From Anaeromassilibacillus senegalensis (GTDB lineage: Bacteria > Bacillota > Clostridia > Oscillospirales > Acutalibacteraceae), in the NCBI RefSeq assembly GCF_001261775.1, contig NZ_LN868535.1, positions 1 through 64,000 of the forward strand: a stretch of DNA of 64,000 nt. Reading direction: 5' to 3'. The notes under the pieces are model-generated. The model worked only from the letters and a program-made list of their open reading frames with translations, did no database searches and had not been told where the DNA came from. Below, in pieces: positions 1 through 64,000 of the stretch (within the stretch, counting starts at the first letter, position 1; each line of letters begins with the position of its first letter). The position numbers were made by a program, and so were the translations under genes.

Positions 1-207
<207 letters not shown>

Positions 208-502
208 GTATTTAATCGCCCCCGAAGAAGCGTTTAAATCATACTTCAGAGTCTTTTGAAAAGCTCTAAATACGATACACTAACGTGTATTTTATGTCGG
301 TTTATGGTTCCGACAAACCTTCGTCCGAAAGTACTTCCCACTTTTTCAAGCGGGCTTTTCTCTCAAAGTCATTACGGGTTCTTCTTTTCTTTACGTTGTT
401 TAATTTTCAAGGTCCTTACACCGCTCAAACCGGCTTCCCGTCTGGGTTTCTGGCTTTCACCGTCTGCCCTTTCGTTTGGGCCGTTCCGTAGGGTGCCTGA
501 CT
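208..502 (-). other. rRNA operon leader, no gene
   Basis: This is the transcribed leader between the rrn promoter and mature 16S. Short open frames here lack ribosome binding sites. It is expected to carry antitermination and RNase III processing signals, but I do not identify individual boxes. Confidence 0.7.
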
Positions 503-531
503 ATAATACCAAACCACACCCCTTTTGTCAA
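503..531 (-). promoter_or_regulatory. rRNA operon promoter
   Basis: On the minus strand, TTGACA (531-526) is followed by a 17-bp spacer and TATTAT (508-503). A/T-rich tracts just upstream (535-575) could act as an UP element. Position and strength fit a P1-type rrn promoter driving the 16S gene. Confidence 0.85.
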
Positions 532-561
532 CACCTTTTTTTGAAAAAGTTTTGATTTTTT

Positions 562-1038
562 TCAAAAAGGTTGTACACCGCTCTTGTCCAACCGGTCGTA
601 AACACCGGAAAAATCCAGTCCCAGAGCCATTTTTTGAGGGAACAGGTCCGCCAGAGGGACAAGCACAAAAGCCCGTTCCAATATACCGGGATGCGGCAGA
701 TTCAGCTCTTTCTCTGCAAAATATTCTCCTTCATATAACAACAAATCCAGATCTAATACGCGCGCAGCATGGTAGGTTTTACGTTCCCGTCCCATCGCCG
801 CCTCAATTCCCAGGCACGCGCCCAGCAGGGCACGCGGGGACAGCTCCGTTTCCAAAAGGACGCATTGATTTAAATAATCGGCCTGCTTGTCCGGTACGTC
901 GAACGGTTCCGTCTCGTACAAATTGGAAAGCTGCAATACCTTTGTTCCGGGCAGATGGTCCAGTGCCCGCACCGCGCGGTTCAGATTTTCCTGCCGGTCC
1001 CCCAGATTGCAGCCCAGGCCAAGCACCGCTTTACGCAT
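562..1038 (-). CDS. folK: 2-amino-4-hydroxy-6-hydroxymethyldihydropteridine diphosphokinase
   Basis: This cytoplasmic enzyme transfers pyrophosphate from ATP to 6-hydroxymethyl-7,8-dihydropterin, the step before dihydropteroate synthase. The 158-residue protein has the HPPK N-terminus GLGCNLGDR, the ATP/Mg segment ending in LDLDLLLY (the usual form is xIDLDLLLY) and the C-terminal LPHPGILERAFVLVPL block. The chosen ATG follows a GAGGGGGG site and overlaps the end of folB by 8 bp, so translation is probably coupled. It is the last gene of the fol operon; an A/T-rich hairpin lies between it and the rrn promoter. Confidence 0.95.
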   Translation of the reverse strand: MRKAVLGLGCNLGDRQENLNRAVRALDHLPGTKVLQLSNLYETEPFDVPDKQADYLNQCVLLETELSPRALLGACLGIEAAMGRERKTYHAARVLDLDLLLYEGEYFAEKELNLPHPGILERAFVLVPLADLFPQKMALGLDFSGVYDRLDKSGVQPF

Positions 1039-1405
1039 GCAGGTCCCCCCTCGCACGGGTAATGGACACCGCCATATACCCAAAGTCCAATTTGACGGGG
1101 GCCTCGGGTTTTTTCAGCAGGACCTCCACCTCCTGAATCAAAGGATACTCCTCCAGGATCGCATCCGCCACTCTCTGCGCGGCGCGTTCCAGCAGATCGT
1201 CGCTCTGTTCCGTCATGACGCGTGCCACGGTCTTCGCCATTTTGGCATAGCTCACCGTGTCGTTCAAATTGTCTGTCCGGCCTGCTTTGCGCAGGTCGCA
1301 GCGCGCGGCAATGTCCAGCTCAAACGGCTGGCCGTCCCGCTTCTCCTCCGGATTGACGCCGTGGTACGCAAATACGCGCAATCCTTTGATAATGATTTTA
1401 TCCAT
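1031..1405 (-). CDS. folB: dihydroneopterin aldolase
   Basis: Dihydroneopterin aldolase splits 7,8-dihydroneopterin into 6-hydroxymethyldihydropterin and glycolaldehyde. The 124-residue frame has the family start MDKIIIKGLRVFAYHGVN, with the conserved Y-H-G-V-x-x-E-E pterin-binding segment, and ends with the VKLDFGYMAVSI strand. The ATG at 1405 sits behind AGGAGGGC; longer upstream reading frame has no ribosome site. It overlaps folP by 8 bp and folK by 8 bp, a tightly coupled folP-folB-folK order. Confidence 0.95.
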   Translation of the reverse strand: MDKIIIKGLRVFAYHGVNPEEKRDGQPFELDIAARCDLRKAGRTDNLNDTVSYAKMAKTVARVMTEQSDDLLERAAQRVADAILEEYPLIQEVEVLLKKPEAPVKLDFGYMAVSITRARGDLHA

Positions 1406-2219
1406 GTTTTGCCCTCCTGATCGCGGCGGCGACCTTCGCCGCTTGCACGGCCTCTGCCACATCATGCGCACGAACCAAATCCGCGCCGCTATATACAGAT
1501 ATACTGTGTGCCGCCAACGTCCCGGGCATACGCTGCTCAAAAGGCGGGTTGCCGCAGGGCTGGCCGATCACACGCTTGCGGGAAGCCGCCATCAACAGCG
1601 CGCAGCCGCCCGTGTCAATCTCCGCGGTATTGGCGAGAATCTCCAGATTCTGCTCGTATGTCTTTCCAAATCCGATCCCCGGATCAAAACAAATCCGGCT
1701 TTTTTCAATGCCCGCATCCTCTAATTCGCGCCGCTTTCCCGCAAAGAAGCGGTTGAGCTGCCCGATGATATCCCCTTCCTCTTCCCCGCGCGGATACATG
1801 ACAATACAACCGCAGTCGGTACCCGCCGCGGTCTGCACCATGTCCGGATCGGCAAAGCCGGTGACGTCATTGATGATGGAGGCGCCATGTGCCAGCGCCT
1901 GCTTTGCCACCTGCGGATAGAAGGTATCCACGGAAACCGGCACGCCGACCCGGCACGCAAGAATATCCAGCACCGGCAGCAGCCGCTGCAGCTCCTCCTC
2001 CGGAGAAACCTGCACCCAGCCGGGACGCGTGGACTGCGCGCCGACGTCGATCATGTCCGCGCCCATCTCCTGCATCTCCAGCGCATGCTGCTCGGCATCT
2101 TTTAGAGAAAAATATTTTCCGCCGTCGGAAAAGGAATCCGGCGTGACATTTAAAATTCCCATTACATAGGCCGCATCGCCCAGTACCATGCGGCAGCGGC
2201 CCGCTGTAAACAAACGCAT
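1398..2219 (-). CDS. folP: dihydropteroate synthase
   Basis: Condenses 6-hydroxymethyldihydropterin pyrophosphate with p-aminobenzoate; this is the sulfonamide target. The 273-residue TIM barrel shows both signatures: MGILNVTPDSFSDGG near residue 20 and DVGAQSTRPG near residue 58. It also has SIINDVTG, FDPGIGFGKT and the C-terminal RVHDV-like motif (here RAHDVAEA). It starts 11 bp after folE. Confidence 0.96.
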   Translation of the reverse strand: MRLFTAGRCRMVLGDAAYVMGILNVTPDSFSDGGKYFSLKDAEQHALEMQEMGADMIDVGAQSTRPGWVQVSPEEELQRLLPVLDILACRVGVPVSVDTFYPQVAKQALAHGASIINDVTGFADPDMVQTAAGTDCGCIVMYPRGEEEGDIIGQLNRFFAGKRRELEDAGIEKSRICFDPGIGFGKTYEQNLEILANTAEIDTGGCALLMAASRKRVIGQPCGNPPFEQRMPGTLAAHSISVYSGADLVRAHDVAEAVQAAKVAAAIRRAKHG

Positions 2220-2230
2220 CGTATCCCTCC

Positions 2231-2800
2231 TTATCCTCTGCCTCTGGTCAGCAGGGACATGACCTCCGCACGCGTCTTTGCATCCGTGCGCATGGAGCCG
2301 CGCAGGGCGGACGTCTGTGTGCTGGACCCCGCCGCACGCGCACCGCGCATCGTCATACAGAGGTGCTCCGCCTCGATCAGCACCGCCACGCCGTAGGGCT
2401 TCATATTATCATATAGAAAATCCGCGATCTGTGCCGTCAGCCGCTCCTGCACCTGCGGGCGGCGGGCAAAGCAGTCCACAATGCGGGCGAACTTCGACAA
2501 CCCGATGATCTGTCCGCCCTTGGGAATATAAGCGATGTGCGCCTTTCCAATAAAAGGGAGCAGATGATGCTCGCAGACAGAATAAAGCGGAATGTCCCGC
2601 ACAACGACCATTTCCTCATGTTGGCCCTGCTCGTTGAAGATTTTCAGATAATTCTTGGGATCGTCCTGCAAGCCGGAGAAAATCTCCCCGTACATCCGGG
2701 CCACACGCTGCGGCGTTTCCAACAGGCCTTCCCGCTCGGGGTCCTCCCCCACCGCCAGCAGCAGCTCACGCACCGCATCTTCAATCCTTTTTGTATCCAA
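2231..2800 (-). CDS. folE: GTP cyclohydrolase I
   Basis: First enzyme of the pterin branch of folate synthesis, making 7,8-dihydroneopterin triphosphate from GTP. The protein contains CEHHLLPF (zinc Cys/His), the conserved [10 protein letters not shown] segment, and HLCMTMRG with the third zinc Cys. I chose a TTG at 2800 (189 residues, like the B. subtilis enzyme) because GGGG lies 8 bases upstream. A longer frame from a TTG at 2827 would start almost at the predicted transcript 5' end. First gene of folE-folP-folB-folK. Confidence 0.93.
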
Positions 2801-2838
2801 TATCCATGCCCCGCTTTCCTTGGTCAAAAATCGCTACC

Positions 2839-2868
2839 AGTATACCATACCGGAAAGCGGTCTGTCCA
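2839..2868 (-). promoter_or_regulatory. folate operon promoter
   Basis: TGGACA (2868-2863), an 18-bp spacer and TATACT (2844-2839) on the minus strand, immediately upstream of folE. Confidence 0.65.
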
Positions 2869-2927
2869 TTTTTTAGGAACATGCCCCTCTTTTTACTCAT
2901 AGGATGAGAGAAAAAGGAGTTGCTGTT

Positions 2928-3737
2928 ATGTTTTACGTGCGCGTAAAAGACAATACAAAGATTGCCGTTTATGACTTAAACCCCACGGGCAAGGAAACGG
3001 TTGTGATGATCCACGGCTGGCCCCTCTCCGCAAAAATGTACGAGTACCAGAAGCGCTTCCTGGTCGACCACGGCTACCGCGTGGTCACCATGGACCTGCG
3101 CGGCTTTGGAAATTCGGACGCCACCTGCTGCGGCTATGGCTACGACCAGCTGGCGGACGACATCTATCAGGTGGTCCGCTCCCTGAATCTCCGCCCGTTT
3201 ATTCTGGTGGGCTTCTCCATGGGCGGCGCGATCGTGCTGCGCTATATGAACCGCTGCCGCGGTTACAACGTCAAAAAGCTGGTGCTGCTGGCCGCCGCCG
3301 CGCCGGTTTTCAACCGGACGCCGGACTTCCCCTATGGGAACAGCCGCGAATCCACCGACGCGCTGATCTGCCAAGCCAAAACCGACCGGCCGCAGCTCTG
3401 CCAGGATTTCAGCCGTCAGCTGTTATACAGCCCTCACAGCGAAGCGGTCAAGGATTGGTTCCGCGACCTCGGGCTTTCCGCCTCCGGCATCGGGACTGTC
3501 ATGACCGCCTATTCCCTGCGCGACGAGGACGGACGTGCCGATTTAAAAGCGGTGCGCGTTCCCACCGGTATCTTCCACGGCATGCAGGACCAGATTGTCC
3601 CGTTCGAGCTGGGGGAAATCCAGCACCAGGCCATTGCCAATTCGCAGCTGTTTCCGTTTGAAAACAGCGGGCACGGCATTTTTTACGATGTGCTGGAGAA
3701 ATTTAACTGGGAGTTCCTCGACTTCCTTCAGTGCTGA
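2928..3737 (+). CDS. alpha/beta hydrolase
   Basis: A 269-residue single-domain alpha/beta hydrolase, probably cytoplasmic (no signal peptide). The oxyanion strand VVMIHGWPLS, nucleophile elbow GFSMGG, acid HGMQDQIVP and histidine NSGHG form a complete Ser-Asp-His triad. Sequence style is that of the arylesterase/non-heme haloperoxidase branch; the substrate cannot be read from sequence. ATG 2928 follows AAGGAG by 8 bases. The gene stands alone between the divergent fol operon and a terminator. Confidence 0.85.
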   Translation: MFYVRVKDNTKIAVYDLNPTGKETVVMIHGWPLSAKMYEYQKRFLVDHGYRVVTMDLRGFGNSDATCCGYGYDQLADDIYQVVRSLNLRPFILVGFSMGGAIVLRYMNRCRGYNVKKLVLLAAAAPVFNRTPDFPYGNSRESTDALICQAKTDRPQLCQDFSRQLLYSPHSEAVKDWFRDLGLSASGIGTVMTAYSLRDEDGRADLKAVRVPTGIFHGMQDQIVPFELGEIQHQAIANSQLFPFENSGHGIFYDVLEKFNWEFLDFLQC

Positions 3738-3751
3738 TCCTGCGCGAAAAA

Positions 3752-3782
3752 GGCAGCTGCTAGTTTTGCAGCTGCCTTTGTT
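3752..3782 (+). terminator. intrinsic terminator after the hydrolase
   Basis: A perfect 9-bp stem GGCAGCTGC/GCAGCTGCC with a 7-base loop, followed by TTTGTT. Confidence 0.85.
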
Positions 3783-3897
3783 CTGATTGTAGCGTAGAGC
3801 AGAACGCGTTTTTCCGCTTTTCTGAAAAGCGGCGGGATCAAAGGGCAGAGCCCTTTGCCGCTCCTCGCAAGGAGCGGGACGTACAACGTCTTTCGCG

Positions 3898-4047
3898 GAC
3901 CTCCGGTCGGGACGCGCCTACGGCGAGGACCGTTTTCACCTTGTGGCAATTCTTTACATTTGTCTTTCTACGTTTTTAAAGGCGGCGATGGTTGTTTGAA
4001 GCGTCGAGCGAGGCTTTAGCCTCAAGCGAGCGTCCTGACCGGAGGTC
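3898..4047. repeat. inverted repeat pair in non-coding DNA
   Basis: The 18-mer at 3898-3915 (GACCTCCGGTCGGGACGC) recurs as its reverse complement at 4030-4047 with 17 of 18 matches. About 114 bp lie between the arms, including the hairpin GAGGC-TTTA-GCCTC. No protein-coding role is seen. Confidence 0.6.
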
Positions 4048-4124
4048 TTTTTCCTGAGAAGAGCGAGTGGGAACGAGTGATATGGTCCTTTACGAACCTT
4101 TTGTGCTGTCGGGCAAACTTTCGA

Positions 4125-4170
4125 GGCCGTTGCAGAATACAAACTGCAACGGCCCCTCTTCTCTTTTTTA
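4125..4170 (+). terminator. strong hairpin with T-rich tail
   Basis: Perfect 10-bp stem GGCCGTTGCA/TGCAACGGCC with a 10-base loop, then a C/T-rich tail ending in TTTTTT. It points rightwards, yet no plus-strand gene precedes it after the hydrolase terminator. It could close a small RNA from 3784-4125. Confidence 0.55.
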
Positions 4171-4340
4171 TTGCATTAAAAATAGCGAGATTTTCCACTT
4201 CTAAACGCAACAAAAAATGGACTGCTGTGGCTTTCCTGTTGTTTCGCGCGGAGGTTTCCTCGGAATCAGCTATTTTTTATTTGTCTTTCTATCCATGGGG
4301 GCCGCCCGCTTTCCCATACAATATATAGGGAGTTTCTGCG

Positions 4341-4745
4341 TCACGGAGTGACGGTGATTTCCACGCGGTTTCCGTCCGGGTCCAGGACGCAGGCCTCGTA
4401 ATAGCCGTCTCCGGTCATGCGGGGTCTGCCGATAATGGGAACCCGGCCGCTCTCCAGCTCAGCAAAAATCCGATCCAGTTCCTCTTGCGTATCGACCGAA
4501 AATGCAATGTGCGTAAGCCCGGTCGACTCAAACCCTCTGATGTTGTCCCCCTGCGGGATGCAATCCAGCATCATCAGCTCCAGCCGCGCGCCGGAAGCAA
4601 AGGAGAGAAAATAGGAGGTAAACCGCCCGTCGAAATCCTCCTCGGTAACATACTTTTCATTGGGTTCCGCGCCGAAATACCGTACATAAAACTCTTTAAG
4701 CGACTCCAGTTGATGCGTCCAGATTGCCACATGCTCCAATTTCAT
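4341..4745 (-). CDS. VOC (glyoxalase/dioxygenase fold) family protein
   Basis: A 134-residue protein of the vicinal oxygen chelate superfamily. Two beta-alpha-beta-beta-beta modules are visible: MKLEHVAIWT at the start with FYVRYFG, and GLTHIAFSV, CVLDPDGNRVEITV in the second half. Metal ligands are likely the N-terminal His, the mid-chain His of THIAF and the terminal Glu of VEITV. Specific activity is unknown. The second ATG (4745) has better spacing from GGGAGG. Divergent from the AraC regulator. Confidence 0.8.
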   Translation of the reverse strand: MKLEHVAIWTHQLESLKEFYVRYFGAEPNEKYVTEEDFDGRFTSYFLSFASGARLELMMLDCIPQGDNIRGFESTGLTHIAFSVDTQEELDRIFAELESGRVPIIGRPRMTGDGYYEACVLDPDGNRVEITVTP

Positions 4746-4870
4746 CATTCATTTCCTCCCAATCATTTTCGTTTGCTGGTTTTCTGTTATCATAATACCG
4801 TCAAAAGCGCATGAAAACAAGCAGAATTGCGACTGATCCTATCACAAAAACGACAAGCGGAGGAAACATC

Positions 4871-5764
4871 ATGTCTATTCAGGAATGCCCCCTGACCATC
4901 GACGCGCATCAGCGGGAAATTGACCGGCGCGGCACCCCTATGTTTCCCTGCGGCGGGTATGCCACAACACTTGGCGGAGGGACAAACCGGGAAATTGCCT
5001 GGCACTGGCACGACGAAGCAGAGGTCTTATTGGTACACAGCGGAACCCTGGTGCTGGAACTGGTTGGACGGCGCTATGAAATCCACGAAGGCGAGGGCGC
5101 CTTTATCAATTCCGGCGTTCCACAGTCCGCCGCCGCACAGGGCGGGATCTGTGAAATCCGTTCGCTGGTGTTTCATCCCAGCCTGATCGCCGGAACGCCG
5201 GAAAGCGCGCTGGAACAGCGGTATGTCCGCCCTTTGCTGGCATGCGGCAGCCTCCCGGCAATCTATTTTCAAACATCCCTTTCCTGGCATCGGGAGGCGG
5301 TTCAGTGTATCACGCAGGCTTTTGACGCGTGCCAAAAAGAACCGTTCGCTTTTGAACTGCTGGTACAGCAGGAGCTGTCCCGGTTGTGGTATCTGATCGT
5401 CAGCCATTACCCGGACGCCATCAACAACCGCACCGACGCCAATACAGACGCGTCGCGGGTAAAGGACATGCTTGCATGGATCCACGCGCATTACGCGGAT
5501 TCTATTACCCTGGCGGAGATTGCAAGAGCCGCCTCCATCAGCGAACGGGAATGCCTGCGCTGTTTTAAGCGGACCATCGGCCTGAGCCCCATGCAGTATC
5601 TGCTCAAGCACCGCATTTCGGCCGCCGCCGGCCTGCTCAGGGACACAGATGCAACCGTTACGGAAGTCAGCCGGCAGTGCGGATTTGAATCCCCCAGCTA
5701 CTTTTCCCTTAAATTCAAAAGTCTGATGGGAATGACCCCCAAGGAATACCGCGTTTCCCAATAA
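4871..5764 (+). CDS. AraC family transcriptional regulator with cupin sensor
   Basis: 297 residues. The N-terminal half is a cupin-like ligand domain (HWHDEAEVLLVHSGTLVLEL, then the EGEGAFINSG turn). The C-terminal 100 residues are a two-helix-turn-helix AraC DNA-binding domain (SITLAEIARAASISE, then EVSRQCGFESPSYFSLKFK and MTPKEYR). The start follows GGAGGAAACATC. It lies 300 bp upstream of, and co-oriented with, the giant arabinofuranosidase gene, which makes it the obvious candidate regulator of that gene; the sugar effector is inferred only. Confidence 0.9.
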   Translation: MSIQECPLTIDAHQREIDRRGTPMFPCGGYATTLGGGTNREIAWHWHDEAEVLLVHSGTLVLELVGRRYEIHEGEGAFINSGVPQSAAAQGGICEIRSLVFHPSLIAGTPESALEQRYVRPLLACGSLPAIYFQTSLSWHREAVQCITQAFDACQKEPFAFELLVQQELSRLWYLIVSHYPDAINNRTDANTDASRVKDMLAWIHAHYADSITLAEIARAASISERECLRCFKRTIGLSPMQYLLKHRISAAAGLLRDTDATVTEVSRQCGFESPSYFSLKFKSLMGMTPKEYRVSQ

Positions 5765-5771
5765 AAAAGCT

Positions 5772-5802
5772 CCGGTTTTCGTTTGAAAGCCGGCGTTTTT
5801 TT
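5772..5802 (+). terminator. intrinsic terminator after the AraC gene
   Basis: Nine-pair stem CCGGTTTTC/GAAAGCCGG with loop GTTT, followed by CG and a run of seven T. Confidence 0.85.
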
Positions 5803-5848
5803 ATTTCAATCACTCATCATTGACTATTTAATAAAAAATGGAAATTAT

Positions 5849-5876
5849 TTGCATTTTAATTTCCGAATTGTATAAC
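5849..5876 (+). promoter_or_regulatory. candidate promoter of the arabinofuranosidase gene
   Basis: TTGCAT (5849-5854), 16-bp spacer, TATAAC (5871-5876) in an A/T-rich 300-bp gap that otherwise holds no gene. The leader to the ATG at 6069 would be about 190 bases. Confidence 0.45.
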
Positions 5877-6068
5877 ACACAAAAAGAATTAAGCTAAATA
5901 TTTGTAAACAACGTGTAAAAAAACATAAATACAAAAAAATGCAAACCTGCTATTCTTAAATCATGAAACAGCCCACTTGCCAAAACACGCGGAAAGGAGA
6001 TTGCAAACACAAGACAGACACCGCCCAGCACAAGGCCGGGCCATTTCATTGGAAAGGGAGGATTTGTT

Positions 6069-9000
6069 ATGAAAACCACACGAAAAAACCTCACGCGCAG
6101 GCTGGCGGCACTCGCGCTCTCCGCCGTCCTGGCGGTGAGCGGTTCCACCGCAGGGTTTGCCGCGGCGGGAACCACGGCGCAGAACACCCCATCCGCCAAC
6201 ACCATCTATCACGGGGATCAGGGAGATTTAACCTCTGCGTTCCTGTCTCTGCCGCCGGGCGCGGTGCGCGCGCAGGGCTGGCTGGAAAACCAGCTTCTGC
6301 TGCAAAAAAACGGCCTGACCGGAAAGATGGCGGAATTCACCGATTACAACGAGGAAAGCAGCCAATGGCTGGGCGCCGCCTCCGGGGAAAACTGGGAGCG
6401 CGGTCCCTATTACATGCACGGCCTGGTCGCGCTCGCCTATGTGCTGGACGATGCGGACTTAAAAGAAAAAGCACAGAAATGGATTGACTCCGCTCTGGAA
6501 AGCCAGCAGGAAAACGGCTTTTTCGGCCCGCGCAACAACGACGACTGGTGGCCGCGCATGCCGGTGCTCATGGCAATCTGCGACTATTACGACGCACTGG
6601 ACGCACAGGGTAGAACGGACGCCAGAGTTCTTCCGTTTTTGGAAAACTATTTTCGCTACCAGGAGAGCGAGCTGCAAACACGCCCGCTGCGCGACTGGGG
6701 CTCCATCCGCGGCGGCGACAATGTCGACAACGTCTACTGGCTTTACAGCCGCCTGTATCAGGAAGACAATCCGCAAGCCACCCAATGGCTGCTGGACCTG
6801 GCGGACACCCTGTTCGACCAGACAAAGAGCTGGGACGGCCTGAGCTGGACGGACGAATGCCACGACACAACCATCCGTCAGCATGTGGTTAACATCAGCC
6901 AGGGCTTAAAAACCCCGGCGCTGCGCTACCAGACCTCCGGCGACGAAGCGGACCGCACCGCCATGCGGGAGGGCCTGTTTAACCTGGGACTGGACCACGG
7001 GCGCATTGACGGCCTGCCCAACGCCGACGAATCCTCTCACGACAACCGCTCCACGCGCGGATCGGAGGATTGCGGCATTGTAGAAAACCTGCTGTCCACA
7101 GAGATCACCGCCCGCATCCTGGGCGAGGAAGCCTGGCTGGGCGACCACCTCGAGCGCGTCGCTTACAACGCGCTGCCCGCGGCAAACCTGGCCGACTACA
7201 ACGGACAGGCCTATTTTATCATGCAGAATCAGGTGACCGCCACGCAGGGCAGCCACGGCTTTACCACCGAACACGGCGACGATGTGACCTACGGCGCGCC
7301 GACCGGCCTGTGCTGTTTCCCGAATTTCCAGATGGGCTGGCCCAAATTTGTACAGAGCATGTGGATGGCGACCCGGGACAATGGTCTGGCGGTTGTCGCC
7401 TACGGCCCGAATACGGTCACGGCCCGCGTGGCGGACGGAAAAACCGCCCGCTTCCAGCAGGAGACGGACTATCCCTTCCGCGATACGGTCGAACTGACCT
7501 ACAGCGGCGAAGCGGCGTCCTTTGAACTCAAGCTGCGCATCCCCGCGTGGGCGGTCAATCCTGCCGTAACCGTCAACGGGGAACCGCAGGCAGGCGTCTC
7601 TGCGGATTCCTATTACACGGTGACGCGCGAATGGAAGCCCGGGGACCATGTGAAAATCACATTCCCCAGCGAGGTGGAGACCTCTACCTGGTACAACGAT
7701 TCCGTCGCCGTGGAAAAAGGCCCGCTGATTTACAGCCTGCGGATCGACGAGGATTTCCGCGCCAAGGAGAAGGAAGACAATGAAATCCGCGACGTAAACT
7801 CCCAATTGAAGGATTGGGCGCCCCGCTATGAGGTGTTCCCCGCCAGCCGCTGGAACTACGGCCTTGTGACCAGCGCGGGCTTTGAGACGGAGGAACGTGA
7901 CGTCGGCATGCAGCCCTTTACCGCCTCCAACCCGCCTGTGGTATTAAAAGCGACCGGGCAGGTCCTGCCGGATTGGACGCTGGACGGCAATGTGGCCAGC
8001 GCGCAGCCCTTCGGCCCCACCAAAGCGGATCCTGAAGCACAGGAGCCAATTGAGCTGGTCCCCTACGGCTGCACCAAACTGCGCGTCACGCAGTTCCCCA
8101 AAATTGGTGACCAGGGCGATACGCTCGTTCGCACCCGTGCTGAAGGCAAAGCCATCCAAATAGACGGCGAAGACTATCTGGAATTTGACAACCTCGTGGT
8201 GCCCCGCGCGGAGGACTACACCATCCGGATCACCGGTAGCGGCAGCGGTACGGCGATCGTTAACGGCAAATACCGGCAATCGCTCGACCTCTCCTCCGGA
8301 CAGGCGGAGATCACTGGGCTGAAATCCAAGCCGACGCTGCAAGGCGGGTTCCGTTTTGACGCACAGCAGTTCAACAACCTCCGCTTTACCGGCGGCCTCT
8401 CCGTGGATCAGATTGAAGTGGTTTACAGCAACCGTGCGATTGAAGACGTGCAGACTTTCGCGGTAAACCGCAAGGGCGACCGCATCTCGATCGCGACCAA
8501 CCTGGACCCGCAGGAGACGCCATTCAAAGTGGTCTACGGCACGGAACCGGGCAATTATCCCAACACCGTGCGCGGCTTTGACAAGAGCACGGCGGTGCTC
8601 ACCGGGATGGATCCCGAAACCACCTATTATGTAAAAGTAATCGCTTCCATCAAGGGGCAGGAATCGTCCTCCGGGGAACTGGTCGTCGAAAAAACCGCCG
8701 AACCGGGCGAGCTGGTACCGAACCCCAACGTTCCCGACGTACCGCCGTACACCACCTTCCCCACGAGCAGTCTCGCCGAGTGGAAGACCTATGACCCGGA
8801 AAATAAAATCCAGCTGATTCCCGCGGAAGCGGAGACCCCCGCGCAAATCGTCTTTGGCACGGGAGAAAAAGTCAAGGCGGTTTACATGGGAGAAAACAAT
8901 GAAAACTGGGTTGACTATAAGGTGGAGGCAACTCTCCGGTTTGAGTCCAACCAGGCCAACAACTGCGGAATCATCTTCCGTGCCGCCAGCTTCGGGGACG

Positions 9001-12000
9001 GGCCCGACGCATTCTACGGCTATTACGCCGGCATCGGCAGCCTGGCAAACGGCGGCACCGGCCTCATCACCGGCTTCGGCGGCGAGACCTGGAACAACCT
9101 GGCGCAGTATCCCATTCCCGGCGGGGTACAGGCGGGACAGGATTACACCCTTAAAATTGTGGTATTCGGCAGCCGGATTGCGTTCTATGTGGACGACAAT
9201 CTGATTGCCACAACAGAGGACGAAACGTATTCCCGCGGCACTGTGGGACTCCGCTCCTACAACAAGGCATTTACCGCGTCAAACTTTGCCATTTATCCCC
9301 TTACCAGGCAGGACCTTACCGTGTTTGCGGAACCCGCCGCGCTTGAAGCGTCCGTCAGCAAGCAGCCCGGCGCGCCGGACTTCTCCGATGACTTTGAGGA
9401 TGCGCAGCTGTCGGAGTCCCGCTGGACAAAGGTGGGGGAAAACGGTCTGATCCGCATCGAAAACGGCGTCCTGTCCGGTGCAAACCATCCCAATATCAAG
9501 GCGGTGGCGGGCGAGGACAGCTGGACCAATTATGTATACCAGGCGGATGTTTCCATCGGGGACGGCCCGGATAATGCAGGACTTCTGTTCCGCACCACGG
9601 CGGAGGACTCTGGCCCGGATGCCTACAACGGTTATTACTTTGGCCTTTACAACGACAAATACATCATCGGAAAAGCCAGCAACAATTGGAGCTTCCTCCA
9701 CGATGGCGCGTATGAAACCAAGCCCAACAAAACATATCAGTTGAAAGTGATCGCATATGACGACCTGTTCGGCTTCTTCATCGACGGAAAATGCGTGTAC
9801 CGCCTGAAAGACGCGGACCATCCCAACGGCAAAATCGGCTTTCGCTGCTATCAGAAGGCGTTTACTGCGGACAATGTGCTGGTGCGCGGCGTAACCTCGG
9901 AGGACGTGGCGGCAATCACGACCTATGAAACCTCCGTGGAGTCCGCCTGCAATCTGATCCAGGCGCGCTACCCGCAGATGTCGGGCGCGGACAACTATAA
10001 AATCCTTTTCGGCACCGAGCCGGGCCGCTATACGGACGCGGTCACCGACATTTACAACAACATCAACCTTTCCGCCGACAAAACGGCCTTTACCGTCCCG
10101 GAGGCAGGTACCTACTACGTCAAGGTCCAGGGCTTCCAGGGTTCCTCCCTGAAATTTAACAACAGGGAAATGGCCATCACCACCGGGGCGCACGCGCCGG
10201 TCGCAGCGCAACGGGAGAAGCTACGGAAAGCCCTCGCGGAAGCGAAGGCGCTGGATGCGTCCGGCTTCACCCAGCCCAGCCGGACGCGCCTGACGCGCGC
10301 CCTGGCAAACGCGGAAGCGGTACTCACGGACACAAACGCAAACCAGATGGACCTGAGCGCCGCCAGATGTCTGCTGGAGGTCTCCTGTGCAAAAGGCGAC
10401 TCCGTCAATTGGGCAGGAGAAACCGCCTTGGACAAGACGCCTTTGCAGGAAAAAATTCGGGAGGCAAAGGCGATCGGCAACGAAGAGGGAACCTACACAC
10501 AGGAGAGCTACGCCGCCCTGCAAGCGGCGATTGCCGCCGCGGAGGCCGCGCTTGACACGGCGTCCAGCAACGCGGAAATTGCCGCGGAAGTCAAAAAGCT
10601 GGACGATGCGATCCGGGCCCTGCGGGAAACCGCCGCGCCAAAGGCTCACGTTCTGGCCGTTCAGTCAAACGCAAACGCGGTGATGACCGTTACAGGAAAC
10701 GCGGATGTCGTCATTGAGGGCAACGGCATTTATGGCGCAACCGTGCAGGCCGGTGAGAAACTGATTTTCACCTTCACCCCTGCCAGCGGGAAGTTCGCGG
10801 GCGCAAAACTAAATGGCGAAGCGCTGCCATTTGAGACGGACGGCTTCACCTATGCGTTCACCATGCCGAACGAAACAGCCAGCCTGCGATTCACATTCAC
10901 TCTGATCAACAAAAATCTTCTGGAGGCCATTCTGCACGCGGCGGACGCCGTTACGGACGGGCAGCTGGACCAGCTGATCCCCTCCGTGCGCAGACATTTT
11001 ACTGCCATGCGCAAGCAGGCGCGGGAAGTTCTGGAAAATGAAGAGGCCACACAGGCACAGATCAACAGCACCTGGAAAAACCTGCTGGAAGCAATGCAGT
11101 ATTTGGAATTCAAGGCGGGCGATAAAACCGCTTTGAATGCCCTGCTGGAAACCGTGGAAAACCTGAACGAAGCGGATTACACCGGCGCGAGTTGGAACGT
11201 TTTGACTGCCGCCGCGGACGCGGCCGGAGCGGTCGTCTCGGACGACGACGCGCTGGCGTATGAAGTGACCGAGGCGTACGACGCACTGGACAAGGCGATC
11301 AAAGGACTGGAATCCGCGGTCCATCTCGATGTGCTGCGCGAGGCGGTCGCAAAGGCGGAAAGCCTGAACCTTGACGAATACCTCGACGCGGGCAAGGATG
11401 TCCTCGCGGACGCGCTGAAGGCCGCGAAGGACCTGCTGGAAACAGCGGAGCCGAACCAAACGGAAGTAAACGAAGCGGCGGACAATCTGAACAATGCCAT
11501 GCTGGCCCTGCAACGCATCGCAAGCAAGGAATCTCTGGAAAAGATCGTCGCGGAGGCAAAGGCGGTCAACCTGGACGAATACCTTGATTCCGGCAGCAGC
11601 AAAGAAGACTTCACCGCGGCCCTCGACTACGCGGAAGCCGTGCTGGAGAATCCACAGGCAACCCAGCGGCAGGTGCAGGACGCATCCGACCGGCTGACCA
11701 ACGCAATGCTGACCCTGCGCATGATCCCGGACAGAGACCTGCTGGAAGACCGGCTGAAACAATTTGAGACCGTTGACCCGGCAGATTACACGCCGGCGAG
11801 CTATGCGTCCTACCGGGCGTCCATCAATCTCGTGCGCCACGTCCTGGAGCAGGCGAACCCGTCCCAGAAAGAAATAAATGCCGTGTACTTCGGCGCGAAA
11901 GCATCCTACGACAACCTGGTGAAAGCCGTCCCCAATCCGAAGCCAGCCCCAAAGCCGGGCAAGTCCACGCAACCCGCAGGCAATCCCTACGGGACGTCGG

Positions 12001-12314
12001 GCTACGCGGCCGTCAAAGCGGCACAGGATGTTTCTGCACCGGGCGCGTCTGTGGTCAGCGACACCACCGTGAACTTCACTCTCAGAAAAGGCAGCGCGTA
12101 CTGCTTTAAAATGACGATTCCGGACGGCGCAGCCCTGGCCCCGCGCTTCACGGCCGGCAACGGCGGCGTGCTCAAAACGCAGTTTGTGACGAGGATTGGA
12201 ACCGCGTATTATTACAGGGTGTGGGCAATCGGCGCGCCGGGCCAGAGCACCGGCGTGTACACCCAGATATCCAACGAAGCGCCGCAAAGGCACTGTGCAG
12301 TGACCGTCGGATAA
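6069..12314 (+). CDS. secreted multidomain GH127-type beta-L-arabinofuranosidase
   Basis: 2081 residues, with a signal peptide at about 1-32. Residues about 45-620 are a GH127/DUF1680 catalytic domain. E333, C335, C415 and C416 sit in EDC and LCCFPNF motifs and match the zinc-cysteine site of HypBA1 (E338, C340, C417, C418), where a cysteine is the nucleophile. Then follow a fibronectin-III-like stretch (about 795-880), two LamG/concanavalin-like modules (about 900-1080 and 1105-1280), a second FN3-like piece and several FIVAR-type helical repeats (about 1375-1950, with one beta insert near 1540-1620). A Pro/Lys linker and an 87-residue beta domain close the protein. No LPXTG or SLH motif is seen. 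ATG follows GGGAGG. Likely acts on plant arabinan, extensin or arabinogalactan outside the cell. Confidence 0.88.
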   Translation: MKTTRKNLTRRLAALALSAVLAVSGSTAGFAAAGTTAQNTPSANTIYHGDQGDLTSAFLSLPPGAVRAQGWLENQLLLQKNGLTGKMAEFTDYNEESSQWLGAASGENWERGPYYMHGLVALAYVLDDADLKEKAQKWIDSALESQQENGFFGPRNNDDWWPRMPVLMAICDYYDALDAQGRTDARVLPFLENYFRYQESELQTRPLRDWGSIRGGDNVDNVYWLYSRLYQEDNPQATQWLLDLADTLFDQTKSWDGLSWTDECHDTTIRQHVVNISQGLKTPALRYQTSGDEADRTAMREGLFNLGLDHGRIDGLPNADESSHDNRSTRGSEDCGIVENLLSTEITARILGEEAWLGDHLERVAYNALPAANLADYNGQAYFIMQNQVTATQGSHGFTTEHGDDVTYGAPTGLCCFPNFQMGWPKFVQSMWMATRDNGLAVVAYGPNTVTARVADGKTARFQQETDYPFRDTVELTYSGEAASFELKLRIPAWAVNPAVTVNGEPQAGVSADSYYTVTREWKPGDHVKITFPSEVETSTWYNDSVAVEKGPLIYSLRIDEDFRAKEKEDNEIRDVNSQLKDWAPRYEVFPASRWNYGLVTSAGFETEERDVGMQPFTASNPPVVLKATGQVLPDWTLDGNVASAQPFGPTKADPEAQEPIELVPYGCTKLRVTQFPKIGDQGDTLVRTRAEGKAIQIDGEDYLEFDNLVVPRAEDYTIRITGSGSGTAIVNGKYRQSLDLSSGQAEITGLKSKPTLQGGFRFDAQQFNNLRFTGGLSVDQIEVVYSNRAIEDVQTFAVNRKGDRISIATNLDPQETPFKVVYGTEPGNYPNTVRGFDKSTAVLTGMDPETTYYVKVIASIKGQESSSGELVVEKTAEPGELVPNPNVPDVPPYTTFPTSSLAEWKTYDPENKIQLIPAEAETPAQIVFGTGEKVKAVYMGENNENWVDYKVEATLRFESNQANNCGIIFRAASFGDGPDAFYGYYAGIGSLANGGTGLITGFGGETWNNLAQYPIPGGVQAGQDYTLKIVVFGSRIAFYVDDNLIATTEDETYSRGTVGLRSYNKAFTASNFAIYPLTRQDLTVFAEPAALEASVSKQPGAPDFSDDFEDAQLSESRWTKVGENGLIRIENGVLSGANHPNIKAVAGEDSWTNYVYQADVSIGDGPDNAGLLFRTTAEDSGPDAYNGYYFGLYNDKYIIGKASNNWSFLHDGAYETKPNKTYQLKVIAYDDLFGFFIDGKCVYRLKDADHPNGKIGFRCYQKAFTADNVLVRGVTSEDVAAITTYETSVESACNLIQARYPQMSGADNYKILFGTEPGRYTDAVTDIYNNINLSADKTAFTVPEAGTYYVKVQGFQGSSLKFNNREMAITTGAHAPVAAQREKLRKALAEAKALDASGFTQPSRTRLTRALANAEAVLTDTNANQMDLSAARCLLEVSCAKGDSVNWAGETALDKTPLQEKIREAKAIGNEEGTYTQESYAALQAAIAAAEAALDTASSNAEIAAEVKKLDDAIRALRETAAPKAHVLAVQSNANAVMTVTGNADVVIEGNGIYGATVQAGEKLIFTFTPASGKFAGAKLNGEALPFETDGFTYAFTMPNETASLRFTFTLINKNLLEAILHAADAVTDGQLDQLIPSVRRHFTAMRKQAREVLENEEATQAQINSTWKNLLEAMQYLEFKAGDKTALNALLETVENLNEADYTGASWNVLTAAADAAGAVVSDDDALAYEVTEAYDALDKAIKGLESAVHLDVLREAVAKAESLNLDEYLDAGKDVLADALKAAKDLLETAEPNQTEVNEAADNLNNAMLALQRIASKESLEKIVAEAKAVNLDEYLDSGSSKEDFTAALDYAEAVLENPQATQRQVQDASDRLTNAMLTLRMIPDRDLLEDRLKQFETVDPADYTPASYASYRASINLVRHVLEQANPSQKEINAVYFGAKASYDNLVKAVPNPKPAPKPGKSTQPAGNPYGTSGYAAVKAAQDVSAPGASVVSDTTVNFTLRKGSAYCFKMTIPDGAALAPRFTAGNGGVLKTQFVTRIGTAYYYRVWAIGAPGQSTGVYTQISNEAPQRHCAVTVG
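12051..12311 (+). other. C-terminal beta domain shared with two phage proteins
   Basis: Residues 1995-2081 of the arabinofuranosidase. The pattern is SDTT, F-x-[FV]-K, GNG-x-[VL]-x-KT, Y-Y-x-[VF]-x-A-x-G-x-x-G-[QE]-[SA], VYT and C-x-[VI]-T-[VI]-G. The same pattern ends the phage endolysin (32,311-32,547) and forms residues 31-121 of the phage cargo protein (40,178-40,450). Confidence 0.8.
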
Positions 12315-12383
12315 CGGCCACAACCGGTTAGCCGGGGCCTGCAAAAGCAAGCCGCACGCCCAACAAAAAGCATGCAAAAACAG

Positions 12384-12423
12384 CAGCGCCGCCGGGGTGG
12401 AAAATTCCACCCCGGCGGCGCTG
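12384..12423. terminator. bidirectional terminator-like hairpin
   Basis: Perfect 19-bp inverted repeat (CAGCGCCGCCGGGGTGGAA and its complement) with a 2-base loop between two convergent genes. There is no long T tract, so it may also be a processing or barrier element. Confidence 0.7.
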
Positions 12424-12456
12424 TCTGTCTAAATACCATGGCGCTCCGTCTTTATA

Positions 12457-13137
12457 TTATGATAACTCCGTGATGGAAACTTCACCCTGCACCTTGACCC
12501 AGTCAGTGTGGAAATCATCCACGGCCTTCTTGATCGCCGCCATGCCGAACGCCTCATGCAGCAGCCCGGGCTGGACCGTCGCGGTGTGCGCGCCCGCCAG
12601 CAGTGCGTTGGTCACCTGCGCCACGTTTTTAAAGCTGGCCGCCAGGATCTTCGTCCGTGCGCCGCAGGAATCGATCATCTGCCGGAACGCGGCGATGGTC
12701 TCGCAGGAGTCAATGTCGAGGTTTTCCATGCGGTTGTAGTACGGGGCGATGAAATCCGCGCCCGCGGCAATCGCCATAAAGCCCTGAATCTTACTGTAAA
12801 TGGCGGTAGCGGTCACGTTCACGCCCTCCGCTTTCAGCGCGCGCATCGCTTTGAGGCCTTCCTCCGTAGTGGGCACCTTGATATAGACCTGATTATCGAT
12901 GTTCCGCAGAATCGCGTGTGCTTCGTCCAGAATCCCCGCGCAATCCTCCGCAATCACCTGCACATGCAGCGACTTTTCCATGCCAATCAGGGAACGGACC
13001 TTCCGCATGTGGGCAAACAGGTCGATCTTCCCTTCCGCTTTCAGGATGCTCGGGTTGCTGGTAATTCCCGTAATCGGGAAGCAGGCGCTGTATCGTTCAA
13101 TGTCCGCAAGATTGGCGCTGTCAAACAAAAATTCCAT
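12457..13137 (-). CDS. transaldolase-like fructose-6-phosphate aldolase (FSA/TalC type)
   Basis: 226 residues, the short FSA form rather than full transaldolase. The active-site residues are visible: D6 in FLFDSANL, N28 in TSNPS and the Schiff-base lysine K87 in QVYIKVPTT. The ATG at 13137 follows GGGAG. It is the last gene of a minus-strand set with DeoR, ROK kinase and glycyl radical enzyme. E. coli FsaA and FsaB/TalC also sit beside glycyl radical enzymes (YbiW, PflD). There, FSA is reported to cleave 1-deoxyfructose 6-phosphate to hydroxyacetone and glyceraldehyde 3-phosphate. That role is inferred here from context. Confidence 0.88.
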   Translation of the reverse strand: MEFLFDSANLADIERYSACFPITGITSNPSILKAEGKIDLFAHMRKVRSLIGMEKSLHVQVIAEDCAGILDEAHAILRNIDNQVYIKVPTTEEGLKAMRALKAEGVNVTATAIYSKIQGFMAIAAGADFIAPYYNRMENLDIDSCETIAAFRQMIDSCGARTKILAASFKNVAQVTNALLAGAHTATVQPGLLHEAFGMAAIKKAVDDFHTDWVKVQGEVSITELS

Positions 13138-13168
13138 GGTGATGGCTCCCTTTCCTATTTTAATGCAA

Positions 13169-15659
13169 TCAGATGACCTGTTCCGTGCGCTCGATGATGT
13201 CGTCCTGCGTCTGGCGGGACAAAACATTGAAGAAGGCGCTGTACCCCGCCACGCGGACAATCAGGTCGCGGTGCTTTTCCGGATGCTTCTGCGCGTCCAG
13301 CAGCGTTTCCCGGCTGACCACGTTGAACTGGACATGGTAGCCGTGCAGGCGGTTGAAGAAGGTGCGCAGCAGCATGACCAGCTTCTTGCGGTTTTCCTCT
13401 TTTTCCAGCATCTGCGGGGTGACCTTCTGGTTCAGCAGCACGCCGCCGGTGATCTCCCCGGTGGGCAGCTTCGCAACGCTCTTGAACACGGCGGTCGGGC
13501 CGTTTTTGTCCGCCGCGTGGCTGGGGCTGCAGCCCTCCGCCAGCGGTTCCCCGGCTTTGCGTCCATCCGGCGTCGCCAGCGTGCCCGCGCCCTGCGTCCG
13601 CCGCGTGGCTGGGGCTGCAGCCCTCCGCCAGCGGTTCCCCGGCTTTGCGTCCATCCGGCGTCGCCAGCGTGCCCGCGCCCTGCGGGACATTGGCGGAGAT
13701 GGAACTGGTGCCCGCATAGTACACGCCGCCGATGGGGCCGCGCCCGTAGCGGGTGTTGTGATATTTTTTCATCTCATCAATGTAGGTGTTGTAGGCGTCC
13801 ACGACCAGTTGATCCACATAGTCGTCGTCGTTGCCGTATTTGGGCGCGTCCTGCAACATCTGGCGGATGCGCTCGTTCTCCGGGCCCGCAAAGTTCGCCT
13901 GCATGGCGTCCCACAACTGCGCCGGAGTGACGGCCTTGTCTTCAAAGACCACCTTCTTCATCGCCGCCAGGCTGTCCGCCAGGTTGGCGATGCCCACCTG
14001 CAAATCGCTGATGAAGTCGTAAACCGCGCCGCCCTCCTTCATATTCAGGCCGCGCTCAATGCAGTCGTCGGTCAGGGCGCTGCACAGAATGTCCGCTGTA
14101 TCCTGCTCCAGCACCATGTCGCAGGTGGCGTCGATGATCGTACACTGGCGGCACATCTCGCGAATGACTTTATCCCAGCAGGCCAGCACGTCGTCAAAGG
14201 ACTGCATCTCGCGGAAATGCCCCACCCCCTCGCAGAGCCTGGTGCCGGAGGCCGGGTCCACGCCGTCGTTCATGGCGATCAGCAGTGCCTTTGGGAAGTT
14301 GAGGAAGCTCATACCGGTGCAGCGGTAGCCCCATTTGCCGGGAACCGCCGTCTCCACGCAGCCGATGGCGCTGTAATTATACGCATCCTCCGGCTTGACG
14401 CCCTTTTCAATGAAGCTCGGAATGATCACCTCATCGTCGTTGAACGCCGGCATACCAAACCCGCAGCGCACCACTTCCACACATTCGCGCATGAACGCGT
14501 CGGACAGGCCGTGATGGTACCGCACGGTGAGGTTGGGCTGCGTCAGATGGCACTGCGCGACGGTTTTGAGGATCAGCCAGGAGAGCGGGTTGGTCGCATC
14601 TCTGCCGTCCGCATGTTGGCCCGCGATGGTCACGTTCTGGTAAAGCGGGCTGCCCGCGCTGAACTGCGTGTGGCTCCAGGAGCGGATTTTATTGATCGTA
14701 TAGGTCTTGAGCCAGAGGTTGCACAGCAGTTCATCCGCCTCTTCCTCTGTAATCTTCCCTGCCTTCAAATCGGCTTCGTAATACGGGTTCAGGTATTGGT
14801 CCATCCGTCCATAGGAAAGGCTGTGGCCGTTGGACTCAATCTGCAAAACCAGATGAACCAGCCAGAGCGACTGCACCGCTTCGCGGAAGGAACCGGCGGG
14901 CTCATACGGCACCTTGTTTAAAATGCGGCTCATCTCTTCCAGCTCGGCCCGGCGCTTGCCGTCCGGCTCCTTTGCCGCCATATCCGCGGCAAGGTCCGCA
15001 TAACGTTTGGCAAAATTCCGCACCGCGTCCACCACAATCAGGATCGCACGGTAGAAATAGCTTTTATGGATATTTTTATAGTCGGTCAAATCCAGCGCAT
15101 CCAGCTTTTCCTGCGCACGGCGGGCATAGTCCTTCATGCCCACCTGCATCATCCGCCCGTAATCGACGGCGCAGTGCGCGTCGCCGGAGGTGATGTTGCC
15201 TTCCGACTTGATGATGCCCAGGTCGTAATACAGCTTGGAATGCGGCGGGAATGCCGCCAGCCCGCGGTCCAAAAGGGTGTTCTTTTCCCAAAACGGAGCG
15301 ATGTCGCGCAGCTTCTGCTTGTTTTCCTCTGTAATATAGAACACATCGCCGTCGCGGTGCTCAAACTGGTCCAGCTCGTCGATCACCCATTTCATGGCGT
15401 ATTCGGGGAAAATCGGGGCGCTGCGGTTGGAAGACGCTTGGTTGCCCGCGAGCATCGTCTGCGGCTCAATAAAAATCGTCATACCGTCCAGCACATTTTT
15501 CAGCATCAGCGCGCGCTTGATTGCAAGCGGCTGATCCTGGTTCTCTTTGTAGGTCTGCGTTGTGAGCACCGCGCGTTCCACACAGACCTGCGGCTTCGCG
15601 TTCAGCAATTCCTCACGGAAGTCGTGCATTCTCGGGGTCAGTTCTCCAAAATAGCTCAT
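13169..15659 (-). pseudogene. glycyl radical enzyme (YbiW/PflD-like), frameshifted by an 88-bp tandem duplication
   Basis: The first 688 codons encode an intact PFL-like barrel with catalytic Cys434 in a GCVE motif (Glu436 present, as in diol-dehydratase-type members) and PGKWGYRC. An 88-bp direct tandem duplication (13508-13683) then shifts the frame, so translation runs on to 13155 as unrelated residues. The true C-terminus, with glycyl-radical motif RVAGYSAFF, lies in the next frame and ends at 13169. Deleting one copy gives an 800-residue protein with Gly776, a normal family length. As read, the protein cannot form its radical. Start ATG 15659 follows AGGAGG. Assembly artefact, recent mutation or a reversible switch are all possible. 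Confidence 0.88.
13508..13684. repeat. 88-bp perfect tandem duplication inside the glycyl radical enzyme gene
   Basis: 13508-13595 and 13596-13683 are identical, each beginning GTCCGCCGCGTGGCTGGGGC. The period of 88 is not a multiple of three. Confidence 0.95.
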
Positions 15660-15701
15660 GGGTTATCCTCCTGTCACACATTCACACTTGTTCTGATCCA
15701 A

Positions 15702-16652
15702 TCAATACAGCAGCTCCGCCGCGCCGACAATGCCGAAATCGTCGCCCAGCTCGGCAAATTTAAAATAGACCGGAAGGTCGTTGTCGTTATATTCGTCAAA
15801 CAGCTCGCGTACCCTTGGGAACAGGCGGTCCCCAAAGTGGACCAGTCCGCCGCCGAACACAAAGCAGTTGATGTTCAAAATCTCATATTGGTTGTACAGC
15901 CAGATTGCCAGGTACTGCGCCATCTGCTCCACCGCCCAAACGGCCATGGGATCGCCCCGGTCGAACGCCTGCTGCAAATGCACGGCGGTGATCTTCTCCG
16001 CGCCGCCCGCCAGCTCCGTCATCACGGTCGGTTCCCCGTCTGCAATTTTCTTGCGGATGTGCTTGACGATCATGGAGCCGGAACAATACGACATCAGGCA
16101 GCCTTCGTTCCCGCAGCCGCAGCGAATCCCCTGATGCGGCGTAATGATCGCGTGCCCGCTCTCCCCGGCCCAGCCGTAACGGCCCCGGAACAGCTCGTTG
16201 TTGATGATGATGCCGCTCGCGATGCCCGTGCTGACCGCGCAGTAAATCATGTGCTTAAAGCCGCGCCCCGCGCCCTGGCTGTGTTCGGCCAGCGCGGCCA
16301 CGTGGGTGTCGTTGTCCAGGATCACGCGCATGCCGTCCAATTTCTGCACCAGATACGCCTTGGCGGGAAAGTCCTTGATCTTTGTGAGATTCGTCGTTTT
16401 CAGGATGCGCCCTTCCTCAAACAGGATGTAGGAGGGCATGCCGATTCCCACGCCGCGCACCTGCTCCGGCACCAGATGGAAGTCCTTCAGGATTCCCTGA
16501 ACCGTGTCCGCCACCTGGTCAAAGAACGGCTCCGCCTCCAGCTCCGGGTTGGAGGGCTCCTTCTTTTTATAGACCAGCTTTTTCTCCCCATCGAACAATC
16601 CGTAGGCGATTTTGGTTCCGCCGATATCCACGCCGATTGCATACTGTTCCAC
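15702..16652 (-). CDS. ROK family sugar kinase
   Basis: 316 residues. The N-terminal phosphate loop is GVDIGGTKIAYGL, with catalytic Asp in ILDNDTHVAA. The ROK zinc motif is GHAIITPHQGIRCGCGNEGC, with the adenosine motif FGGGLV near the C-terminus. It phosphorylates a hexose or related sugar in the cytoplasm; no helix-turn-helix is fused, so it is a kinase rather than a NagC/XylR repressor. GTG start at 16652 behind GGGAG, 21 bp after the DeoR gene. In context it may supply the phosphorylated substrate of the glycyl radical enzyme. Confidence 0.9.
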   Translation of the reverse strand: MEQYAIGVDIGGTKIAYGLFDGEKKLVYKKKEPSNPELEAEPFFDQVADTVQGILKDFHLVPEQVRGVGIGMPSYILFEEGRILKTTNLTKIKDFPAKAYLVQKLDGMRVILDNDTHVAALAEHSQGAGRGFKHMIYCAVSTGIASGIIINNELFRGRYGWAGESGHAIITPHQGIRCGCGNEGCLMSYCSGSMIVKHIRKKIADGEPTVMTELAGGAEKITAVHLQQAFDRGDPMAVWAVEQMAQYLAIWLYNQYEILNINCFVFGGGLVHFGDRLFPRVRELFDEYNDNDLPVYFKFAELGDDFGIVGAAELLY

Positions 16653-16673
16653 AAGACCGCTCCCTTCCGCTTT

Positions 16674-17429
16674 TTATCCGATCGAAATTTTATGTACCTC
16701 TATCCCATGCGATACCAGCGCCTGCTCCGCGCTTTCCGGAATGCCGTCGTCTGTAACCACCCGGCTTACCTGCTCCAGCCGCAGGAGGGAAACAACGCCC
16801 TGCTGGCTGAATTTTTCCGACTCCGTCAGGATTATCACCTGATTGGCCTGCTCCGCCATCGCTTTGACCGTCTCCGCGCGCATCAGGTTCCCCGCGGTAA
16901 AACCGCTCTGTTCATGAAAGCCGTCCGTTCCAATAAACAGCTTATCGACGAAGAACTCCTGCGCGCATTTCCGGGCGACCGGCCCGACCAGCACCTGCGA
17001 TTCCGGCTGGTATTCGCCGCCCAGCAGGATCACGCGCGCATGCGGCGCGGTGCGGATATACCCGGCGATAAACGCGGAATTGGTGACAATCGTAATATCC
17101 CGTTTTTTGCTCGCCAGTTCCTCCGCCAGCAGCGCGCAGCAGGAACCGGACTCAATCATCACCGTCTCCCCGTCCCGCACATCCGCCGCCGCGGCCTGGG
17201 CGATCTTTTTCTTGCTGTCGTAATGATACGCCAGCCGGTTGTTCAGATCGTCGCTGGAACCGATGACCGCGCAGCCGTGCACCCGCCTGACCAGCCCCTT
17301 TGCCTCCAGCTGGTCCAGGTCCTTGCGCACCGTCACCTGTGAGACGCCCAGCAGCTCCGCGAGCTGCGTGACCTCCATCTTCTGCCGCTCCGTCAAAAGC
17401 TCCAGTATATTTGTATGCCTGCCTGTCAT
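16674..17429 (-). CDS. DeoR family transcriptional regulator
   Basis: 251 residues. N-terminal winged helix (ILELLTERQKMEVTQLAELL, then VSQVTVRKDLDQLEAKG) is followed by the DeoR effector domain (ESGSCCALLAEELA, IVTNSAF, LLGGEY, FIGTDGF). It opens the DeoR-ROK-glycyl radical enzyme-FSA operon and is divergent from the activase, so it is the likely local repressor responding to a phosphosugar. ATG start, with a consensus promoter immediately upstream. Confidence 0.92.
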   Translation of the reverse strand: MTGRHTNILELLTERQKMEVTQLAELLGVSQVTVRKDLDQLEAKGLVRRVHGCAVIGSSDDLNNRLAYHYDSKKKIAQAAAADVRDGETVMIESGSCCALLAEELASKKRDITIVTNSAFIAGYIRTAPHARVILLGGEYQPESQVLVGPVARKCAQEFFVDKLFIGTDGFHEQSGFTAGNLMRAETVKAMAEQANQVIILTESEKFSQQGVVSLLRLEQVSRVVTDDGIPESAEQALVSHGIEVHKISIG

Positions 17430-17462
17430 GGTTCCACCCCATTTCCTTTTCTTTCTAATACC

Positions 17463-17490
17463 AGTATAGCACGATCAATTCATTTGTCAA
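17463..17490 (-). promoter_or_regulatory. promoter of the DeoR-kinase-GRE-aldolase operon
   Basis: TTGACA (17490-17485), 16-bp spacer, TATACT (17468-17463) on the minus strand. Confidence 0.8.
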
Positions 17491-17540
17491 CCTAAAACTT
17501 ACGAATGAAAGCAAAGTTTATTATAAATACAATATTCAGC

Positions 17541-17568
17541 TTGCAAATCCGCAATTTTATGGTACGAT
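17541..17568 (+). promoter_or_regulatory. promoter of the activase gene
   Basis: TTGCAA (17541-17546), 16-bp spacer, TACGAT (17563-17568), 38 bp before the ATG. It lies about 50 bp from the divergent operon promoter. Confidence 0.6.
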
Positions 17569-17606
17569 AGAGATACCAAAACCATCAAACGGAAGGAGCA
17601 ATCTTC

Positions 17607-18500
17607 ATGTCAAACGGGTTCCTTTTCAATATACAAAAATTCAGCACCAACGACGGGCCGGGCATCCGCACCACGGTCTTTTTCAAGGGCTGCCCGCTGC
17701 ACTGCTACTGGTGCTCCAACCCGGAGTCCCAAAGTGCGCGGCCGCAGCTGCTTTGGGACGCTGCAAAATGCGTCCATTGCGGACACTGTATGGAAACCTG
17801 CCCGGCAAAGGCGATTTCGCAGCAGGACGGCCTCCTATCCAGCACGCCTGCCTGCACCGGGTGCGGACGCTGTGTACAGGCATGCCCGCAAAAGGCGCTG
17901 ACGCTGGAGGGCAAACCGTACACCGTGGAAGAAGTGCTGCGCGTCTGCCTGCAGGACCGGGATTTTTACGAGGAATCCGGCGGCGGGGTCACTCTTTCCG
18001 GCGGGGAACCGCTGGCCCAGCCGGATTTTGCGGTGGAACTGCTGCAAGCGCTCAAAGCGCATGGCCTGCACACCGCGATTGAGACCACCGGCTTCGCGCC
18101 GGAGGAAACCTTCGCCCGCCTGCTGCCGTTTCTTGATTTATACCTGTTCGACTGCAAGCAGTATGACAGCGCAGCACACAAAGGGGCCACCGGCGTACCA
18201 AACGATTTAATCGCCCGCAACCTGAAGGCCGCCATAGACGCGGGCAAACAGGTGATTGTCCGCATCCCGGTCATCCCCGGCTTTAACGACGCGTTGGAGG
18301 ACGCCGCCGGTTTCTGCGCGCACCTCAAATCGCTTGGCGCTAAAGACGTCAATCTGCTGCCGTTCCATCAATTCGGAGAAAAGAAATACGAATTTCTCAG
18401 CAAGCCGTACCTGTTACACGACGCAAAAGCGCTGCGCGAGTCCGACTTACAGGATTATCAATCCATTTTTCTGGAAAACGGATTCCACTGCTATTTCTGA
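17607..18500 (+). CDS. glycyl radical enzyme activating protein (radical SAM)
   Basis: 297 residues. The radical-SAM cluster motif CPLHCYWC is preceded by FSTNDGPGIRTTVFFKGC. An inserted ferredoxin domain with two 4Fe-4S motifs (CVHCGHCMETCP and CTGCGRCVQACP) follows, then the SAM-binding GGVTLSGGEPLAQ. This is the PflC/YbiY-type activase that makes the glycyl radical on its partner. The partner must be the divergent glycyl radical enzyme, which is frameshifted in this sequence while the activase is intact. ATG behind GGAAGGAG. Confidence 0.93.
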   Translation: MSNGFLFNIQKFSTNDGPGIRTTVFFKGCPLHCYWCSNPESQSARPQLLWDAAKCVHCGHCMETCPAKAISQQDGLLSSTPACTGCGRCVQACPQKALTLEGKPYTVEEVLRVCLQDRDFYEESGGGVTLSGGEPLAQPDFAVELLQALKAHGLHTAIETTGFAPEETFARLLPFLDLYLFDCKQYDSAAHKGATGVPNDLIARNLKAAIDAGKQVIVRIPVIPGFNDALEDAAGFCAHLKSLGAKDVNLLPFHQFGEKKYEFLSKPYLLHDAKALRESDLQDYQSIFLENGFHCYF

Positions 18501-18510
18501 GCGCAAAAAG

Positions 18511-18552
18511 AAGGACGGTTCCGCCGTACAGCGGAACCGTCCTTCCTTTTAT
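18511..18552. terminator. bidirectional terminator between activase and msrAB
   Basis: Perfect 14-bp stem AAGGACGGTTCCGC/GCGGAACCGTCCTT, 6-base loop, T-rich on the plus side and A-rich on the other. Confidence 0.9.
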
Positions 18553-18556
18553 CGCT

Positions 18557-19519
18557 TTATTTGAGGCGCTTTTTGTATGCGCCGTAGCCTTCTTCCTCCA
18601 GCCGGTCATAGGGAATAAACCGCAAGGCCGCGCTGTTGATGCAGTACCGCAAGCCGCCGCTCTCCCGTGGGCCGTCCGAAAACACATGCCCCAGATGGGA
18701 ATCCCCGATCCGGCTTTTCACCTCGGTGCGGCGCATCCCATGGCTGACGTCCAACCGTTCCCGCACCGCATCACCGTTCACCGGGCGAGTAAAACTGGGC
18801 CATCCGCAGCCCGCGTCATATTTGTCGGCGGAGGAAAACAGCGGCTCCCCCGTCGCCACATCCACATAGAGCCCCGGTTCCTGCAAATCCCAATACGCGC
18901 CGGTAAAGGGCCGCTCCGTCGCCGCGCACTGTGTCACCTCGTACTGTTCCGGCTTCAAACGTTTGCGCAGCTCCACATCGGAGGGCTTCCGGTACGCGCG
19001 CAGAGCAACCCGGCCATCCCGCACCTCCAGGTCGCGCAGGCTGCTGAAGTCAATATGGCAATAGCCGCCTGGATGCTTTTGCAGATACGCCTGGTGGTAT
19101 TCTTCCGCCGGGTAAAAGCTATGCAAGGGCTGCAGTTCCGTCGCCAGAGGCCTGCTTTGCACAGCGCGCACGCGGTCCATCCCCTGTTTCAAAACAGGGC
19201 GGTCAAGTGGGTCCACATAATAAATTCCCGTCCGGTACTGCGTTCCCACGTCGTTTCCCTGCCGGTTGCGGCTGGTGGGATCAATGATCTGGAAGAACCG
19301 GTCGGTCAGGATTTCCAGCGAGACAACCTCCGGGTCGTACCGCACACGCACCGTCTCCGCATGGCCGGTATCGCCCCGGCACACGTCCTCATAGCCCGGA
19401 TTCTCTGTTTCCCCGTTGGCATAGCCCGCTTCCGCCTCCATCACGCCGGGAATGCGGGAAAAATATTCCGCCACGCCCCAAAAGCAGCCGCCCGCATAAT
19501 AGATTTCCTTTAAACGCAT
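18557..19519 (-). CDS. msrAB: bifunctional peptide methionine sulfoxide reductase MsrA/MsrB
   Basis: 320 residues, a natural A-B fusion. The MsrA part (about 1-160) has the catalytic GGCFWG with Cys12, and YCHIDF. The MsrB part (about 175-315) has [20 protein letters not shown] and the catalytic Cys in GLRYCINS. The structural zinc CxxC pairs of some MsrB enzymes are absent. It repairs both stereoisomers of methionine sulfoxide in the cytoplasm (no signal peptide). Electrons would come from a thioredoxin; trxA follows about 180 bp further on. RBS GGAAAGG. Confidence 0.95.
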
Positions 19520-19610
19520 CGTGTACCATCCTTTCCACTGGCATTTATCGTTCCCGTTCCGGGCAGCATTATCACTTCATGAAAAAGAAGCGGTTCCCAA
19601 CTGACCAAAC

Positions 19611-19647
19611 AGAGCGGCTCCCCGTCAAACGCAAAGGGAGCCGCTCT
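19611..19647 (-). terminator. hairpin after trxA
   Basis: Perfect 12-bp stem AGAGCGGCTCCC/GGGAGCCGCTCT with a 13-base loop in the gap downstream of trxA. The T tract is weak. Confidence 0.55.
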
Positions 19648-19702
19648 AATATTGCCAGGTTTTTATTCAAACATATATGGCAATACAGCCAATGTCTCTT
19701 GA

Positions 19703-20020
19703 TTACGCTTCTTCAATCATTTTGAGAATCTTCGCCTTCGGCTTGGTCCCCACGGAGGACGCCGCCTCGACGCCATCCTTCAGCACAAGCAGCGTCGGGA
19801 TGCTCATCACCTGATACTGCTGCGCCAGCTCCGGCTGTTCATCGATGTTTACCTTGCAGACCTTCAGGCCTTCATGGCCTTCCTCCGCGATCTCATCCAC
19901 CACCGGAGATAGCATGCGGCACGGGCCGCACCAGGTCGCCCAAAAGTCGATCAGAACTTTTCCCTTCGCCTGCAATGCCTCTTCGCTGAAATTTTCTTTG
20001 GTCAACTCTACAACTGCCAT
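19703..20020 (-). CDS. trxA: thioredoxin
   Basis: 105-residue classical thioredoxin with active site WATWCGPCRM and the cis-Pro segment MSIPTLLVLKDG. ATG 20020 follows GGAGGAAAG. Last gene of the redox operon, 31 bp after the CcdA-TlpA fusion. It probably supplies electrons to CcdA and to MsrAB. Confidence 0.95.
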   Translation of the reverse strand: MAVVELTKENFSEEALQAKGKVLIDFWATWCGPCRMLSPVVDEIAEEGHEGLKVCKVNIDEQPELAQQYQVMSIPTLLVLKDGVEAASSVGTKPKAKILKMIEEA

Positions 20021-20051
20021 TTTACTTTCCTCCTGTATCTTCCGTCTGTTT

Positions 20052-21368
20052 TTAACTGTCCCGTTTGCCCTCCATTGTCTGGCGGACAATACTCTTCATC
20101 ATATCTTCGGTCAAGGTGCCGGTCACATAGCCGAACACATTGCCGTCCTTATCGATCATAAAGGTGGTCGGGAACGCGGTCACTCCATATTCTGCGAAGA
20201 ATTCGCCGGTTGTATCCATCACCACCGGGTATGTGTAGCCGTTTTCATCCAAAAACTGCTTGACTTCTTCTTCAGACACGTCCGCGTTGCTGGAGTTTGT
20301 GTCCGTTTTGGGGTTTGCAACGCCCAGCACCACCAGATCGTCTTCATTCTTGTTGTGTTCTTCGTACATTTTCTGAATGTCCGGCATCTCCTGCTGACAG
20401 GGGCCGCACCAGGTCGCCCAGAAATTGAGGAAGACCGTTTTGCCTTTGTAGTCCGAAAGCGTGTGCGTATTTCCAAACTGGTCGGTCAGGGTAAAATCGG
20501 GCGCCGGGATTTTCTCCGGGTCCGCGCTGCCCGCCGCTTCGCTGGAAGACGGCGCATCCGGCTCGCTGGAAGACGCCGAACTGGACGGAACTTCATATGG
20601 CTCGCTCACAGCTGCGCCAGACGAGGGAGATTGGCCCGCGCCAAAGCTGGAGAGGTAGCCGGTAATGCCATTCATCCAGCCGGTCAGCATCATCACGCCC
20701 ATCAGGACCATCAGCACACCGCCAACCTTGACCGTATACTTGACCACCTGCTGATGCTTTTTGAAAAAGTCCAGCAGCGTGCTGGTAAACAGCCCCACCG
20801 CCAGGAACGGCAATACAAATCCGAGGGTATACACGCCGATCAGAACAAAGCCGGTTGCGGAAGAGGCCGCGGAAGTCGCCATCAGCAGCACGCTCGCCAG
20901 CGCGGGGCCGACACAGGGCGTCCACGCAAAGCTGAACGTAAAGCCCAGCAGCAGCGCGACCAACGGGTTCATTGCCAGCTTGTTCAGCCGGAACGGCAGC
21001 CGGTGCTCCTGCCCCAGAGAATGAGAGCCGAACAGCCCCAGCTGGAACAAGCCGAACAGAATAACAATTACGCCGCCGATGCGGGCCAACAGCATTTTTT
21101 GTCCGCTGAAGAACCGGCCCACCGCGGTAAAGCCGAATCCAAGAAGGAAAAAGGCAAAGCTGACACCGATGACGAAGAACAGCGTGTTCAGCATCACCTT
21201 TTTGCGCTGGTATTGAATCGCACCATTTTCATCGACCGTTTTGGTGCCGCCCGCCAGATAACCGATGTACAGAGGCACCAGAGGCAGCACGCACGGGGAG
21301 AAAAAGCTCACGATGCCCTGTAAGAAGACGGTAAGCGCGGAAATACTCGTTTCAACTGAAAAGCCCAT
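20052..21368 (-). CDS. CcdA-type electron transporter fused to a TlpA-like thioredoxin
   Basis: 438 residues. Residues 1-240 form a six-helix CcdA/DsbD membrane domain with the two redox cysteines in FFSPCVLPL and AWTPCVGPAL. A Ser-rich linker (about 245-285) leads to an extracytoplasmic TlpA/redoxin domain with WATWCGPCQQ. The fusion joins transfer of reducing power across the membrane to its outside acceptor, as DsbD does in Gram-negatives. It lies between the flavoprotein and trxA in a minus-strand operon. The downstream acceptor is unknown. Confidence 0.9.
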   Translation of the reverse strand: MGFSVETSISALTVFLQGIVSFFSPCVLPLVPLYIGYLAGGTKTVDENGAIQYQRKKVMLNTLFFVIGVSFAFFLLGFGFTAVGRFFSGQKMLLARIGGVIVILFGLFQLGLFGSHSLGQEHRLPFRLNKLAMNPLVALLLGFTFSFAWTPCVGPALASVLLMATSAASSATGFVLIGVYTLGFVLPFLAVGLFTSTLLDFFKKHQQVVKYTVKVGGVLMVLMGVMMLTGWMNGITGYLSSFGAGQSPSSGAAVSEPYEVPSSSASSSEPDAPSSSEAAGSADPEKIPAPDFTLTDQFGNTHTLSDYKGKTVFLNFWATWCGPCQQEMPDIQKMYEEHNKNEDDLVVLGVANPKTDTNSSNADVSEEEVKQFLDENGYTYPVVMDTTGEFFAEYGVTAFPTTFMIDKDGNVFGYVTGTLTEDMMKSIVRQTMEGKRDS

Positions 21369-21398
21369 AAGGACCTCCTTTATTTTGGATTCAGATTT

Positions 21399-22769
21399 TT
21401 ATTGAACGGACGCAAACAAATCGTTCAGCGACTCGCTCATGGTCGGATGAGTGTAAATACTGTCGCGCAGGACGGGATAGGGCAGTTTTGCATCGATTGC
21501 CAGCTTGATCAAATTGATCATCTCATGAGATTCCTCGCAGAAGAGGTGCGCCCCCAAAATCTGGTTGGTCTTTGCATCGATCACGGCTTTCAGCAACCCC
21601 GTGGTTTTGCGGAGCACCTGCGCCTTCGGAATCGCCGCCACCGGCAGTTTGGCAATTTTCACATCGTACCCCTGTTCCCTCGCCTCTTTCTCGCTCAGGC
21701 CCACACGGGAGAACGGCGGGTCCAGAAAGACGCTGTAGGGAACTGCGCCGCGGTTTTCCGTGCTGCGGCTTCCGTCTCCCAGAAGCTGAGATTTTACAAT
21801 TCGAAAATCATCCAGTGAAATATAGGTGAATTGCAGGCCGCCCGCCACGTCGCCCATCGCCCAGATATGCGGGACCGTCGTGCGCAGGAACGGATCTGTT
21901 TGGATGGCGCCGCGCGGGGTCAGCTCCACACCCGCGGCCTCCGGATGCAAGTCCTCCAGGTTGGGGCGGCGTCCCGTCGCCACCAGGATGGCATCCGCCT
22001 CCAGTTCTTCGGCTCCCGCTTCCATCTGCACAGAAAGAACTGCACGATCCGCCCGGTCCTGTACGGAAGCGACCTGCGCGGACAACAGGACCTGTATCCC
22101 ACGGTCCGCCAGGCTTTTGAGAACCTCCCGGGCAATTTCCTCATCTTCACGCGGCAGGAACACCGGCCCGTCCTGAATCACCGTGACGGTGGAGCCAAAA
22201 TTGGCGTAAATAGAAGCGAATTCCATACCAATGTATCCGCCGCCGATGATGACGAGCTTTTCCGGCAGCGTATCCAACTCCATCAGCGATTCGCTCAGAA
22301 CCATGTGCGCGCTTTCCTTCAACCCGGAAATAGGCGGAATAAACGGCCTTGCGCCTGTGTTGATAAAAATTTGTTCCGCTTCTATTTTTTCCTCGCCGTT
22401 CGCCGTCTGTACGGACAGCGTGTGCGGATCAATAAAAGAGGCGGTCCCATGAATCACATCCACATTGGGCAGATCGTTCAATTTGTCAAAATTCTTTTTG
22501 CGGAGCATGCCGGTCAAGCGCCGCTTCTCCGCAATTGCTGCCGCATAGCGCGCGGATTTCTCCTCAAATGTGCCGCCCTGCGCTTCAGAAACCGCAGCGC
22601 TATGTACCAGCGACTTGGTTGGAATGCACCCCACATTGATGCAGGTGCCGCCATACATTTGGTCGGAGCGTTCCATAATCGCTACCTGCTTCCCCGCCGC
22701 TGCCAACGCGCCGGCCAGCGTTTTGCCGCCTTTGCCAAAACCAATGATTGCCGCATCTACCTTTTTCAT
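21399..22769 (-). CDS. FAD-dependent disulfide reductase, RclA/MerA-like
   Basis: 456-residue class I pyridine nucleotide-disulfide oxidoreductase. It has the redox pair in GGTCINVGCIPTKS, an N-terminal FAD loop altered to GFGKGGKTLAG, an NAD loop IIGGGYIGMEFA and the C-terminal YTHPTMSESLNDLF. The CINxGCIPTK form and absence of a MerA metal-binding tail point to the RclA type (hypothiocyanous acid reductase) rather than lipoamide dehydrogenase. The second ATG has the better spacing from GAGGTG. Follows Rrf2 by about 15 bp. Confidence 0.85.
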   Translation of the reverse strand: MKKVDAAIIGFGKGGKTLAGALAAAGKQVAIMERSDQMYGGTCINVGCIPTKSLVHSAAVSEAQGGTFEEKSARYAAAIAEKRRLTGMLRKKNFDKLNDLPNVDVIHGTASFIDPHTLSVQTANGEEKIEAEQIFINTGARPFIPPISGLKESAHMVLSESLMELDTLPEKLVIIGGGYIGMEFASIYANFGSTVTVIQDGPVFLPREDEEIAREVLKSLADRGIQVLLSAQVASVQDRADRAVLSVQMEAGAEELEADAILVATGRRPNLEDLHPEAAGVELTPRGAIQTDPFLRTTVPHIWAMGDVAGGLQFTYISLDDFRIVKSQLLGDGSRSTENRGAVPYSVFLDPPFSRVGLSEKEAREQGYDVKIAKLPVAAIPKAQVLRKTTGLLKAVIDAKTNQILGAHLFCEESHEMINLIKLAIDAKLPYPVLRDSIYTHPTMSESLNDLFASVQ

Positions 22770-22784
22770 CATAAGACACCTCTT

Positions 22785-23201
22785 TCATTTCTTGCTGAAA
22801 ATCCTGTCGTCAATTTGTTGAATCGTAACCTGTTCCAAATGCTCCTTGCATAGCCGGTCCAGGTCGCTGTAAATGCCGTCCATGACATCCGCCATGCCGG
22901 AAGCGATCAGGCATTTCATATCGGTATCCCCGCTGCGCCAGGCGGAGGCAACGAACTGAACCTCCAATGCTTCGCTGATCTCACGGAGGCTGACCTCCGC
23001 CGGATCCAGGGAAAACAGATATCCACCGTCGACGCCTTCCTTGGTGGAAAGCAGCCCCGCCCGTTTGAGCTTCGCCATAATCTTGCGGACACGCGCAGGA
23101 TTGGTACAAATATTTTGCGAAAGCTCCTCGCTGGAAACCGTCCGGCCCTTGTGATTCAGAAAAACCAGCGCGTGGACCGCCACGCCGAACTCACTTGTCA
23201 A
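22785..23201 (-). CDS. Rrf2 family transcriptional regulator
   Basis: 138 residues with the Rrf2 winged helix (VSSEELSQNICTNPARVRKI, LKRAGLLSTKEGVDGGYLF) and one cysteine (DMKCLIAS) where other family members place sensor cysteines. The TTG start at 23201 is 3 bp after the rhodanese stop codon, and its ribosome site AGGAGG lies inside the last rhodanese codons, so translation is coupled. It probably senses electrophile or thiol stress and represses the operon from the dyad at 23,672-23,724. Confidence 0.9.
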   Translation of the reverse strand: MTSEFGVAVHALVFLNHKGRTVSSEELSQNICTNPARVRKIMAKLKRAGLLSTKEGVDGGYLFSLDPAEVSLREISEALEVQFVASAWRSGDTDMKCLIASGMADVMDGIYSDLDRLCKEHLEQVTIQQIDDRIFSKK

Positions 23202-23204
23202 GCC

Positions 23205-23657
23205 TCACGCCTCCTCTGATACCGTTTCATACGGCCAATCCACAATTCCGCCAAAATCATTGATATTCTGATATCCCAGCGCGACCAACTGCTCAGAGGC
23301 TGCTTTGCTTCGCTTGCCGGTACGGCAATAAACCAGAATCGCCGCATCAGGGTCGGGTAGTTCCTCCGGCTGTTCCTCTCCGATGGTCTCCACCGGGAGC
23401 AAAATCGCGCCCTCAATATGCGCCCCTGCATATTCTTCCGCTGTCCGGACATCCACCACCGTGACGCCGCCCGCTTCCATCATCTTTTTGGCTTCTTCCG
23501 CATCGATCTTATGATAGGCTTCCGTATCTGCCGACGAGCTCCGGCTGCTTTCCACAGCGGAACTCCCGGAAGACGGGACTGTATCGTTCGCCTGTCCGCA
23601 GGCGGTTAAAAAGAGTGCGGAACACAACAGGAACCCCGCTGCGATTTTTCGCTTCAA
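23205..23657 (-). CDS. rhodanese-domain lipoprotein
   Basis: 150 residues. A lipoprotein signal ends in the lipobox LTAC, then comes a Ser-rich linker and a single rhodanese domain with active-site loop CRTGKRS. It is anchored outside the membrane and would handle sulfane sulfur or oxidised thiols. TTG 23657 is preferred because AGGAG is 9 bases upstream; a TTG three codons earlier has no spacing. First gene of the redox operon. Confidence 0.88.
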   Translation of the reverse strand: MKRKIAAGFLLCSALFLTACGQANDTVPSSGSSAVESSRSSSADTEAYHKIDAEEAKKMMEAGGVTVVDVRTAEEYAGAHIEGAILLPVETIGEEQPEELPDPDAAILVYCRTGKRSKAASEQLVALGYQNINDFGGIVDWPYETVSEEA

Positions 23658-23671
23658 GTTCGTCAACTCCT

Positions 23672-23735
23672 AACTGTAATTTATATCATTTCAGTTTCTA
23701 TCTGTTATTATACAGATTACAGTTTGTTTTGTCAA
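23672..23735 (-). promoter_or_regulatory. redox operon promoter with dyad, candidate Rrf2 operator
   Basis: Consensus TTGACA (23735-23730), 17-bp spacer, TATAAT (23712-23707). AACTGTAAT in the spacer and ATTACAGTT in the leader form an inverted repeat (23716-23724 and 23672-23680), and CTGT-TATTAT-ACAG overlaps the -10 box. This layout fits repression by the Rrf2 protein encoded in the operon. Confidence 0.75.
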
Positions 23736-23841
23736 GAGGTTTTTTATACAACGAAAGCTTTTTAATAATGGGAGTTTATCCTCAAATGGTATCATCCGAT
23801 CTAAAATCGTAAATCTTTATAATATTCCTGGATGCGGACAA

Positions 23842-23880
23842 AAAGAGTCCGAACATGAGCGTATCCGGACTCTTTTTTAT
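23842..23880. terminator. terminator downstream of barstar
   Basis: Stem AAAGAGTCCG/CGGACTCTTT, 14-base loop, T-rich on both strands. Separates the redox operon upstream region from the barstar gene. Confidence 0.8.
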
Positions 23881-23950
23881 TTTTAGATTCATTTGGAAAA
23901 ATTACTTTGTGTAAAGATATACTCAAAGCTTGTTGTAACTGGTCGATCAA

Positions 23951-24244
23951 TCAATTGTAGATTTCTATTTCTATAAGGTCATTGAATTCTGCCCGAAATT
24001 CCTTTAACTCCTGTAAAATCTTGTTAATCTTTTTCACACTCGGTTCAAGTTCTTTTGGCACGGTATGTTCTCCCAATACAATAATTTGATTCGCGTCACA
24101 CTCCGTCCAAAGCAGATCTGAAAACGCACTCCAATTTTCCCCGTAAAAATCGGGGAAATCAAATGCTTTTTTAATTCTCTGATGGATTTCCCCCAAGTAT
24201 TTGCAGCCGGTCAGATCCAGGGTAATGGTTTTTTTCTCTCCCAT
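23951..24244 (-). CDS. barstar family RNase inhibitor
   Basis: 97 residues with the barstar signature FPDFYGENWSAFSDLLW. Barstar binds barnase-type ribonucleases and blocks their active site. It follows the barnase remnant by 15 bp, the usual toxin-immunity order. ATG behind AAGGAG. It appears intact, so the cell could still neutralise a cognate toxin from neighbours. Confidence 0.93.
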   Translation of the reverse strand: MGEKKTITLDLTGCKYLGEIHQRIKKAFDFPDFYGENWSAFSDLLWTECDANQIIVLGEHTVPKELEPSVKKINKILQELKEFRAEFNDLIEIEIYN

Positions 24245-24259
24245 CGTTTATCGTCTCCT

Positions 24260-24445
24260 TTAAATGATTTCTAAAAATGTTTGATAATGGTCATAGGTTA
24301 CAAACAACAAGCCATCGTTGGACCATAACAGACGGTGCTTATTCCGCCTTCCGCTATAGTAATTGATATCTGCTTCAAACCAGATTCGTCCTAAAACTTG
24401 TGGTAGGTGTTCATCCTCGTTTTTATAAATTCCTTTGGTGAACAT
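24260..24445 (-). pseudogene. truncated barnase-type ribonuclease domain
   Basis: The 61 residues align with the C-terminal half of barnase: GRIWFEADINYYSGRRN, then HRLLWSNDGLLFVT and YDHYQTF. Residues equivalent to barnase Glu73, Arg83, Arg87 and His102 are all kept. Homology continues upstream in the same frame (about 13 codons, including LAKFAPGR) to a TGA at 24485-24487; the N-terminal part of the fold and any secretion domain are missing. Probably the tail of a polymorphic toxin cut off during an earlier integration at the tRNA-Tyr site. Confidence 0.85.
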
Positions 24446-24557
24446 TCTTCCCGGTGCGAATTTAGCGAGTGCTTTTCCCCATTTTCACCCCAGTTTAACG
24501 GGTATTCTTGCGTTTTGATGAGTTCTTAGTACAATTTTGGAGAGTTGCAAAACAACG

Positions 24558-24592
24558 ACAAAAAACCCGCAAAGCTAGACGCAATGCGGGTT
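24558..24592 (-). terminator. terminator of the tRNA-Tyr transcript
   Basis: Stem AAACCCGCA/TGCGGGTTT with T6 on the minus strand, 6 bp downstream of the tRNA CCA end. Confidence 0.85.
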
Positions 24593-24597
24593 TTCTC

Positions 24598-24656
24598 ATG
24601 GTGGAGGAGGATGGATTCGGACCATCGAAGCTGAAAAGCAACAGATTTACAGTCTG
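24598..24656 (-). other. 3' half of a tRNA-Tyr gene, prophage attachment site
   Basis: The minus strand reads the anticodon arm GCAGACTGTAAATCTGT, a long variable arm, a T arm and acceptor ending CTCCTCCACCA. The 5' half is missing and unrelated sequence follows beyond 24656. The T loop has C in place of the second T of TTC. This is the chromosomal att copy left behind when the prophage entered the tRNA-Tyr 3' end. The rebuilt tRNA should lie past the integrase, outside the window. Confidence 0.9.
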
Positions 24657-24714
24657 CCATATAATCCAATAAAACCGCATGAAATAGCCGTTTTTTGCAG
24701 ATACCTGACGCGAA

Positions 24715-24736
24715 GTGCGCCAATTGTGCGCCAATA
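24715..24736. repeat. direct repeat near the left att, possible integrase arm sites
   Basis: Two adjacent 11-mers, GTGCGCCAATT and GTGCGCCAATA, 60 bp inside the prophage. The spacing and place fit arm-type sites of a tyrosine recombinase. Confidence 0.5.
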
Positions 24737-24763
24737 AGTAAAATTTCAACTACTAGCATTCTG

Positions 24764-25375
24764 CTACGAAAGCCAAATTGCCCGGATCGTTGTACGTTGA
24801 ACATATCCTTGCGTTGCTGTCAAAAGATACTGAACACCTCCTGCGCACTCCTCTGCTGTTACTCCAGATAAATTAAGAATTACCACATTATCAAACACCC
24901 CTCCATCTATACTCACTCCATAGCCGGAGGATGGAATACCAATTCTATCAGTTAGCGATAATGATGCATACGATCCATCTTCCGATTCACTATGCAAATC
25001 TATCCCCAACTTTGTGTATCTCATAAAAGTTGCTGAAGTTTGTGCAGTAGTGGATTCTTTTAATATGAGTTTAGCAAATATAGCAAAAGTTGTACCTGTC
25101 GTATTATCATTTACAATGTTGATAGTCCCTCCGGACTCTGTGTAATCTCCTTCATGAGTGTGAACCGTTAAGAGCGTATCGCTCCAAATGCCCGATTTGA
25201 AAATATAATCGCGGGTACTGGGTTGCGACCCGCCCCCATATACACGACGTATTACACCGCTCTTATCTGACGCCCATGCACTTGTTGCTTGTCGAACTAC
25301 ACCGTCCGATCCCGGCCTCGCGATAGAGGAAGATGTTTTGATAATTCCCTGTGCATCTGTTTTTATAATCGGCAC
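24764..25375 (-). CDS. phage tail-associated protein, unknown function
   Basis: 203 residues, last gene of the late operon. Beta-rich and Ser/Thr/Gly-rich, with no recognised domain. GTG 25375 is preferred: AGGAG at the end of the upstream gene lies 8 bases before it. The place after the fibers suggests a virion surface or lysogenic-conversion role. Confidence 0.6.
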   Translation of the reverse strand: MPIIKTDAQGIIKTSSSIARPGSDGVVRQATSAWASDKSGVIRRVYGGGSQPSTRDYIFKSGIWSDTLLTVHTHEGDYTESGGTINIVNDNTTGTTFAIFAKLILKESTTAQTSATFMRYTKLGIDLHSESEDGSYASLSLTDRIGIPSSGYGVSIDGGVFDNVVILNLSGVTAEECAGGVQYLLTATQGYVQRTTIRAIWLS

Positions 25376-25380
25376 TACTG

Positions 25381-26259
25381 TCACTCCTCAAATACAAATG
25401 CAACCGTATTAGCAGGCAGTGTTGTTGGCTCTGCAGCTGACACCTGAAATTTAAGACCATTGACGCTGGTTGCATCTCCATTAATATCTAGTTTATTATC
25501 CAATAGAAGAATTAACGTATCAACGTCTACAACTTGGAGCGCAGTCCGTACCTTATCTGGAGTCATCCAATAGGGCGCACCGGTTTTATCCTGAGCATAT
25601 AGGGACTTATCCGCTGTTGGAGCGGCAGACTGTGCCAAAACCGAACTTGATGATGCGTATATCGGCCGGTTCGCCGTCCAACTGGTTTTTCCCGTACCGC
25701 CATTGGATACGCTCACCGTACCGTACATATCCGGGCCATATGGTTTACTGGTTCCAACGGCAATCCAATAGGCTCCATCGTATTGCAATAACTGCGCTTT
25801 ATTTGCGGTCAGCCAGCTGCTTGACTGACCCGATGCTGTACTGCTGTTCGTATAGCTATACCTTCGCTTAATTGTTTTAGCACCCAATCCGTTGATATTA
25901 AGCGTAGGTGAGATGCTCGTACTTACAACATGCGGAATGATTGTAATTGTCAATCCGTTCGTGAGGGATGTTATTCCTTCGACTGTAGCCGTATAAGCAC
26001 TGCCGGACCCTGCTGTTGTTACAATTGGCATAGAATTACCGCCTCCAGCTTCCAGTGTTCCCGTTACCAATCCCATTTTGGTAATCGCCTTTTTACCCTG
26101 TGCAATGTCAGCAGGAGTCGCATTTGCCTGATCTTGAGCAGTATGCCAACCCGTTATGGCTGAGTCAATCTCTGCGCCACTATAGGCTAAAGTATATACA
26201 TAGCTATCATTGCTATCCATCCCACCTGGACCTGCAGCGCGCATTTTGCTATCTTCCAT
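25381..26259 (-). CDS. phage tail fiber-like protein
   Basis: 292 residues. It contains the fiber hallmark GTVSVSNGGTGKTSW, followed by YWMTPDKVRTAL and a Gly/Ser/Thr-rich, low-charge composition. These features fit a trimeric receptor-binding fiber. Lies between small Ig-like accessory genes and the terminal tail gene. Confidence 0.7.
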   Translation of the reverse strand: MEDSKMRAAGPGGMDSNDSYVYTLAYSGAEIDSAITGWHTAQDQANATPADIAQGKKAITKMGLVTGTLEAGGGNSMPIVTTAGSGSAYTATVEGITSLTNGLTITIIPHVVSTSISPTLNINGLGAKTIKRRYSYTNSSTASGQSSSWLTANKAQLLQYDGAYWIAVGTSKPYGPDMYGTVSVSNGGTGKTSWTANRPIYASSSSVLAQSAAPTADKSLYAQDKTGAPYWMTPDKVRTALQVVDVDTLILLLDNKLDINGDATSVNGLKFQVSAAEPTTLPANTVAFVFEE

Positions 26260-26260
26260 A

Positions 26261-26500
26261 TCAGTTTCCTCCCAAATCCAGAAGCCAGCCTATTGCCTCA
26301 TTGATTTCAACATCTGTGTAATCCAGCATGTGGTCTTTACCGTCGGCTGTATGTAATTCAGCATTGTTACAGTCCGCAAGTATATACCCCAAATACTCCA
26401 TTAAAACGCCATATGCTTCAACACCAATTATGAGCCGATAACCCGCTTCAGTCAATACGCTTTGTGGATCAAGTTGGGCCGAAATGATTTTAACGGACAT
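26261..26500 (-). CDS. small phage protein, unknown
   Basis: 79 residues, soluble, acidic C-terminus; no domain recognised. It overlaps the next upstream gene by 11 bp and ends just before the fiber gene starts, so it belongs to the tail operon. Confidence 0.6.
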   Translation of the reverse strand: MSVKIISAQLDPQSVLTEAGYRLIIGVEAYGVLMEYLGYILADCNNAELHTADGKDHMLDYTDVEINEAIGWLLDLGGN

Positions 26501-26771
26501 CCAGTATCACCCGCACTTTTCTTGTCTCTGGCGGTACTTCATAGGTAATTTCCAGCGTATAGGTTCCCGTTTGCTGAGGCTCTACCAAGGTACTGACAAA
26601 CGCACCGTCCACTGCACAAGCTCCCATTTGTTCCGCTTCTGTAACCCCATTGCGCCGAAGAATCCATTCTGCTTTCGGGATAACCACAGCACCAGGTTGT
26701 GCGCTCCGTACTTCCAAATCAACGTATTTATCTTCTCCCAGTATCCAACTTCGTTTATATACAGGCAGCAC
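26490..26771 (-). CDS. small Ig-like phage tail accessory protein
   Basis: 93 residues. Alternating hydrophobic strands and the TYTLEITYEVPPETRKVRV ending look like one Ig-type beta sandwich. GTG start behind GGAGGTG. Confidence 0.55.
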   Translation of the reverse strand: MLPVYKRSWILGEDKYVDLEVRSAQPGAVVIPKAEWILRRNGVTEAEQMGACAVDGAFVSTLVEPQQTGTYTLEITYEVPPETRKVRVILDVR

Positions 26772-27084
26772 TTACACACCTCCTTTGCATTATTACAACA
26801 TGATATCTGCTTTCCATCATATTGATATTCAAACGTTCCGGCAGAAGAATCACCTGATATGATTCTTCTGTGAGCCGAATACATACCATCCGGCTGTCCA
26901 TCATGTATAGAACGCCTGTCCAATATGCCTGTTCACCAATAGCATTTTCTGCCCACAACTCTACTGCATATTGTCCATCTTTAAGATCAGCGGGGACCGA
27001 CGCCTGCCAGTCCCCGCTTGTTGTCTGTTCAAACGTGAGATCGTACTGGTCAGCACGTCCCCACACCCTCACCGCCGCACTCAT
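26755..27084 (-). CDS. small Ig-like phage protein
   Basis: 109 residues. The first half (WQASVPADLKDGQYAVELWA) is a typical Ig-like strand pattern. The start ATG overlaps the stop codon of the upstream Ig-repeat gene (ATGA), so translation is coupled; the 3' end overlaps the next gene by 17 bp. Confidence 0.55.
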   Translation of the reverse strand: MSAAVRVWGRADQYDLTFEQTTSGDWQASVPADLKDGQYAVELWAENAIGEQAYWTGVLYMMDSRMVCIRLTEESYQVILLPERLNINMMESRYHVVIMQRRCVSAACI

Positions 27085-27998
27085 GTTACCGAAACGCTGA
27101 TGACATAGGTTTTTCCTGCATCCACCGGATTAGGCGTAATTGTGGGTGTGCCAATGACCGGTGCGCTGGTATTTAACGTTACTGTGCGTGTAACAGTTGA
27201 TACCTTTCCTGCCTGGTCGGTCGCCGTAATAACAATTGTGTTGACGCCTTCTCTCAATGTAACCGATTTACTCCAAGCACCAGAAGCGTTTACTGTTACA
27301 GCCTCCTGATCCGTATTGTTTAACTTAATTGCGACTACTACCGGACTGCTTGTTACATCATTAGTCGTACCAGATACACTTAAAGCAGTCCTATTGGTCA
27401 CAAAGTTATCTTGCGGGCTTGTCACATCTAACGTTGGTGGCGTTGTATCAATGGTAATACTTCTCGTCGCCGCACTGGATGCATTTCCATCATTGTCAGA
27501 CACATTCAAGGTAATAGTATGTAGGCCATCTGACAACGCAGTCTGTGGAATGTAAGAAATATCATAACCACCCGGTGTGGGGGTTACCGTCATCCCAGTT
27601 GCAGTGCTGCCAACGGAAGCACCATTATCAATTTTCAGGGCAAACGTGCTGAGATAAATACCACTATCATCATCTCTCAATTGAGCAGTAATCGTGGGCG
27701 TATTATCCGTCAATAGTGCGCCGGCTCCAGGGGCTGTAATCGATATGGTCGGCTTAACTCGTTCCTTAACTACTAAACGCAAAGCTTCCCCAACTGCACC
27801 ACTGCTTAATGAATTAGCCGTTCCCATATTACCTGCATCATCTGTGGCTGTAACTGTTACATCATAATAGTGGCCCTCCTTATTATAGGAGGATTTGCCT
27901 GGTGCGGTGAGTGTAGCTTCCCATTTCCCACTACTGTTGTTATATGTTAAATCATGTTCAATACCGTTTATCGTTGCTTTTACAGTCTCGACAGACAT
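27081..27998 (-). CDS. phage tail protein with tandem Ig-like domains
   Basis: 305 residues with three or four Ig/cadherin-like repeats: VTVTATDDAGN, ITLNVSDNDGN, IVITATDQAGK and DTTPPTLDVTSP. Such domains decorate tail or capsid surfaces and bind carbohydrate weakly. RBS GGAGG. Encoded between the fiber and the small XkdX-like protein. Confidence 0.75.
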   Translation of the reverse strand: MSVETVKATINGIEHDLTYNNSSGKWEATLTAPGKSSYNKEGHYYDVTVTATDDAGNMGTANSLSSGAVGEALRLVVKERVKPTISITAPGAGALLTDNTPTITAQLRDDDSGIYLSTFALKIDNGASVGSTATGMTVTPTPGGYDISYIPQTALSDGLHTITLNVSDNDGNASSAATRSITIDTTPPTLDVTSPQDNFVTNRTALSVSGTTNDVTSSPVVVAIKLNNTDQEAVTVNASGAWSKSVTLREGVNTIVITATDQAGKVSTVTRTVTLNTSAPVIGTPTITPNPVDAGKTYVISVSVT

Positions 27999-27999
27999 A

Positions 28000-28167
28000 T
28001 TAAACCTCCAAGTCGTTTACCGGGAGCATTCCGGTGAGTTCTATATACTGATCGTTTGTAATTGCCCCAACCATTAAAAACAGAGAAAGCATGTCCAGCA
28101 TGGTATCCATCGTTCTGCCTGCCTCAATGAGTGTTTTGCAGTTTTCATAAGTGTTTTTGATTCTCAT
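28000..28167 (-). CDS. small XkdX-like phage protein
   Basis: 55 residues. The last segment, GAITNDQYIELTGM, resembles the W/AITxEQYxEITG ending of XkdX-type proteins found between tail fibers and holins. Its ATG overlaps the TGA of the large fiber gene (ATGA). Function unknown. Confidence 0.7.
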   Translation of the reverse strand: MRIKNTYENCKTLIEAGRTMDTMLDMLSLFLMVGAITNDQYIELTGMLPVNDLEV

Positions 28168-31100
28168 ATCGTTATTCCTCCAATTTGCAATTGTGCCAGT
28201 TTAGCTTCCAATTTGGTGAGATACTCTATATTATCCAATGTGTTCTGTTCGATAAATGCCTGCAAGTTCTGCTTATACTCCGTTCGGATTGATCGTGGAG
28301 GCAATGCATCCTCACTGTAAATGGTTGTAATTTGGTGCAACGTTTTAATGCTTTGAATCGCTTTCTGCGCCTCATGACACAGGTAGATCTTTGTTCCATC
28401 CGCACGTATCAGAGTTGTTACTCCACCAACAGTCTGGAGAGAATCGCCAGATAGAAATTGTAGTTCGTCTCCATTCTGTGCGCGAAGTGGAATCATGTAA
28501 TGTGTGCCATTGTACGGTTCAAACGATGTTGCTGACTTCCCAAATTCCAATTGTGGATACAACATGGTTTCCGTTGTATCGCCACGCTGGAATCGCAGAA
28601 ACGCCCGAACCGAAGAGGGTTCTTCCAACGTAAAAGTTCCGGTAAAATACTGGCTGTCTTTTCGCACAAATATCCGGTTGCCAGCCGTATAGGTTCCCGC
28701 TGGCAAGATAAAATATTCTGAATACAAATCTGCATATCCGTCAGATGAAACGACGCCGTTAAATGTGACGGCCCCGTTCTCGTGGATATAAAATGTCGTG
28801 TTTCCTCGCACAAGCCTGCCGGGATCATTGAGAAACAAGAGATTTTTCCCAATGGAAACCAGATTTAAGGAGCCAGAAATCCCTTGTTCGATTCCGTCGA
28901 CAGACGTGCTGTTTCCTTCCACACAGAAATTGCGGACTAAACCCGCCGCGCAGTCTATGAGAAACAGTGGGTATCCGGTGCTGGACGTCCACACCTGATC
29001 TGTTTTCAATTCCATACGGCTATTGATACACGCAAGTGTATCTTTGCAATAGACGGCCTTTAAATACGGTGGGACACTGTCGCTGCTGCTCATGATCCCA
29101 TCGACGGGCTGGATTTCGTTTAACGTTTCCAGCGTGGTCGGCGGTAATACAGTTATAATCGGATTTTTAAGTTGGTAATAAACCGTAACAGGGTGTTCCG
29201 CCAGCCAAGTGCGCCATTCGTCCAGCGTCTCTACAAACCCGGTCCAAAAATAAAAGTTATTTATATACGCACCGATACCAATCAAGCCATTTAAGGTATT
29301 GGTTGACGCAATCGTAGAAAAATGTGTGCAGAAAAAGTTATTGGCTTCCCAGAGATTATTTTCCCATCCAATATAGTCCACCACGTTACGGATATAAAAG
29401 CGCAAACTTCCCGCCACTATGTCCATGGCTACCCAATCCTCACTGGACGCACCGTTCAGCGTAAGCGTCCCCACACGCCGAATGAATCGCCCGTCCTGCG
29501 TAATTTCATCCCTTTCGCCGTTTGGCAACGAATGGAGCGGCTGCGGAACCGCAATGCTGATGTTAGTTTCTTTCATTGCCAACTGCACGATTCCGGTATT
29601 TCCCGCACCGATAAAAGTCGCCGGATTCATCGGGCCTTTCGACTGTGTGGGGTCCAGCAACGTTTCTTGTGTAGCGCCGCAGATAGAAAACTCTTGAAAT
29701 GTCGCACCTTCGGCCGGATCTGTAATTGTAATGGTCCCCAGTCCACTTGTATTTTCTAGAATAGATGGTGAAAATAAATTCTGTGCATCCGCTTTTGTAT
29801 ACGCATTTTCATCAAAACGATCAACATAGGATTTAGTATCAAATGGATAAGAAACTGCAAGATACGGTTTTACTGGATCTGTACAAGACAGATCCCCATC
29901 CTGTGTGGCAATTGCCCTTATTGCTTCAACGACCGATGGCACTTCGCTCACTACTGGATGCTGCCGCAGATAATAGACTGTGATGGGATGTTCCGCCAAC
30001 CAGGCACGCAGACCAGCTTCATCTGGCGATGCAAGACGGCTGGCTAGAACACGAATATCCAACCGTCCCATGCCAGGTTTCATGGCATACCATTCCCAGG
30101 TGGTAATGTGTTCGCCTCCCGTATGAATTTTGCCATAGCAGGGCAGGAGGTTCGAGACACAGAAAATCTTACCCCCGTCCAACTTTCCATTATCGCCGCC
30201 AATGTCATCCATCGCGATGATATACGCCTGACAGTAATTCTTATCTTCAATTTCATATACTGCCCACTTCCTGCTTCCATCTAAAACGATTTTTCCCACC
30301 CGGCTGATAAAATTACCGTCTGCTGTGATCTCGTCCCGGCTTCCATCTGGCAGGGCATACAACGGCTGATCCAATGGGATTTCATAAACCTTTGATCCCA
30401 TGGCCAGATGTACGCTTCCGTTTTGTCCAACACCGAAGATCGTAGAGGGGTTATCCGGGCTCTTTTCCTGCGATGGATCCGCCAATATTTCTGTCAGGTC
30501 GCCAAGCATGGAACACGATAGAAGCGTTGTCTGCGCCACAGGACTTGTGATATGTACCGTGCCTAGTCCTTCCACGCGTTCTTCAATGGCCGGAGCGAAT
30601 TGCATCCGTGCTTCCGTTCTGCTATAGGTGTCCAGCGCCGCAATTCTTTCCGCTTCAGCAGTTGCCTTCTCCGCTTCTGTTTGGGCGGTTTGGGCATACT
30701 CCGCAGCCTGCTGTGCGAGAGTGTCAACGGTTTGTTTTGCCTGCAACGCGCTGGATGCACTACTGACCGCGCTACTCTCACTGTCTTTGGCCGCTGTTTT
30801 GCTTGCAGCTGCCGTTGTAGCAGCGGTTTGGGCGTCCTGTTTGCTCTTTAATGCGGTCTGTGCATCCTTTTGCGCCTGTTCAGCTAGCGTCATTACTTCA
30901 GTTTGAATCTGACTGACAGCCTCTTTGTTTTTCTCAACCTGTACAGCGGCAGTTTCCGCAGCCGCTTTTGACGCTATAGCGGAAGCTTGCGCAGCCTGTG
31001 CTTCCCGCGCATTGGCTTCTGTATCTGCTGCTGCTTGCTGAACGGCCGACAAATCACGGTTTACTTTATCCGCTGATTCCTGGACAATTTGAGTCAACGC

Positions 31101-31697
31101 AGATACATTTGCTTTATCTGCTGCAACGGACTGTGTATCTTCCCGAACTTGGCCGGCAATGGTTGCAACGTCGATCTTTACTTGTCCAACGGCTTCCCGG
31201 TCTGCTTCTGCTTGTGCAGCGGCGGTTTCCGCAGCGGTTCTGGATGTTTCTGCTTCCTGTGCTTTTTCTGTCGCTGTTGCAGCAGCAGTGCTTGTGCCAT
31301 CGAGCACTGCTTGCATTTTATTTACGATTTGCTGGTAAATATCAACCGATGGGGGAGGTGGTGTTTCTCCCTCTATGTATGCGCCCTGTTTAATTTTTAT
31401 TGTATAGATATTCGTGGTTGCCCGTGTGTCCCCGGCAATGCCAACCAGGCCAAAGGCCACATCGCCTGGCAGCTGGGTTAATTCATGTGGAATCATACAG
31501 GTGTCGCCAGTGAGCAACACTTGCTGTTGTTCGGCCCGATCTGTGTTAAAAAACAAGGCCGTTTTAGATAGCGACATCCAATCGCTGTCAAATGTAAAAT
31601 GCAATTCTATGTAGTTTACATTTCCGGATGTAATGGTGGAAATCGTCTTTGATATGGACAGACTGTTCTTATGAACTTCAAAATATATTGTTTGCAC
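28164..31697 (-). CDS. long tail fiber with BppU-like head, coiled coil and duplicated binding modules
   Basis: 1177 residues. Residues 1-110 resemble the N-terminal baseplate-attachment domain of BppU-type proteins. About 125-390 is a long Ala-rich coiled coil (many A-x-x-A-A-x-x-A steps). Two homologous modules follow, each beginning GLGT[VI]xIT and passing through LPxGxRDEIT and LAEHP[IV]TVYY (about 395-640 and 655-905). A third, different receptor-binding region leads to a C-terminal helix. GTG start behind GAAGGTG. Confidence 0.75.
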   Translation of the reverse strand: MQTIYFEVHKNSLSISKTISTITSGNVNYIELHFTFDSDWMSLSKTALFFNTDRAEQQQVLLTGDTCMIPHELTQLPGDVAFGLVGIAGDTRATTNIYTIKIKQGAYIEGETPPPPSVDIYQQIVNKMQAVLDGTSTAAATATEKAQEAETSRTAAETAAAQAEADREAVGQVKIDVATIAGQVREDTQSVAADKANVSALTQIVQESADKVNRDLSAVQQAAADTEANAREAQAAQASAIASKAAAETAAVQVEKNKEAVSQIQTEVMTLAEQAQKDAQTALKSKQDAQTAATTAAASKTAAKDSESSAVSSASSALQAKQTVDTLAQQAAEYAQTAQTEAEKATAEAERIAALDTYSRTEARMQFAPAIEERVEGLGTVHITSPVAQTTLLSCSMLGDLTEILADPSQEKSPDNPSTIFGVGQNGSVHLAMGSKVYEIPLDQPLYALPDGSRDEITADGNFISRVGKIVLDGSRKWAVYEIEDKNYCQAYIIAMDDIGGDNGKLDGGKIFCVSNLLPCYGKIHTGGEHITTWEWYAMKPGMGRLDIRVLASRLASPDEAGLRAWLAEHPITVYYLRQHPVVSEVPSVVEAIRAIATQDGDLSCTDPVKPYLAVSYPFDTKSYVDRFDENAYTKADAQNLFSPSILENTSGLGTITITDPAEGATFQEFSICGATQETLLDPTQSKGPMNPATFIGAGNTGIVQLAMKETNISIAVPQPLHSLPNGERDEITQDGRFIRRVGTLTLNGASSEDWVAMDIVAGSLRFYIRNVVDYIGWENNLWEANNFFCTHFSTIASTNTLNGLIGIGAYINNFYFWTGFVETLDEWRTWLAEHPVTVYYQLKNPIITVLPPTTLETLNEIQPVDGIMSSSDSVPPYLKAVYCKDTLACINSRMELKTDQVWTSSTGYPLFLIDCAAGLVRNFCVEGNSTSVDGIEQGISGSLNLVSIGKNLLFLNDPGRLVRGNTTFYIHENGAVTFNGVVSSDGYADLYSEYFILPAGTYTAGNRIFVRKDSQYFTGTFTLEEPSSVRAFLRFQRGDTTETMLYPQLEFGKSATSFEPYNGTHYMIPLRAQNGDELQFLSGDSLQTVGGVTTLIRADGTKIYLCHEAQKAIQSIKTLHQITTIYSEDALPPRSIRTEYKQNLQAFIEQNTLDNIEYLTKLEAKLAQLQIGGITI

Positions 31698-31715
31698 GTA
31701 TTCACCTTCTTGCGG

Positions 31716-32015
31716 TTATGCCGCATATTTCCCAATGTTTACACCTTGCAGCTTCCCCAAAATATCACTGGCATAATTTGCTCCACGGCTGGCGAAGATG
31801 CCTGTCAGGATACATCCGACATAGGGCACAGTGAAAGTTGCACCTAGTGCGGCGTAAATGTCAGCCCCGGACAGAATGCACAGGGCGACGGCCGCAACCA
31901 ACGCGCCGATCTGGATAACAGCGGCTTTTCGCTCGCCATTGATAATGGTCTTTACATATTCAACGATTCCTTCAACAGTGACTGCAAGTGTCAGAAATAA
32001 TACGATTGCTTCCAT
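31716..32015 (-). CDS. phage holin
   Basis: 99 residues. An N-terminal helix (VLFLTLAVTVEGIVEYV) is followed by a hydrophobic hairpin IGALVAAVALCIL-SGADIYAALG and a further segment reaching GCILTGIFASRGANYASD. Such phage holins permeabilise the membrane to release the endolysin. ATG 32015 follows AAGGAGG. Lies directly after the XhlA-like gene and amidase. Confidence 0.75.
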   Translation of the reverse strand: MEAIVLFLTLAVTVEGIVEYVKTIINGERKAAVIQIGALVAAVALCILSGADIYAALGATFTVPYVGCILTGIFASRGANYASDILGKLQGVNIGKYAA

Positions 32016-32028
32016 TCGATAGCCCTCC

Positions 32029-32298
32029 TTATGGCTTTTCCAGGCGAGATATACGGCCTTCATGATCGGACAGTTCCCGTCCATGGTCCGCTATTACTTT
32101 GTCCTGTTCTTCATTTTTATCCCAGAGGCGTTTGCGTGCCTCATGTCCGCTTTCTTCCTGCCGTTCCATCCGCACTTCTACGTTTTGCAGCGTGACCGTC
32201 AGCTTCGTAATGTTGGTATTCAGCTTCACAATTGGCCCCACGATCGCACCTACAAGGCCTACCAGGGCGATTATCACACAGACCATCTGCCATTCCAT
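32029..32298 (-). CDS. XhlA-like holin-associated protein
   Basis: 89 residues: one N-terminal transmembrane helix (VCVIIALVGLVGAIVG) and a charged coiled coil to the C-terminus (MERQEESGHEARKRLWDKNE). This is the XhlA/hemolysin arrangement that assists lysis. RBS GGGGG. Confidence 0.7.
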   Translation of the reverse strand: MEWQMVCVIIALVGLVGAIVGPIVKLNTNITKLTVTLQNVEVRMERQEESGHEARKRLWDKNEEQDKVIADHGRELSDHEGRISRLEKP

Positions 32299-32310
32299 AG
32301 CTTGTCCCCC

Positions 32311-33024
32311 TTATATGATCGTCACCGAAAATAGCTTTTCATCATTCGTATATACGCCTGTACTTTCTCCGCATTTACCTGTCGCTGTTATTCCAAATAT
32401 GTATTCGTTCCCCGATTGCCGACCAGTAAAGGTTTTCATAACACTGCCATTTCCCACTGTAAACGATGGTTTTGCAAAGCTTGTCAATTTGACATGGTAG
32501 CTGTTCCCACGCGCCAGAGAAATATCCTGCGTGGTGTCGGAAATCACTTTGTGCAAAGCCATATCAACCATCTTTTTAAATCTGTCCCATCCCAGGTCTA
32601 GCGTCCGATGCGGACAATACTTGCCAGAGTAGTCCTGGTGCTTTGTCACCCGGTCCAGCTCCCAGCCATACCGTGCCATAATCGATGCGGTCAGTTCGGC
32701 TGCGTTCTGTTCGGCTGCTTCAAACCACGCTCCACCACTCTTTGAGTAGCATATTTCAATTGCGATTCCTTCCCTGTTTCCTGTTCCATTCCCGTCGCCA
32801 GCGTGCCAGGCATTTCGGTTTTCGGGTATCGCCTGTATGATCTCCTTGTCATCAACCGCATAGTGAAAGGAGGTCTCCGCATTGTTATGTGACATATACG
32901 CGACTTCGTTTTCAGCGCTCGCATCGTTGGCGGTATTGTGGATGACCACGCGAGTTGGCGTCATCGTATATGGACACTTAATTTTATGCTTGCTGACCGG
33001 AATCATCCTTTGGATAACCGTCAT
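32311..33024 (-). CDS. phage endolysin, N-acetylmuramoyl-L-alanine amidase
   Basis: 237 residues. Amidase_2 domain (about 1-155) has zinc ligands in VVIHNTA and in KYCPHRTLD, with SFHYAVDD and NRNAWHAGDGN. It cuts the bond between MurNAc and L-Ala. The C-terminal 78 residues are the small beta domain also found at the end of the host arabinofuranosidase and in the cargo protein at 40,088. The place in an endolysin suggests cell-wall binding. ATG overlaps the upstream stop (ATGA) and follows GGAGG. Confidence 0.93.
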   Translation of the reverse strand: MTVIQRMIPVSKHKIKCPYTMTPTRVVIHNTANDASAENEVAYMSHNNAETSFHYAVDDKEIIQAIPENRNAWHAGDGNGTGNREGIAIEICYSKSGGAWFEAAEQNAAELTASIMARYGWELDRVTKHQDYSGKYCPHRTLDLGWDRFKKMVDMALHKVISDTTQDISLARGNSYHVKLTSFAKPSFTVGNGSVMKTFTGRQSGNEYIFGITATGKCGESTGVYTNDEKLFSVTII

Positions 33025-33773
33025 TCGACTACCTCCGTCCATTGAGTTGGCGGCTCCCAGATGTTCGCGTCAACATCGCTTGTCCACCGTTTTCCGCCGT
33101 GGCTGACCTTTGCTCCCAGAGGATATGCATCCGTGCTCCCGGCGGGCTGTCTCCACTCCGGCCACTCAACCGCTGGATCGTCGATGCGCACCCAAAGGGA
33201 CGGAGAAACGTCCGGGATCCAGCTCTCCTGTGATGTATGGTCTGTCAGACAGCGATAGAGAAGGCTATTGTGTTGTACCCGGTCGCCGGCAGTGTATTCG
33301 TGGGCCTCCGGAATCCACTCCGGGAACATCCAGATACAGTCTGTTGCCTCTTTGTCCGTCAGCTTTGTGGATGCTGCTTCAATCTGTGTGCGCTTTGCGC
33401 GGGCTGTGGCAAGTAGATCGCCAGATGCGTCTCCAATCACTTCCGCAATTGCACGTGCCTGCGTTTCCGTTTCCTGCAGGAGTTGTACTTCACGGACACT
33501 TTCCATTTTTACCATAGTAACGCTGATCTTAGCGTCTTCGTAAATCGACCGCACAAACATCGTATAGCCGTTCAGGGACTTTTCGGCTTCGTCGATTGTC
33601 ATGGTCTGCGTTTTTTCAGGATTTGTGAAGATTTCACGTAGTTGCGTATCCGTATAGATGCTTGCATCAAAAATAAAGCGTACACCATCACGGTATACGC
33701 CTTTATAGCTTTGTCGTTCTTCACGATTCCCCATCATATTCAATTGAGATTGGTCTGCAAATGTCAATTTCAC
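33021..33773 (-). CDS. phage tail protein with two CBM5/12-like chitin/glycan-binding modules
   Basis: 250 residues. N-terminal 150 residues are helical, with no family recognised. The C-terminal part carries two aromatic modules: YTAGDRVQHNSLLYRCLTDH followed by WIPDVSPSLW, and AYPLGAKVSHGGKRWTSD followed by WEPPTQW. These are the pattern of carbohydrate-binding family 5/12. Probably helps bind cell-surface glycan. GTG start behind GGAG. Confidence 0.75.
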   Translation of the reverse strand: MKLTFADQSQLNMMGNREERQSYKGVYRDGVRFIFDASIYTDTQLREIFTNPEKTQTMTIDEAEKSLNGYTMFVRSIYEDAKISVTMVKMESVREVQLLQETETQARAIAEVIGDASGDLLATARAKRTQIEAASTKLTDKEATDCIWMFPEWIPEAHEYTAGDRVQHNSLLYRCLTDHTSQESWIPDVSPSLWVRIDDPAVEWPEWRQPAGSTDAYPLGAKVSHGGKRWTSDVDANIWEPPTQWTEVVE

Positions 33774-33789
33774 AATTTACATCTCCTTA

Positions 33790-35001
33790 TTACGGGTTAC
33801 TGGTATTAACCGCTGGGAACAAGTTGATTTTAAGCTTTGCATCTGTTTCTGCATTTTCCAAAGCGATACCTAGTTTTGCATCGGATTCCCAATTTCCCAG
33901 TTTTATGTACCCATTAGCGTTATATACACAATAAAATTTAACGCTGTAGGCTACAAAGTATGGCTCGTTAAGTTTTCCAACATAAAGATATTTTCCGTCT
34001 AATGAAAAACAAACAGCATAAACGTTACTTTCTGCTATCATCGGCGTATTAAGGCGAACAAAAGTATCTCCGTCTCGTTTACATACAGTTAAAAATGGAC
34101 TTCTCGAGTGTCCTGCGGCAAGGTAGTTTCCATCTGGAGAAAAATTCACACTAAAAATTGACGCAGACGGAGCAAGAATGATACTAGACAGTTTTGTAAA
34201 CGTATCGTCTATGCGCTTGTAGACTTCTAAGCATTTATCCCCACCGGATGCAAGGTATGTTCCGTCCGGAGAAAAACACAAACTTTGAGGTGTTCCGTCT
34301 GAGGCATCAACCGTGTTTATTTGATTAAATACGTCTCCAGACCTTTTAAACATTAGCAGGGTGTTACTTATCCCCACGGCTAAATAAATTCCATCTGGAG
34401 AAAATCCAACGCTGTAAATATCATCGGATATAGTTATTGCATTGGATAATTCGGTAAAATTATCGCCTGATCGTTTGTATATTTTTACCGAATGCGCAAA
34501 CATAAATCCAGCAGCAAGATAATTTGCATTGGGGGAAAATGACATTGAAATGGCTTGATCCGGAGCTTTTAATGTTGGTGTTGATAATTCTGTAAAGGCA
34601 TCACCTGATCGTTTATATATAACAATATCGTTTTCCCTTGACACAGCCAAATAAGTGCCATCAGGGGAGAAACATATTGCCGGAATCCCACTTGATAGAT
34701 CTACCGATATTGACAGTTCAGTTATAGTTTGTCCTGATCGTTTGTAGACTTTAAGATATGGTGCAGCCTCATATCTCACCGCAATATATTCGCCTGTTAA
34801 GCATGATACAACATATACTTGCGCATCAGGTGAATTCGGAATATCCAAATAATCCACTATATCGCCACCCCAATCCAGCGTGGGAATCGCTGCTATAGCT
34901 TTATCTTTTGTTATATCCTCCTTGGCAACTCCAACTTGTTTATCTTTCCAGCCACGTGGAAAACCACCCGCACCCGCACGTCCTTTTATAACTGTTGACA
35001 C
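33790..35001 (-). CDS. WD40-like beta-propeller phage tail protein
   Basis: 403 residues. The N-terminus (GGFPRGWKDKQVG) is shared with the next upstream paralog. Then about seven repeats occur of the form FSPDGxYLAxG followed by YKRSGDxFTxL, which make a beta-propeller. The C-terminal NANGYIKLGNWES is again shared with the paralog. Likely displayed on the tail tip and used for receptor contact. GTG start behind GGGGAGG. Confidence 0.75.
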   Translation of the reverse strand: MSTVIKGRAGAGGFPRGWKDKQVGVAKEDITKDKAIAAIPTLDWGGDIVDYLDIPNSPDAQVYVVSCLTGEYIAVRYEAAPYLKVYKRSGQTITELSISVDLSSGIPAICFSPDGTYLAVSRENDIVIYKRSGDAFTELSTPTLKAPDQAISMSFSPNANYLAAGFMFAHSVKIYKRSGDNFTELSNAITISDDIYSVGFSPDGIYLAVGISNTLLMFKRSGDVFNQINTVDASDGTPQSLCFSPDGTYLASGGDKCLEVYKRIDDTFTKLSSIILAPSASIFSVNFSPDGNYLAAGHSRSPFLTVCKRDGDTFVRLNTPMIAESNVYAVCFSLDGKYLYVGKLNEPYFVAYSVKFYCVYNANGYIKLGNWESDAKLGIALENAETDAKLKINLFPAVNTSNP

Positions 35002-35123
35002 TGTGAACCCTCCCCTCGCCCAATAATTACCTTAACATTGCTAGAATAAACGATAGAGATATAATTGCTTTCCAGAGTAAAGAACTGACCGCTGTTAGGA
35101 TATAGCTTCCTTAAAGTTTGCAT
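34986..35123 (-). CDS. small phage protein, 45 residues
   Basis: ATG 35123 follows GGAGGATAGC by good spacing. The frame ends 16 bp inside the downstream beta-propeller gene, whose ribosome site lies inside its last codons. Beta-prone; no relatives recognised. Confidence 0.55.
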   Translation of the reverse strand: MQTLRKLYPNSGQFFTLESNYISIVYSSNVKVIIGRGEGSQCQQL

Positions 35124-35124
35124 G

Positions 35125-36357
35125 CTATCCTCCATTTACTTCCGGAAATAGATTGATTTTACAAGAACTCCCCGCAGATGCACTTTCAACCGCTACTCCT
35201 AATTTTGTTGAAGGATCCCATGTACCAGGTTTTATATAATTTTCAGCATTGTAAACATCATACAATCTCGAACTTAATCCTATTATTTTATTTAATAGAG
35301 TTGATGTCATATACACAATATCATTTTCTGGTGAAAAGCAAGCACATGTTATACGAGCATAATCACGAAATTTTCTATTTAGCAATGTAAAAATGTCTCC
35401 TGACCTTTTATAGATATACAACGTTATAGTCTCTTCGGGTACAAGTAATAAATAAAGCCCATCTGAGGAAAAAACAACAGATTTTAATGAAATATCTTCT
35501 GCAATTAATTCTACCGATGATTCCGCAAGTTTTGTGAAAGTATCATTGGATCTTTTGTAGATAATTAAATAAGGTTTTTGTTTAATTCCAACCGCTAAAT
35601 AAATTCCATCTGAAGAAAATGATAAACTTTCTATATCACCTTCTACTAATACGGACAACTCCGTAAGTTTCGTAAGTGTGTCTTTAGAGCGTTTATAAAT
35701 ATATAAACTTGCTTTTTTAGAACTTCCAATTGCTATATATGTTCCATCTGCGGTAATACTTATTCGATGTGCATTTTGCAGTCTCTCGTATGGAAAATAA
35801 AGCTCTGTAAAATTGTCTCCTGACCGTTTATATACATAGAGTGCGGTCGTGGTTATACATGCTAAATAATTTCCATCAGAAGAAAAACACAAATCTACTA
35901 CACTAGCTGAAATGTTTACTGCATCTGTTAAATTTACATAGGTATCTTCTATTCTTTTATAAATGGTTATAAATGGTTGAACAAGAAATCCTGCGGCCAC
36001 GTACAATCCATTCAAAGAAATTGACATGCTGTTCATTAAACTGTCGACTCTATCAACCGGCCCTATGAGTTTTGTAAAAGTGTCTCCAAATCTTTTATAA
36101 ACGTCTAAATTTGAATCTGCAAAACCTCCACACGCCAAATATTTTCCATCAGAAGAAAACAGCATGTAATTTACTACTGGAGTTGGATTTTCAGAAAAAG
36201 AGAGATTCTTTAAAGTTCCCGTTTCTAAATCTATATGGGGCACCGCCGCTATCGCACTATTTTTTGTAATACTTTCTTTCGCAGTTCCTGTGCATTTTTC
36301 TTTCCATCCCTTTGGGAATCCGCCCGAACCCTCATCTCCACCTATAATGGTTGCCAC
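35125..36357 (-). CDS. WD40-like beta-propeller phage tail protein, paralog
   Basis: 410 residues, same plan as the protein at 33,790: GGFPKGWKEKCTG head, about seven FSSDGxYLA/YKRSxDTFTKL blades, and a NAENYIKPGTWDP tail. The two are diverged copies, more AT-rich than the neighbouring tail genes, which suggests acquisition or rapid change. The GTG shares its G with the TAG of the gene upstream and follows GGGGGG. Confidence 0.75.
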   Translation of the reverse strand: MATIIGGDEGSGGFPKGWKEKCTGTAKESITKNSAIAAVPHIDLETGTLKNLSFSENPTPVVNYMLFSSDGKYLACGGFADSNLDVYKRFGDTFTKLIGPVDRVDSLMNSMSISLNGLYVAAGFLVQPFITIYKRIEDTYVNLTDAVNISASVVDLCFSSDGNYLACITTTALYVYKRSGDNFTELYFPYERLQNAHRISITADGTYIAIGSSKKASLYIYKRSKDTLTKLTELSVLVEGDIESLSFSSDGIYLAVGIKQKPYLIIYKRSNDTFTKLAESSVELIAEDISLKSVVFSSDGLYLLLVPEETITLYIYKRSGDIFTLLNRKFRDYARITCACFSPENDIVYMTSTLLNKIIGLSSRLYDVYNAENYIKPGTWDPSTKLGVAVESASAGSSCKINLFPEVNGG

Positions 36358-37415
36358 TATGTATCCCCCCTCAGAATGACGCGTACCGGTATACTTACCG
36401 TTGGTTTCTCCCCCCATGCTTTAAGGGTAATAGTTCCCGCCGACTGTCCTCCATCCTGTAAATTGGCCTCTTGGTATGCTTCAAGTTCTTCCGCCGTAAT
36501 GGTGGCACCTGGAATCAGATCCTGATTGCTGGTTGCCGTTACTCCAGAAATATTTAAAGTATACGTATATGGCACCGCCGTTCCAGTCCATGAAGAAGCC
36601 CTCAGCGTGGCAGATTCCGTCGTACTCTTATCTGCTTTACCGTTTATTAAGTTTAATAGTCGGCCTGCTGCATCTTCGCTAATGACACTTTTCGCTGTTT
36701 CAAACCAATTATAAAACTCCGTTTGAAAACGCTGCAGTTGCGCGTCTGAAGTCATAACAAAGTTATTATTTGTTCTATCAAATACCGTTACATACTGTGC
36801 TTGCAATTCTTTGTAGTCTTCCCATATTCCCTTCGTATCAGCGTTAGGAATACTCTTCATTAAGCCTGCGATGGGTTTCCCATCGGTTGGATGCACAGTT
36901 GTATTTAACCGTTGATCTGTAATCATCGACTGCGTAATCGCCGTAGAATCACTGGGAATTACGATTGTAGCGAGCGCAACCTCGTAATTTAAAGACTCAT
37001 GAGAAATGTTGCTTTCAAGAGATGCATTCGCTGCACGCTGCTTTGCAGCAACATAAATCTCTGGTTTCTCGCTTCCCAAATCCATCCGTAGAACAATATC
37101 GGTTGTTTTACCAGCTGCAACTTGTAACGTCACTGGCAAGCTCGCAATATATCCCCTACCCTTGATCATGGCCACACCAGGCGAGACAACAACCTGCAGC
37201 CCGGAGCCCGCCGTAACTGCTAAACTCGATCCAATATAATCTTCCGGGTTATCATCCGGGCTTGTAATCGCCATTTGCGGCGCAATGCCTGTCGTGTACA
37301 AGCATTCAAAAAAGCTTGCCAGATCCTGCGCCGCATACTGGTAATAGGCCAGCTCATCTTCCGTAAGCGTCCCGGCTGGTTTATCCCAAAAGAATGATTT
37401 TTCACCTAAAGCCAT
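36357..37415 (-). CDS. phage baseplate/tail tip protein
   Basis: 352 residues. N-terminal half has SGLQVVVSPGVAMIKGRGY and related strands typical of upper-baseplate and fiber-adaptor proteins in Firmicutes siphophages. The C-terminal half has an Ig-like stretch (TYTLNISGVTATSNQDLIPG). Located between the Gp37-like protein and the propellers. Confidence 0.6.
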   Translation of the reverse strand: MALGEKSFFWDKPAGTLTEDELAYYQYAAQDLASFFECLYTTGIAPQMAITSPDDNPEDYIGSSLAVTAGSGLQVVVSPGVAMIKGRGYIASLPVTLQVAAGKTTDIVLRMDLGSEKPEIYVAAKQRAANASLESNISHESLNYEVALATIVIPSDSTAITQSMITDQRLNTTVHPTDGKPIAGLMKSIPNADTKGIWEDYKELQAQYVTVFDRTNNNFVMTSDAQLQRFQTEFYNWFETAKSVISEDAAGRLLNLINGKADKSTTESATLRASSWTGTAVPYTYTLNISGVTATSNQDLIPGATITAEELEAYQEANLQDGGQSAGTITLKAWGEKPTVSIPVRVILRGDT

Positions 37416-38561
37416 TTATTTTCCCCCTGTCCGTATTTGTCGCTCCAATAGTTGCAAATTGGTCTTCCTGGGCTTTCCAAAGGTTCCCGTTATCCCATAA
37501 CCTTTCCCCTGCCATTCGTGCGTAACACTGATAAGCTGAACATCCGCATACTGGTTAAGGACTCTATCGCGGATCGTCACAAAATCACCTAAATAGAAAT
37601 CTTTGTTGTAAACGAAGCTGCTGTTTAGCTCAACTGTGAAGGTGTCGTCTTTCTCGAAATTTGTTGCTTCTTTGCGGGCAAGGTTCTGCATTTCCCCGAC
37701 GACGTCCGACGCTGTATCATCTACATTCACATTAATTTGCGTCTCATATCGTTCGCGGCCTTCCGGTTCCGCGTCATTTTCCCGGCAGACCAGCAGCGTC
37801 GTCTCCTCAGCCTCGGAGCGTGCACCGCTCTTCGTTGTGTAAAACGCATTGCGGTAGTTCTCCACGTCGCTGACGAAGTGACTGTCCAGAGCAGTCCGCA
37901 AGTCCACATCCAAAATGATACGCGGTCGGTCTGATTGTCCGGCTGTACGGTCTGTACCCATAACCACATCAAATACCATGTTCCCAGCAGATATATCCAC
38001 ATCCACCTTATATCCAAGCTCCTGGGCCGCACCGACCTCCTGTAACAGTTCGTCGAGCCGGTTAAACCGTGCCATGTACTTGTCATCCGCAATGCCTCTG
38101 CCCTGATCGGCGGCAACGGTAAAACCGGGAATTGCGCGTTTGGTATTGGCCGGGGAAACGATATTATTGATTACATAGTGCTTCATTACGGTTTCCGTGC
38201 TGCCGGATACCGTGTCATATCCTTTCAAATCGCTTCCCGATGACGGATACAAACAAACGCGCTGCTTGAGGTATCCTTTCAGGTCGTCTCCACTGCGGCC
38301 AATCGGTGCGGCGGTCGCGGTGCGCTCATCGTCAAGGCCACGGATAATCCCCCATAGGTAGACGTTGTTGCCGCGCACGCTGATGAGATTCCCTTGCTGC
38401 AACGCGCTGGCATAAGCATCAAAGGCGGACAGCGACATAGACCAGGAACCCGGCTCATAGAGGTTTTCTGTCCACGAAAGCGATTGCGGAACAATCTTTC
38501 CCAGCTGGCCTTCCTCCAACGTTTGGCTGCCGGTTATCGGACTAAATACACGTATATCCAT
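37416..38561 (-). CDS. siphovirus Gp37-like tail protein (Tal position)
   Basis: 381 residues, starting MDIRVFSP. Resembles the ReqiPepy6 Gp37-like family that follows Dit and takes the place of the Tal/prophage-endopeptidase tail protein. It ends with the LGDFVTIRDRVLNQY and HEWQGKGYGITGTFGKPRK segments. The ATG overlaps the Dit stop codon (TGATG) and follows GGAGG. Builds the tail tip hub. Confidence 0.75.
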   Translation of the reverse strand: MDIRVFSPITGSQTLEEGQLGKIVPQSLSWTENLYEPGSWSMSLSAFDAYASALQQGNLISVRGNNVYLWGIIRGLDDERTATAAPIGRSGDDLKGYLKQRVCLYPSSGSDLKGYDTVSGSTETVMKHYVINNIVSPANTKRAIPGFTVAADQGRGIADDKYMARFNRLDELLQEVGAAQELGYKVDVDISAGNMVFDVVMGTDRTAGQSDRPRIILDVDLRTALDSHFVSDVENYRNAFYTTKSGARSEAEETTLLVCRENDAEPEGRERYETQINVNVDDTASDVVGEMQNLARKEATNFEKDDTFTVELNSSFVYNKDFYLGDFVTIRDRVLNQYADVQLISVTHEWQGKGYGITGTFGKPRKTNLQLLERQIRTGGK

Positions 38562-39430
38562 CAGACGCCTCCAAACTGTTTCCGCCAGAACATGTATCCC
38601 AACGGCTTTGTCGTTTGTCCGCCGCCGTCCAGGTTGATGACATTGCGGCCGCGCTGTAAATACCAATAATCGCTGTCCAGCGTTAGGTAGTGGCTGGCAT
38701 TCTCGATGAGCTGTCCGGTAATGGCGGAGTTGATCACCGCTGTTCCGCGCTCCGTGTCCACTTCCAGCTGTTGCGCGGAGGTGATTGCGCGGTTAAACTG
38801 CATGAATTGTCCGGTCGTCTGATTGGTTATAGTAACACTTTCAGCCGTTCCCATTACGACGATGCGCACGGGTAAATTGTCGTAAGTATCATTAATGACG
38901 GCAAACTCTGTTGTATAGGTGCCGAAAGTGAAAGTTGGGTCGATCACCAGGGGGAAGGACAGACCGCCTAAAACCGCACCCATGCGAACGACTCGATCAC
39001 TGCGTTCTTTCCATTTTGGATTCTCCGTAGATTGGAAGGTCAGGCTGAACTTCTCGTAGCTACCGATTCTGTCAAAGCCGGCGGGGATCTCCAAAAAGCG
39101 TCCTCGCAAGGAATACGCGCCGGTATCATTCTCATAAGTCAGCGTGCCCTGATAATTCAGGTCAATTGTATTAGCCAATTTTTGTTTCATTTGCTGCAAG
39201 TTTCCCAGATCAAACCAGCCCCGCTTGTCACCACCCAGAATCGCAACCTCTATTGGCACGCTGCGCTGATCGTATCCGGTCGCGTAAGTATTATAGATCC
39301 CGCCAATGGACATATCGCTGTCCTCGGTGCTTCCGACGCCCATCGTATCAATACTGGACAAAAGATACGGACCAACCTCATCAAAGACAATGATCAATCC
39401 ATTATCGGATACATAAGTTACTTGTTCCAT
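38561..39430 (-). CDS. distal tail protein (Dit)
   Basis: 289 residues of the phage tail component family: N-terminal ring domain with the belt hairpin YEKFSLTFQSTENPKW, then a galectin-like C-terminal domain. It joins tail tube to the Gp37-like hub. It lies directly after the cargo slot rather than after the tape measure, and a terminator sits just upstream of it. Confidence 0.8.
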   Translation of the reverse strand: MEQVTYVSDNGLIIVFDEVGPYLLSSIDTMGVGSTEDSDMSIGGIYNTYATGYDQRSVPIEVAILGGDKRGWFDLGNLQQMKQKLANTIDLNYQGTLTYENDTGAYSLRGRFLEIPAGFDRIGSYEKFSLTFQSTENPKWKERSDRVVRMGAVLGGLSFPLVIDPTFTFGTYTTEFAVINDTYDNLPVRIVVMGTAESVTITNQTTGQFMQFNRAITSAQQLEVDTERGTAVINSAITGQLIENASHYLTLDSDYWYLQRGRNVINLDGGGQTTKPLGYMFWRKQFGGV

Positions 39431-39460
39431 GCTTCACCTCCTGATTTTGGGCATGAAAAA

Positions 39461-39487
39461 ACCGCGCCCCAAAACGGAGTGCGGTTC
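39461..39487 (-). terminator. terminator between cargo slot and Dit
   Basis: ACCGC/GCGGT stem enclosing a GGGGC/CTCC loop, followed by T6 on the minus strand, about 30 bp upstream of the Dit ATG. It may stop antisense-strand transcripts leaving the slot; late transcription must pass it. Confidence 0.6.
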
Positions 39488-39516
39488 TTGTCAATGTTTG
39501 GCTATTGTGGTATTAT
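39488..39516 (+). promoter_or_regulatory. toxin mRNA promoter
   Basis: TTGTCA (39488-39493), 17-bp spacer, TATTAT (39511-39516). The transcript would have a leader of about 88 bases. Confidence 0.8.
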
Positions 39517-39610
39517 ATTTTCTGTAAGGTGTTATCAAGACGCTGGGCGGTTGCCCCTCCATTCCTGGAGGGGATCGTTTCTTTTCCCCTCCACGAGAGG
39601 GGGTGAGGCC

Positions 39611-39706
39611 ATGATTACATATTCAGAGCTATTTCAGCTTTGCAGTGTACTCCTGGGTATTGCGACGTTCGTTTGGACTGTTGCAACTCACACGAAAAAG
39701 AAATAG
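39611..39706 (+). CDS. holin-like type I toxin
   Basis: 31 residues: MITYSELFQLCSVLLGIATF, then VWT and a Lys-rich end THTKKK. One transmembrane helix with a basic tail is the pattern of the small holin-like/Fst/TxpA toxins. The ribosome site GGGGGTGAGG is inside a CCCCTC/GAGGGGG hairpin, so translation is probably throttled. The gene is on the plus strand, against the late genes. An antisense RNA gene overlaps its 3' end. Confidence 0.85.
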   Translation: MITYSELFQLCSVLLGIATFVWTVATHTKKK

Positions 39707-39783
39707 CCGCCCTACCCCAACAAAGTAAGCGGCTAATTCTTTAGCTAATTACGAGGGGCAACCGTCTACTGGTAGCACCTTAC
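39694..39783 (-). ncRNA. antisense antitoxin RNA
   Basis: Predicted start near 39783 from a consensus promoter, running leftwards over the toxin mRNA 3' end to a shared dyad AGCCGC (39705-39710)/GCGGCT (39729-39734) followed by TTTCTTTTT on the minus strand. It overlaps the toxin mRNA tail by about 40-90 bases, the RatA/TxpA plan. Length about 90 bases. Confidence 0.75.
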
Positions 39784-39789
39784 GTGTTT

Positions 39790-39818
39790 ATTATAGCCTC
39801 CTTTCTTTTTGTTGTCAA
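39790..39818 (-). promoter_or_regulatory. antisense RNA promoter
   Basis: Perfect TTGACA (39818-39813), 17-bp spacer, TATAAT (39795-39790); stronger than the toxin promoter, as expected for an unstable RNA antitoxin. Confidence 0.85.
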
Positions 39819-39831
39819 TCCGTTTTCTCAG

Positions 39832-39938
39832 CATTTGATCCACTCACCCCTTACAGGGTGAGACAATCCAGTATGCTCGCACTCCGGAGGAAAAGGCGAT
39901 TTCAATCCACTCACCTTTTACAGGTTACAGGGTGAGAC
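39832..39938 (-). CRISPR. mini-CRISPR array: two type I-C-like repeats, one spacer, no cas genes
   Basis: On the minus strand, repeat 1 (39938-39899) is GTCTCACCC with a palindromic centre and the I-C end GGATTGAAAT; its centre carries a 7-base tandem copy of CCTGTAA. The spacer is 39898-39865 (34 bases). Repeat 2 (39864-39832) is GTCTCACCCTGTAAGGGGTG followed by AGTGGATC and a degraded end, as usual for a terminal repeat. No cas gene is present in the window, so processing would rely on a host system. The spacer matches 41,642-41,675 in the tape-measure gene at 28 of 34 positions. Confidence 0.85.
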
Positions 39939-40022
39939 TATATAAAATGGCATTTGCTAATAATACCGTAACACCTCCACAATCAACAAACAAGATATTT
40001 TGGATAATTTAATCTTTTTCTC

Positions 40023-40051
40023 TTGCGGAAATTGCTGTTGCATCTTATAAT
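40023..40051 (+). promoter_or_regulatory. promoter of the cargo protein gene
   Basis: TTGCGG, 17-bp spacer, TATAAT (40046-40051), followed by AGGAGG before the ATG at 40088. Independent of the late operon, so active in the lysogen. Confidence 0.8.
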
Positions 40052-40087
40052 ATAAACAAATTACGAACTAACTAGGAGGTAAATTTT

Positions 40088-41047
40088 ATGAAAAAGAAAA
40101 GAATTATGGCGCTATTTCTTTGCGTTGCGTTATTACTATGCGGCCTTCCGATGGCCTCCGCTGCTACGCAGCCTTATGTAGAAAGTGATACTACCGCAGA
40201 CTTCACAAAACCCCAGGGAGATTACTACTGGTTTAAATTCACTGTGCATGGGACACATGAAGACCCGAAGATAGCAGCAGGAAACGGCAGCATATTGAAA
40301 ACTGGTAACTGTAAGAAAATGAAAAATGTTAACGGAGAGGATGAATACCGCTTTCAAGTCTTTGCTGTCGGTAAGCCAGGTGAAGCCTCTGCCATTTATA
40401 CCACTTTGCCGGGACAAAATCCTGTTAAACACTGTGTAATTACTATAGGACAACCTCAACCTAAAAAAATTACAACCGCCAACAAAATGAACAAACCTTC
40501 AATTGTATATGTTGAGCCAGCTAATTCGGGAACTGAGCTTTGGGAACGTCTTTCAAAATTTAACACCTTAGAAACAAATTTAGGAACTCTAAACTTTAAC
40601 ATAGTCATCAGAGAAAATTCAAGCAAATACTATGCATATGATTACAGTATTAAATTTGAATGTTCACTTTCGGATTTGCAAGGACCAATAGATAACATAA
40701 AATATACAGATGAGCAAAGAGCCACCTACTATAAAAAATTAAAAGAACATATGGAGCTAATCGCCACTACTGCTGAGGCAGCAGCACCAGGTAAGAAGCT
40801 AATTGGCGAATATTATAACTACTATTATGAATACCCGGCTTTACAATTAGATTTAGTAGAGCATCAACTCTTTGGTTTTGCAAATTTCGTTAATCGAGGA
40901 GGTTATGATGCCGAATGGAAACAGTACGACGAATCGCCTATAAGTGAACTCCATTGGATAATAGCTAGAGATAATATTGATGTCAATTACGAAGGAATAC
41001 AAAATTATTCGGCCTTGAGAGGTATGCGTGAGGGTTATTGGTGGTAA
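40088..41047 (+). CDS. secreted prophage cargo protein with shared beta domain
   Basis: 319 residues with a signal peptide (1-25, ending ASA). Residues 31-121 are the small beta domain also present in the host arabinofuranosidase and the phage endolysin. Residues about 130-319 are a separate domain with many Tyr (YYAYDYSIKFE, EYYNYYYEYPAL), not recognised. It opposes the late genes, has its own promoter and sits in the tape measure-Dit gap: a lysogenic-conversion (moron) gene. It ends 3 bp from the tape-measure stop codon. Confidence 0.8.
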   Translation: MKKKRIMALFLCVALLLCGLPMASAATQPYVESDTTADFTKPQGDYYWFKFTVHGTHEDPKIAAGNGSILKTGNCKKMKNVNGEDEYRFQVFAVGKPGEASAIYTTLPGQNPVKHCVITIGQPQPKKITTANKMNKPSIVYVEPANSGTELWERLSKFNTLETNLGTLNFNIVIRENSSKYYAYDYSIKFECSLSDLQGPIDNIKYTDEQRATYYKKLKEHMELIATTAEAAAPGKKLIGEYYNYYYEYPALQLDLVEHQLFGFANFVNRGGYDAEWKQYDESPISELHWIIARDNIDVNYEGIQNYSALRGMREGYWW

Positions 41048-41050
41048 TAC

Positions 41051-44000
41051 TTACCTTCTCCCATACAGCAATCGTTCCGCTTGCCGGTCCATTAGTCTGG
41101 CTACCTGGCCCTCAGTAAGACCACGGGAAATGTTGTTTGTCACAAGCATGCTACGATTATCGCTGCTGCTATATGCTACAGCCGTACCGCTCCGGTATGA
41201 GCGTTTTGATCGTTCTATGGAGCTTTCCAGGCGGGCTACAGCATCCTGCACCTTGGCAACCATTGCATCAATGGTTGCTTGCGCCTGTGTTTTAACGGTT
41301 TGAAAACCGTTACCTAATGCTGAATTAGTGGCATCTGCAAATCTCTTCCCAATGGACAAAGTCTCCTGATTAACATAACCGTACACCTGATACAGTCCTG
41401 CCTCAAAGGATTTAAAAGAATCTTCTAGCACTTTGAGTGCCTGGTCCCTGGCCTCCTCTGCGACGGCCAGGGACTTTTTGCGTTTTTTCTCAAGCCGTTT
41501 TTCATCTTCTTTGTATTCTTCCTCAAGATTTTTGAGGCGTTCTTGATGTACTCGTTTTTCAGCTTCTAATTCATTAACTTCCTTTTTTACAGTTAAATCC
41601 TTTAACTCTTCTTGCTGACGTTTGAGCTCTTTCTCTAATTCTGCCCTTTCCTCCGGAGTGCGGGCGTATTGTATTTGCGTTTGCAAATTCTGGATTTTTG
41701 TCTGCGCAAAAGCTAGATCATCGTTAAGTTTTTCTTCGTCTCGGGCACGCTTTCTTGCGTCAATTTCCCGCTGTAGCTCTGATATAATTCCATCTACACG
41801 GTCTTTTTCGGCCTCATATTCCTCTTTTATAATATTTAGGCGTTTATCATAGCTGTCATTGATCGCTTTGATTTCCGCTTCGGACTGTTCCTCTACTAGT
41901 TCTTTCTGTTTGGCGTAATAATCCTTTGCCAGACCTATCTGGTCCTCAAATGCGCTCCGCAAGGCGCTCTTTGTGTCGTTCTTCATCTTATTTTCTAACT
42001 TGTAAATTTCCTGTGCGTATTTGCGGAAATTATCCTCGTCAATTCCATAATAGCTGTCACGGATTTTGACCAGCTCGTCTATATACTCCTGTTCACTAAT
42101 AAACTCCATTTCGCGCTTATATTTCAGCTCGTCATAGAGCTTTTCTTGCCACGTTTTTTCTTTTTTAGCGCTTTCTTTTTTCTTTTTTTCAGTTGCGCTA
42201 AAGTCTACATCTTCGACATTAAGCTCAAAGGCACCCTCGAGGTCGGTGAGTGGTTTCATTAAGTCAATCATGCCTTGAATCTTTTTGCGCTCTCTTTCAA
42301 CTTCCCAAGTTGTCCAATGCGACGCATTACGTTTGGGCCCAGCACCCCTCTCGTTGAGCTGCGCGAGCTGCTGTTCCATCGCCTCAACCGTCTTCGCGGC
42401 GTTTCCTCCGACGGCACTGTAATACTCCTGCCATTTTTTAGACAGCTGCGTGATCAAGTTCTGCTCGATGTCGCCTTTGGCCTGTGCTAGAGTAGACCAG
42501 TTACCACGATCCCCGCGATATTCTTGTTCTAGGTTTCTAAACAGCTCGCTATTTTTGTTTTTCAGCGTGCGAAAAAAGTCCTCGTTATCCTTATACTTTT
42601 GCATCATGGTGGCACTATACTGTGCGGACTCTTCTCGGTATAGCGCCGGAAACTGCTCAATAAGTTCTTTTTCGTCAATGATTCCTGCCATATAATCATT
42701 TAGATATGGCATAAGCTCTGAATAACTTTCGCCAAGCGCCCTAATCGTGCTGATTGACAGTTTACCACCGTCCACTGCCTCTTTTTGGGCCGAAGCCAGC
42801 GTTTTAAGGCGTTTTTCGCTACCCTCCAGGCTTTCCATAAGCGCGTCTGTGTCCATCAGGCTGCTGTTGACGCCCTCCGTGGCTTCCTGCGCGTCTCCGG
42901 CTGCGGCGGAATACTCATCGAGCATCCCGGAAAGTTTGTTAATGCCATCCCCTGCTGCATCTATTATATCATTTTGTGTATCTATGTCTTCGGTGAAATT
43001 CTTTATCTGGCTGTCAATAGCATCAATTTGGTTTGTAAATACATCTGCTGTAGGATCTATTTCGCCGTATTTTTTTAGATAATCCACTTTTGCCTGCTCT
43101 AGTTTTTCGCGTTCAACTTTCAGTTCCTCTATTTTTTCGTTATCGCTTATAATTTCTTCCTGCGCCTTTATTTGTTGCGTATAATAGTCGGACATTTTGG
43201 CTTTGGTCGCTTCCGCTTTTGCTTGAGCCTTTAATGCTTCTACATTTTTGTAGATTTCGTCCGTATTCATTTTCAGATGGCCTGTTATATTATCAATGCT
43301 TGCAGCTTCATATCCTAGCACCTGATTTAGTTCTTCAACTCGGCTGGCCAGTAGCTTTTTCCGTGTAGCTACATCCTCTACAGTTTCGTCAATCTTTTGC
43401 ATTTCCGGGACAAGCTGCTTTGATACCATTTCCAATTCGCCTAATCGGCTTGAGGCATCTTCTATTCCCGATGTTTCAATATTCGCGACCTCATCATTTA
43501 AATTTTGCAGCTGTTCCTGGCTCTCTCGCAATTTCCTAGTACTTTCATCCGCTGCCTGTGCAAATACCAGCATCCCGCCCACTACGACAGCCAACGCACC
43601 TGCAAGCAGGACCAGTGGATTGACGCTCAAAGTTGCATTAAATGCTGCCTGAGCGACGGTTGCACCTTCTGTGACTAATTTATTCTTGAGCATAAAAGCC
43701 GCATTAATTTCCTGCGCCACCTTCCAGGCACCATAGGCTACAACTAACGCTCCCAACATCTCTTTATGTTTAACTAGTGCTTCCGTGGTTCCTAACACCA
43801 CCTTAGTAATCCCACCAAACACAGCTCCCCACTGTTTGGCTAGGGCAGATAGCTCTCCAGACTTTTTGAGTTCTGCAAACTCTTGTGATATTCCTGCCAA
43901 TGCTGATTTAGTTTCTGCAAAAGCCTCTTCGCCAATCTCGCGCGCAAATGCCCCCATGTTGTCTTTCAAGGTACTCCACTGGCCGGCCAATGTCTGCGAC

Positions 44001-45022
44001 TGCTGTTCCATCATACCGGCAAACTTTCCAGTTCCCGTGGTCAATCCTTCAATCGCTGAGTCTAGCTCCGGAATGCCCACCTGGCCCTTTTCGATAAATC
44101 CCATCAACTCCGACGTTGCAATCCCCATATTATCCGCCAATGCCTGCGTTAACGGTACGCCTGCTTCGGTCATCTGCCGGAGTTCTTCTCCGGTAACTTT
44201 CCCCTTTGCCAGCATCTGGCCATAGGCAAGAGAGATACGGTCCAGCTTGTCCGCCTGCCCTTGGGATAAGTCTCCCAAATGGGTCATTGTGGTAATCAGG
44301 TCTTTAGCCTCGACGCCGTAGTTCATCAAGAGCTGCGCGGCTTTGGTCACATCAGGTAACTGATACGGTGTTTTTGCCGCAAAGTCCTGCAAGTCAGACA
44401 TTAGATCCTTTGCGGACTGCATATTTCCCAGCATGACCGCAAAAGAGGTTTCGTACTGCTCGAATTGAGATAGACCGCCAATGGTCGCCTCCAAAAATGA
44501 CCGCGTCGCACGCATGGCAAGCATGCTTTTGAGCATTGACATCATAGATCCCAACCGCTGTGACATGGTACTGAGAGACGATGACGCGGCATTGCTTGAC
44601 GACGTGATACGGCCATTATTAGCAGCCTGCTGCGCCAGCGCCTGATTGACGCTAGTCAACTGTGAGTTTAGCGCCTGTTCGCGGCTACGGAATGCCTCGA
44701 TCCGTTGTGTCAGTTGAGCGGTCGTCCGCTCTAGCGATGCTTTGGTCTGCAGTAGCCGCTGTACCTGCGTGGACTCCTGGCCGTACTGCGCAATTGCGCG
44801 CTGTATGGCGGCCGCATTGCGTTCTCTTGCGCTGGTGTTGCTGGCTAGCCCACGGGACGACACGTCCAATTTCCGCTGGTTTTGTTCCAGCTCCTGCGTG
44901 AGGGCCCGCTGTCTGGCCTGCATCAGAGCCGTTCTTTGCACCGCCGCGTCGATGCTGCTGTTATATCGTGATGTATCGCCTACAATTTCAATCGTAGTGC
45001 GCCCAATTACATTATCCGCCAT
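41051..45022 (-). CDS. phage tape measure protein
   Basis: 1323 residues, corresponding to a tail of roughly 190-200 nm by the usual 1.5 angstrom per residue. N-terminal coiled coil, the tape-measure core (about 170-400, FEQYETSFAVMLGNMQSAKD and GEELRQMTEAGVPLTQAL), a hydrophobic stretch PLVLLAGALAVVVGGMLVF near 475, then very long coiled coils. The segment encoding QYARTPEERAEL (about 41,642-41,675) is the CRISPR spacer match. ATG behind GGGGTGA. Confidence 0.95.
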   Translation of the reverse strand: MADNVIGRTTIEIVGDTSRYNSSIDAAVQRTALMQARQRALTQELEQNQRKLDVSSRGLASNTSARERNAAAIQRAIAQYGQESTQVQRLLQTKASLERTTAQLTQRIEAFRSREQALNSQLTSVNQALAQQAANNGRITSSSNAASSSLSTMSQRLGSMMSMLKSMLAMRATRSFLEATIGGLSQFEQYETSFAVMLGNMQSAKDLMSDLQDFAAKTPYQLPDVTKAAQLLMNYGVEAKDLITTMTHLGDLSQGQADKLDRISLAYGQMLAKGKVTGEELRQMTEAGVPLTQALADNMGIATSELMGFIEKGQVGIPELDSAIEGLTTGTGKFAGMMEQQSQTLAGQWSTLKDNMGAFAREIGEEAFAETKSALAGISQEFAELKKSGELSALAKQWGAVFGGITKVVLGTTEALVKHKEMLGALVVAYGAWKVAQEINAAFMLKNKLVTEGATVAQAAFNATLSVNPLVLLAGALAVVVGGMLVFAQAADESTRKLRESQEQLQNLNDEVANIETSGIEDASSRLGELEMVSKQLVPEMQKIDETVEDVATRKKLLASRVEELNQVLGYEAASIDNITGHLKMNTDEIYKNVEALKAQAKAEATKAKMSDYYTQQIKAQEEIISDNEKIEELKVEREKLEQAKVDYLKKYGEIDPTADVFTNQIDAIDSQIKNFTEDIDTQNDIIDAAGDGINKLSGMLDEYSAAAGDAQEATEGVNSSLMDTDALMESLEGSEKRLKTLASAQKEAVDGGKLSISTIRALGESYSELMPYLNDYMAGIIDEKELIEQFPALYREESAQYSATMMQKYKDNEDFFRTLKNKNSELFRNLEQEYRGDRGNWSTLAQAKGDIEQNLITQLSKKWQEYYSAVGGNAAKTVEAMEQQLAQLNERGAGPKRNASHWTTWEVERERKKIQGMIDLMKPLTDLEGAFELNVEDVDFSATEKKKKESAKKEKTWQEKLYDELKYKREMEFISEQEYIDELVKIRDSYYGIDEDNFRKYAQEIYKLENKMKNDTKSALRSAFEDQIGLAKDYYAKQKELVEEQSEAEIKAINDSYDKRLNIIKEEYEAEKDRVDGIISELQREIDARKRARDEEKLNDDLAFAQTKIQNLQTQIQYARTPEERAELEKELKRQQEELKDLTVKKEVNELEAEKRVHQERLKNLEEEYKEDEKRLEKKRKKSLAVAEEARDQALKVLEDSFKSFEAGLYQVYGYVNQETLSIGKRFADATNSALGNGFQTVKTQAQATIDAMVAKVQDAVARLESSIERSKRSYRSGTAVAYSSSDNRSMLVTNNISRGLTEGQVARLMDRQAERLLYGRR

Positions 45023-45026
45023 TTAA

Positions 45027-45233
45027 TCACCCCACGCTAGGAAAATCATTTTTCAGGTCTGCTAGGTTATCATATTGGACATAACGCCGTCCACCAATTG
45101 CTACTTCTTTTCCCTTGTACTTTTTGCCCGTGCCATACTTTAGAGAGACGTACCGGTTGATTCGCATCAGGATTTCTCCTGGCGTCGATAGCCAAAAACT
45201 TTCAGGGCTTCGTCCAAGTTCGGCTGTCCACAT
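45027..45233 (-). CDS. tail assembly chaperone, frameshift extension (gpT-like)
   Basis: This frame has no start of its own: it overlaps the end of the 45,167 gene in the -1 frame and continues to 5 bp before the tape measure. Slippage of tRNA-Phe on the T5 run at 45198-45194 (GTT TTT GGC read on as TGG) would give a fusion of about 204 residues. This matches the lambda G/GT arrangement universal at this position. Confidence 0.75.
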   Translation of the reverse strand: MWTAELGRSPESFWLSTPGEILMRINRYVSLKYGTGKKYKGKEVAIGGRRYVQYDNLADLKNDFPSVG

Positions 45234-45640
45234 AACTTCAAGAGCGCACCAATCGCAGCCACCACCGTCTCCTTCATCTGTTCCCCCAGGCTATTCTCAC
45301 CCTCCGGAACTTCCATCTGTTCCAACGCCAGTGTATACAGTTCCAATGATACCGCCGCGATGGTGTCCGGATCAAACCATTGTCCCACCTGATACAGGGA
45401 TGGTTTTAAACCGTTCAGGTCATCTCTGTTGAAAACCTCTGCGTTCTCTGGGTAATTGCAGAGCAGGAACGCGCGGATAAAATGCTTTTGCGTCTTAATA
45501 TCCTGCGCGTTCGCCGCCTGCTCAATGCCGCCGCAGGTTCGTTCCAGATAATCGAGTGCGTTCAGATCCATCCGTAAGGTCATTGGCTTTTCATCTATCG
45601 TGATGGTATGACAATTTTTTCTTAAACTCTGCAGCTTCAT
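45167..45640 (-). CDS. tail assembly chaperone (gpG-like)
   Basis: 157 residues, helical, acidic, between tail tube and tape measure. ATG 45640 follows GGAGG; an ATG four codons earlier overlaps that site. The last 22 codons overlap the -1 frame extension, so both the short and the extended product are expected, and together they hold the tape measure during tail assembly. Confidence 0.8.
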   Translation of the reverse strand: MKLQSLRKNCHTITIDEKPMTLRMDLNALDYLERTCGGIEQAANAQDIKTQKHFIRAFLLCNYPENAEVFNRDDLNGLKPSLYQVGQWFDPDTIAAVSLELYTLALEQMEVPEGENSLGEQMKETVVAAIGALLKLCGQPNLDEALKVFGYRRQEKS

Positions 45641-45657
45641 TGATTCCTCCATAAAAT

Positions 45658-45680
45658 TAAGGCGGGAGTTATCCCGCCTT
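45658..45680 (-). terminator. terminator after the major tail protein
   Basis: GGCGGGA/TCCCGCC stem with 4-base loop followed by TTAATTTT on the minus strand. It probably lowers expression of downstream tail genes relative to the tube protein. Confidence 0.75.
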
Positions 45681-45685
45681 TTTCA

Positions 45686-46330
45686 TTAAGACACTTGACC
45701 AGTCGTTGTAATTCCCGCTGTTCCCTTCGTAAACCATGTAGTCGCCAAAGTGGCAAACTTCTCGTCGTCGCTTTGGACACTGAACAAGAAACTGCCGTTT
45801 TTGTTGCCTCCGGTAAACGGAACTTCGTAGTTCAGCGGCACGATGGTTCCGACCAGCTCCGCCGTCTGATAGTTGACGCTTTCGTTTTCCGTCTCCGCGT
45901 TTTCAGAGGGCGTCGCAAATACGACTTTTGCGTACTTCTCCAGGATATAAATGTCATCGGTCAATTTGACGCGGTGCGCACAGATGTATTCCGGGGATAC
46001 GTCGTTCGATCCCTGCACCGTCGCACCCGCTGTGTTTTTCTTTGCTCCCAGGACGCGTTCTTTCAATGTGGGAGTAATAGACGGGATCACATAAGTGACC
46101 GTACCGCCTTTATTGGATTTCACGGACTTCTGCTTTTTGTTAGAGCTGTAGAAGTCTCCTTCCGCCATTTCCGGCGCATAAGCTTTGGACACCACACATT
46201 CGGACAAGTCGATCAGATTCGCATCATCCGTGGTAAGCGTCGTTTTTGTGTCTTCCGTTACGGGGAACAGAACCAGGTCAGAAACACCCAGAATTGGCGT
46301 TACGTTAACGGTTAAAGGCGTACTTGCCAT
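45686..46330 (-). CDS. major tail tube protein
   Basis: 214 residues, starting MASTPLTVNVTPILG. Beta-rich, with NVTPILGVSDLVLFPVTEDT; it lies directly upstream of the chaperone pair, followed by a terminator. ATG 46330 is 10 bases after AGGAG; a GTG three codons earlier is too close. Confidence 0.8.
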   Translation of the reverse strand: MASTPLTVNVTPILGVSDLVLFPVTEDTKTTLTTDDANLIDLSECVVSKAYAPEMAEGDFYSSNKKQKSVKSNKGGTVTYVIPSITPTLKERVLGAKKNTAGATVQGSNDVSPEYICAHRVKLTDDIYILEKYAKVVFATPSENAETENESVNYQTAELVGTIVPLNYEVPFTGGNKNGSFLFSVQSDDEKFATLATTWFTKGTAGITTTGQVS

Positions 46331-46335
46331 AAATA

Positions 46336-46737
46336 TCACACTCCTAATTTAACTGTAAAAGTAAAGGTAATTCGTTTTATGTACGTACCCGTCGCAGACT
46401 CAAAACTGTCGTCGTATTGCGTCCTGCGGGATTCATAAATGGTTGATAATACGCTGCAAAGGTTACGGGCTAAATTGTCCCTTTCCGGCTCTGTGAACGC
46501 CCTGACCTCAAAGTAATACGTGAAATTTACCGTCTGTGCCGTATTAGATATGTAATTCCGCACCAGAGAGCCCAGAAGGTAAAATACAGCCGCTGGATAG
46601 GTGGTTTGCTTCGAGAACCAGCCCGTCTGTAAATTGGGAATCGCGCTTTTCCCTATGGTGACAATGTCAGGAACAATGTCTATTTGATAAATGTCTTCCA
46701 CTTGAACACATTCGTCTATTGCATTCTTGTAATACAC
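46336..46737 (-). CDS. tail terminator/completion protein
   Basis: 133 residues, mixed alpha/beta, with the FTYYFEVRAFTEPERDNLAR and TYIKRITFTFTVKLG ends seen in tail terminators located just before tube genes. GTG start shares its G with the TAG of the previous gene. Confidence 0.6.
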   Translation of the reverse strand: MYYKNAIDECVQVEDIYQIDIVPDIVTIGKSAIPNLQTGWFSKQTTYPAAVFYLLGSLVRNYISNTAQTVNFTYYFEVRAFTEPERDNLARNLCSVLSTIYESRRTQYDDSFESATGTYIKRITFTFTVKLGV

Positions 46738-47123
46738 TATTTCAACACCTTCCTGACTTCACTTGCTACAACCTGGGCTATATTATCCCGATTGGCATGC
46801 ATGGCCGGCCGCATAAATGGTTTGGGTGGCTGTCCTGCCCAGTCAACACGATGATCCACCGACGGCTCCCCGCTCTGCCCGGTGCCAAGCTCAACATAGG
46901 GCCCATATTCAACATTAGTTCCGACAGACGCTACTGGTTTATCTCCATCCATACGTTTTTCTGTGGTGATACTGCTGCGCAACCTGCCAGTATCAACCGG
47001 ACACAAGCGCTTTGCATCGCCTTCTACCAGCAACCCGGCTTTAAATATGCCCATGCTGGCCGCTGTCTGCACCCTCATTTTCTGCGCCTGCAGCAGGGTA
47101 ATCAATTTGTCCATGTCATTCAT
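46737..47123 (-). CDS. HK97 gp10-like neck protein
   Basis: 128 residues. CPVDTGRLRSSI and YGPYVELGTG followed by PPKPFMRPA are the signatures of the HK97-gp10 family, a head-tail joining protein. ATG 47123 follows GGAGGG. Confidence 0.88.
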   Translation of the reverse strand: MNDMDKLITLLQAQKMRVQTAASMGIFKAGLLVEGDAKRLCPVDTGRLRSSITTEKRMDGDKPVASVGTNVEYGPYVELGTGQSGEPSVDHRVDWAGQPPKPFMRPAMHANRDNIAQVVASEVRKVLK

Positions 47124-47451
47124 TGTCTGCCCTCCTGCCAGTGCTTGCCACAACAAGCTGTACCGGCTCATATGGCGCAATGGAGACGATCCGATAGAGA
47201 TTGCCCTCTATGATAATCTGTGCATCTGGCACAGGCACAGGCGCGGAGAAGATCACAGTATACGCTTCCTCCGCTGTAATTCCTATCGCCTGCCTCTCAA
47301 CGGGATCCGAATAGGGGTACTTTTCAGCTGTGACTGTGGTGTCTTGAGACGTCAACACCGGATGTCCATAGTCATCTGTATTTCCATTGAGATCTGGAAC
47401 AACAGACCTTACAATTACTTTGCAGCTATTTCGCGGGTTCGGTCTCCACAT
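47116..47451 (-). CDS. head-tail adaptor / head closure protein
   Basis: 111 residues, beta-rich; position between connector and gp10-like gene fits the head-closure (gp16/Ad-like) role. Starts at ATG 47451 behind AGAGG, 26 bp inside the connector gene. Confidence 0.65.
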   Translation of the reverse strand: MWRPNPRNSCKVIVRSVVPDLNGNTDDYGHPVLTSQDTTVTAEKYPYSDPVERQAIGITAEEAYTVIFSAPVPVPDAQIIIEGNLYRIVSIAPYEPVQLVVASTGRRADNE

Positions 47452-47755
47452 TACGTTCAAACCTCTTTCCTGCGATTGACGCCAACGGTTGCGGCAACAG
47501 ATGACGTACTGCCATCGGCAGCTCTTCATAGCTCACGGATACTCCGCCAGAGCTATGCGCGGTCTCTCCTTCTCGTCCGATACGGTTGTATAGCAACACC
47601 GCCACCGCCCGGACTCCTGCCTCATAAGCAGATACATCATTCCGGCGCGTCATCTGTTTGACAACCGCTTCTGCATCCGCTACAAGGGCTTCCAACTGCT
47701 CAAATGGAACATCAGGAAGCTGCGCTTCAAGAGAAGCGTAAACACAACTATCCAT
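47426..47755 (-). CDS. head-tail connector protein (gp6/gp15-like)
   Basis: 109 residues, all helical (PFEQLEALVADAEAVVKQMT, AYEAGVRAVAVLLYNRIG), directly after the capsid gene. This is the usual connector that binds the portal ring. No strong ribosome site; it starts 1 bp after the capsid stop codon, so coupled. Confidence 0.75.
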   Translation of the reverse strand: MDSCVYASLEAQLPDVPFEQLEALVADAEAVVKQMTRRNDVSAYEAGVRAVAVLLYNRIGREGETAHSSGGVSVSYEELPMAVRHLLPQPLASIAGKRFERNVETEPAK

Positions 47756-47756
47756 T

Positions 47757-48611
47757 TTAGCTCATTAGACTGCCGCCAAAAGTAGCCGTCAACAACACCA
47801 GCGTCTCCGGACGCGTTACCTTTGCACCGTATACATGCAGGCCCTTTACCGCATCCGCAAAGCGTTTTTCCATGCGGTAAGCCTCAGTTTCCACGATTTG
47901 CTCCGCATAAGTTGCCGCACCGTTGTAGCCCGCCAGAATGCTGTATTTATCCGACGCAACAGGTACATTGTTGGATTTGTAGATTGTGAATCCGGCGGCC
48001 TGTGCAACCGCGCCGTTGACGAGCGTAGCCTCCGCCTTCACGCCACCCGTGCCGACAAACCGCTGGTCAAGCAACATCAGTCCCTCAAATTCCGGAGGAA
48101 CCACAACCCAACGGCCAGCCGTCGGAACATTCTTTTTGTCCAGCATGTTCTTCATGTCTACAAGCTGTTCATAGGCATTGTTTGCAGTCAATCCAATCGG
48201 TGACGCCGTAGTTCCGATTTTATTTGTAGCGCCTTTCGCCAGCAGGTCCGCCGCATACTTGTCGGATACATCACTAAGGGCATAAGCCGCCCTCTGCATT
48301 GCGGTATCCATGAGCGATGCTCGTACCTGCGCCTTGTCCACATCGTCCACCTGGAAATTGAAATACTTGGCCTGGTCGATGATCAGTGTCTGGTCCGCCG
48401 TAGAAAGCTCCTCCGGCGCGTCCATATCGCTGTTTCTGGTATAGTCCTTCACGGTGATTTCGCCAACCTGATTGATCTTCACCGTGGAGCCGTAACCTTT
48501 GATTTCACCTTCGTAATCTCGATTCAGGAGATTTGCATAGATGTGAGCCGTGTCCAAGTGCGCCAGCAGACGGGCGCTCCATACGGTAGGAATAAAAGTC
48601 GTTACTGCCAT
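47757..48611 (-). CDS. major capsid protein
   Basis: 284 residues beginning MAVTTFIPTVWSARLLAHLD. The PxVWSxxLL start, followed by VKINQVGEITVKDYTRN and PPEFEGLMLLDQRFV, is the pattern of the P22-coat/HK97-fold capsids of Clostridia siphophages. It follows a DUF4355-type scaffold, as expected. Confidence 0.88.
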   Translation of the reverse strand: MAVTTFIPTVWSARLLAHLDTAHIYANLLNRDYEGEIKGYGSTVKINQVGEITVKDYTRNSDMDAPEELSTADQTLIIDQAKYFNFQVDDVDKAQVRASLMDTAMQRAAYALSDVSDKYAADLLAKGATNKIGTTASPIGLTANNAYEQLVDMKNMLDKKNVPTAGRWVVVPPEFEGLMLLDQRFVGTGGVKAEATLVNGAVAQAAGFTIYKSNNVPVASDKYSILAGYNGAATYAEQIVETEAYRMEKRFADAVKGLHVYGAKVTRPETLVLLTATFGGSLMS

Positions 48612-48630
48612 AATTCATTATCCTTTCTGT

Positions 48631-49314
48631 TTAGCCATTTCCCAGGGATGCCTTTATTGCATCCCAGTTCTTGTTAATCTCATCCGGTGACATGCTTCTG
48701 ATCTGGTCCATGGAATACGTAAACGATTTCTCTGCGGATCCGCCCTGCGGTGTTCCCGCTCCGGAAAGCGCCTGCGAAATCCCTGCGGCTACTGCCTGAT
48801 CATAAACGGTCTTAATGCTGTCAATTCGCTCTGCCACCTCTTCCGCTTTAAGATGTTCAAACGATAGCAGCTCTGCCAACGGAATAGGTACCTTCTTTTC
48901 CTCGGCAATCCGCAACGCCTGATCTTTCAGCTGACGCGTGTTCACTTCCGCTTTTAGCTGCGCAATTTCATCCTTTGCCTTTTTTAGCAGATATTCCTGC
49001 TTCTCTCTTTCCGACATAGCCGCCAGCTTCTCCGCTTCCGAAGCTTTTTCATCTGCCAGCAGACGCTCCTTTTCCAGGGCGTTTTGAACCGCTGTCTGGG
49101 AAGCTTTGCTGACCCGGCTATCCAGCCAGGATTGCAGCGTTTTATCTGTCTTTAAAAGATCATCGTAGTTCTGCGCAGCATTCTTTTCCGTAGCCTGCGC
49201 TTCATCTGGAGAAACACTTTCACTCGTCGCGGAAATCGCTTCGCTCATGTCGGCGGTTCCACCATCATCCCAACGGCGGGTCAGATCCTGAAATTTGTGG
49301 TTTTTAACTCTCAT
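48631..49314 (-). CDS. capsid scaffolding protein (DUF4355-like)
   Basis: 227 residues. Disordered acidic N-terminus, central charged coiled coil (EREKQEYLLKKAKDEIAQLK), and a C-terminal helix ending MSPDEINKNWDAIKASLGNG. It templates procapsid assembly with the next gene's capsid protein. RBS GGAGA. Confidence 0.85.
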   Translation of the reverse strand: MRVKNHKFQDLTRRWDDGGTADMSEAISATSESVSPDEAQATEKNAAQNYDDLLKTDKTLQSWLDSRVSKASQTAVQNALEKERLLADEKASEAEKLAAMSEREKQEYLLKKAKDEIAQLKAEVNTRQLKDQALRIAEEKKVPIPLAELLSFEHLKAEEVAERIDSIKTVYDQAVAAGISQALSGAGTPQGGSAEKSFTYSMDQIRSMSPDEINKNWDAIKASLGNG

Positions 49315-49459
49315 AATTGTCTCCTTTATCGCACCGCCCTGTACGCTGCCAGGGGATACATCTATGTATGAAAAAGGGCCTTTTAACGTCCTGCCCAGGA
49401 CGAGCGCTCACTCCCTACGCTATCGAATGAAAACATCTCCTTTCTGTTAAAAATGGGCA

Positions 49460-49492
49460 TAAAAATACCGCCTGGCATAAGCCGAGCGGTAC
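49460..49492 (-). terminator. terminator after the candidate immunity gene
   Basis: TACCGC/GCGGTA stem with 14-base loop and TTTTTAT on the minus strand, 35 bp after the 77-residue gene. Confidence 0.65.
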
Positions 49493-49526
49493 TTTTAACA
49501 TATCTACTTTGCAGATTCTTCCCTAA

Positions 49527-49760
49527 TTAATGATCAAAAAACGAACAGCGTTTCGACTCAATGTGATACGGAGTATTTTTTTCTAACGCTTCCTGTAAAG
49601 TCTCTTTATAGATTTGGGCCGCTGGCTTATCTCCTTGACGGTCAAAGTCAGCATAGTTAAATGCTATAAATCGCTCGTTAAATTTCTCTTCATACTGATC
49701 CAGCAAATTATGTACTTCTTCGCTTTTCAATATCTGAGAATCCACTCTCGCTACATACAT
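49527..49760 (-). CDS. small protein, candidate immunity protein for the MuF toxin
   Basis: 77 residues, acidic, helical with one Tyr/Phe-rich centre (FNERFIAFNYADFDRQGDKP). No family recognised. It follows the MuF fusion by 13 bp and is AT-rich like the toxin domain, the standard place for immunity genes of phage MuF polymorphic toxins. A terminator closes the pair. Confidence 0.6.
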   Translation of the reverse strand: MYVARVDSQILKSEEVHNLLDQYEEKFNERFIAFNYADFDRQGDKPAAQIYKETLQEALEKNTPYHIESKRCSFFDH

Positions 49761-49773
49761 ACTTATTAGTCCC

Positions 49774-51441
49774 CTAAATCATTACTAAAAGTTCTTGGTA
49801 GCTATCATATACACGGCCAAAATTCTCTCTAATAAAGCTAAGTTTATTAATATCATTAAAACTTTCTAAAGAAAATAAGTTGGCAAATATCTCTTTCTGC
49901 TTATTACCAGGTTTCTCCCAATAATCCTTATAATGGCTATATTCGAACCTATAATCAGACTCACAGATTGCATCTAATATATCTGAAAGAAAACCATCAT
50001 GATCATATTTTTCACAAAACTCCACATATTTGCTTGGCTCTAAATCAATAACACTTTTAGCATCTGTTATTGCCACTTGAAATGCACTGCTTTCCCATGA
50101 ATGAATAAAAGCAGCATCAACACGATGTGATAGTTCATGTGTATTTACAATCCGAAAATCTAAATCCATAAAGCTTTTCTTTGTTGAATCATAAAAGATT
50201 GTATCACGGGAAGGAGAATAGCCAAACGGAGCATCAGGTAATTTCGTTTCAATATAGTCTACCGCATTTAACGCTTGTTCTAAATATATTCTACATTCTT
50301 CGGGTACAGTTTGCAAGAACCTTCTGTAATCATTAATCGCTGCTTCCATATTGAAAGTGCCATCTGAACTATAATAAGGCTTCATTGGCTGGAAAATTGC
50401 CAGTGTATCATCTACGTCAACATACTGCTTCTTCCATTCATTATAAGCCATCTTATGTATATCAGTTGTCTTCCCGGTAGCAGTGTTCCTTGCCGCGCGT
50501 TTATCCATACGTTCAAGACCCGGAACATCAACAACCGCTGCAACTGTACTGCGACAATATGGGTGCAATGGAGGATAATTTCCCCCAACCGTTGCTTCAC
50601 GAATTAGATAAGTCTTTCCATCGTGTTCACGGCACATGGGAGATGTTCGCAAATCCAACGTTGCCATGAATTCATACTTTTCAATGCCCGCTTCTTTGTA
50701 GCTTTCAATCGCTCCCTGGTTAGAAAAATAGTTGACTTCCGTCCTCACCAGACGCGTCGCATTGCGCATGCTGTTCGTATAGGTTTGCTCCATCAGGGCT
50801 TTCGACATATCCGGAATGGATTGCCCAGCCAAAACGCCTACTTTAATCACATTTGCAGCCGCTGTGGCAACCTGCCCACGGTTTCTCCAAATAGACGCAG
50901 AATAGTTGCGGCCGTACCATCTTGCAGAAAGCAACCGATCGATTGTGCTATGCGGTAGTTGTGCAAACGAGAAGCCCAACCCCACCCCCTGCTGTAGTTC
51001 ATACATGGTGTGGTAATAGCTGTACTTAACCGCATCTACATAGCATTGGGTGGTTACTTGTTTTTCCCGATCCGCCGCGATAGACAGTTCCGCCATGATT
51101 TGCTGCTTAAGATACTGCAAGCGTGTGATGCGATAGCGGTAAGCAGGCGCATTCAAACGCATAAGCGTCTGCTTTTTCATTCGTTCATCTGTCATGGATG
51201 AAATCGACTCTTTCAGCTGATCGTATTCCGCTCTGGGTACAACTTCATTCAGCCATTGCTTTGCCTGTTCCGCTGTAAAGTCTTTTCGATATGTATCAAA
51301 GATCTTTTTACTCTTTCGGTCTATCTCTTCCGCTGTATTGCGATATAGCACATTGAGCTGATTTAAATAGTCTGTTGTATTTCGCTCCGCCTCCAACAAA
51401 ATGCCTTCTGCACGTTTGCGCCAATACGCCTCGCTTTTCAT
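49774..51441 (-). CDS. MuF/SPP1 gp7-like head protein fused to a zincin polymorphic-toxin domain
   Basis: 555 residues. About 1-310 is the minor head protein: RLVRTEVNYFSNQGAIESYK and LDLRTSPMCREHDGK with the HPYCRSTV end are the gp7/MuF signatures. About 330-555 is an unrelated C-terminal domain with the metallopeptidase motif HELSHRVD and a later KEIFANLF whose Glu could be the third zinc ligand. Head proteins of this kind are known to carry polymorphic toxins that travel in the virion. The usual MuF protein ends near residue 300-330. RBS overlaps the portal gene end. Confidence 0.82.
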   Translation of the reverse strand: MKSEAYWRKRAEGILLEAERNTTDYLNQLNVLYRNTAEEIDRKSKKIFDTYRKDFTAEQAKQWLNEVVPRAEYDQLKESISSMTDERMKKQTLMRLNAPAYRYRITRLQYLKQQIMAELSIAADREKQVTTQCYVDAVKYSYYHTMYELQQGVGLGFSFAQLPHSTIDRLLSARWYGRNYSASIWRNRGQVATAAANVIKVGVLAGQSIPDMSKALMEQTYTNSMRNATRLVRTEVNYFSNQGAIESYKEAGIEKYEFMATLDLRTSPMCREHDGKTYLIREATVGGNYPPLHPYCRSTVAAVVDVPGLERMDKRAARNTATGKTTDIHKMAYNEWKKQYVDVDDTLAIFQPMKPYYSSDGTFNMEAAINDYRRFLQTVPEECRIYLEQALNAVDYIETKLPDAPFGYSPSRDTIFYDSTKKSFMDLDFRIVNTHELSHRVDAAFIHSWESSAFQVAITDAKSVIDLEPSKYVEFCEKYDHDGFLSDILDAICESDYRFEYSHYKDYWEKPGNKQKEIFANLFSLESFNDINKLSFIRENFGRVYDSYQELLVMI

Positions 51442-52784
51442 TCTTCGGCCTCACCGAAAGGAATTTCATTATTAAATAGGTTCCGCTGTCTTTGGTCCGT
51501 CTCCGCCTGCTCCTGTGCAATTTGTTCCAGTTCCTTCTCTACATCTGCGACCCCAAATTTGTTCGCCAGGAAGGACACCATAGTTTTACAGGATAGCGTA
51601 TCTTTTGCATAAGGCAGATAGCTCATAACATCAACCGGCAGGGCATCGTCAAATGTAATATCTACATCTGTCCAATCAAAACCACGGCCCAATCGGGACA
51701 TATAGCTGTTCATAACCTGCAGGCGGCGGTCCAGTGATTTCTTAAACATACGCCGCTTGATGTTGGCAAGCCATTTCAGCCCCAGCGTTTTATACTCCAT
51801 GGCAATACCAGATGCATTTCCGGCAAAGTTCTCATCTGTGAGTTCCGGAACCAACGAAAACTTGGAAATGTCAGATTTAATCGCCTGACGCAGAACTTCA
51901 ACGCTGGTTTCATCCAATGCCTTTTTGATATATTCGATTCGGGCGTCCTTGTCCAGGTCGTCCATAATCTTGTAATCATGCAATAGCTTGACAACTTCTG
52001 GCGCTTTATCTGCATCATCCATTAACTGCGCGCCATATATTGCCAGAATCGCATCTATAAACTGGTCTTTATCATTGAGGCGGTCAGACTGCAACCGGTC
52101 ATATGCATCAATCAGCGTCATAACACGCTCATAATCGCCTATTCCCTCATCATTGTTTTTGTATTCTATGATAGGGACCTGTTCGGCATAATGTGGGGTT
52201 TGGCTTTCTGGTGTTGGCAAGTCGGTCAAACTTTTTAAATCGTATAGATATAACCAATTCGCATCGTATACATTTAGTTTCCAGCCGTCCTGTGCCCCGT
52301 CACTTTCAATCTTTTTATAGTAGTAAACTGCAAACAATGGCTCCGGATCTATCTCATTGCTGAATACGACAAAAGCGCTTTGTGGATCCAGATGATTGAG
52401 CTTCACTTGCTGATACGGTAACTTAGACATATAAACCAATTCGTATGCCCGACCGAAAATAGACAGATCCTCGCCAATCTCAGCATCATGTGCCGCTGTC
52501 TTCGCCAGTTTGTTCTCCTGTACCAGATTGTCAATGTTGTCTCCTTTATATGAAAGGGGATTGGCAAAAGTAAACCCGTTGGCAATCGTTGTAATATAAT
52601 AGGCGTTCGGAGCAATAATGCGGTTATTGGGTGTAAGTGGGTTTTCCACTTTGCGATGCAAAATATCGTGATTGCCTTTATAGTATCGGTACAGCCGTTC
52701 CAATCGCGGTATTTCCCTTTGATGCTCCTTAATACAGGATAGTAATACTTCTGGCGTTGGTTCCGTTCCCGCTGGCCTGATCAT
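51438..52784 (-). CDS. portal protein (SPP1 gp6 family)
   Basis: 448 residues. LERLYRYYKGNHDIL near the N-terminus, IIAPNAYYITTIANGF, and the C-terminal FKKSLDRRLQVMN and DVDITFDDALPVD are typical of SPP1-type portals. It forms the dodecameric ring through which DNA is packaged. ATG 52784 follows GAGGAGG by 8 bases. Confidence 0.92.
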   Translation of the reverse strand: MIRPAGTEPTPEVLLSCIKEHQREIPRLERLYRYYKGNHDILHRKVENPLTPNNRIIAPNAYYITTIANGFTFANPLSYKGDNIDNLVQENKLAKTAAHDAEIGEDLSIFGRAYELVYMSKLPYQQVKLNHLDPQSAFVVFSNEIDPEPLFAVYYYKKIESDGAQDGWKLNVYDANWLYLYDLKSLTDLPTPESQTPHYAEQVPIIEYKNNDEGIGDYERVMTLIDAYDRLQSDRLNDKDQFIDAILAIYGAQLMDDADKAPEVVKLLHDYKIMDDLDKDARIEYIKKALDETSVEVLRQAIKSDISKFSLVPELTDENFAGNASGIAMEYKTLGLKWLANIKRRMFKKSLDRRLQVMNSYMSRLGRGFDWTDVDITFDDALPVDVMSYLPYAKDTLSCKTMVSFLANKFGVADVEKELEQIAQEQAETDQRQRNLFNNEIPFGEAEE

Positions 52785-52789
52785 ATTCC

Positions 52790-54055
52790 TCACCTCCTCA
52801 AATAGTTATTTTGGATAATGCGAGCTTTGCGACGCTCCATTACAGATTCCAACGCATACCGGCACTGGTCAATAAAGTGGTTGTTTTTATCCGGGTATGC
52901 CGAAATATAGTTTCCTGCCCGATCCATATCGTACTCATAACAGGTAAACTCCCGGTATGCATTAGGGGTCCGCGCCTTATCGATGACAATTGCATCTAAG
53001 TCCTGTAACCATCGAATGCCAAAGTCCACACTATCCGGACCTTTAGCCGCCCCTTTTACATTCAGGCCATACTCCCGCAACGCAGCAATCGATTTCGGTT
53101 CGGCACTGTCCGCTGTAATAAGCTTTGAAAGTACGCCTTTTTCTTTAATTCTTTCGGCCGCACGACTATTGGACATTTTCGGTTCATAGATTTCATCCAG
53201 TATATAAAGCGTCTTGCGTGCTTTATCATAGCTCTGTATTCCAAAAACAAATGGATCCACCGCAAAGCCAAAATCAATCCCATAATAGAAATTTCCCAGT
53301 GTGAGAATCTCTTCCTCGGTGATCGGACGTTCCATAATATTTTCAAACACCGCACCGCCCGTCCCGGTGGCGATTCCCATGTATTCATGTTCATAGGCCT
53401 GCGGTTTCTTCCGTTTCAGTTCTTCCGCTTCTAAGAGGAACTGTTCGCCCAGCCACTCTCTAGGCACATCCAGGTACGTACTATGCCAATCCAGCCGGTC
53501 AGTTCGCGTTTGAAATTTTTCAACATTGACCCAGTTATCTTTCGACTTTGGCGGATTATAGCTATAAAAAAGCCAAAACAGTTCACCGCCACGCATGATA
53601 GATTGATTGATACTCCGTATCTCTTCCGGACCTCCAAACTGGTCCAGCTCCTCGTACCATGCAATAGCGATATATCCCTGTTTTGGCTTAATAGATTTTA
53701 TTTTTACTGGATCATCCGCGCCCCGAAAGTAAATCTTTTGACCTGTTGGAAGATACGTAATTTCAAGTGGTGATCTCGTTGCCCGAAATTCTTCCTGTAA
53801 TCCCAGCATATCAATCGCCCATAAAATCTGATTATATACACTGTCTTTGATCGTTCCCGCAACCTTGCGCAGAATGAGCGCATTGGCCTGTGGGTTCCGT
53901 TTCAAAATTAAAGGTATTTCCAAACTGACAAAAGAGGACTTTACCGCACCACGACCACCATCCAGCCAATAATGCGTGTGGCCATGTTCTCTAATATCCT
54001 GATGCACTGCATAGTAGTGGGGTGCAATTAACTCCGATAGTCGAATATTTCTCAT
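52790..54055 (-). CDS. terL: terminase large subunit
   Basis: 421 residues. ATPase: Walker-A variant GGRGAVKSS near residue 33, Walker B IAIAWYEELDQ. Nuclease: YGIDFGFAVDP near residue 255 with a later DKNNHFIDQCRYALE. Terminase_3/SPP1 G2P type, suggesting headful (pac) packaging. Its ATG overlaps the TerS stop codon (ATGA). Confidence 0.95.
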   Translation of the reverse strand: MRNIRLSELIAPHYYAVHQDIREHGHTHYWLDGGRGAVKSSFVSLEIPLILKRNPQANALILRKVAGTIKDSVYNQILWAIDMLGLQEEFRATRSPLEITYLPTGQKIYFRGADDPVKIKSIKPKQGYIAIAWYEELDQFGGPEEIRSINQSIMRGGELFWLFYSYNPPKSKDNWVNVEKFQTRTDRLDWHSTYLDVPREWLGEQFLLEAEELKRKKPQAYEHEYMGIATGTGGAVFENIMERPITEEEILTLGNFYYGIDFGFAVDPFVFGIQSYDKARKTLYILDEIYEPKMSNSRAAERIKEKGVLSKLITADSAEPKSIAALREYGLNVKGAAKGPDSVDFGIRWLQDLDAIVIDKARTPNAYREFTCYEYDMDRAGNYISAYPDKNNHFIDQCRYALESVMERRKARIIQNNYLRR

Positions 54056-54465
54056 ATATCGTCTAAAATCCTTATTACATCGTCTTTATCTTTCGATTCG
54101 TCCGTCTTCTCTTTCCAACCTTTAAAATTGTTAATCAGTGAGAACTTCGCGCCCATAGCGCCATCACGGTCGTATAACCTAGACTCCGCGTATTCCTCAC
54201 AGCGGGACTTGGCACGGGTGATAGTGTCATTAAACGCTTTTCTTCCCTGATAATTTAACAGGGCCTGACGGGACGCAAGGCCTATGGACAAAGCCAGCCC
54301 CGTAACCGTAGGCGGCTTTTGCCCAACCATAACAGGGGCTCCCCATTTGTTTAAAACCGGATTCCCGTCATCGTCCCTCAACAGCTCCCCTTCACATGAT
54401 AAGAAGTAAGCGTCAATTGCTTTTTGCAGCTCTTCCGCTGTCTTGTATTTCAATGGCCGTGCCAT
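54052..54465 (-). CDS. terS: terminase small subunit
   Basis: 137 residues. N-terminal helix-turn-helix part (TVTGLALSIGLASRQALLNY), central oligomerisation helices, acidic C-terminus. Binds the pac site and loads TerL. ATG 54465 follows GGGGGG; a TTG one codon earlier is possible. Confidence 0.85.
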   Translation of the reverse strand: MARPLKYKTAEELQKAIDAYFLSCEGELLRDDDGNPVLNKWGAPVMVGQKPPTVTGLALSIGLASRQALLNYQGRKAFNDTITRAKSRCEEYAESRLYDRDGAMGAKFSLINNFKGWKEKTDESKDKDDVIRILDDI

Positions 54466-54668
54466 CAATCATCCCCCCTATCCGGAGGCCGGCCTCTGCT
54501 TGCAGCAGCTCTCGCTTCATGGAGTTGCTGGCACAAATCTCCCCGCATACAAATGAGCTGCATGATGTAAGCGTTCACATCTTGGCGGCCGGTCTTCAGT
54601 TTCGATAATTTATCATCCATCAGTGCTATTTCAGCTTCATATTCTGCTATCACATTCCTGTAATCCAC
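54465..54668 (-). CDS. small helical phage protein upstream of terS
   Basis: 67 residues, predicted helical hairpin (VIAEYEAEIALMDDKLSKLK, then ICMRGDLCQQLHEARAAASR). GTG 54668 follows GGGG by 8 bases; the longer upstream frame crosses a terminator and is not used. The 3' end just touches the terS start. Function unknown. Confidence 0.6.
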   Translation of the reverse strand: MDYRNVIAEYEAEIALMDDKLSKLKTGRQDVNAYIMQLICMRGDLCQQLHEARAAASRGRPPDRGDD

Positions 54669-54690
54669 CGCAATGGCCCCTTTCAGGTAA

Positions 54691-54719
54691 ACAAATAGCG
54701 CCCTGTAAAAACAGGGCGC
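54691..54719 (-). terminator. terminator separating early and late phage genes
   Basis: Perfect GCGCCCTG/CAGGGCGC stem, 6-base loop, TATTTGTTT tail on the minus strand, just before the packaging genes. Confidence 0.8.
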
Positions 54720-54817
54720 CAGAGGAGAGGAAGAGCATGAAGAAGTTAAATATGTCTTTTTGACGTATCTTGACAATACTATTTTATAACAGTTTTTGAC
54801 GCAAATGGGGCCAACCT

Positions 54818-55225
54818 TTATATTTCAAATAAATTTGCAGCTAAATTGATGAGAAACTTCTGGCGGCAGCGTTTCATAGTACGCAATGACATCGGCAGTT
54901 TTATGTGGTTCATCGGAACATGGCTGAACAGATTTAATCTGATGAACTCCTTTTCTGTATCATCCCTGGCAAAGCTCCAGGCTGATTCAACCGCCCTGAT
55001 TAACTCATCCAAATGGCGCTTTCGGGCAATCAACCGTTCCGCTTTGCGCGCTGTTTCGTCATCGCTGCTTCCACCATGCGGCATTCCATCAGAGGGATTT
55101 TTGCCCGCCAGGATCACTTCTTCCTCTATCTCTTTTCTTCGCCTTAAAAGGTTATAATAGTCCTCCGCGGTCGCTTTACAACGTTTATAGATTCCCCGTT
55201 CCAGCTTTACACTTTTTTGCAACAT
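54818..55225 (-). CDS. phage late transcription regulator, sigma-like/RinA-type
   Basis: 135 residues. A helical N-terminal half with RKEIEEEVILAG, then a C-terminal FARDDTEKEFIRLNLF and NHIKLPMSLRTMKRCRQKFL that looks like a sigma-70 region 4 helix-turn-helix. Proteins of this kind at the end of the early operon switch on packaging and head genes. ATG 55225 follows GGGAGGGGG. Confidence 0.7.
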   Translation of the reverse strand: MLQKSVKLERGIYKRCKATAEDYYNLLRRRKEIEEEVILAGKNPSDGMPHGGSSDDETARKAERLIARKRHLDELIRAVESAWSFARDDTEKEFIRLNLFSHVPMNHIKLPMSLRTMKRCRQKFLINLAANLFEI

Positions 55226-55241
55226 ACCCCCTCCCGTTCCT

Positions 55242-55757
55242 TTATCGTAAGTAATCCAAAAAGAGCACGGCACCATTAAACTTGACGCGGTAATGCTGCA
55301 GGTCTTCCGCTGTAACGTACTTTCTCCCAAAAAACTCCTTCATATCGCGCCACACCACCCACGGCACGAAAAAGAAGCGGTCACGGATTCCAACGCATAC
55401 CGCTGCGATTGCGCCCATTCCAGCATGGTCTTCCAGCGCGTTCAGCTGCTCCTGCGTCAGAACGTTCCGATGCATGCGCTCTGTGGTTGTGTACTTGGCT
55501 TCAAACACAATGGACCGGCCACCCGCCAGCGTTCCCTGGTAGTCCGGTTCTGCGGCCGCAGTAAACCGACCGGTGAAGATTCCGCTTCCGTGCTTCTTCG
55601 TCACTCGGAACGGCTCCGGTATCTTGTCGATCTTTGCGCGCCGCTGTGCTTTGTATTGCTTACAAGCTGTTTTGATCTCGTCTTCAAAGAGATGCCCTTG
55701 CGCGTTGTTAACCGTACCTTGCCATTGCCGTTGCATCTTTCGCGGATCGTTTTGCAT
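55242..55757 (-). CDS. recU: RecU-type Holliday junction resolvase
   Basis: 171 residues. GHLFEDEIKTACKQY starts the fold; AAAEPDYQGTL (Asp) and SIVFEAKYT (Glu-x-Lys) give the nuclease centre, with DHAGMGAIAAVCVGI after. It cuts Holliday junctions during phage recombination or before packaging. ATG 55757 behind GGAAGG lies within the last 50 bp of the rep gene. Confidence 0.88.
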   Translation of the reverse strand: MQNDPRKMQRQWQGTVNNAQGHLFEDEIKTACKQYKAQRRAKIDKIPEPFRVTKKHGSGIFTGRFTAAAEPDYQGTLAGGRSIVFEAKYTTTERMHRNVLTQEQLNALEDHAGMGAIAAVCVGIRDRFFFVPWVVWRDMKEFFGRKYVTAEDLQHYRVKFNGAVLFLDYLR

Positions 55758-56493
55758 TCTTTGACCTTCCTTTCTCAAATGGGCGCAGTTGAATCATCCT
55801 GTAGAACTGATATGGAATCCCCGTAACCGGCGAAATCCCATTCTCTACAGAATTCGGATCTATGTAATAGCCTTTAACAGGTTTCGGTTCCTCGCGCCAC
55901 TCCCTGGCGTCTACCTCCTGCACCTTCTCCACCGGCTTGATAAGATTCCGGCTTCCGGACCATCGATTCCCGGGAATGGATTCCCTTCCATCTGGGGACA
56001 GGCGGGATTGTTTGATAAGATACCAGGCAAGGGCGGAGTATTCGCCATCTGGATACAGGGCCTCAAACCGCATAGCTCCGTGCGGCCAACATGCTGTAAC
56101 AACCTGATAATCAAATGCAGGAATGATCACGTGATGATGGATCCCGCCCTGCTTTCCATAGGCTGTCACCAGAATGTATTTAAACTCCACCCCTGCCTTT
56201 TTGAAACGCCTACGTACACGGTCCAGGAAATTCTCTATATTTTGCTTTGCCCGCTGTGGATCCGGACGCACCTCCTTCCGATAGGTGCAGGTCAGGAAGA
56301 GGTCCCTTGGGACAAAGTTTGCATTGATCTGCCGGGTGAGCTTTCTCCACGCCATCTTCTCGTTATATTTCTTCATCGCCTCCGGTGTGCGGTTCTCCCG
56401 GTTCCCCCTCGGGATGTTTCGGCCATACCGGGCGGAATAGCTCTTGTGTACTTCTATGGTGATTCCAGCTTTGCAGGTCTTCTTCAGGTACAC
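55708..56493 (-). CDS. HUH-type rolling-circle replication initiator
   Basis: 261 residues. FLTCTYRKEVRPD (motif I), GGIHHHVIIPAF (HUH metal motif) and ALAWYLIKQS with the catalytic Tyr (motif III) give the ORF2/G2P class of HUH endonuclease seen in gokushoviruses, plasmids and some Clostridia prophages. No DnaC, DnaB or SSB gene is seen in the window, so this is the best candidate for replication initiator. GTG start behind GGGAGGAAG. A strong hairpin lies 150 bp upstream. Confidence 0.82.
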   Translation of the reverse strand: MYLKKTCKAGITIEVHKSYSARYGRNIPRGNRENRTPEAMKKYNEKMAWRKLTRQINANFVPRDLFLTCTYRKEVRPDPQRAKQNIENFLDRVRRRFKKAGVEFKYILVTAYGKQGGIHHHVIIPAFDYQVVTACWPHGAMRFEALYPDGEYSALAWYLIKQSRLSPDGRESIPGNRWSGSRNLIKPVEKVQEVDAREWREEPKPVKGYYIDPNSVENGISPVTGIPYQFYRMIQLRPFEKGRSKNAKRSAKDATAMARYG

Positions 56494-56639
56494 CGCTCTT
56501 CCTCCCTCTCCCGGTTATGCCCGTAATGTTAATACTTCAACCAAGGCAGAAAAGGCCCGGACTTTTGCCTGTTGGGATAATACCCAGGGAACAAATGGTG
56601 TACAATATATTTGCTCCGGATATCTTCCGGGTAATGCTT

Positions 56640-56677
56640 CACCCATCGACGGCTGCCGGGCCTCATGTCGATGGGTG
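56640..56677. other. hairpin upstream of rep, possible replication origin
   Basis: CACCCATCGAC (56640-56650) and GTCGATGGGTG (56667-56677) form an 11-bp perfect stem with a 16-base loop. A second hairpin, CCGGA-TATCT-TCCGG, lies at 56616-56630. HUH initiators nick in hairpins close to their gene. On the plus strand it is followed by TTTTTATT, so a terminator is the other reading. Confidence 0.45.
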
Positions 56678-56691
56678 ATTTTTATTCTTAT

Positions 56692-56886
56692 TCATCTGTC
56701 GTCTGTCTTCACCGGTATAACATCATACCTGCAATGTGCGGACCACCTGTCCAGGAAAGGACAGTCTTTATAGCAATGTTCCATACAAACCATGGCGCAA
56801 AGCATGGGACAATGGGACCAGGCACATACTTCGTTCACGGTCTTATCGCAGATGGGACAGACGGTATTGTCATACGGCGGCTTCAT
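56692..56886 (-). CDS. small Cys-rich phage protein
   Basis: 64 residues with 9 cysteines in pairs (TVCPICDKTV; SHCPMLCAMVCMEHCYKDC), probably one or two zinc-binding knuckles. ATG shares its A with the TGA of the previous gene (TGATG). Role unknown. Confidence 0.6.
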   Translation of the reverse strand: MKPPYDNTVCPICDKTVNEVCAWSHCPMLCAMVCMEHCYKDCPFLDRWSAHCRYDVIPVKTDDR

Positions 56887-57152
56887 CACGAATCCCACTT
56901 GCTATATTTGTGCGTGGATGGCGTTATGTACATCTGGCAGATTGCCACCGCTGTCCTGGGTACAAAGGGCCGATAAGCTCCGTCCTGACCGCAGCTCTGG
57001 CAGGGATACGGCAGCATGTCTTTGCCCATCCCTGGTAAGATCGGATGATGCAAACGACAGCTTTCCTGCTTTGTGCAACTATGGCATTGACAATTCTCGC
57101 ACGCCTCTTTCTGACTGGTATATATCCTGTCTCTGTTCTCTTTCCTGGGCAT
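56886..57152 (-). CDS. Cys-rich phage protein
   Basis: 88 residues with CENCQCHSC and PCQSCGQDGAY, zinc-ribbon-like. ATG 57152 behind GGAAGGATGG, 74 bp inside the upstream Cys-rich gene. Role unknown. Confidence 0.6.
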   Translation of the reverse strand: MPRKENRDRIYTSQKEACENCQCHSCTKQESCRLHHPILPGMGKDMLPYPCQSCGQDGAYRPFVPRTAVAICQMYITPSTHKYSKWDS

Positions 57153-57564
57153 GTTCCATCCTTCCTGCTTCGTGTGCGCGGTATTTGCCGCATGGCGGTT
57201 CCGCTGTAATGGGTGCATAAGGTGGGCAGTCTCTGTCTATACATGCATCACAGGGACATGGTTCCACCTCTGCTTCACAGTCCTCCATATCAATCACACA
57301 GTCATCAAAGTTTTTGCATGTGTCACACCAGCACTGGTCACATTTGCTTATTACCGCAGATTCTGTCTGTTTGGCTTTTGCTGGTTCTCCCGTGTATCGG
57401 TTCTTTCCCTTGCGTTCCAGATCATCACCGATTTTGCGGCGAACTGTTCCGTCAAAGTGATTCATGAAGAACGTCCAGAATACAATGGGGTTGTCCTCTT
57501 TACAGTCTCTCAAGGTAGCATCCAGTGTCGTATTCAAGATGGATATCAACTCTGCACGTGTCAT
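57079..57564 (-). CDS. Cys-rich phage protein
   Basis: 161 residues. Helical N-terminal 60 residues, then CDQCWCDTCKNFDDCVIDME and CPCDACIDRDCPPY, at least 10 cysteines in metal-binding pairs. Third of three adjacent Cys-rich genes. Confidence 0.6.
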   Translation of the reverse strand: MTRAELISILNTTLDATLRDCKEDNPIVFWTFFMNHFDGTVRRKIGDDLERKGKNRYTGEPAKAKQTESAVISKCDQCWCDTCKNFDDCVIDMEDCEAEVEPCPCDACIDRDCPPYAPITAEPPCGKYRAHEAGRMEHAQEREQRQDIYQSERGVRELSMP

Positions 57565-57575
57565 ATCTCTACCAT

Positions 57576-57869
57576 TTAAACCTCATGATGCAATGTCAGG
57601 GTGTACAGTTCTCCCGCACATGTAAAGGAAACACTGGCCTGTGCGCCGTTATCATCGTCATGGGTGTACGCATAGCAAGAATCCACCTTGCCGGCGGTAT
57701 ACCGCTTTTCCACGTTTTCTTTTAACCAAACCAATTCCTTTACCATTTCCAACGCCTTGACATCCTCGCTGTTTTGCTCTACACTTTGATTAGAAATGTT
57801 GTCGCATTTCATTTTGCCGCTCTGGGTGCTTCCAACGCCCGGGGCGGCTTCTTTTTTGCTCTTCTGCAT
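57576..57869 (-). CDS. small phage protein, unknown
   Basis: 97 residues, soluble; VKALEMVKELVWLKENVEKR helix followed by strands (SCYAYTHDDDNGAQASVSFT). RBS GGGG. No function assigned. Confidence 0.6.
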   Translation of the reverse strand: MQKSKKEAAPGVGSTQSGKMKCDNISNQSVEQNSEDVKALEMVKELVWLKENVEKRYTAGKVDSCYAYTHDDDNGAQASVSFTCAGELYTLTLHHEV

Positions 57870-57872
57870 CTT

Positions 57873-58136
57873 CTATTTCCCCTTTATGTAATCGTTTCTT
57901 CCCAGAAGCCAATCCACTTTTACATCCAAAACATCAGCCAGCGCCGCAAGTTCAAAATCCATGACATACCGGTGCTGCCCTTCCAATTTGGACAAACCGG
58001 ACGTGTTCAGTTCTATGCCTTTGACCTGCATTTTTGCAAGTAAGACTCTTTGAGGCATGTTCACACGGCGGCGTGCTTCCGTAACACGGGCACCTACAAT
58101 ATTGCGGTTCCCCAATGGATATTCTCGCAATCTCAA
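57873..58136 (-). CDS. XRE-family DNA-binding protein
   Basis: 87 residues with a helix-turn-helix of the Cro/C1 class and the tail ELAALADVLDVKVDWLLGRN, the same family as the lysogeny repressors. TTG start behind AGGATG. Probably an early or middle regulator. Confidence 0.75.
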   Translation of the reverse strand: MRLREYPLGNRNIVGARVTEARRRVNMPQRVLLAKMQVKGIELNTSGLSKLEGQHRYVMDFELAALADVLDVKVDWLLGRNDYIKGK

Positions 58137-58143
58137 GTCTTCG

Positions 58144-59259
58144 TCATCCTTTCTTTCTGCTGGCAGTTTTCCCTGCTTGCAAGTCCAGATCTGTTTGTAA
58201 TGATCCCTGTGTCCAATGTACCCCTATGTAGTCCAGCACCCTACCCCACCCATATACTTCATTTGTAACTGGATCTTTCACACATCGGTGCATCCAAAAA
58301 TTCCATTCTTTCGGGTTGTCTTCGTAGAGCCGGTCAAATCGATGCGGTCTCTTTTCGAGCTGGATTCCAAACCCGCACATGGAGCAGCCTGTCCTCTGTG
58401 CTCTTGTTGTGTAAAGCGTGCCATCTGCTTGGCATTCTATGGTGCCGTATACCTCTGGAACAGGTACATCCAGGTCAAGGGCAAGCTGCAACAGATCTTG
58501 GCGGTCAAATATCGCAAATGGCGCTGACCGTATCGCTGTCTTTCCAAAGTAGTTGCATCCATTCATCATGAGCGACTTTTGGCGGCGACCTCCTTCGGAC
58601 GCCATGAGACCCAGATACGGTACACTGTTGTGTTCTTTCGCCCAGTCATCACATGGCTTCTCTTTGAGGTAATAGCAACACTTGGCGGATACTTTAAACG
58701 GCGCACATTGATATTGCACATCCTCCCGTTCATTTTCACCTCCTGCAAACAGTTCCAGCCACTTCTGAGCCATCTTCATCCGGGTGCCTGTCCGGTTTCC
58801 TCCGTATGCTCCGGTTTCTCCTGTGATGATTGCATGCCGGACTGTGGCATTCTTTGGAGATGGATTCTGTAGCAGCTCGATCTTCGACGCCGTTTCTTTA
58901 GACAGTACCGGGAACCCACATTCCTGCAGAACTTGTGTTTTGCTCTTTAAAGGTTTCAGTGAAATGATTCCCAATGTTTTATGTATGGCCTGAATGCTCT
59001 TGTCCTCCAGGGTCGATACCGAAACCGCTGGAACATCTATCCCAATGGACCGCAAAAACAACAGCAAAGTAATGCTGTCCAGACCACCTACGGATACATG
59101 ACAGTTCAGTCCTCGCTTGCCACACTCGTTGTAGAACTCCCATGCGCGTGTGTATGCATAGTTTATTTTTGCTTCATACGGTAGTTTCTGTTTTACCCGA
59201 AACGAAGCGATTTTCTCGTCTGTGTGATTCTCCTTCATTCTCTCCATACAACTTTTCAT
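58144..59259 (-). CDS. PAPS reductase/PP-loop family phage protein
   Basis: 371 residues. A modified PP-loop SVGGLDSITLLLFL (SGGxDS normally), then RTGTRMKMAQKW, QCAPFKVSAKCCYYLK, NYFGKTAIRSAPFAIF and a C-terminal GCSMCGFGIQLEKRPHRFDR with a CxxC pair. This group is common in phages, adjacent to DNA-binding genes; activation of a substrate by adenylation and a link to DNA modification are suspected but not proven. ATG overlaps the upstream stop (ATGA). Confidence 0.82.
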   Translation of the reverse strand: MKSCMERMKENHTDEKIASFRVKQKLPYEAKINYAYTRAWEFYNECGKRGLNCHVSVGGLDSITLLLFLRSIGIDVPAVSVSTLEDKSIQAIHKTLGIISLKPLKSKTQVLQECGFPVLSKETASKIELLQNPSPKNATVRHAIITGETGAYGGNRTGTRMKMAQKWLELFAGGENEREDVQYQCAPFKVSAKCCYYLKEKPCDDWAKEHNSVPYLGLMASEGGRRQKSLMMNGCNYFGKTAIRSAPFAIFDRQDLLQLALDLDVPVPEVYGTIECQADGTLYTTRAQRTGCSMCGFGIQLEKRPHRFDRLYEDNPKEWNFWMHRCVKDPVTNEVYGWGRVLDYIGVHWTQGSLQTDLDLQAGKTASRKKG

Positions 59260-59477
59260 TTTTGTTTTTCTCGATCTCCATTCTGTGAATCTTTATCACG
59301 CAGCAACCCGCCAATCCCCATGGCCAGACTCTCTGCCGTCGCTAGGATCAGCACTTGCCAGATGGTCAACATACCGCTGTCCGACGCCATGGCTGTGAGG
59401 AATGCCCCGGCCAGGCCGGCGACGAACAGAATTACACCCAGACGGCTGTGCTTTATGTATGGGCTGCCTTTGTTCAT
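59256..59477 (-). CDS. small membrane protein
   Basis: 73 residues with two predicted transmembrane helices (LGVILFVAGLAGAFLTAMA; MLTIWQVLILATAESLAMGI) and a charged tail. RBS GGAGG. Phage-encoded, role unknown. Confidence 0.65.
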   Translation of the reverse strand: MNKGSPYIKHSRLGVILFVAGLAGAFLTAMASDSGMLTIWQVLILATAESLAMGIGGLLRDKDSQNGDREKQK

Positions 59478-59490
59478 GGCTTGTCCTCCA

Positions 59491-59697
59491 TCAATACGCT
59501 ATCGTACTATTCCTGGTTGGTCTTCCCTCTCTTGGATTCTTTTTCTTATGCCGCTGTACCGTTTTAGAAATATGTTCTTCGATCCTTTGGTTCTCAATAC
59601 GTCTTTTCGCATCTTTCACTTTTTTACAATGATTCTGTAAAAAGCAATTATGTTTGGAACGTGATCGACAGGTTATGCATGCATCTGGATATTTCAT
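59491..59697 (-). CDS. small basic phage protein
   Basis: 68 residues, Lys/Arg-rich, with four Cys/His residues (ACITCRSRSKHNCFLQNHC) that could form a zinc knuckle. ATG 59697 follows GAGGG. Confidence 0.55.
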   Translation of the reverse strand: MKYPDACITCRSRSKHNCFLQNHCKKVKDAKRRIENQRIEEHISKTVQRHKKKNPREGRPTRNSTIAY

Positions 59698-59714
59698 TCT
59701 TTCGTCCCTCTTCA

Positions 59715-59972
59715 TTAATAAACAGGTATGAATTTATCAAATACCTCTGCTAACCGGTTCATGAGGTCATTCAATTGAATGGAGGGCAACTTCCCTGTAA
59801 TCCACGCTTCAAACTCGGCACGCGGCACAATATAAAACCACCGACCGCTGTCCTCACTCTGTATTGCTTTGCCGACCGGAAACGTTCCTGCTCTCAACGC
59901 AGACTCAACAAAAGCCTGACTCCTGCCGATACGCTTTGCTATTTCAGGAGGATATATCATTTCGTTTGACAT
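59715..59972 (-). CDS. small helix-turn-helix protein (excisionase-like)
   Basis: 85 residues. IYPPEIAKRIGRSQAFVESAL is a helix-turn-helix and RWFYIVPRAEFEAWITGK is the wing seen in MerR/excisionase-type proteins. It might be the excisionase, although it lies away from the integrase. ATG behind GGAAGG. Confidence 0.65.
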   Translation of the reverse strand: MSNEMIYPPEIAKRIGRSQAFVESALRAGTFPVGKAIQSEDSGRWFYIVPRAEFEAWITGKLPSIQLNDLMNRLAEVFDKFIPVY

Positions 59973-59992
59973 GCTTTTCACCTTCCATCTAA

Positions 59993-60021
59993 ATTATCCT
60001 TTTCAATTTTACTTTTATCAA
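59993..60021 (-). promoter_or_regulatory. promoter of the 59.9-57 kb early genes
   Basis: TTGATA (60021-60016), 17-bp spacer, GATAAT (59998-59993), just upstream of the excisionase-like gene. Confidence 0.65.
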
Positions 60022-60125
60022 ACTCGATATAAGCCGATTTTTATCGCTATATCTTCCTATGTGGCAAAATGCAGATTTGATCCGTATCTATGAGATTTTA
60101 TTAGAGTTTTACAAAACAGACGAAA

Positions 60126-60293
60126 CTATTTATCTTTCATTTTCATAGAATTTCTTTGAATATCTCGCTTTATCTGCCTGATTTGGCGTTTTACCTCTTT
60201 ACGACCATCTACATTAATCCCAACCGCAGCATTATAGCGCTTATAAGCATCCGCTAATTCATCCCAGAGTTGTTCCAAATAGGATTCGTCCAT
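60126..60293 (-). CDS. small phage protein, unknown
   Basis: 55 residues, helical and basic (GRKEVKRQIRQIKRDIQRNS). ATG 60293 is 10 bases after GGGAG. Follows the Cro-like gene. Confidence 0.55.
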   Translation of the reverse strand: MDESYLEQLWDELADAYKRYNAAVGINVDGRKEVKRQIRQIKRDIQRNSMKMKDK

Positions 60294-60319
60294 AACATGG
60301 CATCTCCCTTTCACGACTT

Positions 60320-60511
60320 TTACTCCAACAGCGCCTCCAATGGGCACTGTAACACTTGGGCAATTTCCATTCCCAACGGTAAAGAAGGCGTTTTGGTTCC
60401 GCGTTCAAGCTGACAGATCATAGACTGGTCTACCTTTACTTTTTCAGCCAATTCCTTTTGCGTCATGTTGCAAGCCAAACGCTTTTGTTTGATGTTTACT
60501 CCAATACTCAT
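60320..60511 (-). CDS. Cro-like XRE regulator
   Basis: 63 residues, one helix-turn-helix (NMTQKELAEKVKVDQSMICQ, LERGTKTPS). Short size and place in the early lytic operon, divergent from the repressor cassettes, suggest a Cro role. Its ATG overlaps the stop codon of the 29-residue ORF. Confidence 0.82.
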   Translation of the reverse strand: MSIGVNIKQKRLACNMTQKELAEKVKVDQSMICQLERGTKTPSLPLGMEIAQVLQCPLEALLE

Positions 60512-60597
60512 TTATTCCACCTCCTTAAAATCACGGTAATTAATACAATATCTGCTAAAATGGTCACGACATTAAAAGCGATCCCTATAAACTGCAT
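60508..60597 (-). CDS. 29-residue hydrophobic peptide
   Basis: MQFIGIAFNVVTILADIVLI followed by TVILRRWNK: one membrane helix with a basic end. Strong GGAGG ribosome site and ATGA overlap with the Cro-like gene. May serve translational coupling, membrane action or both. Confidence 0.65.
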   Translation of the reverse strand: MQFIGIAFNVVTILADIVLITVILRRWNK

Positions 60598-60688
60598 TCT
60601 TCGGCCTCCTTTATCTCCGTATTTATCTTGACAATGGGCATTTAAAAGATTATCCTTTAAGGGGTTAAGGGCTTTCGCCCCGCCCCCC

Positions 60689-60811
60689 CTACCTAATCAG
60701 CTTTTCAATCAGTCCAACGATTGCGCTGATTAGTTGGATGATGACCGTGATCAGAATGATGGTTTTGTACGCCTTGTCATTCTGATTGCGGTTTTTCTTT
60801 GCCCTGCTCAT
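60689..60811 (-). CDS. 40-residue membrane peptide, first gene of the early operon
   Basis: Basic hydrophilic N-terminus (MSRAKKNRNQNDKAYK) and one membrane helix (TIILITVIIQLISAIVGLIE). ATG 60811 follows GGAGG. First product made when the early promoter is released. Confidence 0.65.
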   Translation of the reverse strand: MSRAKKNRNQNDKAYKTIILITVIIQLISAIVGLIEKLIR

Positions 60812-60865
60812 TGTTTCAACCTCCGTTCTGTGGTATTCTTTAGTCAACTGATTGACTATGGTTAT

Positions 60866-60919
60866 ATTATATCTCACTTTTATGAGAAAATCAATGCCTA
60901 TATCTCAAATAAATGAGAT
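60866..60919 (-). promoter_or_regulatory. early lytic promoter with two repressor operators
   Basis: Minus-strand TTGATT (60894-60889), 17-bp spacer, TATAAT (60871-60866). The spacer contains TCTCA-CTTTTA-TGAGA (60872-60887) and a second ATCTCA-AATAAA-TGAGAT lies at 60902-60919; dyad centres are 31 bp apart, three helical turns. A repressor on both would close the lytic promoter. A plus-strand promoter copy (TAGTCA-N16-TATATT, with GTCAACTGATTGAC) lies alongside. Confidence 0.8.
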
Positions 60920-60951
60920 TTAGCAACATGCACAAACAGGAGGTGCAACCT

Positions 60952-61167
60952 TTGTTTTGGGACCGATTTTATGATTTATGTGTTTCCAAAGGCACAAAAC
61001 CAAATCCTGTCGCTAAAGATATCGGCATATCATCTGGTATTTTAACGAAATGGAAAACTATTGGTTCCTTGCCTAATGGAGAAACTCTTATAAAGCTTGC
61101 CGATTATCTCGACTGCTCCGTTGATTACCTTCTAGGCCGAACAGATAACCCAGAAGTTAACCGATGA
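60952..61167 (+). CDS. XRE repressor-like protein, cassette 1
   Basis: 71 residues from a TTG behind GGAGG: a helix-turn-helix (NPVAKDIGISSGILTKWK) and the tail LADYLDCSVDYLLGRTDNPE. It is divergent from the early lytic promoter, which carries the two TCTCA-N6-TGAGA operators in its control region, so it is the best candidate for the phage's own C1-type repressor. A longer frame from ATG 60913 would run through the operator and ribosome site. Confidence 0.8.
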   Translation: MFWDRFYDLCVSKGTKPNPVAKDIGISSGILTKWKTIGSLPNGETLIKLADYLDCSVDYLLGRTDNPEVNR

Positions 61168-61200
61168 GTAGTTCTTTTGTCAACTGATTGACTATGGTTA
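61097..61200 (+). repeat. constant segment of repressor cassettes, copy A
   Basis: 104 bp that recur at 61,447-61,550 with a single mismatch (350-bp period). They cover the last 24 codons of one repressor (DYLDCSVDYLLGRTDNPEVN), its stop codon and the next promoter through ACTGATTGACTATGGTTA. A shorter copy of the coding part is at 61,778-61,841, and the promoter part is also at 60,843-60,864. Confidence 0.92.
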
Positions 61201-61225
61201 TAGTATATTACGTCATTAGACGTAA
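61177..61225 (+). promoter_or_regulatory. cassette 2 promoter and operator
   Basis: TTGTCA (61177-61182), 16-bp spacer, TATAGT (61199-61204), with the common dyad GTCAA-CTGA-TTGAC over the -35 box. Immediately after it lies TTACGTC-ATTA-GACGTAA (61208-61225), unlike the operators of the other cassettes. Confidence 0.75.
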
Positions 61226-61289
61226 ATCAATAGTTTTTACGTATAAAGTCGCAATCCGTTTAGGCGCACAAAATAGGAGTGAACTTATT

Positions 61290-61517
61290 GTGAATAATGC
61301 TACATCTGCCACGATTATCAAAAAACTCTGCAAAGATAAATCTATAACTATGAGTGTATTGTTAACCGACTGTAATATTAGAAAGAGCCTTATATATGAT
61401 ATGGAAAAAAGAGATAAAACACCTTCAGCCGAAGTTTTTGAACAAATTGCCGACTATCTCGACTGCTCCGTTGATTACCTTCTAGGCCGAACAGATAACC
61501 CAGAAGTTAACCGATGA
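61290..61517 (+). CDS. XRE repressor-like protein, cassette 2
   Basis: 75 residues from GTG 61290 behind AGGAG. Own helix-turn-helix (SATIIKKLCKDKSITMSVLL, RKSLIYDMEKRDKTPS), then the same DYLDCSVDYLLGRTDNPEVN tail as cassette 1. There is no divergent lytic promoter next to its operator, so it does not appear to control this phage's early genes. Confidence 0.78.
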   Translation: MNNATSATIIKKLCKDKSITMSVLLTDCNIRKSLIYDMEKRDKTPSAEVFEQIADYLDCSVDYLLGRTDNPEVNR

Positions 61518-61550
61518 GTAGTTCTTTTGTCAACTGATTGACTATGGTTA
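61447..61550 (+). repeat. constant segment of repressor cassettes, copy B
   Basis: Second copy of the 104-bp segment (see 61,097), ending inside the promoter of cassette 3. Confidence 0.92.
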
Positions 61551-61586
61551 GAGTTTAATCCATATTTTTCCATAAATATATGGATT
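61527..61586 (+). promoter_or_regulatory. cassette 3 promoter and operator
   Basis: TTGTCA (61527-61532), 16-bp spacer, TAGAGT (61549-61554), followed by AATCCATAT (61557-61565) and ATATGGATT (61578-61586), with CCATA-AATA-TATGG inside. A third, different dyad after the same promoter. Confidence 0.75.
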
Positions 61587-61618
61587 TTTGTATATTGCAT
61601 AATTAGGAGATGCTTTAT

Positions 61619-61846
61619 ATGTATGAATCCACAAAAGTAGCAGAAACCATAAAGGCAACAGCTAAAGTTAGGGGAAAGCAACTAAAAGAAATGCTTTCTG
61701 AGCTTAAATTAAACAAAAATACGCTTTCAAATATGTATAACGGTTCTATGCTTAAAGGTGACAGTCTCGCCCGTATAGCCGACTATCTCGATTGCTCCGT
61801 TGATTACCTTCTAGGCCGAACAGAAAACCCAGAGGTTAACCAATAA
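61619..61846 (+). CDS. XRE repressor-like protein, cassette 3
   Basis: 75 residues from ATG 61619 (AGGAG 9 bases upstream). Helix-turn-helix RGKQLKEMLSELKLNKNTLS differs from cassettes 1 and 2; the tail DYLDCSVDYLLGRTENPEVN is nearly the same, but its DNA has diverged more (about 64 bp alignable). Confidence 0.78.
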   Translation: MYESTKVAETIKATAKVRGKQLKEMLSELKLNKNTLSNMYNGSMLKGDSLARIADYLDCSVDYLLGRTENPEVNQ

Positions 61847-61863
61847 ATTATTGTAAATATTTT

Positions 61864-61903
61864 TACAATACGTATTGACATTATACGTATTGTATGGTAT
61901 TAT
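61864..61903 (+). promoter_or_regulatory. hicAB promoter with perfect 11-bp operator dyad
   Basis: TACAATACGTA (61864-61874) and TACGTATTGTA (61884-61894) enclose the -35 TTGACA (61875-61880); -10 TATTAT at 61898-61903 after 17 bp. HicB or HicAB binding here would block RNA polymerase. Confidence 0.8.
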
Positions 61904-61929
61904 AATAGTGCAAGGGAGGTTAAGAGACA

Positions 61930-62118
61930 ATGCCGATAAAACCAAAGGAAATGGAAAAAATCATTCTTACAGAAGGCTGGGTTTTCAAATCACAAGAAGG
62001 TTCTCACCGGCATTACACCCATCCAAACAAACCTGGAAAGGTTACAATCCCCTTTCACTGTAAAGACCTTCCAAAGGGTACCGAAAAATCCATCATGAAA
62101 CAGGCGGGGCTGAAATAA
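61930..62118 (+). CDS. hicA: HicA family mRNA interferase toxin
   Basis: 62 residues. double-stranded-RNA-binding-like fold with KEMEKIILTEGWVF, catalytic-type histidines in GSHRHYTHP and the VTIPFHCKDLPKGTEKSI ending, all HicA hallmarks. It cleaves mRNA when unbound. RBS GGGAGG; HicB follows by 41 bp. Confidence 0.93.
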   Translation: MPIKPKEMEKIILTEGWVFKSQEGSHRHYTHPNKPGKVTIPFHCKDLPKGTEKSIMKQAGLK

Positions 62119-62159
62119 GCCCCACTGCTTCATGCATTTATAAATAGGAGGTAAGAAGT

Positions 62160-62585
62160 ATGTTTTCTGCATATCCTGCATGTTTCTTTAAAGAAGCAAA
62201 CGGTTATTCTGTTATTTTTCCGGACTTAAATTGGTTATCCACTTGTGGTAAAACATTGGATCAGGCTTTATCTATGGCTGTTGATTGCCTGGCTGGGTAT
62301 TTGTATTCTTGTCAACGAGAAAACGAAAGTATCCCTTACCCTTCCTCCATGGAAAATATAAACCTTGAAGACATTGCCAATGAGCTGGAATTAAATTCCG
62401 GTGAATCCTTTGTAAATATGGTTACAGTTGACGTCGACGAATACGCCAAAGTGCATTTTGAAAAATCGGTAAAGAAAACCTTAACGATTCCCGCATGGCT
62501 CAACGCTGCTGCTTTGGAAAAGGGAATTAATTTTTCTCAGGTTTTACAGGAAGCATTAAAGGAAAGGCTGTCCGCAATTAAATAG
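62160..62585 (+). CDS. hicB: HicB family antitoxin
   Basis: 141 residues. N-terminal HicB fold (PACFFKEANGYSVIFPDLNW, GKTLDQALSMAVDCLAGYL) and a C-terminal ribbon-helix-helix-like DNA-binding end (KKTLTIPAWLNAAALEKGIN, FSQVLQEALKERL). It neutralises HicA and probably represses the operon at the dyad upstream. RBS AGGAGG. Confidence 0.93.
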   Translation: MFSAYPACFFKEANGYSVIFPDLNWLSTCGKTLDQALSMAVDCLAGYLYSCQRENESIPYPSSMENINLEDIANELELNSGESFVNMVTVDVDEYAKVHFEKSVKKTLTIPAWLNAAALEKGINFSQVLQEALKERLSAIK

Positions 62586-62597
62586 CAATTTCCTGTC

Positions 62598-62623
62598 AAG
62601 CCGTTCCTTTAATGGAACGGCTT
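62598..62623. terminator. bidirectional terminator after hicB
   Basis: Perfect AAGCCGTTCC/GGAACGGCTT stem with a 6-base loop between convergent hicB and the helix-turn-helix gene. Confidence 0.75.
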
Positions 62624-62626
62624 ATA

Positions 62627-62839
62627 TTATGTAGTTTGTTTATCTGAATCGGCTGCAAATAAATATTCGACCCGCATATTGGGAAATAAAGTATCCCTTA
62701 TCAACAATGCCTCACTGACTGAAAATTCCGTGATGCCATTCAGTTTGTTTCTTACAGTCTTATCTGTACAACACAACAGTTCTTGAATATCGTTATTTCG
62801 CACACCGTTCCGAACCATTTCCGCAGATAAGTTTTTCAA
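62627..62839 (-). CDS. small helix-turn-helix regulator
   Basis: 70 residues; VRNNDIQELLCCTDKTVRNK is a helix-turn-helix and the rest resembles XRE-type minimal repressors. TTG start behind GGAGG. Divergent from the 146-residue regulator, with CGC-N4-GCG palindromes between them. Confidence 0.75.
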   Translation of the reverse strand: MKNLSAEMVRNGVRNNDIQELLCCTDKTVRNKLNGITEFSVSEALLIRDTLFPNMRVEYLFAADSDKQTT

Positions 62840-62857
62840 CTATAGCACCTCCTTGTT

Positions 62858-62911
62858 CGCAATTGCGTTAACTTCTGTCTATATTATGAACGCTATTGCG
62901 GAAAAAGTCAA
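62858..62911 (-). promoter_or_regulatory. promoter and palindromic operators between divergent regulators
   Basis: Minus-strand TTGACT (62911-62906), 17-bp spacer, CATAAT (62888-62883). CGCTATTGCG (62891-62900) fills the spacer and CGCAATTGCG (62858-62867) lies in the leader; centres are 33 bp apart. Fits autoregulation by the 70-residue protein. Confidence 0.7.
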
Positions 62912-62952
62912 TATATAAATTTAAAATATTTTCGATACTGCGTAAATATTTC

Positions 62953-62981
62953 TTGACTTTATGTACTTGCCAAACTAGAAT
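62953..62981 (+). promoter_or_regulatory. promoter of the 146-residue regulator
   Basis: TTGACT (62953-62958), 17-bp spacer, TAGAAT (62976-62981), 24 bp before the ATG. Confidence 0.7.
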
Positions 62982-63005
62982 AGTAGCTATAAAGGAGTTG
63001 CTTAC

Positions 63006-63446
63006 ATGACAATAGAAGAACAACTTAAAGCGGAAATTCTTAGCCAGTACAAAAGTGTCCGGGCTTTTACTACTTTAATAAATATCCCCTACACGACACT
63101 TGATTCCGTCTTTAGGCGTGGAATTGGGAAAGCCGGTATTGATACGATGATGAAAGTATTCGACGCGCTTGATTTAGATATTGAAAGTATATCTTCAGGC
63201 GTCCTAAAGAAAAAAAAATCCCCTGTTCTTGCTAAACCAAAAACAGAGGATTTAAAACTAGACGACTTTACTGATGAAGATCTTGACGCACTACGTTATT
63301 TTTTTCATGCACGTGGGATAGAAGAAGGACAGAGACTCACTTCAGAACAGCGGAAAGCACTTCGAGCAATCATTTCCTTGATGGATATCGTCTTCCCCCG
63401 GAACGTTTCGTCGAAAATCGATACAAATGACGTTTCCGCTGGATGA
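63006..63446 (+). CDS. XRE-family regulator
   Basis: 146 residues. N-terminal helix-turn-helix (SVRAFTTLINIPYTTLDSVF) and an acidic helical C-terminal part (FTDEDLDALRYFFHARGIEE). The layout resembles small phage repressors without a peptidase domain, so induction by RecA self-cleavage is not expected. RBS AAAGGAG. Its last 105 bp are overlapped by a minus-strand gene. Confidence 0.78.
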   Translation: MTIEEQLKAEILSQYKSVRAFTTLINIPYTTLDSVFRRGIGKAGIDTMMKVFDALDLDIESISSGVLKKKKSPVLAKPKTEDLKLDDFTDEDLDALRYFFHARGIEEGQRLTSEQRKALRAIISLMDIVFPRNVSSKIDTNDVSAG

Positions 63447-63524
63447 GTTCACACTCTCATCCAGGACTTGTGCCAGCATGTTTCGAGCAGCTTCCCGTGA
63501 CATTACTGATTCATTCCTTTTCAT
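63342..63524 (-). CDS. small phage protein overlapping the regulator 3' end
   Basis: 60 residues from ATG 63524 behind GGGAG (MKRNESVMSREAARNMLAQV start). The frame converges on and overlaps the 146-residue regulator gene by 105 bp. No family recognised; mutual transcript interference is possible. Confidence 0.5.
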   Translation of the reverse strand: MKRNESVMSREAARNMLAQVLDESVNSSSGNVICIDFRRNVPGEDDIHQGNDCSKCFPLF

Positions 63525-63556
63525 ATCTATTTCTCCCTGCTGTGTTGAGTAAGAGA

Positions 63557-63575
63557 CTTGACCACATAAGTCAAG
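63557..63575. promoter_or_regulatory. dyad upstream of the overlapping gene
   Basis: CTTGAC-CACATAA-GTCAAG, 6-bp arms, 33 bp before the ATG at 63524; candidate operator. Confidence 0.45.
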
Positions 63576-63943
63576 AAACTCTCCTCCATATATAAACCTC
63601 TGCAAAGTATCGATTTGTGACAGGATTCGCGGAAAATTTTAGATAATTTTAATATGTGAAATTTATGCACGCTCTTTATTCTTGTACACAATATACAAAT
63701 TACAAAATTTGGATGCATATCCATAAAGAGGATTTACATGCATGCAGACAGTTGATTTTTCCTAAAGCAGTCAAATACCACACCAAACAACTAAAAAACG
63801 CCCGTTAGTGCTACCAACACCAACGGACGTTAAACCACGGCACCGGGCCATGGTTGCAATATGACAACATAAATATTGTAGCCGTTTTGCCCGGTAAAAT
63901 CAAGTACCGGGCATTTTTATGCCCTTTTTTAGGAGGTTACAAA
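63576..63943. other. intergenic region before the integrase
   Basis: About 370 bp without a supported gene. It has an imperfect hairpin at 63797-63831 (AACGCCCGTTAGTG against CACCAACGGACGTT, 12 of 14 pairs), an ACCGGGC/GCCCGGT pair at about 63841-63894, and the terminator described separately. Confidence 0.6.
63909..63930 (+). terminator. terminator or attenuator directly before the integrase ribosome site
   Basis: GGGCA/TGCCC stem, 6-base loop, T6. The integrase ribosome site AGGAGG begins at the next base, so transcription from upstream would stop before int unless read through. Confidence 0.7.
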
Positions 63944-64000
63944 GTGAAACGGCAAAAGAATGGAACAGGAGCATTTTACAAAAGAGACAACGGAACGATT
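63944..64000 (+). CDS. int: tyrosine-type site-specific integrase, N-terminal fragment
   Basis: Only 19 codons are in the window: MKRQKNGTGAFYKRDNGTI, the beginning of the arm-binding domain of many Firmicutes phage integrases. GTG start behind AGGAGGTTACAAA. It points outwards to the expected right attachment site and rebuilt tRNA-Tyr. Confidence 0.82.
   Translation, partial: MKRQKNGTGAFYKRDNGTI

Follow-up and report, generated by a model that had tools for sequence, protein, structure and literature searches.

The window, by which we mean the whole stretch of 64,000 nucleotides analysed from Anaeromassilibacillus senegalensis (contig NZ_LN868535.1), contains a prophage (IMG/VR 2775506835_000001, 36841 bp; 28168..64000) that runs beyond the window end and carries terminase, portal, capsid, and tail genes. 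Its tape-measure gene (41051..45022, minus strand) encodes 1323 aa and matches PF20155 and the PHROG tape-measure families, and the distal tail protein Dit (phrog_33) is encoded on the same strand at 38561..39430. Between these two genes we find a short CRISPR-like array. A 319-aa ORF with a signal-peptide-like start (40088..41047, plus strand) is inserted between the tape measure and the array and has no PHROG or Pfam match. On the other side of the array lies a 31-aa ORF (39611..39706, plus strand), hydrophobic with a lysine-rich end, which is a putative type I toxin without a Pfam match; antisense to it runs a minus-strand promoter, TTGACA-17-TATAAT (39790..39818), with 12/12 consensus bases. 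Promoter-like sites in the region numbered 2 against 1.8 expected from shuffles, and an Rfam scan of 39400-40150 gave no match up to E = 1. Elsewhere in the prophage we observed two adjoining ORFs with strong WD40/beta-propeller matches (33790-36417), three copies of one sequence, spaced 336 and 350 bases apart, next to a small helix-turn-helix ORF (60842-61804), and a HicB-like antitoxin ORF at the prophage edge (62160-62585).

As the preliminary description had proposed, the array consists of two type I-C-like repeats around one 34-nt spacer (39865..39898, minus strand), and it reads on the minus strand from 39938 to 39832. The 5′ repeat, R2 (39899..39938, minus strand, 40 nt), has its 3′ tag TGGATTGAAAT intact and a loop enlarged by ~7 extra bases. 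Its stem of 6 bp is weak, and the canonical hairpin makes up only ~31% of the ensemble, an alternative fold being preferred. The terminal repeat, R1 (39832..39864, minus strand), forms a strong hairpin with a fold of -13.5 kcal/mol, and its 3′ end is altered to GGATCAAATG. The type I-C repeat form, with an initial GTC, a 7-bp stem, and an 11-nt tag, is therefore present in the R1 stem and the R2 tag, the R1 tag being the changed part. For a single crRNA the required parts are all intact, namely the R2 tag that gives the handle, the spacer, and the R1 stem that gives the hairpin. When the sequence upstream of the array was compared with nine other leaders, none scored above shuffles, and a promoter scan of the region recognised none for the array itself.

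The spacer resembles a site within the prophage's own tape-measure gene. At 41642..41675 on the plus strand, behind a TTC at 41639-41641, 28/34 positions are equal, with mismatches at spacer positions 1, 5, 22, 25, 28, and 31, which confirms the match as first described. The second-best site within the window reaches 22/34, and 500 dinucleotide shuffles of the spacer, with the array masked, gave a maximum of 24/34 anywhere in the window, ruling out a chance match; the uniform-base expectation of a match of at least 28/34 is ~5e-7. When the array was searched by blastn in the genome that carries it, the hits were the array itself, the tape-measure site, and two matches of 19 bases (E 0.175), which we attribute to chance. 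Read in the tape-measure frame, the spacer gives IQYARTPEEKA and the own gene IQYARTPEERA. Five of the six differences are synonymous third-position changes and one is AAG/AGG (Lys/Arg); the preliminary description had the Lys/Arg change and the synonymous changes right, and its count is corrected here to five synonymous changes by including the first base of the spacer (GCG/GCA). The TTC lies opposite the codon GAA, which encodes E1128. Escape mutations described for I-C in P. aeruginosa lie at positions +2 and +3 (PMC7913775), where spacer and own site agree, the mismatches falling at 1 and 5 instead. From the sequence, weak self-cutting of the own site is plausible.

Related tape-measure genes indicate where such a spacer could have come from. 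The source genome (3.51 Mb) belongs to a genus sample of 4 genomes that includes it, among which one other genome, G127, is the sole other carrier, with a prophage whose tape measure is 71% identical. The G127 site also equals the spacer at 28/34 positions, with a different set of mismatches (4, 10, 19, 22, 29, and 31). Between the own site and the G127 site there are 9 differences; at 4 of these nine the spacer agrees with G127, at 4 with the own phage, and at 1 with neither, and it differs from both phages at one further position. Because the spacer shows 6/34 differences to each of two phages that differ mutually at 9, it is a third allele of the family's tape-measure gene. The mixed siding at the nine variable positions makes a plain duplication of the own tape-measure gene less likely, and the spacer may be an old sample of a common ancestor. 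In an IMG/VR phage (2833756388_000003, of which L040, L105, and L123 are the stretches used here), the site in L040 equals the spacer at 26/34 positions. TTC, in accordance with the I-C PAM consensus (PMC7913775), stands 5′ of the target in the window, in G127, and in L040.

At the protein level the targeted segment is highly conserved. The exact 11 residues encoded by the spacer occur in 5/23 other tape-measure homologues (P0003-P0007), one of which, P0005, has 89% identity to the tape measure of this prophage overall. The Lys/Arg position is Lys in 19/24 proteins and Arg in the other 5, including that of this prophage, and I1117, A1120, R1121, P1123, E1124, A1127, and E1128, within or beside the site, are invariant in 24/24 homologues. 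Since these residues are invariant, escape of the target could come mostly through synonymous changes, for which the carrier's own copy is an illustration. At the DNA level, a scan of IMG/VR with the exact coding pattern matched this prophage as its sole hit (L009 of IMG/VR is 100% identical to the window across 12,699 bases), the same pattern found no match in the GTDB genomes, and blastn with the spacer found none in annotated phages. The perfect match anticipated in phage collections was therefore not found, the best being 28/34 across IMG/VR, GTDB genomes, and annotated phages. With the tape measure as query, tblastn returned 292 records of annotated phages, none of which spans 80% of it. 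The earlier proposal that the spacer derives from the tape-measure gene of a related phage holds in so far as the match is to the family and not simply to the own copy, and is unsupported in so far as no DNA target in the collections searched exceeds 28/34.

A related phage carries an array in the same place. The tape measure of 2833756388_000003 has PHROG tape-measure matches and is 63% identical to that of the window in its best segment. Downstream of it and on the same strand, L105 contains an array in which six repeats enclose five spacers and which is preceded by a leader that ends in TTTGCT; this leader end is absent upstream of the window array, and the two sequences do not align there. 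From GGATTGACA onward, L105 and the window are 82% identical over 351 alignment columns, nearly reaching the Dit gene of the window, and both the 31-aa ORF and its antisense promoter are conserved. The ORF differs between the two phages at 20 bases, 13 of them at third positions. We read the small ORF and the antisense promoter as a putative type I toxin-antitoxin pair. As the L105 array occupies the same slot beside the same small-ORF and antisense-promoter locus, the array is evidently inherited in this phage lineage, to judge by the alignment. The R1 loop GTAA is common to some L105 repeats, and the R1 stem has CA/TG where L105 has TG/CA, so the base pairs are kept. In L105 the GTGGATTGACA of the terminal repeat doubles as the -35 box of the promoter; a junction comparison shows 20 bases in the window that L105 lacks (39818..39837, minus strand), and that lie between its terminal repeat and the antisense promoter. 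The five L105 spacers have no convincing target among the sequences compared and no match to the tape measure of L105 itself.

The host possesses the machinery that such an array would need. We found one cas8c and one cas1 in the host genome, both in a type I-C operon on contig C12 that is complete (cas3, cas5c, cas8c, cas7, cas4, cas1, and cas2, all open frames with each model above its cut-off). The absence of cas genes from the prophage thus holds for cas8c and cas1, whose sole copies found in the genome sit on this other contig. The array adjoining the cas operon has repeats such as GTCAGGCTCCGTGCGAGCCTGTGGGTTGAAAT. Host and phage repeats differ in their stems and have a common geometry of GTC, a 7-bp stem closed by C-G, and an 11-nt tag. 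The phage stem was found nowhere else in the host genome and in only one of the 397 other genomes of the family searched (G350). A host I-C system with the same repeat had been predicted; the complete operon bears out the system but not the repeat, the repeats of the host carrying another stem. One spacer of the cas-adjacent array (L007 11003-10970) is a near-perfect inverted repeat and looks like a terminator. In the same-genus genome G200, on contig C9 (L062 and L063), cas8c is split across two frames and an array of at least 11 repeats lies nearby.

Stem pairing was compared in ten repeats chosen to cover the range of stems observed: R1, two from L105, one each from G350, G200, and the prophage at 122 kb of contig C11 in the host genome, and four host repeats, with R2 left out for its insertion. 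All 67 scored stem cells pair (67/67), 21 of them changed on both sides. Among 500 shuffles, none equalled the percentage paired, the number of both-sides-changed cells, or the covariation score, and 87/500 and 85/500 equalled the number of both-sides-changed pairs and of further pair types, respectively. One genome with a single operon carries several stem variants, which suggests that the stem sequence is not critical.

We propose that the array is a prophage-borne, cas-less type I-C mini-CRISPR. Its guide matches the tape measure of the phage family to which the carrier belongs, and the I-C Cas proteins of the host are predicted to use this guide for excluding related phages, an interpretation we hold to be somewhat better than even in its chances. 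Cas5c would cut the array transcript at the hairpin bases to yield a single crRNA with the handle TGGATTGAAAT, and this crRNA, together with Cas8c, Cas7, and Cas3, would cut incoming sibling DNA at a tape-measure segment in which the family conserves the residues, among them the Glu encoded by GAA, the codon that would supply the TTC. Six mismatches, two of them (1 and 5) near the PAM, would protect the tape-measure gene of the carrier itself. Exclusion is the reading that we favour because the handle, spacer, and downstream hairpin are intact and because the array in the same slot of the relative shows long retention. Counted against it are the lack of an exact DNA target in the collections searched, of a recognised array promoter, and of a host array with the phage stem, the absence, among the sequences compared, of convincing targets for the spacers of L105 and of the two other host prophages, as well as the position of mismatches 1 and 5 off the published I-C escape positions. 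With no recognisable leader and a weak R2 hairpin, present activity of the array is uncertain.

The same observations bear on the main rival explanation, in which the array is the decayed remnant of an ancestor that had a leader and several spacers, both lost here, so that the guide no longer works. The missing TTTGCT leader end, the enlarged R2 with its reduced canonical hairpin, the changed R1 tag followed by 20 extra bases, and the single spacer against five in L105 would all be expected from decay. However, what has survived is the set of parts for one crRNA, the R2 tag, the spacer, and the R1 stem, and the R1 stem still pairs despite a sequence that differs from L105. We regard decay as a real but doubtful possibility. 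Two further alternatives assign the array another role. The repeats could act as an RNA anti-CRISPR of the Racr kind, a decoy for host Cas5c and Cas7 in which the spacer is incidental; prophage Racrs have been published, among them one for I-C (PMC10651486), and the repeats here are of I-C form. Racrs are solitary repeats, however, whereas here two repeats enclose a full-length spacer with a TTC-flanked match to a conserved site of the family, and the stem is unlike the repeats of the host, all of which makes this role improbable. We consider it very unlikely that the transcript serves as an antisense RNA lowering the prophage's own tape-measure mRNA during lysogeny. The guide is indeed the strand opposite that mRNA and could pair with it at most positions, but six mismatches, two of them near the PAM, suit self-avoidance better than self-pairing, and the array in the same slot of L105 has no match to its tape measure.

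Exclusion of relatives by a guide of this kind has precedents in virus-borne mini-arrays, those of archaeal SPV1 and SPV2 and of phages (PMC6858448, PMC11656645, PMC7099407). As described there, such arrays have 1-2 spacers, no cas genes, and spacers against close relatives, the homologous site of the carrier is altered (here by six mismatches), and the target lies near the array, all of which is common to the present case. In contrast to the reviews of mini-arrays, in which the repeats are given as identical to those of the host, the stem here differs from the host repeats. Phage mini-arrays are also said to lack host-type leaders (PMC6858448, PMC7099407), unlike the arrays of L105 and of two further prophages in this host, whose leaders are of host type and end in TTTGCT. 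Because its working would be that of a mini-array, yet the identity of its repeats with those of the host was tested and not found, we call the array an I-C variant of the virus-borne mini-array with a diverged stem. Likeness to the Racrs (PMC10651486) extends to a prophage-encoded CRISPR-repeat RNA without cas genes; as described, they have no targeting spacer.

A further parallel comes from Clostridioides difficile, in which prophages are described with CRISPR arrays beside type I toxin-antitoxin pairs (PMC6563280, PMC6079278). The likeness lies in a prophage array that adjoins a short ORF for a hydrophobic product and a promoter antisense to it. The C. difficile arrays are described as subtype I-B with the repeats of the host, whereas the form here is I-C and the phage family another, and in L105 the -35 box and the terminal repeat share bases. 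In 2018 the link between prophage arrays and type I toxin-antitoxin pairs was called never reported outside C. difficile (PMC6079278); if our reading is true, it extends to another phage family and subtype. Our literature search, of partial coverage that allows for print elsewhere, found no paper joining "CRISPR mini-array" and "tape measure", and among the titles and abstract openings covered, which are no proof of absence, none had this arrangement for I-C. Arrays in the same slot of two related phages, with stems that differ and pairing that is kept, make it testable whether Cas5c reads shape rather than sequence, and likewise whether a phage carries guides across hosts.

Further arrays are present in the host genome. 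Allowing ≤3 mismatches, a repeat pattern gave 19 matches, made up of the cas-adjacent array and six further places, against 1 for the backward control. Two of the six are in prophages, three look chromosomal and lie near FIVAR-domain, MnmE, and Mg-chelatase genes, and one is degenerate and near an integrase gene. The degenerate chromosomal array at L085 9700-10060 (contig C9, ~483 kb) adjoins the MnmE gene and has several different stems. Both prophage arrays are on contig C11, have host-like leaders, and lie upstream of tape-measure genes. At 122 kb (L083 9532-9965) seven repeats enclose six spacers ~0.9 kb from the gene, with one 245-aa ORF between; at 12 kb (L086 9931-10025) two repeats, the second degenerate, enclose one spacer within ~0.1 kb of it. 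The leaders of these two arrays resemble each other (score 180, with ≤26 in 50 shuffles), and that at 122 kb scored 31, 34, and 53 against three leaders of the host genome (shuffles ≤25).

The seven spacers of these two prophages have no convincing target among the sequences compared. The spacer at 12 kb encodes NQFIDWVNDKL, which agreed at ≤6/11 residues with 120 listed tape-measure family proteins, the same maximum as for shuffled peptides, and its coding pattern matched only that prophage itself in IMG/VR. The last spacer at 122 kb equals its own tape measure at 20/33 bases, and a match of 22/34 behind TTC between a spacer of this array and an anti-repressor-like gene of L040 was too weak to claim. 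The data therefore do not support the tape measure as the usual target of such arrays, as the spacers at 12 kb, at 122 kb, and in L105 gave no convincing tape-measure target among the sequences compared.

A wider model can be offered only tentatively. The phage family may keep a resident CRISPR slot beside the tape measure, tied to a type I toxin-antitoxin pair, with repeats that vary in sequence and not in shape and hence would be readable by the I-C Cas5c of different hosts; its guides would exclude siblings at a residue-fixed tape-measure segment, and in polylysogens like this host several prophages with arrays near their tape measures would provide a single chromosomal I-C operon with guides in trans. 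This host, in which three prophages each have an array near a tape-measure gene, would be a natural test system. In IMG/VR at large, pairs of neighbouring I-C repeats occurred in 28 stretches; for 10 of the 28, the largest ORF within 4.5 kb was compared with PHROGs, and 2 were tape-measure proteins (L105 and L118), a count from which we claim no enrichment. A type I-C-like array is also seen in MT838203.1 (L093 3151-3600), a 5.6-kb unannotated record of a faecal "bacteriophage".
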